Shown here piece by piece: positions 1-17,944 of a stretch of 17,944 nucleotides of DNA. Each line of letters opens with the position of its first letter. Positions within the stretch are counted from its first letter, which is position 1. A program made the position numbers and the translations under genes. The stretch is taken from positions 1 through 17,944 of the forward strand of contig JALOPD010000109.1 of assembly GCA_025454075.1 (NCBI GenBank), in the 5' to 3' direction. The notes beneath the pieces are model-generated. The model saw only the letters and a program-made list of their open reading frames with translations. It was not told the origin of the DNA and made no database searches. This stretch comes from Desulfobacterales bacterium. Its GTDB lineage: Bacteria > Desulfobacterota > Desulfobacteria > Desulfobacterales > UBA2174_A.

Positions 1-761
1 ACCGGCACGCCGACGACCGTGAAGAAGTGCACGGTCAACCCCTCGGCCAGGATCACCATCAGGGCCGAGAAAGGGTCCAGCCGCACCAGCCTGCTGCCCA
101 CCGTCTCCATCACCTTCCGGCTGTAGGTCAGCACCCCGGAGCCGATGCTCAGCCCGCCGATCAGGGCGGCCTGAAAAACCGTCAGCATCCCGGCCCCGAC
201 GAACACCGCCGTCGTGTTGGCGACGTTGTTGGCGCCCAGCGTGTAGGAGGCATAGGAGCCGGCAACGATCAGGGCCGCCCGCAGCAGGATGTCGGCGCGG
301 ATGACGCTCACCGGCAGCCGGTTGTAGACGTACGCAAAGAGCTTGTACAAGACCGCGCACACGGCCACGGCGCCGATCGGGGTCCCGAACCAGCAGACCA
401 CCACCTTGCCCAGGCCGGCCAGGTTTACCTCCTGGTTCAAAAACCCGATCCCCAGGATGGCCCCCACCGCCGCTTGCGAAGTCGACACCGGCAGGCCGAG
501 CACCGTCATGAGGGTCACCGTGACGGCGGCGGCGATCGTGATCACCACGGCCTGGTCCAGGTCGATCGGCGTCAGCCCCGCCAGGGTCTCGATGCCGGCC
601 CGCCCCTCCAGCAGCGCCCCGATCAACACGAAGGACGCGCACAGGACGGCGGCCGTCCAGAACCGCACCATGCGCGAGGCCACCGCCGAGCCGAAGCAGT
701 TCGACGCGTCGTTGGACCCCAGGGACCAGCCCATGAAAACCCCGCCCAGCAGCGGCAACAT
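1..761 (-). CDS. PiT-family inorganic phosphate permease (partial, C-terminus outside window)
   Basis: An inner-membrane low-affinity inorganic phosphate transporter of the PiT family. It reads leftwards from ATG at 761 and runs off the window edge, with about 253 residues visible. The duplicated PiT signature is seen twice: GSNDASNCFG near residue 15 and GANNVANTTAVF about 160 residues later. PVSTSQA, another conserved PiT element, lies between them. Several hydrophobic segments surround the motifs. In the second signature an Asn replaces the usual Asp (GANN for GAND). The start codon shares its A with the TGA stop of the upstream DUF47 gene (TGATG), so translational coupling is likely. DUF47 proteins are regularly paired with PiT transporters, which supports the call. 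Substrate (phosphate, possibly sulfate in some relatives) is inferred from family. Confidence 0.93.
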   Translation of the reverse strand, partial: MLPLLGGVFMGWSLGSNDASNCFGSAVASRMVRFWTAAVLCASFVLIGALLEGRAGIETLAGLTPIDLDQAVVITIAAAVTVTLMTVLGLPVSTSQAAVGAILGIGFLNQEVNLAGLGKVVVCWFGTPIGAVAVCAVLYKLFAYVYNRLPVSVIRADILLRAALIVAGSYASYTLGANNVANTTAVFVGAGMLTVFQAALIGGLSIGSGVLTYSRKVMETVGSRLVRLDPFSALMVILAEGLTVHFFTVVGVP

Positions 762-1411
762 CAGACCCGCCTCTTCAACGTGATGATGTTCACCCGTTTG
801 GAGACCCGGTCGGCCTGGTCCGAGATCTCCCCCAGCGCGATGACCACCTCCTTCAGCTGCAGCTGGTCGACCTTGTCCAGGTCGGAGTCGAACACCTTGA
901 TCATCAGGCTGCGCTCGATGTGGTCGCAGTGGCTCTCGTTGCGGTCGATCGTCGCCATCAGCGCCCGGATGCCCTGGCGGTTCTTCATCATCAGGTCGAT
1001 CTGCTTGATCATCAGCTCGCAGCTCTCCACCGAGATGCGGATCAGGTCCTTCACGTCCAGCTTGATGAACTCGGGCAGCGTGATCTTCTGCGCGCGGATC
1101 AGGTGCAGGACCAGCTCGAAGATCCGGGGGATGATCTCCACCTGCTCGATGAGGTTCATGATGTCCTCGCGGGACTCGGGGATCAGCGCCCGGCTGTACA
1201 TGAGCAGATTGATCTCGTCGCGGATCTCGTCGGCCTTGGACTCGAATTTGTGGGTCTGCTCGATCAGAAACCCGAACTCCCCGCACAGGCCCTCGTCCAG
1301 GCAGGTGTCCATCGCCTTGACGAAATGCTCCTGGGTCCGGGTCAGGTTCTCCAGGTATTGGTCGACGAGCGCTTCGAGCTGCCGCTCTTTTTTGAAAAGG
1401 AAGTCGAACAT
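761..1411 (-). CDS. DUF47 / PhoU-like PiT accessory protein
   Basis: A 216-residue soluble, all-helical, charged protein of the DUF47 (TIGR00153-like) family, distantly related to PhoU. Family members are thought to modulate the neighbouring PiT phosphate permease; the mechanism is not visible here. The N-terminus MFDFLFKKERQLEAL and the helix-rich body with many Glu, Asp and Arg residues are typical, and the length matches the family. No membrane segment or signal peptide is seen. A GGAG Shine-Dalgarno sequence lies about 8 nt before the ATG. The stop overlaps the permease start by one base. The gene lies 52 bp downstream of the transketolase stop with no terminator between, so it may be read from the upstream operon as well. 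Confidence 0.92.
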   Translation of the reverse strand: MFDFLFKKERQLEALVDQYLENLTRTQEHFVKAMDTCLDEGLCGEFGFLIEQTHKFESKADEIRDEINLLMYSRALIPESREDIMNLIEQVEIIPRIFELVLHLIRAQKITLPEFIKLDVKDLIRISVESCELMIKQIDLMMKNRQGIRALMATIDRNESHCDHIERSLMIKVFDSDLDKVDQLQLKEVVIALGEISDQADRVSKRVNIITLKRRV

Positions 1412-1463
1412 CGCGATCTCCGACGCGTGTCGTGCCGAAACTCGTTGTGGCTGAGAACCACCG

Positions 1464-3479
1464 TCAATCGGGCCGCCGGCCCAGGACCCTCAACGCGGCC
1501 TCCACCACGCGCTCGGCGGTGAACCCGAACTTCTCCATGACGGTCCCGCCGGGGGCCGAGGCGCCGAAGCCCGTCATGCCGACCACCGTGCCCGAATCGC
1601 CGACATACCGCTCCCAGCCCATGGCGATCCCGGCTTCCACCGCGACCCGCGCCGCGACCGCGGGCGGCAGCACGGCGTCCCGGTAGTCGCGGGGCATCTC
1701 CTCGAAGAGCTCCCAGCTCGGCATGCTCACCACGCGCACGGCCACCCCTCTTTCGGACAGCACTTCCTGAGCCTTCAGCGCCAGCTGGACCTCCGAGCCG
1801 GTCGCGATCAGGAGGACCTGCGGATCAACGGCGTCCGAGAGCACGTAGGCCCCCTTGGCGAGGCTGTCGGCCGGGGGCAGCTTCCGCCGGTCGAGCACCG
1901 GCAGGTTCTGGCGGCTCAGGATCAGCGCGACCGGGCCATCTCCGCTCTGCAGCGCCGTGCGCCAGGCCGCCGCGGTCTCGGTGGCGTCCGCCGGCCGGAT
2001 GACGGTCAGGCCCGGGATCGCCCGCAGGGCGGCCAAGTGCTCCACCGGTTGGTGGGTCGGGCCGTCCTCGCCCACGGCGATGCTGTCGTGGGTGAAGATG
2101 TAGATGACCGGGAGCTTCATCAGCGCCGCCAGCCGGATCGAAGGGCGCATGTAGTCGGCAAACACCAGAAAGGTCCCGCCGTAGGGACGCACGCCCCCGT
2201 GCAGGGCCAGGCCCGAGAGGATCGCTCCCATGGCGTGCTCCCGCACCCCGAAGCGCAGGTAGCGCCCGTCCCAGGCCCCTTTTTGGAAATCGTGCGCGCC
2301 CTGGATGGCCGTATTGTTGGAGGGGGTGAGGTCCGCCGAGCCGCCCACCAACGTCGGCAGCCGGGGGGCCACCGCGTTCAGCGACCGGCCGAAGGCCGCC
2401 CGGGTGGCGATGGGCTTGCCGTCGGCGAAGCCCGGCAGGTCCGCGTCCCAGCCCGACGGCAGGCTGCGGTCCATGGCCCGGCGCCACTCCTCCGCCCGCT
2501 CGGGGGATTCTTGGGCCCACGCGGCGAATGTCTTCCGCCAGGCGGCCTCGGCCTTCGCGCCCCGCTCGACGCAGCGGCGGAAACGCCGCAGCGCCTCCTC
2601 GGGGATGAAAAACGACGCCTCCGGCGAAAACCCCAGCCGCGCCTTGGTCAGGCGGGCCTCGTCCGCGCCCAGCGGCGCGCCGTGGGCCTCGTGGGAATCC
2701 TGCTTGTTAGGGCTGCCGTAGCCGATGTGGGTGCGGCAGACGATCAGCGAGGGCTTGGCGGTCTCCGCCCGGGCGTCCACGAATGCCTGCCGGATGGCCT
2801 CTATGTCGTTTCCGTCCTTGACCCGCAACACCTGCCAGCCGTAGGCCTTGAACCGCTGGGGCACATTTTCCGTGAACGACAGCTCGGTGCCGCCGTCGAT
2901 GGTCACGTGGTTGTCGTCGTAGAGGCCGATCAGCCGCCCCAGGCCGAGATGCCCGGCGAGCGAAGCCGCCTCCGAGGAGACGCCTTCCATGAGGTCGCCG
3001 TCGCCGCAGAAGACGTAGGTGAAATGGTCGACGATCTTCCGGCGGCCGCGGTTGAAGCGCGCCGCCAGGTGCCGCTCGGCGATCGCCATGCCGACGGCGT
3101 TGCCGATGCCCTGGCCGAGGGGGCCGGTCGTGGTCTCCACCCCGGCGGTGTGCCGGTATTCGGGGTGCCCGGGGGTTTGGCTGCCCCACTGCCGGAAGCG
3201 CTTGATCTCATCCAGGGCAAGGTCGTAGCCGCACAGGTGCAGCAGGCTGTAGAGCAGGGCGGAGGCATGGCCGCCCGACAGCACGAAGCGGTCCCGGTTC
3301 GGCCAGCCCGGGTTTTGCGGGTGGTGCTTGAGCACGCGGGTAAACAGCACGTAGGCGGCGGGCGCCAGCCCCATGGGGGCCCCGGGGTGGCCGGATTTCG
3401 CCGCTTCGACGGCGTCCACGGCCAGGGTGCGGATCGTGTTGATGCACAGCTCATCGATCGACGGCTGGGTCTTGGCCAT
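1464..3479 (-). CDS. tkt: Transketolase
   Basis: Thiamine-diphosphate enzyme of the non-oxidative pentose phosphate pathway that moves two-carbon ketol units between sugar phosphates (EC 2.2.1.1), in the cytoplasm. It is 671 residues long, the normal full length. Visible landmarks are [12 protein letters not shown] (residues 29-40), the ThDP/metal motif GDGDLMEG (159-166), the metal ligand region [10 protein letters not shown] (187-196), the pyrimidine-domain segment [10 protein letters not shown] containing the catalytic Glu, and [13 protein letters not shown]. The C-terminal domain is present. Start ATG 3479 is preceded by AAAGGAG at good spacing. It lies downstream of alanine dehydrogenase on the same strand, separated by about 134 bp holding an inverted repeat. 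No missing catalytic residue was noticed. In an anaerobe lacking a complete oxidative branch it would mainly supply pentoses and erythrose 4-phosphate (inference). Confidence 0.97.
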
Positions 3480-3526
3480 TCGGGAAGTCTCCTTTCGGCA
3501 GAAAAGAAGTGATACCGAAAACCGCG

Positions 3527-3566
3527 AAACCGAAAACAGGACCTAACGTTTTTCTGTTTCCGGTTT
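3527..3566 (-). promoter_or_regulatory. Inverted repeat / hairpin between ald and tkt
   Basis: Arms at 3527-3539 (AAACCGAAAACAG) and 3554-3566 (CTGTTTCCGGTTT) with a 14-nt loop. In RNA made from the minus strand, the direction of the flanking genes, all 13 positions pair, one as G-U. There is no run of U after the stem, so it is not a standard intrinsic terminator. An attenuator, RNA-stability element or small repeat is possible. A direct repeat of TTTTCTGTTT lies at 3550-3559 and 3572-3581. Confidence 0.5.
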
Positions 3567-3613
3567 GACGGTTTTCTGTTTAACCGGCTGCTGTTGCGCG
3601 AGCCGTTGGCCCA

Positions 3614-4744
3614 TCACTTGCGCCGCTTCGCCCCCAGCACCTTTTCGATCGGCGTGTATTTCAGGCCGAAGGCCTCGGCGACCCCGGCGAAGGTCACTTT
3701 GCCGTCGATGACGTTGATGCCCTGGGCGATCTCCGGGTTGTCGAGGGCCGCGCGGCGGACGCCCTTTTCGGCGATCTCGATCGCGTAGGGCAGGGTCGCG
3801 TTGGTCAGCGCGATGGTGGAGGTCATCGACACCGCGCCGGGCATGTTGGCGACGCAGTAGTGGATGATCCCGTCCACCTCGTAGATCGGGTCGTCGTGGG
3901 TGGTGGGCCGGGCCGTCTCGATGCAGCCGCCCTGGTCGATGGCCACGTCCACGATCACGGTGCCCTTCTTCATGAGCTTGAGCATGTCGCGGGTCACCAG
4001 CCGGGGCGCCGTGGCGCCGGGGATCAGCACCGCCCCCACCACCAGGTCCGCCTCCTGGAGGTAGCGCCGGATGTTGGCCGGGCTGGATGCGATCGGAAAG
4101 CAGTTCGGCGGCATCACGTCGCTGAGATATCGCAGCCGCTCCAGGTTGGTGTCGAGCAGGTACACCTTGGCGCCCAAGCCGCAGGCGATCTTGGCGGCGT
4201 TCACCCCGACCACCCCGCCGCCGAGGATCAGCACCGTGCCGGAATCCACCCCCGGCACCCCGCCCAGCAGCTTGCCTTTGCCGCCGAAGGTCTTCTCGAG
4301 GTATTTGGCGCCCTCGTGCACGGCCATCTTGCCGGCGACCTCGCTCATCGGGGTCAGCAGCGGCAGCGACCCGTTGGCCTTCTTGACGGTCTCGTAGGCG
4401 ACGGCGGTGCAGCCGGATCGGATGATGGCCCGCGTCAGTTCCTTGGAGGCCGCGAAGTGGAAATAGGTGAACACCACCTGCCCCTTGCGGATCAGCGGGT
4501 ATTCCTTCGCCAGCGGCTCCTTGACCTTCATGACCATGGCGCACCCGGCGTAGATTGCCTTCGGGGAGGCCAGGATCTTCGCCCCGGCCTTCTCGTACTG
4601 TGGATCGGCGAAACCGGAACCCTCGCCGGCGCGGGTCTCCACGCACACCGTGTGGCCCCGCCCCACCAGCTGCTCCACCCCGGCCGGCGTCATGGCGACC
4701 CGGCTTTCCTTGGTCTTGATCTCCTTCAGTATCCCGATGATCAT
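3614..4744 (-). CDS. ald: Alanine dehydrogenase
   Basis: NAD-dependent L-alanine dehydrogenase (EC 1.4.1.1), interconverting alanine and pyruvate plus ammonia. The chosen start is ATG 4744 ([20 protein letters not shown]): it sits directly behind AAGGAGGAG and matches the family N-terminus; an upstream in-frame ATG at 4768 would add eight residues and cover that Shine-Dalgarno sequence. This gives 376 residues, close to the usual length. Catalytic and substrate residues expected in the family are present: Arg15, Lys75 in MKVKEP, His96 in YFHFA and Asp270 in DVAIDQGG. The NAD-binding Rossmann motif GGGVVG is at about 175-180. The conserved block [16 protein letters not shown] (295-310) is intact. 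It lies downstream of citrate synthase and upstream of transketolase on the same strand. Confidence 0.97.
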
Positions 4745-4777
4745 GATCTCCTCCTTCCTTAGAGGCAACCGTCAGGA

Positions 4778-4801
4778 CTGAGCCGCCGTCGGGCGGCTCA
4801 G
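4778..4801 (-). terminator. Perfect 10-bp hairpin at the end of gltA (no U-tract)
   Basis: CTGAGCCGCC (4778-4787), a four-base loop, and GGCGGCTCAG (4792-4801) pair perfectly. The citrate synthase stop codon (4798-4800) lies inside the stem. No U-run follows in the minus direction, so efficient intrinsic termination is doubtful. A partial terminator or a 3'-end stabiliser between gltA and ald is more likely. Confidence 0.55.
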
Positions 4802-6075
4802 CGTTCCTCGATGGGCACGTAGGGCCGCTCCGCAGGCCCGGTGTACAGCTGCCGCGGCCGGCAGAGCTTCCAGTCCGGGTCGTCCATGCCCTCCTTCCAC
4901 TGGGCGATCCAGCCCGGCAGCCGCCCGATGGCGAACAGCACCGTGAACATGTTGGTGGGGATGCCGATCGCCCGCAAGGCGATGCCGCTGTAAAAATCGA
5001 CGTTCGGGTACAGGTGGTGCTCGATGAAATAGTCGTCCTTCAAGGCGATTTCCTCGAGCTCCAGGGCCAGCTCCAGCAGCGGGTCGGACAGACGAAGCTT
5101 CTCGAGCAGGAGGTGGACCATGCGCTTCATGATCCTGGCCCGCGGGTCGTAGGTCTTGTAGACCCGGTGCCCGAACCCCATCAGCCGGTAGGGGTCCTTC
5201 CGGTCCTTGGCCCGGGCGACCGCCCGGCCGAGGTTCTTCTTCGCCGCGATGTCCTGCAGCATTTCGATCACGGCCTGGTTGGCCCCGCCGTGCAGCGGCC
5301 CCCACAGCGCCGCGATGCCGGCGGAGATCGCCGCGTACAGGTTCACCCGGGCGCTGCCCACCACGCGCACGGCGGCGGTCGAACAGTTCTGCTCGTGGTC
5401 GGCGTGCAGGATCAAAAACACGTTCAGGGCCTTGACCACGTCGGGGTCCAGTTCGTAGGGTTTCACCGGCGAGTCGAACATCATGTTGAGAAAATTGGCG
5501 CAGTAGGTCAGGTCCGGCCGGGGGTAGACCACCGTGTGCCCCCGCGAGATCTTGTAGGACATGGCCGCCATGGTGCGCACCTTGGAGAGCAGGCGCGTGA
5601 CCGTGATGTTGATCTCCTCCTCCAGGTTCTGGAGTTCGGGGTAGAAGCTGCGCAGGGCGTTCACCATCGCCGAGAGAATGCCCATGGGGTGGGAGGACCG
5701 GGGGAAGTTCTGGTAGAAGATCTTCATGTCCTCGTGGACGAGGGAGTTGTCGTTCAGCAGGACCGAAAACCGCGTCTGCTCCTTCTGGGTGGGGAGCACG
5801 CCGTTGATGAGCAGGTAGGCGGTCTCCTTGAAGGTGGAGCGCTCGGCCAGCTGCTCCACCGGGATGCCGCGGTAGCGCAGGATGCCGCGCTCGCCGTCCA
5901 CGAACGTGATGGCGCTGCGGCAGCTGCCGGTGTTGGCAAAGCCCGGGTCCAGGGTGATGAGCCCGGTGTCCTGCCGCAGCCGGGAGACATCGATGGCCTT
6001 CTCCCCCTGCGACCCCTCGACCAGCGGCAGCTGGAACTCCTTGCCCGCGTAAAGAAGCGTTGCGTATTCGGCCAT
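4798..6075 (-). CDS. gltA: Citrate synthase (hexameric, type I-like)
   Basis: Condenses acetyl-CoA and oxaloacetate to citrate (Si-citrate synthase fold), the entry step of the TCA cycle. It is 425 residues long, like gamma/deltaproteobacterial GltA proteins. The catalytic triad is visible and spaced as in the E. coli enzyme: His262 in LHGGANQAV, His303 in [14 protein letters not shown] and Asp360 in NVDFYSG. The N-terminal beta-rich segment typical of the larger bacterial form is present (residues 1-60). The ATG at 6075 has only a weak Shine-Dalgarno sequence (AGAGG). A sigma-70-like promoter is found 45-75 bp upstream. It is the first gene of the leftward group gltA-ald-tkt. A methylcitrate synthase activity cannot be excluded from sequence alone, but no propionate-pathway gene is adjacent. 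Confidence 0.95.
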
Positions 6076-6119
6076 GGATGCCTCTGCGGTTTAAAAGAAA
6101 GCGGAGCCGTTACGGGAGT

Positions 6120-6149
6120 CCTATACACCAACCTTCAGGCGCCGGTCAA
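6120..6149 (-). promoter_or_regulatory. Sigma-70-like promoter for gltA
   Basis: On the minus strand TTGACC (6144-6149, 5 of 6 to consensus) is followed after 18 bp by TATAGG (6120-6125, 4 of 6). The predicted RNA start near 6113 is about 38 nt before the gltA ATG. It lies in the 146-bp divergent gap between gltA and the next plus-strand gene. Matched by eye only. Confidence 0.45.
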
Positions 6150-6221
6150 TTTACTTGCGCAGGCGGTTGTGTTAGACAGAAACGCGATCGGACACCCCCC
6201 CAAACCGAGAGGAGGCCGGCG

Positions 6222-7019
6222 ATGGCGTTCAAGGAGAACCTGCTGCAAAAAATCCGCGTCGACCAGCTGGCCGCCCAGGTCCTCGCCAGCATCGGGGCCG
6301 AGGGCACCGAGGCCAGGCTCGACAAAAATGCCATGCGCCAGCTCCTGGCGCTGAGCCCCTATGTCCACCGCCGGGAACGGGACCTCGACCTCTATGTCGA
6401 GGAGGCCGACGCCCCCGCGAAGAAAATCCTCGTCCTCGACGGTGAGCTGCCCCTCTACCGGACGACCGTTGCGGATGTCGTCCTGCGCAAGAGCCCCGAG
6501 GTCGGCGAGATGGTCAACCTCCGCAACATCGTCAAGATCCTCAGGGACTCCGACGTCAAGATCAGCCGCAAGGCGGAATCGCTGAAAGCCGTCCAGGCCG
6601 AGTGCATCGCCCAACTCGACCTGTCCTTCAGCGCCGAGGACATCAACGACATCCGCCGGGACGGCATCGCCTCGCTGGAAAGCAGCTATGCGGACGGGGT
6701 GAACGAGGCCCTGCTGCTGTTCGCCGAGCTGCTGGGCTATCGCCCGGTCCCCAAACCGTTCAGCGTGCCCCACTGCACGATTTACGCCGCCGTCTACCGC
6801 AAGGACAGCGGCGAGACCGTCGTGGGGCCGGCGGTCCTGTTCAATCTCATGCGCAACGATCTGAAGCTGGCCGAGGAGACGTTCGGGGCCTTCGAGAAGG
6901 AAAAGGTCGAGCGCTTCCACGCCATCGCCGCCGGCAAGGAGAAGACCGCCGTTCAAGGGGCCGCCGTGTTCGAGCACCTCCAGAAAGCCGTCCTGAGCTC
7001 GCGCACGAAGGGCAATTGA
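6222..7019 (+). CDS. Conserved uncharacterised protein (265 aa)
   Basis: I do not recognise a function. The product begins MAFKENLLQKIRVDQLA and is soluble, with no signal peptide and no membrane segment. It is rich in charged helical stretches and has only two cysteines (in AECIAQLD and PHCTIYA). The region around residues 55-85 (RERDLDLYVEEAD, KKILVLDGELPLY) looks like alternating beta strands; the C-terminal half contains a likely helical block (DGVNEALLLFAELLGY). The start at 6222 is well supported by GAGAGGAGG about 7 nt upstream. I recall similar hypothetical proteins in sulfate-reducing bacteria, without assigned role. It is transcribed away from gltA and ends 109 bp before the histidine kinase, so it may be the first gene of that group or stand alone. 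Confidence 0.85.
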   Translation: MAFKENLLQKIRVDQLAAQVLASIGAEGTEARLDKNAMRQLLALSPYVHRRERDLDLYVEEADAPAKKILVLDGELPLYRTTVADVVLRKSPEVGEMVNLRNIVKILRDSDVKISRKAESLKAVQAECIAQLDLSFSAEDINDIRRDGIASLESSYADGVNEALLLFAELLGYRPVPKPFSVPHCTIYAAVYRKDSGETVVGPAVLFNLMRNDLKLAEETFGAFEKEKVERFHAIAAGKEKTAVQGAAVFEHLQKAVLSSRTKGN

Positions 7020-7068
7020 ATATGCCCGTTTCGAGGGGGAGGCGTTCCGCAAATCAAATAGGCCGAAT

Positions 7069-7102
7069 AGCACATCACGCAGAGGCGGAGCGGGGTGCCC
7101 GC
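7069..7102 (+). repeat. Dispersed 33-nt element, copy 1
   Basis: Positions 7069-7101 match 12423-12455 at 30 of 33 bases; weaker similarity extends about 20 bases upstream of both. Inside is a short hairpin, GCGG (7090-7093) with CCGC (7099-7102) around GGTGC. The other copy has TCGG/CCGA around AGTGC, a compensatory G-C to T-A change at the base pair. The copy lies 27 bp before the start codon of the histidine kinase gene. Confidence 0.6.
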
Positions 7103-7128
7103 CGCGGCGAGCCGCAACCAATTTCCCA

Positions 7129-8616
7129 ATGATCCGACTCAGCCTCAGAAACCGTGTCCTGCTGATCCTGGCCGGGTTCGTTCTGACCACCCTGTTCCTG
7201 GGACTGGTCCTGGTGTGGTACACCTTCCGCATGGAAGGGCTGCTGGCGTCCATCACCGAAAAACACCTCTTTGCCTCCCGCAACGCCGAGGCCCTGGAGG
7301 CCGCTCTCATGCAGCAGAAGGGGCTGGTGGCCTATCACCTTCTCGACGGCGACCCGGACTGGCTGCGCCGGCAGCAGGCCCTGGAGGGGGATTTCCTGGA
7401 CCGACTGGCCCGGGCCCGGGAGGCATCCGAGGATGCGGACCCGTTGCAGGCCCTGGAGCAGATCCGCGCCGATTTCGAGCAGTACGCCGCCAAGAAAGGG
7501 CGGGTGGTCGAACTCTACCGCAGCGGCGACACGGCGGCCGGCGCGGTCCTGCACCGCGAGGTGCACCGGCACTTCGACTCGCTGATCGAGCGCAGCGCGC
7601 GGTTCAAGCAGTTCCACACGGACCGGATCCTCGCCGCCGAGGCCTACAGCCACGAGCAGGCCCAGCGGCTGCGGCTCATCTCGTTGGCCGCCATTTTCAG
7701 CTCGGCGGGCCTGACCCTGCTGCTGGCCTTCGTCTTTGTCTACCAGATCCTGGAGCCGCTGCGCCGCCTGACGCTGGAGGCCTACCGCGCCGGGGTCCCG
7801 GCCCGGTCCGAAAACGAAGTCAAAGCGCTCAGCCGCGGGGTCCGTGTGCTCCTGCACAACGTCGACCACACCCAATCCGAGCTGGTCCGCAGCCGGGAGT
7901 CCCTGCTGCAGGCCGAAAAAATGGCCCTCGTCGGGAAGCTCGCCGCGGGCATGGCCCACAGCATCCGCAACCCTTTCACCTCGGTCAAGATGCGGATGTT
8001 CTCACTGGGGCGATCCCTCGACCTGGACGCCGCCCAGAAGGATGATTTCGACGTGATCGCGGCCGAAATCCGGCACATCGACACCATCGTCCAGAACTTC
8101 CTCGAGTTCTCGCGGCCGCCGAAGCTCCGGATGCTGCCCGTCGACCCGTCCGGCGTGGTGGATTCCGCCCTGCGGCTGCTGGAGCACCGGCTGAAGGCCT
8201 ACGGCGTGACCGTCGCGGTGGATCGCCCCGCGCCCCTGCCGCCGGTGGCCGCCGATGCCGAACAGCTCAAAGAGGTGCTGGTCAACCTCGTGGTGAACGC
8301 CTGCGAGGCCATGGCGCACGGGGGGACGATCACCATCGAGGAGCGGTCGGTCCCCTTCGGCACCCACGGCCGGGCCGCCCTCATACGGGTGCGCGACGAC
8401 GGCCCCGGCATCCCGCCCCATCTCGTCGAGAAGGTGTTCCAGCCGTTCTTCTCCACCAAGGAGCAGGGCACGGGGCTTGGCCTCAGCATCGCTCAGCGGA
8501 TCATCGGCGAGCACCACGGAAGCCTGGAGGTCGAGTCGATCGACGGGCAGGGGGCCGTTTTCACCATCACGCTTCCGGCCAAGGAGCCAGTCCATGAGCA
8601 CGATCCTGATCGTTGA
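7129..8616 (+). CDS. Membrane sensor histidine kinase (NtrB/ZraS-like)
   Basis: A 495-residue two-TM sensor kinase. TM1 lies at about 8-31, a periplasmic helical sensor of about 150 residues follows, TM2 lies at about 183-208, then a HAMP-like linker (EPLRRLTLEAYRAG). The dimerisation/H-box is GKLAAGMAHSIRNPFTSVKM with phospho-His277. The ATP domain shows an N-box (NLVVNACEAM), G1 (DDGPGIP), F-box (VFQPFFSTK) and G2 (GTGLGLSIA). The residue after His277 is Ser rather than the usual acidic residue. The ATG at 7129 lacks a clear Shine-Dalgarno sequence, but no other in-frame start lies close upstream and TM1 begins directly after it. The 3' end overlaps the response regulator gene by 23 bp, making that regulator its evident partner. 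The signal sensed cannot be told from sequence. Confidence 0.93.
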   Translation: MIRLSLRNRVLLILAGFVLTTLFLGLVLVWYTFRMEGLLASITEKHLFASRNAEALEAALMQQKGLVAYHLLDGDPDWLRRQQALEGDFLDRLARAREASEDADPLQALEQIRADFEQYAAKKGRVVELYRSGDTAAGAVLHREVHRHFDSLIERSARFKQFHTDRILAAEAYSHEQAQRLRLISLAAIFSSAGLTLLLAFVFVYQILEPLRRLTLEAYRAGVPARSENEVKALSRGVRVLLHNVDHTQSELVRSRESLLQAEKMALVGKLAAGMAHSIRNPFTSVKMRMFSLGRSLDLDAAQKDDFDVIAAEIRHIDTIVQNFLEFSRPPKLRMLPVDPSGVVDSALRLLEHRLKAYGVTVAVDRPAPLPPVAADAEQLKEVLVNLVVNACEAMAHGGTITIEERSVPFGTHGRAALIRVRDDGPGIPPHLVEKVFQPFFSTKEQGTGLGLSIAQRIIGEHHGSLEVESIDGQGAVFTITLPAKEPVHEHDPDR

Positions 8617-10066
8617 CGACGACGACCAATTGCGCAAGAGCTTTCACAAGCTGCTGGTCGAGGAGGGCTACACGGTGGCGAGCGCGGCGTCGGGCGAGGA
8701 CGGCCTCCGGAACATCCAGAAAAGCATGCCGGACCTCGTCGTCCTGGACATGCGCCTGCCGGGCATGAACGGGCTGGAGACCTTTCGGGCCATCCACCGG
8801 CTGGAGCCCAAGCTGCCGGTCATCATCATGACGGCGTTCGGCACCACCGAGCACGCCATCGAGGCCACCAAGCTCGGGGCGTTCGACTACGTGTTGAAGC
8901 CCTTTGACATCCCCGGCATGCTCGGTATCATCCGGCAGGCCTTGGAGGCCGGGCGGTTCATGCGCTCGCCGGTGGACATGGACGGCTCGCCGGGCAAGAC
9001 CAGCCGCGAGGCCATTGTCGGCCGCAGCCGGTCGATGCAGGATGTCTACAAGGCCATCGGCCGGGTCTCCTCCACCGAGGCCACCGTGCTCATCCGCGGC
9101 GAATCCGGCACGGGCAAGGAGCTGGTGGCCCGCGCGGTCTATTCCCACAGCCTGCGGGCCGGCAAGCCCTTCCAGGTCATCAACTGCGTCGCGATCCCGG
9201 AAAACCTGCTGGAAAGCGAGCTCTTCGGCTACGAGAAAGGCGCCTTCACGGGGGCCGCCCACCGCCGCGTGGGCAAGATCGAACAGGCCAACGGCGGCAC
9301 CGTTTTCCTGGACGAAATCGGCGACATGCCCTTCGGCATCCAATCCAAGATCCTGCGTCTGTTGCAGGAAAAGAGCATTGAACGTCTCGGCGGCCGGGAG
9401 ACCATCCCGGTGGACGTGCGCATCATCGCCGCCACCAACCGCGACCTCGAGACCGCACTGCAGCAGGGCCGCTTCCGCGAAGACCTCTACTACCGGCTGA
9501 AGGTGGTTACGATCGCCCTGCCCCCGCTGCGCGACCGGCCGGACGACATCCCGCTGCTCGCCGAGTACTTCATCGCGCGGTATGCGGCCGAATTGGACAT
9601 GGACAACCCGGGCATCACCCCGGAGGCCGTCGCGGTGCTCGCGGGCCACGGGTGGCCGGGAAATGTCCGCGAGCTGGCCAACGCCCTCCAGAAAGCCCTG
9701 ATTTTCAACCGCGGCGCCCCGATCCAGCCGGCGGAGATGACCCAGGCCGTGGGGGGCGGCGGCGACCGCCGGCTCTCCTCCATACGGGAGACCGACCAGG
9801 TCCTGCGCCAGTGGGCGCGGGAGGCCATCGCCGCGAGCGCGGACGGCGGCAAGTTCGACTCCCTCATGGACCACTTCGCCGCCATCCTGGTCGGCGAAGC
9901 GCTGACCATGACCCGCGGCAACCGCTCCCAAGCCGCACGGCTCCTCGGCCTCTCGCGGCCCACCCTGCACTCCAAGATTGAAAAATACCGGCTGCGGCTG
10001 ATGACGTCCGTCGCGGGCGCGCCGCCGGATCCCGGCAGCGTGCAAAAGGCGAAAGACCTCCCGTGA
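8594..10066 (+). CDS. Sigma-54-dependent response regulator (AtoC/ZraR type)
   Basis: A 490-residue enhancer-binding protein. The receiver domain has DDDD at 8-11, phospho-acceptor Asp52 (VVLDMRLPG), Thr80 and Lys102 (LKPFD). The central AAA+ domain has Walker A GESGTGKE (169-176), the sigma-54 contact loop GAFTGA (216-221), Walker B GGTVFLDEIGD and the arginine-finger region FREDLYYRL. The C-terminus carries a Fis-type helix-turn-helix (about 442-468, GNRSQAARLLGLSRPTLHSK). Start ATG 8594 has AAGGAG seven bases upstream and matches the family N-terminus MSTILIVDDDD. A longer in-frame extension from 8477 is rejected because it lies inside the kinase gene. Two sigma-54 promoters downstream, each with the same upstream palindrome, are its likely targets (inference). 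Confidence 0.96.
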   Translation: MSTILIVDDDDQLRKSFHKLLVEEGYTVASAASGEDGLRNIQKSMPDLVVLDMRLPGMNGLETFRAIHRLEPKLPVIIMTAFGTTEHAIEATKLGAFDYVLKPFDIPGMLGIIRQALEAGRFMRSPVDMDGSPGKTSREAIVGRSRSMQDVYKAIGRVSSTEATVLIRGESGTGKELVARAVYSHSLRAGKPFQVINCVAIPENLLESELFGYEKGAFTGAAHRRVGKIEQANGGTVFLDEIGDMPFGIQSKILRLLQEKSIERLGGRETIPVDVRIIAATNRDLETALQQGRFREDLYYRLKVVTIALPPLRDRPDDIPLLAEYFIARYAAELDMDNPGITPEAVAVLAGHGWPGNVRELANALQKALIFNRGAPIQPAEMTQAVGGGGDRRLSSIRETDQVLRQWAREAIAASADGGKFDSLMDHFAAILVGEALTMTRGNRSQAARLLGLSRPTLHSKIEKYRLRLMTSVAGAPPDPGSVQKAKDLP

Positions 10067-10095
10067 CCGGACCGCCCCCGGCCGGGACCTTCCCG

Positions 10096-10122
10096 TTTAC
10101 ATTTTGTAAAAAGTCCGGACAG
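10096..10122 (+). promoter_or_regulatory. Candidate enhancer (UAS) for the sigma-54 regulator, site 1
   Basis: The palindrome TTTACA-TTT-TGTAAA (10096-10110) is followed by A, six further bases and GACAG (10118-10122). The same arrangement recurs at 11589-11615. Its centre is about 107 bp upstream of the -24 GG of a sigma-54 promoter, a normal enhancer distance. The adjacent bases 10113-10120 are the palindrome GTCCGGAC. Binding by the neighbouring regulator is inferred. Confidence 0.6.
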
Positions 10123-10208
10123 GCGGCCCCCATGCACACGCCGGCCGCCGCAGCCGGATATGCATGCGCTATCGAGCAGTTAGCTTGATCGGCCCCGGGC
10201 CCGCGGGG

Positions 10209-10224
10209 TGGCACATGCTTTGCT
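10209..10224 (+). promoter_or_regulatory. Sigma-54 promoter upstream of the first universal stress gene
   Basis: TGGCAC-ATGCT-TTGC-T matches the sigma-54 consensus TGGCAC-N5-TTGCW at every conserved position, with GG at 10210-10211 and GC at 10222-10223 spaced correctly. The predicted start near 10235 gives a leader of about 115 nt before the ATG at 10351. It lies in the 284-bp gap after the sigma-54 regulator gene. Confidence 0.8.
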
Positions 10225-10350
10225 TTTATTTTAAAGCGGAACGCCGGGCTCACCCGCCTGTGCGCCCGCCCTCGGTTCAACCAGCCGGTCGGGCGCTCAG
10301 GTCGGGTTTTCGAGGGCCCGAATCCCTTGTACCGAAAAGAGGAGCCGCCC

Positions 10351-10833
10351 ATGCAGGAGGTCAAGACCATCCTGGCCGCCGTCGACTTTTCGCTGTATTC
10401 CCCCCAAGTGCTCCGGTCGGCCGCAACCCTCGCACGGGCGCTCCGGGCGCAGCTCGTCGTCGTCAATGTCCTCAATCGCAGGGATGTCGACGCCATGGAA
10501 ATGGTTCAGCGAAGCTTTCCCGGGCTGTCGATGCCGCAGTTCATTCAGAACACGACGGCGGAGCGCCGGCGCCTGCTCGAGAAGCTGCTGATGGAGGAGG
10601 GCGCCGAGTCGCTCTCGGTGAAAACGCGGGTCGACGTGGGGGTGCCTTTCAAGGAGATCCTCAAGGCTGTCGACGCGGAGAAGGCCGACCTGCTGGTCAT
10701 GGGGACCAAGGGCCGCGGCAACCTCGCGGATGCCCTCTTCGGCTCCACCGCCGAAAAAGTGTTCCGGCGCTGCCCCGTTCCCCTGCTGAGCGTGCGCCCG
10801 GAGCGGCATATCCCCGAGGCGGCCGCCGGATGA
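10351..10833 (+). CDS. Universal stress protein (UspA family, ATP-binding type)
   Basis: A 160-residue single Usp domain. It begins MQEVKTILAAVDFSLYSPQ, with the first beta strand and conserved Asp, and ends with the nucleotide-binding motif G-x2-G-x9-G-S (GTKGRGNLADALFGS) and the final strand CPVPLLSVRP. The intact motif predicts an ATP-binding rather than UspA-like non-binding member. ATG 10351 is chosen over a TTG eight codons upstream because AGAGGAG lies at correct spacing before it. It has a sigma-54 promoter and a candidate enhancer in front. It lies 112 bp before the CBS-ACT gene with a small hairpin but no terminator between, so the two are probably one transcript. Usp proteins help survival under starvation and stress; a specific role is not visible. 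Confidence 0.93.
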   Translation: MQEVKTILAAVDFSLYSPQVLRSAATLARALRAQLVVVNVLNRRDVDAMEMVQRSFPGLSMPQFIQNTTAERRRLLEKLLMEEGAESLSVKTRVDVGVPFKEILKAVDAEKADLLVMGTKGRGNLADALFGSTAEKVFRRCPVPLLSVRPERHIPEAAAG

Positions 10834-10875
10834 GTTGGGGCCCGAACCGGTCGTCGGTTTATTGGGCCATCGAGG

Positions 10876-10894
10876 CCGGGCGGCCATCGCCCGG
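10876..10894 (+). other. Intercistronic hairpin between usp and CBS-ACT genes
   Basis: CCGGGCG (10876-10882) and CGCCCGG (10888-10894) pair perfectly around a five-base loop. No U-run follows, so it is unlikely to terminate transcription. It may adjust mRNA stability between the two genes. Confidence 0.4.
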
Positions 10895-10945
10895 TGCGTA
10901 AGCGAAATCGGATCCCGCAACCCTTGACCCGACGGAGGTGATGGA

Positions 10946-11554
10946 ATGCTGGTAAAAAATTGGATGAGCAAAAACGTGGTCACCATCAACGAGGACGACT
11001 CCATGCAGGATGCCATGAAGTTGATGAAGCAGCACAGCATCCGCATGCTGGACGCCACCACCCTGGACGTCCATGAACTGCTCTACTTGATCTCGAAAAT
11101 CAAGGTCAAGAACATCATGTCCAAGAGCCCGGTCGCCGTGTCCCCGGACCTCACGGTGGAGGAAACCGCCGAAATCCTGCTCAACAACAAAATATCGGGC
11201 GTGCCGGTGGTCGACGAAAAGGGGAAGGTGGTCGGGACCATCACCCAGACCGACCTGTTCCGCGTGCTGATCGCCTTGACCGGTGTCGGCAAACGGGGCA
11301 TCCAGTTGGCCTTTCAGGTTGCAGACCGGCCCGGGTCCATCAAGGACCTGGCGGACCCCATCCGCAAACACGGCGGCCGCATGGTGAGCATCCTGACCTC
11401 CTACGACAACGTGCCCGACGGCTTCCGCAAGGTTTACATCCGCATGTACGGCCTGGACCGCGCCAAGCTGCCTGCCCTCAAGGAAGAGCTGGCCAAGGCG
11501 GCCAAGCTCCTCTACCTTGTGGACCACCGCGAAAACCGGCGGGAGATCTACTGA
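10946..11554 (+). CDS. CBS-ACT domain protein with a shortened first CBS motif
   Basis: A 202-residue cytoplasmic protein. It has a CBS half-motif (VKNWMSKNVVTINEDDSMQD, residues 3-22, to Leu35), a complete second CBS motif (about 53-110, ending GTITQTDLFRVLIAL) and a C-terminal ACT-like domain (about 117-190, FQVADRPGSIKDLAD). CBS pairs bind adenine nucleotides; ACT domains bind amino acids or similar ligands. In relatives I recall, the first CBS contains a strand pair and a GIVTDRDL-like end after IRML. Here IRML joins directly to DATTLDVHELL, so about 25 residues appear lost in frame at about 11050. GGAGG lies seven bases before the ATG. A strong terminator follows directly. The gene sits between two stress-protein genes, probably co-transcribed with the first. 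Confidence 0.88.
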   Translation: MLVKNWMSKNVVTINEDDSMQDAMKLMKQHSIRMLDATTLDVHELLYLISKIKVKNIMSKSPVAVSPDLTVEETAEILLNNKISGVPVVDEKGKVVGTITQTDLFRVLIALTGVGKRGIQLAFQVADRPGSIKDLADPIRKHGGRMVSILTSYDNVPDGFRKVYIRMYGLDRAKLPALKEELAKAAKLLYLVDHRENRREIY

Positions 11555-11556
11555 AG

Positions 11557-11591
11557 AAACCTCCGGGAGCGGACGCACCCGGAGGTTTTTT
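11557..11591 (+). terminator. Intrinsic terminator after the CBS-ACT gene
   Basis: The stem CCTCCGGG (11560-11567) with CCCGGAGG (11578-11585), extended by AAA/TTT at the base, is followed by six T (11586-11591). This is a textbook rho-independent terminator three bases after the stop codon. Confidence 0.9.
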
Positions 11592-11615
11592 ACACCCTGT
11601 AAAATTCTTCGACAG
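11588..11615 (+). promoter_or_regulatory. Candidate enhancer (UAS) for the sigma-54 regulator, site 2
   Basis: TTTTACA-CCC-TGTAAAA (11588-11604) is a perfect 7+7 palindrome, followed after six bases by GACAG (11611-11615), exactly as at site 1. Its centre lies about 115 bp upstream of the -24 GG of the second sigma-54 promoter. Its left arm overlaps the T-run of the preceding terminator. Confidence 0.6.
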
Positions 11616-11709
11616 CGGCGGCAGCGGCCTTCTTTTGCCCGTCTCTCCAACAGGCCGATATTCAATATTATTTCAGTTCATTGGCTTGAGCCCTGCCGCC
11701 CCAGAGGGA

Positions 11710-11725
11710 TGGCATGTCTGTTGCT
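11710..11725 (+). promoter_or_regulatory. Sigma-54 promoter upstream of the second universal stress gene
   Basis: TGGCAT-GTCTG-TTGC-T matches TGGCAY-N5-TTGCW with correct GG (11711-11712) to GC (11723-11724) spacing. The predicted start near 11735 gives a leader of about 65 nt. An AT-rich palindrome ATATT-C-AATAT (11658-11668) lies between enhancer and promoter, where a bending protein such as IHF often binds; it does not match the IHF consensus well. Confidence 0.72.
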
Positions 11726-11800
11726 GTTATGATGGCGAATCCCGCCTCCAACCGATAGATCTCTATTCCGAACCATAGGGGAACGAAAAGGAGATCGCCC

Positions 11801-12256
11801 ATGAAGGAGTTCAAGAAAATCCTCTTCCCGGTGGACCTTTCCCAGTCTTCGGCCAAAATCGTGCCGTTCCTGCAGAGCCTGGCCGGCCGCTACGGGGCCC
11901 GCATCCACCTGCTGTTCGTGGCCCGGGTGTTCGACTACTTCACGAGCATGTACGTCCCGCACCCCTCGGTCAGCCAGTTCGAAAAGGAGGTGATCGAAGG
12001 GGCCGAAAAACGGCTGTATGAATTCGCGGACGAAAGCTTCAAGGACTTCCCGGGGACGAAAACCAAGGTGGTCGCCGGAGACCCGTCCGATGAAATCCTG
12101 AGTTACATCGAGGAGCACGGCATCGACCTGGTGGTCATGGGGACGCACGGCCGCAAGGGCCTCGACAAAGTCATCTTCGGCTCGGTGGCCGAGCGGGTGG
12201 TCAAGGCCTCGCCGGTCCCGGTGCTGGTGGTGAACCCCTTCAAGGTCAGCGACTGA
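11801..12256 (+). CDS. Universal stress protein (UspA family, ATP-binding type)
   Basis: A 151-residue single Usp domain. It starts MKEFKKILFPVDLSQSS, with the usual strand-1 Asp, and carries the nucleotide motif G-x2-G-x9-G-S (GTHGRKGLDKVIFGS) near residues 115-130, followed by SPVPVLVVNP. It is only moderately similar to the other Usp in this window, so the pair is not a recent tandem duplication. AAAAGGAG lies about eight bases before ATG 11801. It has its own sigma-54 promoter and enhancer-like palindrome. Function beyond a nucleotide-binding stress role cannot be read from the sequence. Confidence 0.94.
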   Translation: MKEFKKILFPVDLSQSSAKIVPFLQSLAGRYGARIHLLFVARVFDYFTSMYVPHPSVSQFEKEVIEGAEKRLYEFADESFKDFPGTKTKVVAGDPSDEILSYIEEHGIDLVVMGTHGRKGLDKVIFGSVAERVVKASPVPVLVVNPFKVSD

Positions 12257-12363
12257 GGCCCCGGACGAAAGGCGAGAGCGAGCTGCGCGTCCGGGTGGCA
12301 ACACGAGCATCAAGGCGGCTCACCCGGGAGCGAACTTCTTGCAGCGCGAACGGTGAAGAGGCC

Positions 12364-12394
12364 GGGCGTCACCCGAAGCGATGACGCTTTTATT
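12364..12394 (+). terminator. Probable intrinsic terminator after the second usp gene
   Basis: GCGTCA (12366-12371) pairs with TGACGC (12382-12387), extendable by two G-U pairs, followed by TTTTATT. The stem is short and it lies about 110 bp after the stop codon. Confidence 0.5.
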
Positions 12395-12422
12395 GCTCCG
12401 GCAAGTAAATATGTCGAACTTC

Positions 12423-12456
12423 AGCATATCACGCAGAGGCGGATCGGAGTGCCCGA
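12423..12456 (+). repeat. Dispersed 33-nt element, copy 2
   Basis: Matches 7069-7101 at 30 of 33 positions. The internal stem is TCGG (12444-12447) with CCGA (12453-12456), a compensatory change relative to the GCGG/CCGC of copy 1. It lies about 120 bp before a response regulator gene; copy 1 also precedes a two-component gene. Confidence 0.6.
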
Positions 12457-12575
12457 CCCAAGGCGCCGGGGCCATGGAAGCGCGAAGGTGCAACTCGTTA
12501 GACGGTTTTCTAATACCTCATCCAATTCGGGCGGTGCCACCCGGCATGTTCGCCCGGCCGTGGAGGCGGTGAGCG

Positions 12576-12998
12576 ATGGAGAGCAAGGGGCTGATCCTGG
12601 TGGTCGACGATGATCCGGACATCGTGGCGACGTCGCGGATCATTCTGGAAGGCAACGGTTACGAGGTGCACACGGCTTCCAACGGGAAAGAAGCCCTCGC
12701 TCTCCTGTCCCGGGTCAAGCCGGACCTCATGCTGCTGGACGTGATGATGGCCTCGGACACGGAGGGCTTCGACCTGGCCTTCAAATTGAAGGAAGACCCC
12801 GAGTTCAAGGACCTTCCGATCATCATGCTGACGGCCTTCCTGGACAAGGTGCGGACGGAGGGTGCGGGGCCCTTCGAGTTCATTCTGGGAGAGCAGTGGC
12901 CGGTGGAGTGGCTCTTCGAAAAACCGTTGGACACCAAAAAACTGCTGGCCAAAATCGAAGCCATTTTCAAGGCCAGGAAGATCGTCCCCAGCGGCTGA
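12576..12998 (+). CDS. Single-domain response regulator (receiver only)
   Basis: A 140-residue CheY-like receiver without an output domain. The acidic pocket is DDD (11-13), phospho-acceptor Asp55 (LMLLDVMM), the switch Thr86 (MLTAF) and Lys116-Pro117 (FEKPLD). The stretch between Thr86 and Lys116 is about eight residues longer than in CheY and includes GEQWPVEW, so the beta4-beta5 region carries an insertion. GGAGG lies about nine bases before ATG 12576. It is followed 71 bp later by a histidine kinase and then by electron-transfer genes; it probably works with that kinase as a phosphoryl shuttle or by protein contact. No DNA-binding domain is present. Confidence 0.92.
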   Translation: MESKGLILVVDDDPDIVATSRIILEGNGYEVHTASNGKEALALLSRVKPDLMLLDVMMASDTEGFDLAFKLKEDPEFKDLPIIMLTAFLDKVRTEGAGPFEFILGEQWPVEWLFEKPLDTKKLLAKIEAIFKARKIVPSG

Positions 12999-13069
12999 GA
13001 GCCGCCCGGGGCTGTCCGTTCCCGGTTCCTTCACGCAGCCCGAACTTCCCCGGCAAAGGAGGGAAGGTG

Positions 13070-14935
<1,866 letters not shown>

Positions 14936-14947
14936 GGAGGCAAGCGC

Positions 14948-15433
14948 ATGACCGCAGCCAAGATCACACCGGAAGCGGCGCCGGATCTCACGCCGCTGGA
15001 CGCCATCCTGAGCGAGCACCGGGGACAGAAGGGGGCCGTGATCCCGGTGCTCCAGAAAGCCCAGAAGATTTACGGCTACCTGCCGCCGCAGGTGCTGCGG
15101 CACATCAGCGCCGGCCTGCGCGAGCCCCTGAGCAGGATTTACGGGGTGGCCACCTTCTACTCGCAGTTTTACCTGACCCGCCGGGGCCGGAACATCGTGC
15201 GCCAGTGCGACGGGACCGCCTGCCACGTACGCGGGGCCGGTAAAATCGTCGAGCGCATGGAGCAGGAACTCGGCATCACGGCCGGCGCGACCACCGCCGA
15301 CTACCGGGTCACCTGCGAGGTGGTGTACTGTCTGGGCTCCTGCGGCCTGGCGCCGGTGGCCGTGGTGAACGAGCAGACCATCGGTAAAATCGCGCCCGAA
15401 AAGATGGTCGCGATTTTAAAAAGTCTGGAATGA
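14948..15433 (+). CDS. NuoE/HndA-type [2Fe-2S] subunit (24-kDa family)
   Basis: A 161-residue thioredoxin-like [2Fe-2S] protein of the complex I 24-kDa family, as found in NADP-reducing hydrogenase (HndA) and NAD-linked formate dehydrogenases. The N-terminal helical part (PVLQKAQKIYGYLPPQVL) and IYGVATFYSQFYL are typical. Ligands are Cys87-x4-Cys92 (CDGTAC) and Cys128-x3-Cys132 (CLGSC); Cys123 is extra. TAAGGAGG before ATG 14948 overlaps the stop codon of the kinase gene. It carries electrons between the flavin subunit and downstream clusters. The HndB- and NuoF-like genes that follow place it in a soluble NAD(P)-linked complex rather than in membrane complex I. Confidence 0.93.
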   Translation: MTAAKITPEAAPDLTPLDAILSEHRGQKGAVIPVLQKAQKIYGYLPPQVLRHISAGLREPLSRIYGVATFYSQFYLTRRGRNIVRQCDGTACHVRGAGKIVERMEQELGITAGATTADYRVTCEVVYCLGSCGLAPVAVVNEQTIGKIAPEKMVAILKSLE

Positions 15434-15448
15434 GATACAGGAAGGAAA

Positions 15449-15468
15449 TGTTCGGGGGAATTCGAACA
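15449..15468 (+). other. Small inverted repeat after the NuoE-like gene
   Basis: TGTTCG (15449-15454) and CGAACA (15463-15468) are perfect complements around eight bases. No U-tract follows. It could be a minor hairpin or an operator. Confidence 0.3.
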
Positions 15469-15494
15469 ATGAGTGATGGCCCTTGATCAGTTCC

Positions 15495-15549
15495 ATGTGG
15501 GAGAGGCTTCCAGCCTCGATGCCTTCGCGGCAAGATGCCGCTCCCACAT
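15495..15549. repeat. REP-like clover-shaped inverted repeat
   Basis: Outer arms ATGTGGGAG (15495-15503) and CTCCCACAT (15541-15549) enclose two further hairpins: AGGCT-TCC-AGCCT (15504-15516) and GCGGC-AAGAT-GCCGC (15527-15541, sharing its last base with the outer stem). The 55-bp unit has the look of the short GTGGGAG-type intergenic palindromes that occur in many copies in some proteobacteria. Only one copy is in this window. It lies between the NuoE-like and HndB-like genes. Confidence 0.6.
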
Positions 15550-15591
15550 TAGTTTCCCTGAACCCTGTAACCTCGATAGAGGGATAGGACC

Positions 15592-15966
15592 ATGCCGAAA
15601 CTCATGAGCATCGAGGATTTCAAAAACCTGCAGGAGGAGTCGCGCCGCAGCATCCGGGTGCGCAACAAGACCGGCACCCGGATCATCGTCGGCATGGGCA
15701 CCTGCGGCATCGCCGCGGGCGCCCGCGAAACGATGCAGGCCGTGCTGGCGGAGCTGAAGAAGCGGGAGATCGACGCCCACGTGACCACGGTGGGATGCAT
15801 CGGCATGTGCGCCTCGGAGCCGCTGGTCGACATCGAGCAGGCGGAGGGGACCCGGATCACCTACGGGCCGGTGAAACCGGACATGATCCCGCGCCTGATC
15901 GAGGAGCACCTGGTCAACGGGCGGGTGGTGCAGGAGTGGGTCGTGGCCCGCATGGCCAAAACATAG
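15592..15966 (+). CDS. HndB-like thioredoxin-fold ferredoxin-like protein
   Basis: A 124-residue protein similar to HndB of NADP-reducing hydrogenases and to the N-terminal thioredoxin-like ferredoxin domain of NuoF/HndC. The motif GTCGIAAGARE (36-46) and the motif GCIGMCASEPLV (68-79) are visible. Only three cysteines are present (38, 69, 73). Alignment by eye with the NuoF-like neighbour, which has four, shows Gly34 where that protein has its first cysteine, so a normal [2Fe-2S] cluster is uncertain. The N-terminal 28 residues are charged and probably helical. It sits between NuoE-like and NuoF-like genes, the classical HndA-HndB-HndC order. The start at 15592 has only a weak Shine-Dalgarno sequence (AGAGGGATAGG). 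Confidence 0.88.
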   Translation: MPKLMSIEDFKNLQEESRRSIRVRNKTGTRIIVGMGTCGIAAGARETMQAVLAELKKREIDAHVTTVGCIGMCASEPLVDIEQAEGTRITYGPVKPDMIPRLIEEHLVNGRVVQEWVVARMAKT

Positions 15967-16083
15967 TCCGGAACCGTTTCGGTTTTCCCTGTCCGGGTTT
16001 CGGGTTTTCAGACAAACGGCTCGAGCGCCCCGAGTGACCGGCGGCGGAAGGCGGGCGTAGCGCCCTGCGAAGGAGGCGGTCTT
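15967..16083 (+). other. 117-bp spacer with GTTTCGG-rich repeats and a small hairpin
   Basis: Two related stretches, GTTTCGGTTTTC and GTTTCGGGTTTTC, follow each other at 15975-16009. They resemble the minus strand of 3511-3539 in the ald-tkt spacer. Nearer the next gene, GGGCG (16053-16057) and CGCCC (16061-16065) can pair just before AAGGAGG. No promoter was recognised. Confidence 0.4.
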
Positions 16084-17944
16084 ATGGCAGAGGCCCTGAT
16101 GAGATCCAATGTCATGATCTGCGAGGGAACGGGTTGTGCGGCCTCCCAGGCACGGGAGATTCTCGCCGCGCTGAAGGGCGAGATCCACCGCCACGGGCTG
16201 GACGATGAAATCCGCATCGTTCAGACCGGCTGCCGCGGGTTCTGCGCCATGGGCCCCATCGTGATGGTCTACCCGGAAGGCATCTTCTACTGCCAGGTCA
16301 AGCCGGACGATGTGCCGCACCTGGTGGAGGAGACCCTGCTGAAGGGCCGCATCGTCGAGCGGCTGGCCTACCAGGAGCCGCTGGAGCACCGCGCCATCCC
16401 TCACTACAGCGAAATCCCCTTCTACACCAAGCAGAAGCGCATCGCCTTGCGCAACTGCGGCATGATCGACCCGGAGGACATCCGGGAGTACATCGCCCGG
16501 GACGGCTACGCGGCCCTGACCAAGGTGCTCGGGGGGATGTCCCCCCAGGAGGTCCTGGCCGAGATGAAAGCCTCCGGGCTGCGGGGCCGCGGCGGCGCCG
16601 GCTTCCCCACGGGCCTCAAGTGGGAGTTCACGAGCCGCTCGCCCGCCGAGCCCAAGTACGTGGTCTGCAACGCCGACGAGGGCGACCCCGGCGCGTTCAT
16701 GGACCGCAGCATCATCGAGGGCGACCCCCACAGCCTGCTCGAGGGCATGGCCATCGCCGCGTATGCCATCGGCGCCCGGCAGGGTTACGTCTATTGCCGC
16801 GCGGAATACCCGCTGGCCGTCAAGCGCCTGCACGTCGCGATTGCCGCGGCGCGGGATTACGGGCTGCTGGGGGAGAACATCCTGGGCTCGGGCTTCAGCT
16901 TCGAGCTGGCCGTCAAGGAGGGCGCCGGCGCCTTCGTCTGCGGCGAGGAGACCGCGCTGCTCGCCTCGATCGAGGGCCGGCGGGGCGAGCCCCGGCCGCG
17001 GCCGCCCTTCCCGGCGGTCGCCGGCCTCTGGGGCAAGCCCACCAACCTCAACAACGTCAAGAGCTACGCCATGGCGCCCCAGATCATCCTGAACGGCGCC
17101 GAGTGGTTCGCCGGCATCGGCTCGCCGCAGAGCCCGGGCACGGCCATTTTCGCCCTGACCGGCAAGGTCCGCAACACCGGGCTGGTGGAAGTGCCCATGG
17201 GGATCACCCTCGGCGAGATCATTTACGACATCGGCGGCGGCATCCTCGGCGGCAAGCAGTTCAAGGCCGTCCAGACCGGCGGGCCCCTGGGGGGATGCAT
17301 CCCCCCGCAGTTCCTGAACGTCAAGGTCGACTTCGACTCGCTGCGGGAGGTGGGCGCCGTCATGGGCTCGGGCGGCATGATCGTGGTGGACGAAGACACC
17401 TGCATGGTCGAGTTCGCCAAGTTCTTCCTGACCTTCGCCACCGCGGAGAGCTGCGGCAAGTGCGTGCCCTGCCGCGCGGGCGGCAGGCGCATGCTGGACA
17501 TCCTGACCCGCATCTGCGCCGGCCGGGGGCGGCACGAGGATCTCGACATGATCCGCAGGATCGCCGCAGGCATGGATACCGCCGCGCTCTGCGCCCTGGG
17601 TCAGCTCACCCCCGGGCCGGTCATGGCGGCCCTGCGCTACTTCGAGCACGAGTTCATCGCCCACATCGAGGACCACCGCTGCCCGGCCGGGGCCTGCAAA
17701 GAGCTCGTGCCGGCGCGCTGCCTGAACGCCTGTCCGGCCGGCGTGGACGTGCCGGCCTACGTGAGCCTGGCGGCCGAGGGGCGCTTCGCCGAGGCCCTCG
17801 CCGTGCACCGCGAGCGCAACCCCTTCGCCCACATCTGCGGCCGGGTCTGCCCGGCCTTCTGCGAGCAGCGCTGCCGCCGGGGCGACATCGACACGCCGGT
17901 CGGCATCCGCGCCATCAAGCGCTTCATGGCCGACCACGAGACGG
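16084..17944 (+). CDS. NuoF/HndC-type flavoprotein fused to a GltD-like domain (partial, 3' end outside window)
   Basis: 620 residues are visible before the edge. Domains in order: a thioredoxin-like [2Fe-2S] domain with Cys13, 18, 50 and 54; the NADH/FMN-binding 51-kDa core with GLRGRGGAGFPTGLKWEF (165-182) and CNADEGDPGAFMDRS; an SLBB region; and the NuoF [4Fe-4S] motif with Cys457, 460, 463 and 503. Then, without a stop, comes a module with Cys533, 538, 546, 550, 585, 589, 593 and 597 (CLNACPAGVDVPAY, HICGRVCPAFCEQRC), the N-terminal two-cluster domain of GltD/NfnB-type oxidoreductases. An FAD/NAD(P) domain is expected beyond the edge. It would oxidise or reduce NAD(P)H and pass electrons to a partner enzyme. 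AAGGAGG lies seven bases before ATG 16084. The catalytic partner (hydrogenase, formate dehydrogenase) is not in the window. Confidence 0.93.
   Translation, partial: MAEALMRSNVMICEGTGCAASQAREILAALKGEIHRHGLDDEIRIVQTGCRGFCAMGPIVMVYPEGIFYCQVKPDDVPHLVEETLLKGRIVERLAYQEPLEHRAIPHYSEIPFYTKQKRIALRNCGMIDPEDIREYIARDGYAALTKVLGGMSPQEVLAEMKASGLRGRGGAGFPTGLKWEFTSRSPAEPKYVVCNADEGDPGAFMDRSIIEGDPHSLLEGMAIAAYAIGARQGYVYCRAEYPLAVKRLHVAIAAARDYGLLGENILGSGFSFELAVKEGAGAFVCGEETALLASIEGRRGEPRPRPPFPAVAGLWGKPTNLNNVKSYAMAPQIILNGAEWFAGIGSPQSPGTAIFALTGKVRNTGLVEVPMGITLGEIIYDIGGGILGGKQFKAVQTGGPLGGCIPPQFLNVKVDFDSLREVGAVMGSGGMIVVDEDTCMVEFAKFFLTFATAESCGKCVPCRAGGRRMLDILTRICAGRGRHEDLDMIRRIAAGMDTAALCALGQLTPGPVMAALRYFEHEFIAHIEDHRCPAGACKELVPARCLNACPAGVDVPAYVSLAAEGRFAEALAVHRERNPFAHICGRVCPAFCEQRCRRGDIDTPVGIRAIKRFMADHET

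Follow-up and report, generated by a model that had tools for sequence, protein, structure and literature searches.

Among the closest described counterparts of the present locus is NmpR of Myxococcus xanthus, a sigma-54 response regulator that, in the available portion of the report, activates a CBS-domain gene together with a single-domain universal stress protein (Usp) gene (PMC11841059). In Desulfovibrio vulgaris, the sigma-54 response regulator DVU3305 is described, in the accessible parts of two publications, as controlling UspA-domain genes and a dicarboxylate-transporter operon (PMC3333781, PMC4641369). A third precedent is the DASS sulfate-uptake cluster of the Desulfobacteraceae, in which, according to the available sections of the study, DASS transporters, Cache-domain kinases with response regulators, and CBS-domain proteins occur together (PMC11887813). 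The sequence-only reading of this DNA named no described system with such content, a statement not supported in view of the reported targets of NmpR and DVU3305; no published account of this particular regulator, motif or regulon was found in the titles and abstract beginnings of the literature matches listed, which in two cases were the best 20 of 237 and of 38 papers.

The window, that is, the whole stretch of 17,944 nucleotides of Desulfobacterales DNA analysed here, encodes the following proteins:

7129..8616, + strand: sensor histidine kinase (HisKA, HATPase_c; Pfam)
8594..10066, + strand: NtrC-type enhancer-binding response regulator (receiver PF00072, sigma-54 AAA+ PF00158, Fis-type HTH PF02954; Pfam), with 65 related loci
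10351..10833, + strand: Usp, 160 aa (Pfam PF00582)
10946..11554, + strand: CBS-ACT (AcuB-like) protein, 202 aa (CBS match in Pfam; ACT via the relative L003)
11801..12256, + strand: Usp, 151 aa (Pfam PF00582)
12576..12998, + strand: receiver-only response regulator (Pfam), which may continue unit 2
12896..14935, + strand: GAF-type sensor kinase after the receiver (start from the ORF listing; true start probably later)

As judged from its domains, the GAFTGA loop in its AAA+ domain, a candidate phosphorylatable aspartate (D52, within LVVLDMRLPG, read in the translation) and the dyad enhancers described below, the product of 8594..10066 is an NtrC-type sigma-54 enhancer-binding response regulator. 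Its HTH is of the Fis type, with the helix SRPTLHSKIEKY; this helix (SRPTLH) is near-invariant among the aligned Desulfobacterota orthologues and altered in more distant relatives. The latter, mostly from Planctomycetes, were rejected as regulon members: 28 loci lack the palindrome at ≤1 mismatch, and the HTH helix differs. A phage link was also discarded, as a search with six peptide patterns found no relative in viral contigs. DVU3305 resembles this protein as a sigma-54 response regulator whose targets include UspA-domain genes, but in the accessible parts of its description it carries GAFSGA in place of GAFTGA and is associated with a lon-protease receiver, DVU3303 (PMC3333781, PMC4641369). 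With GAFTGA in the regulator and none of the scanned window proteins carrying a protease domain, a DVU3305-type system was rejected.

The adjacent kinase invoked by the sequence-only reading is real, with HisKA and HATPase_c domains (Pfam), but it lies at 7129..8616, outside the interval 8594..12256 to which it had been assigned. Its description as periplasm-sensing would suit the window copy, in which a putative periplasmic loop that is weakly CHASE3-like (under the Pfam cutoff) is flanked by two membrane segments (by eye; alignment of 35 sequences). The property is not fixed: in the same alignment, four of the nearest loci (L001, L003, L006 and L008) have kinases with no such loop, and the sole kinase match in Desulfonema magnum (L018) has only 29% identity. 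The kinase gene adjoins a citrate synthase gene (Pfam).

The putative control elements are, in order:

10096..10121, + strand: enhancer 1, the palindrome TTTACA-N3-TGTAAA plus a GACA half-site on the promoter side (pattern match)
10170..10182, + strand: IHF-like box 1, 8/9 consensus positions, centre 33 bp 5' of the -24 element (position test)
10209..10223, + strand: sigma-54 promoter 1 (-24/-12), TGGCACATGCTTTGC (consensus match)
11554..11591, + strand: strong terminator-like hairpin after unit 1 (fold of 11553-11593)
11589..11614, + strand: enhancer 2, the identical 26-bp pattern (pattern match)
11671..11683, + strand: IHF-like box 2, 8/9 consensus positions, centre 33 bp 5' of the -24 element (position test)
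11710..11724, + strand: sigma-54 promoter 2 (-24/-12), TGGCATGTCTGTTGC (consensus match)

The proposal that two near-consensus sigma-54 promoters follow the GAFTGA regulator, each 5' of a usp gene, is upheld by the agreement of sites, domains and shuffles: the window holds two copies of TGGCAY-N5-TTGC where 0.04 are expected, and 0/200 shuffles contained two. A consensus scan of 10030-12600 yielded no sigma-70 promoters. The strongest evidence, absent from the earlier reading, is the enhancer shared by both promoters and lying upstream of each. The 26-bp pattern TTTACA-N3-TGTAAA-N7-GACA has exactly two matches in the window, where none is expected, and TTTACANNNTGTAAA is present in two copies against 0.00 expected. 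With spacings of 113 bp to promoter 1 and 121 bp to promoter 2, both promoters have a dyad enhancer some 100 bp 5' of a GG-N10-GC element. A chance origin of the enhancers was rejected: 0 are expected in the window, and the control palindromes of relatives were negative. NmpR is similar by description, being NtrC-like, with CBS and Usp targets, dyad enhancers and a proposed energy-status theme; in the same partial text, it differs in its paired GCGCA-N5-TGCGC sites, its oxygen-sensing phosphorelay and its further targets, cbb3 oxidase, hemN and pilR (PMC11841059). GCGCA-N5-TGCGC is in no excess in the window (23 matches at ≤2 mismatches against 27.6 expected, none exact), and membership in the NmpR regulon was rejected.

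The notion that the stress genes are switched on as one unit was not supported. There appear to be two separate units instead, with a strong terminator hairpin (-25.9 kcal/mol, z -7.5 by folding) between them; the terminator scan did not list this hairpin behind the CBS gene, and it was revealed by folding. Its T-run overlaps the first TTT of enhancer 2. The gap between the second usp gene and the receiver is ~320 bp in the window; in L003, measured between alignment ends, it is roughly 90 bp. That a CBS-ACT gene lies behind promoter 1 stands for the CBS part by Pfam, whereas the ACT domain has no Pfam match and is supported by the PDB matches of the intact relative L003 to AcuB and CBS/ACT proteins (5awe, 9s4w, 1vr9), which extend over the CBS region and into the ACT region, of which a part is covered (E 1.5e-35 to 5awe). 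The window copy differs from AcuB in that 23 aa, the core of its first CBS domain, are missing, although they are present in all eight aligned relatives, and no acetoin genes were found among the window proteins scanned; a complete AcuB (CBS-CBS-ACT), with two intact CBS domains, was rejected for this copy.

The enhancer–promoter layout recurs across the Desulfobacterales. Candidates in the neighbourhoods were sigma-54 sites on the regulator's strand and ≤2.5 kb after it; a scan of 35 loci gave 21 of them, in 18 loci, and every one has a palindrome (≤1 mismatch) 112-125 bp upstream, an arrangement of the kind for which a search of related genomes had been suggested. No such candidate follows the regulator in the other 17 neighbourhoods, in some of them because the contig ends. 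In a validation set of 67 palindromes, picked out of sample by pattern alone, a sigma-54 site lies at 108-127 bp in 33, compared with 0 of 25 control palindromes and ~0.005 expected per site. The remaining 34 have no sigma-54 match by the scoring rule; a slightly wider rule leaves 33 without one, GACA (≤1 mismatch, one side) being found in 20 of these and absent from 13. The GACA half-site, which played no part in site discovery, is conserved on the promoter side of 79 sites (G 73, A 76, C 77, A 73). Moreover, an IHF-like box scoring at least 8/9 occupies the fixed place in 22/46 discovery and 14/33 validation sites, as against 3/197 sigma-54-like matches lacking the palindrome.

Palindrome density follows the regulator: 0.62/Mb with an orthologue, 0.13 without and 0.087 for the control pattern. 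The 88 genomes with the orthologue hold 236 palindromes (control pattern 33), and the 58 without it hold 29 (control pattern 20). The exact palindrome is missing from 14 of the 88; among 14 loci from such genomes, a suitably spaced palindrome (≤1 mismatch) occurs in L194 only, and L192, L193, L196, L197, L198 and L204 have sigma-54-like sites without it. Eight genomes without a detected orthologue hold 2-3 palindromes each, perhaps as a consequence of incomplete assemblies. In the nearest whole genome, G001, exact palindromes equal the reversed control (2 and 2), with one further 1-mismatch site (L001 7483). Because sigma-54 sites accompany 33/67 palindromes versus 0/25 controls, and because density tracks the orthologue, the regulator, the enhancer and sigma-54 very likely work together. 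The claim that the regulator drives both promoters is likewise borne out, as a prediction, by the shared enhancer, its near-fixed spacing, its recurrence at orthologues, the phylogenetic profile and the out-of-sample test.

We are confident, from sequence patterns, that an NtrC-type two-component system of the Desulfobacterales acts via 26-bp enhancers on sigma-54 promoters. The kinase at 7129..8616 would phosphorylate the response regulator, which, from the linkage, probably binds the composite enhancer TTTACA-N3-TGTAAA-N7-GACA; IHF, from the position of its box 33 bp 5' of -24, would bend the intervening DNA, and the AAA+ domain would open sigma-54 polymerase at TGGCAY-N5-TTGC through its GAFTGA loop, as is known for the family. 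The output in the window would be Usp and CBS-ACT from unit 1, and Usp from unit 2, possibly then the receiver and the GAF kinase. Order-wide, the predicted regulon would be larger: next to the regulator gene its members would be CBS-ACT and Usp, and at other sites dCache kinases and receiver-only regulators would predominate, joined by occasional DASS or TSUP transporters and acyl-CoA enzymes.

These predictions draw on downstream genes called by simple ORF rules, by which genes may be missed or misjoined; Pfam was run on a selection of the ORFs, short or family-less first ORFs being left uninterpreted. Downstream families are found within 1.5 kb of 25/33 validation sites, 20/34 palindromes lacking a sigma-54 match and 0/25 controls. 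DASS or TauE/TSUP transporters and acyl-CoA enzymes sometimes follow the enhancer in relatives, DASS behind few sites (5/47 discovery, 1/33 validation). In complete relatives, DASS and dCache-kinase genes lie within tens of kb of the regulator: DASS, Cache kinases and CBS are all within about 45 kb in G004 and G006, and G123 has DASS and Cache kinases nearby with no CBS match. The DASS subfamily model TIGR00785, which leaves the substrate unfixed, matches one of the three DASS proteins scanned. By gene content, the regulator and its enhancers lie in relatives among genes like those of the published sulfate-uptake cluster; in the available sections of that study, the response regulators are of the WalR type and DASS genes are present, and its main text has 0 matches to NtrC, AtoC and ZraR (PMC11887813). 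In contrast, Pfam shows no output domain in any receiver scanned here, and among the window proteins scanned CBS is present, with no DASS protein or Cache kinase seen.

Tentatively, and at slightly less than an even chance, we propose that the system governs the uptake of divalent anions, probably sulfate, along with the sensing of energy status, a role whose transport part is borrowed from relatives because no DASS gene was seen in the window. A bolder version, which we put forward as possible but rather unlikely, is that the signalling network for sulfate uptake in Desulfobacterales has its main DNA-binding output, so far unrecognised, in this regulator: many dCache kinases would hand phosphate on to receiver-only regulators lacking a DNA-binding domain, these would funnel the signal to one sigma-54 activator, and a single composite enhancer would let it switch on anion transporters and further sensors, as well as the adenylate-binding CBS-ACT and Usp proteins, through which energy status would be fed back.

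With the mechanism unchanged, the system may instead be a local stress regulon, in which envelope or periplasmic stress induces Usp and CBS-ACT and relatives gained their wider set of targets later; we consider this conceivable, albeit not probable. Usp or CBS genes follow 17/29 promoter-bearing sites beside the regulator (at loci found via the regulator), including the nearest loci L001, L002, L003 and L006, and G001 has few sites in all. However, in G001 the second exact site is followed by two receivers and a TauE gene and, some kb beyond these, by a dCache kinase, and the periplasmic loop is missing from some of the nearest relatives. Away from the regulator, moreover, Usp or CBS follow 3/18 whole-genome and 6/33 validation sites, whereas dCache kinases lie behind 13/33 and receivers behind 10/33 of the latter. 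By this gene content, the earlier label of a compact stress regulon suits the genes of this locus but covers too little of the system.

More doubtful is a regulon of carboxylate or acetyl-CoA status, again by the same mechanism, in which organic-acid supply is reflected by AcuB-like CBS-ACT, acyl-CoA synthetases, acetyl-CoA hydrolase/transferase and CstA, with anion transport as an offshoot. Genes for acetyl-CoA hydrolase/transferase (L129, L131), AMP-binding synthetases (L019, L145), a CoA-ligase (L105) and CstA (L024) do lie behind enhancers, the position of citrate synthase beside the kinase would suit this reading, and DASS carriers can also take dicarboxylates. The enhancer-linked genes are nevertheless outnumbered by the dCache kinases and receivers, and the cluster content in relatives resembles the sulfate-uptake cluster as far as the latter is described in the available text (PMC11887813). 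That the palindrome is the site of another, co-occurring regulator, the protein at 8594..10066 acting elsewhere, is improbable: the palindromes in some genomes without a detected orthologue, their lack in 14 with one, and the many first-look candidates of this protein kind in related genomes (248 in G007) speak for it, but sites lie directly after the regulator gene in 18/35 loci, density tracks the orthologue, and the HTH helix is near-invariant in orthologues, though also in those from genomes without exact palindromes.

The proposed link to anion uptake would bear on sulfate uptake as the first step of sulfate reduction. In the available sections of the 2025 Desulfobacteraceae study, the model for control of this step is put forward as a proposal, in part speculative (PMC11887813); with a defined regulator, and a 26-bp enhancer for which any genome can be scanned, such control would become open to direct testing. 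The locus would also provide a further case of sigma-54 control over Usp and CBS proteins, beside Myxococcus NmpR, and the recurring DNA control signal may mark a shared system for anion uptake and energy status.

The genes of the window that make up the system, assigned by Pfam, and the two sigma-54 sites, located by a pattern search of the window, are the following.

7129–8616, plus strand: sensor kinase gene, overlapping the regulator gene
8594–10066, plus strand: NtrC-type response regulator gene
10209–10223 and 11710–11724, plus strand: sigma-54 sites
10351–10833, plus strand: Usp gene
10946–11554, plus strand: CBS gene
11801–12256, plus strand: Usp gene

The whole window holds two matches to TGGCAY-N5-TTGC against 0.04 expected, and the sequence-only reading, which had proposed a regulator and two sigma-54 promoters ahead of usp and CBS genes, is borne out here, except that the kinase lies at 7129–8616, outside its range of 8594–12256. 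Contrary to its proposal that the genes are switched on together, they form two units, with a strong terminator-like hairpin at 11554–11591 (−25.9 kcal/mol, z −7.5 by folding) after the Usp–CBS unit. Relative to eight aligned relatives, the CBS-ACT gene (10946–11554) lacks 69 bp (23 residues, the core of CBS1) at about 11048, through either a genuine loss or misassembly. Alignment also reveals that the kinase upstream of the regulator lacks most of its periplasmic loop, with the frame open, in four loci of relatives (L001, L003, L006 and L008), whereas the loop is kept in the window copy and in L002.

Upstream of each promoter lies an exact TTTACA-N3-TGTAAA palindrome (at 10096 and 11589; shuffles predict none), 113 and 121 bp, respectively, from the T of TGGCA, and the 26-bp form extended by N7-GACA, the putative enhancer, occurs exactly twice in the window. 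The T-run of the hairpin overlaps the second enhancer and supplies its first bases; the Usp–CBS unit thus ends where the control site of the second unit begins, the two overlapping.

The arrangement recurs among relatives. Relatives of the regulator were found at 65 loci of the genome collection, and 35 neighbourhoods (the window and 34 loci) were scanned on the regulator's strand up to 2.5 kb after it: all 21 sigma-54 candidates, in 18 loci, have a palindrome with at most one mismatch 112–125 bp upstream, and 17 neighbourhoods contain no candidate. Eight whole relatives contain 34 exact palindromes versus 6 for the reversed control pattern; the nearest, G001, has two of each. When one mismatch is allowed, the window, Desulfobacterota loci and these eight genomes together contain 62 distinct palindromes, 47 of which have a sigma-54 match (at most three mismatches) 108–127 bp away. 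In 146 genomes of the order, 265 palindromes match the pattern exactly. Out of sample, 33 of the 67 palindromes outside genome G007 among the matches listed have a sigma-54 site (at most two mismatches, 108–127 bp; about 0.005 expected per site), as do none of the 25 control palindromes (of 34 places, those obtained as loci) under the same rule; as these counts include sites from related genomes, which are not independent, no p-value is given. Phylum-wide, the 26-bp form is present in 38 of 297 genomes; one match was noticed in the control columns, in G289.

Strict promoters accompany 46 discovery sites (from the window, loci fetched by the regulator and whole relatives) and 33 validation sites (from the pattern-only search), with no duplicates between sets. 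The GACA half-site, which played no part in site finding, is near-fixed on the promoter side at positions 22–25 (G 73, A 76, C 77 and A 73 of 79 oriented sites). Under a slightly wider rule, it is present there with at most one mismatch in 40/40 discovery and 32/34 validation sites and, on either side, in 20/33 validation palindromes that lack a sigma-54 match, as against 0/25 controls. The palindrome lies 119–125 bp from the promoter in 64 of the 79 sites; in 13 the distance is shorter by roughly a helical turn (110–114 bp). An IHF-like box (at least 8/9 consensus positions, centred 31–35 bp upstream of the −24 element) accompanies 22/46 discovery and 14/33 validation sites, compared with 3/197 sigma-54-like matches without a palindrome; both window promoters carry one matching at 8/9 positions. 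IHF is reported to be required at the sigma-54 orp promoters of Desulfovibrio (PMC3897727).

Enhancer and regulator are linked across genomes. A regulator orthologue (E below 1e-160; in G026 and G064, a fragment at a contig end) occurs in 88 of the 146 genomes. These contain 236 palindromes, or 0.62 per Mb, and 33 control matches (0.087 per Mb), as against 29 palindromes, or 0.126 per Mb, and 20 control matches (0.087 per Mb) in the remaining 58; the palindrome is present in 74/88 versus 18/58 genomes (Fisher 8e-11, uncorrected for relatedness). Aligned Desulfobacterota orthologues share a near-invariant HTH helix, SRPTLH, which is altered in more distant relatives; the 28 loci of the latter contain no palindrome. 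Against this, 14 orthologue genomes lack an exact palindrome despite much the same HTH; among the 14 loci fetched from these genomes, only L194 has a correctly positioned near-palindrome, and six others have sigma-54-like sites without a palindrome. Two genomes apparently have enlarged regulons: G126 has 15 exact palindromes and G089 has 11, compared with an average of 2.7 per orthologue genome. In G069 (3/3) and G138 (2/3), palindromes have correctly placed sigma-54 promoters and no close regulator orthologue was detected, which may reflect incomplete assembly or another regulator of the same specificity. Gene domains, common enhancer, IHF-like box, promoter, recurrence and linkage to the regulator are directly observed, and we consider it highly probable that regulator, enhancer and sigma-54 act together: the regulator would be phosphorylated and bind the enhancer, and DNA bending would then allow promoter activation.

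In relatives, the enhancer precedes genes for CBS and Usp proteins, dCache kinases, receivers, DASS symporters, TauE/TSUP permeases, PBP-like proteins, CstA, acyl-CoA enzymes and a few others. In loci retrieved by means of the regulator, 17/29 sites with a promoter have the start of a Usp or CBS ORF no more than 1.5 kb away, as compared with 3/18 whole-genome and 6/33 validation sites; the gene set of the sequence-only reading therefore survives as a local core, not as the whole regulon. When only proteins of the window and of the discovery set serve as seeds, 25/33 validation sites have a member of one or more of eight families within 1.5 kb downstream (dCache kinase 13, receiver 10, CBS 3, TauE 2, Usp 2, DASS 1); with both directions read, the figures are 20/34 for palindromes without a sigma-54 match and 0/25 for controls.

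In the complete relatives G004, G006 and G123, genes for DASS, dCache kinases and receivers are found within tens of kb of the kinase–regulator pair, and enhancers precede several such operons; CBS, Usp and PBP genes are also present in G004 and G006, and TauE in G006, whereas in G123 PBP is present and CBS and Usp have no match. Desulfonema magnum has an enhancer followed by DASS, receiver-kinase, receiver and regulator genes, all in one direction; in G005, a DASS-like gene is nearby, and the sole palindrome there lacks a sigma-54 match. This setting resembles the DASS sulfate-uptake cluster of Desulfobacteraceae (PMC11887813), in the main text of which NtrC, AtoC and ZraR have no match; candidate sulfate transporter families of sulfate reducers include DASS, TSUP (CysZ) and PiT (CysP) (PMC5840216). 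By analogy with these relatives, we tentatively favour a role in anion, probably sulfate, uptake combined with energy-status sensing, the latter because adenine nucleotides are frequent ligands of CBS and Usp proteins (PMC11841059). An acyl-CoA or carboxylate role and a purely local stress role, both by the same mechanism, are serious rivals; the Usp/CBS recount (17/29, 3/18 and 6/33) raises the probability of the local stress role and slightly lowers that of the anion role. Since these roles share one mechanism, the choice among them leaves confidence in the mechanism unaffected.

In the window itself, no DASS gene was seen. A PiT-family permease gene (3–1286, minus strand), cut by the window edge, resembles the CysP sulfate permease below the cutoff of the CysP model, and the pattern search found no palindrome near it. 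Transketolase and citrate synthase genes occupy 1464–6075 (minus strand); a citrate synthase gene also lies upstream of the kinase in L001, L002, L003, L006 and L008. The same five loci match, at 48–59% identity, an ORF at 6135–7310 (minus strand) that has no Pfam family but may well be a true gene. After the second Usp gene, 12576–17943 encodes a receiver-only regulator, a GAF kinase and HoxE/NuoE-like and NuoF-like proteins, and the order Usp, receiver, kinase, NuoE-like is the same in L003.

The sequence-only reading named no described system of such content; there are, in fact, precedents. The predicted control of CBS and Usp genes by a sigma-54 response regulator is shared with NmpR of Myxococcus, which activates both (PMC11841059), and that of Usp-type genes with DVU3305 of Desulfovibrio, a sigma-54 response regulator of UspA-domain genes (PMC3333781, PMC4641369); according to a genomic survey, Usp genes with predicted sigma-54 promoters are enriched in Planctomycetia (PMC12316311). 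Among the titles and abstract beginnings listed in literature searches, two of them giving the best 20 of 237 and of 38 papers, none describes the regulator, its enhancer or the regulon. Overall, the regulatory code of the regulator–enhancer system is unusually clear and testable.
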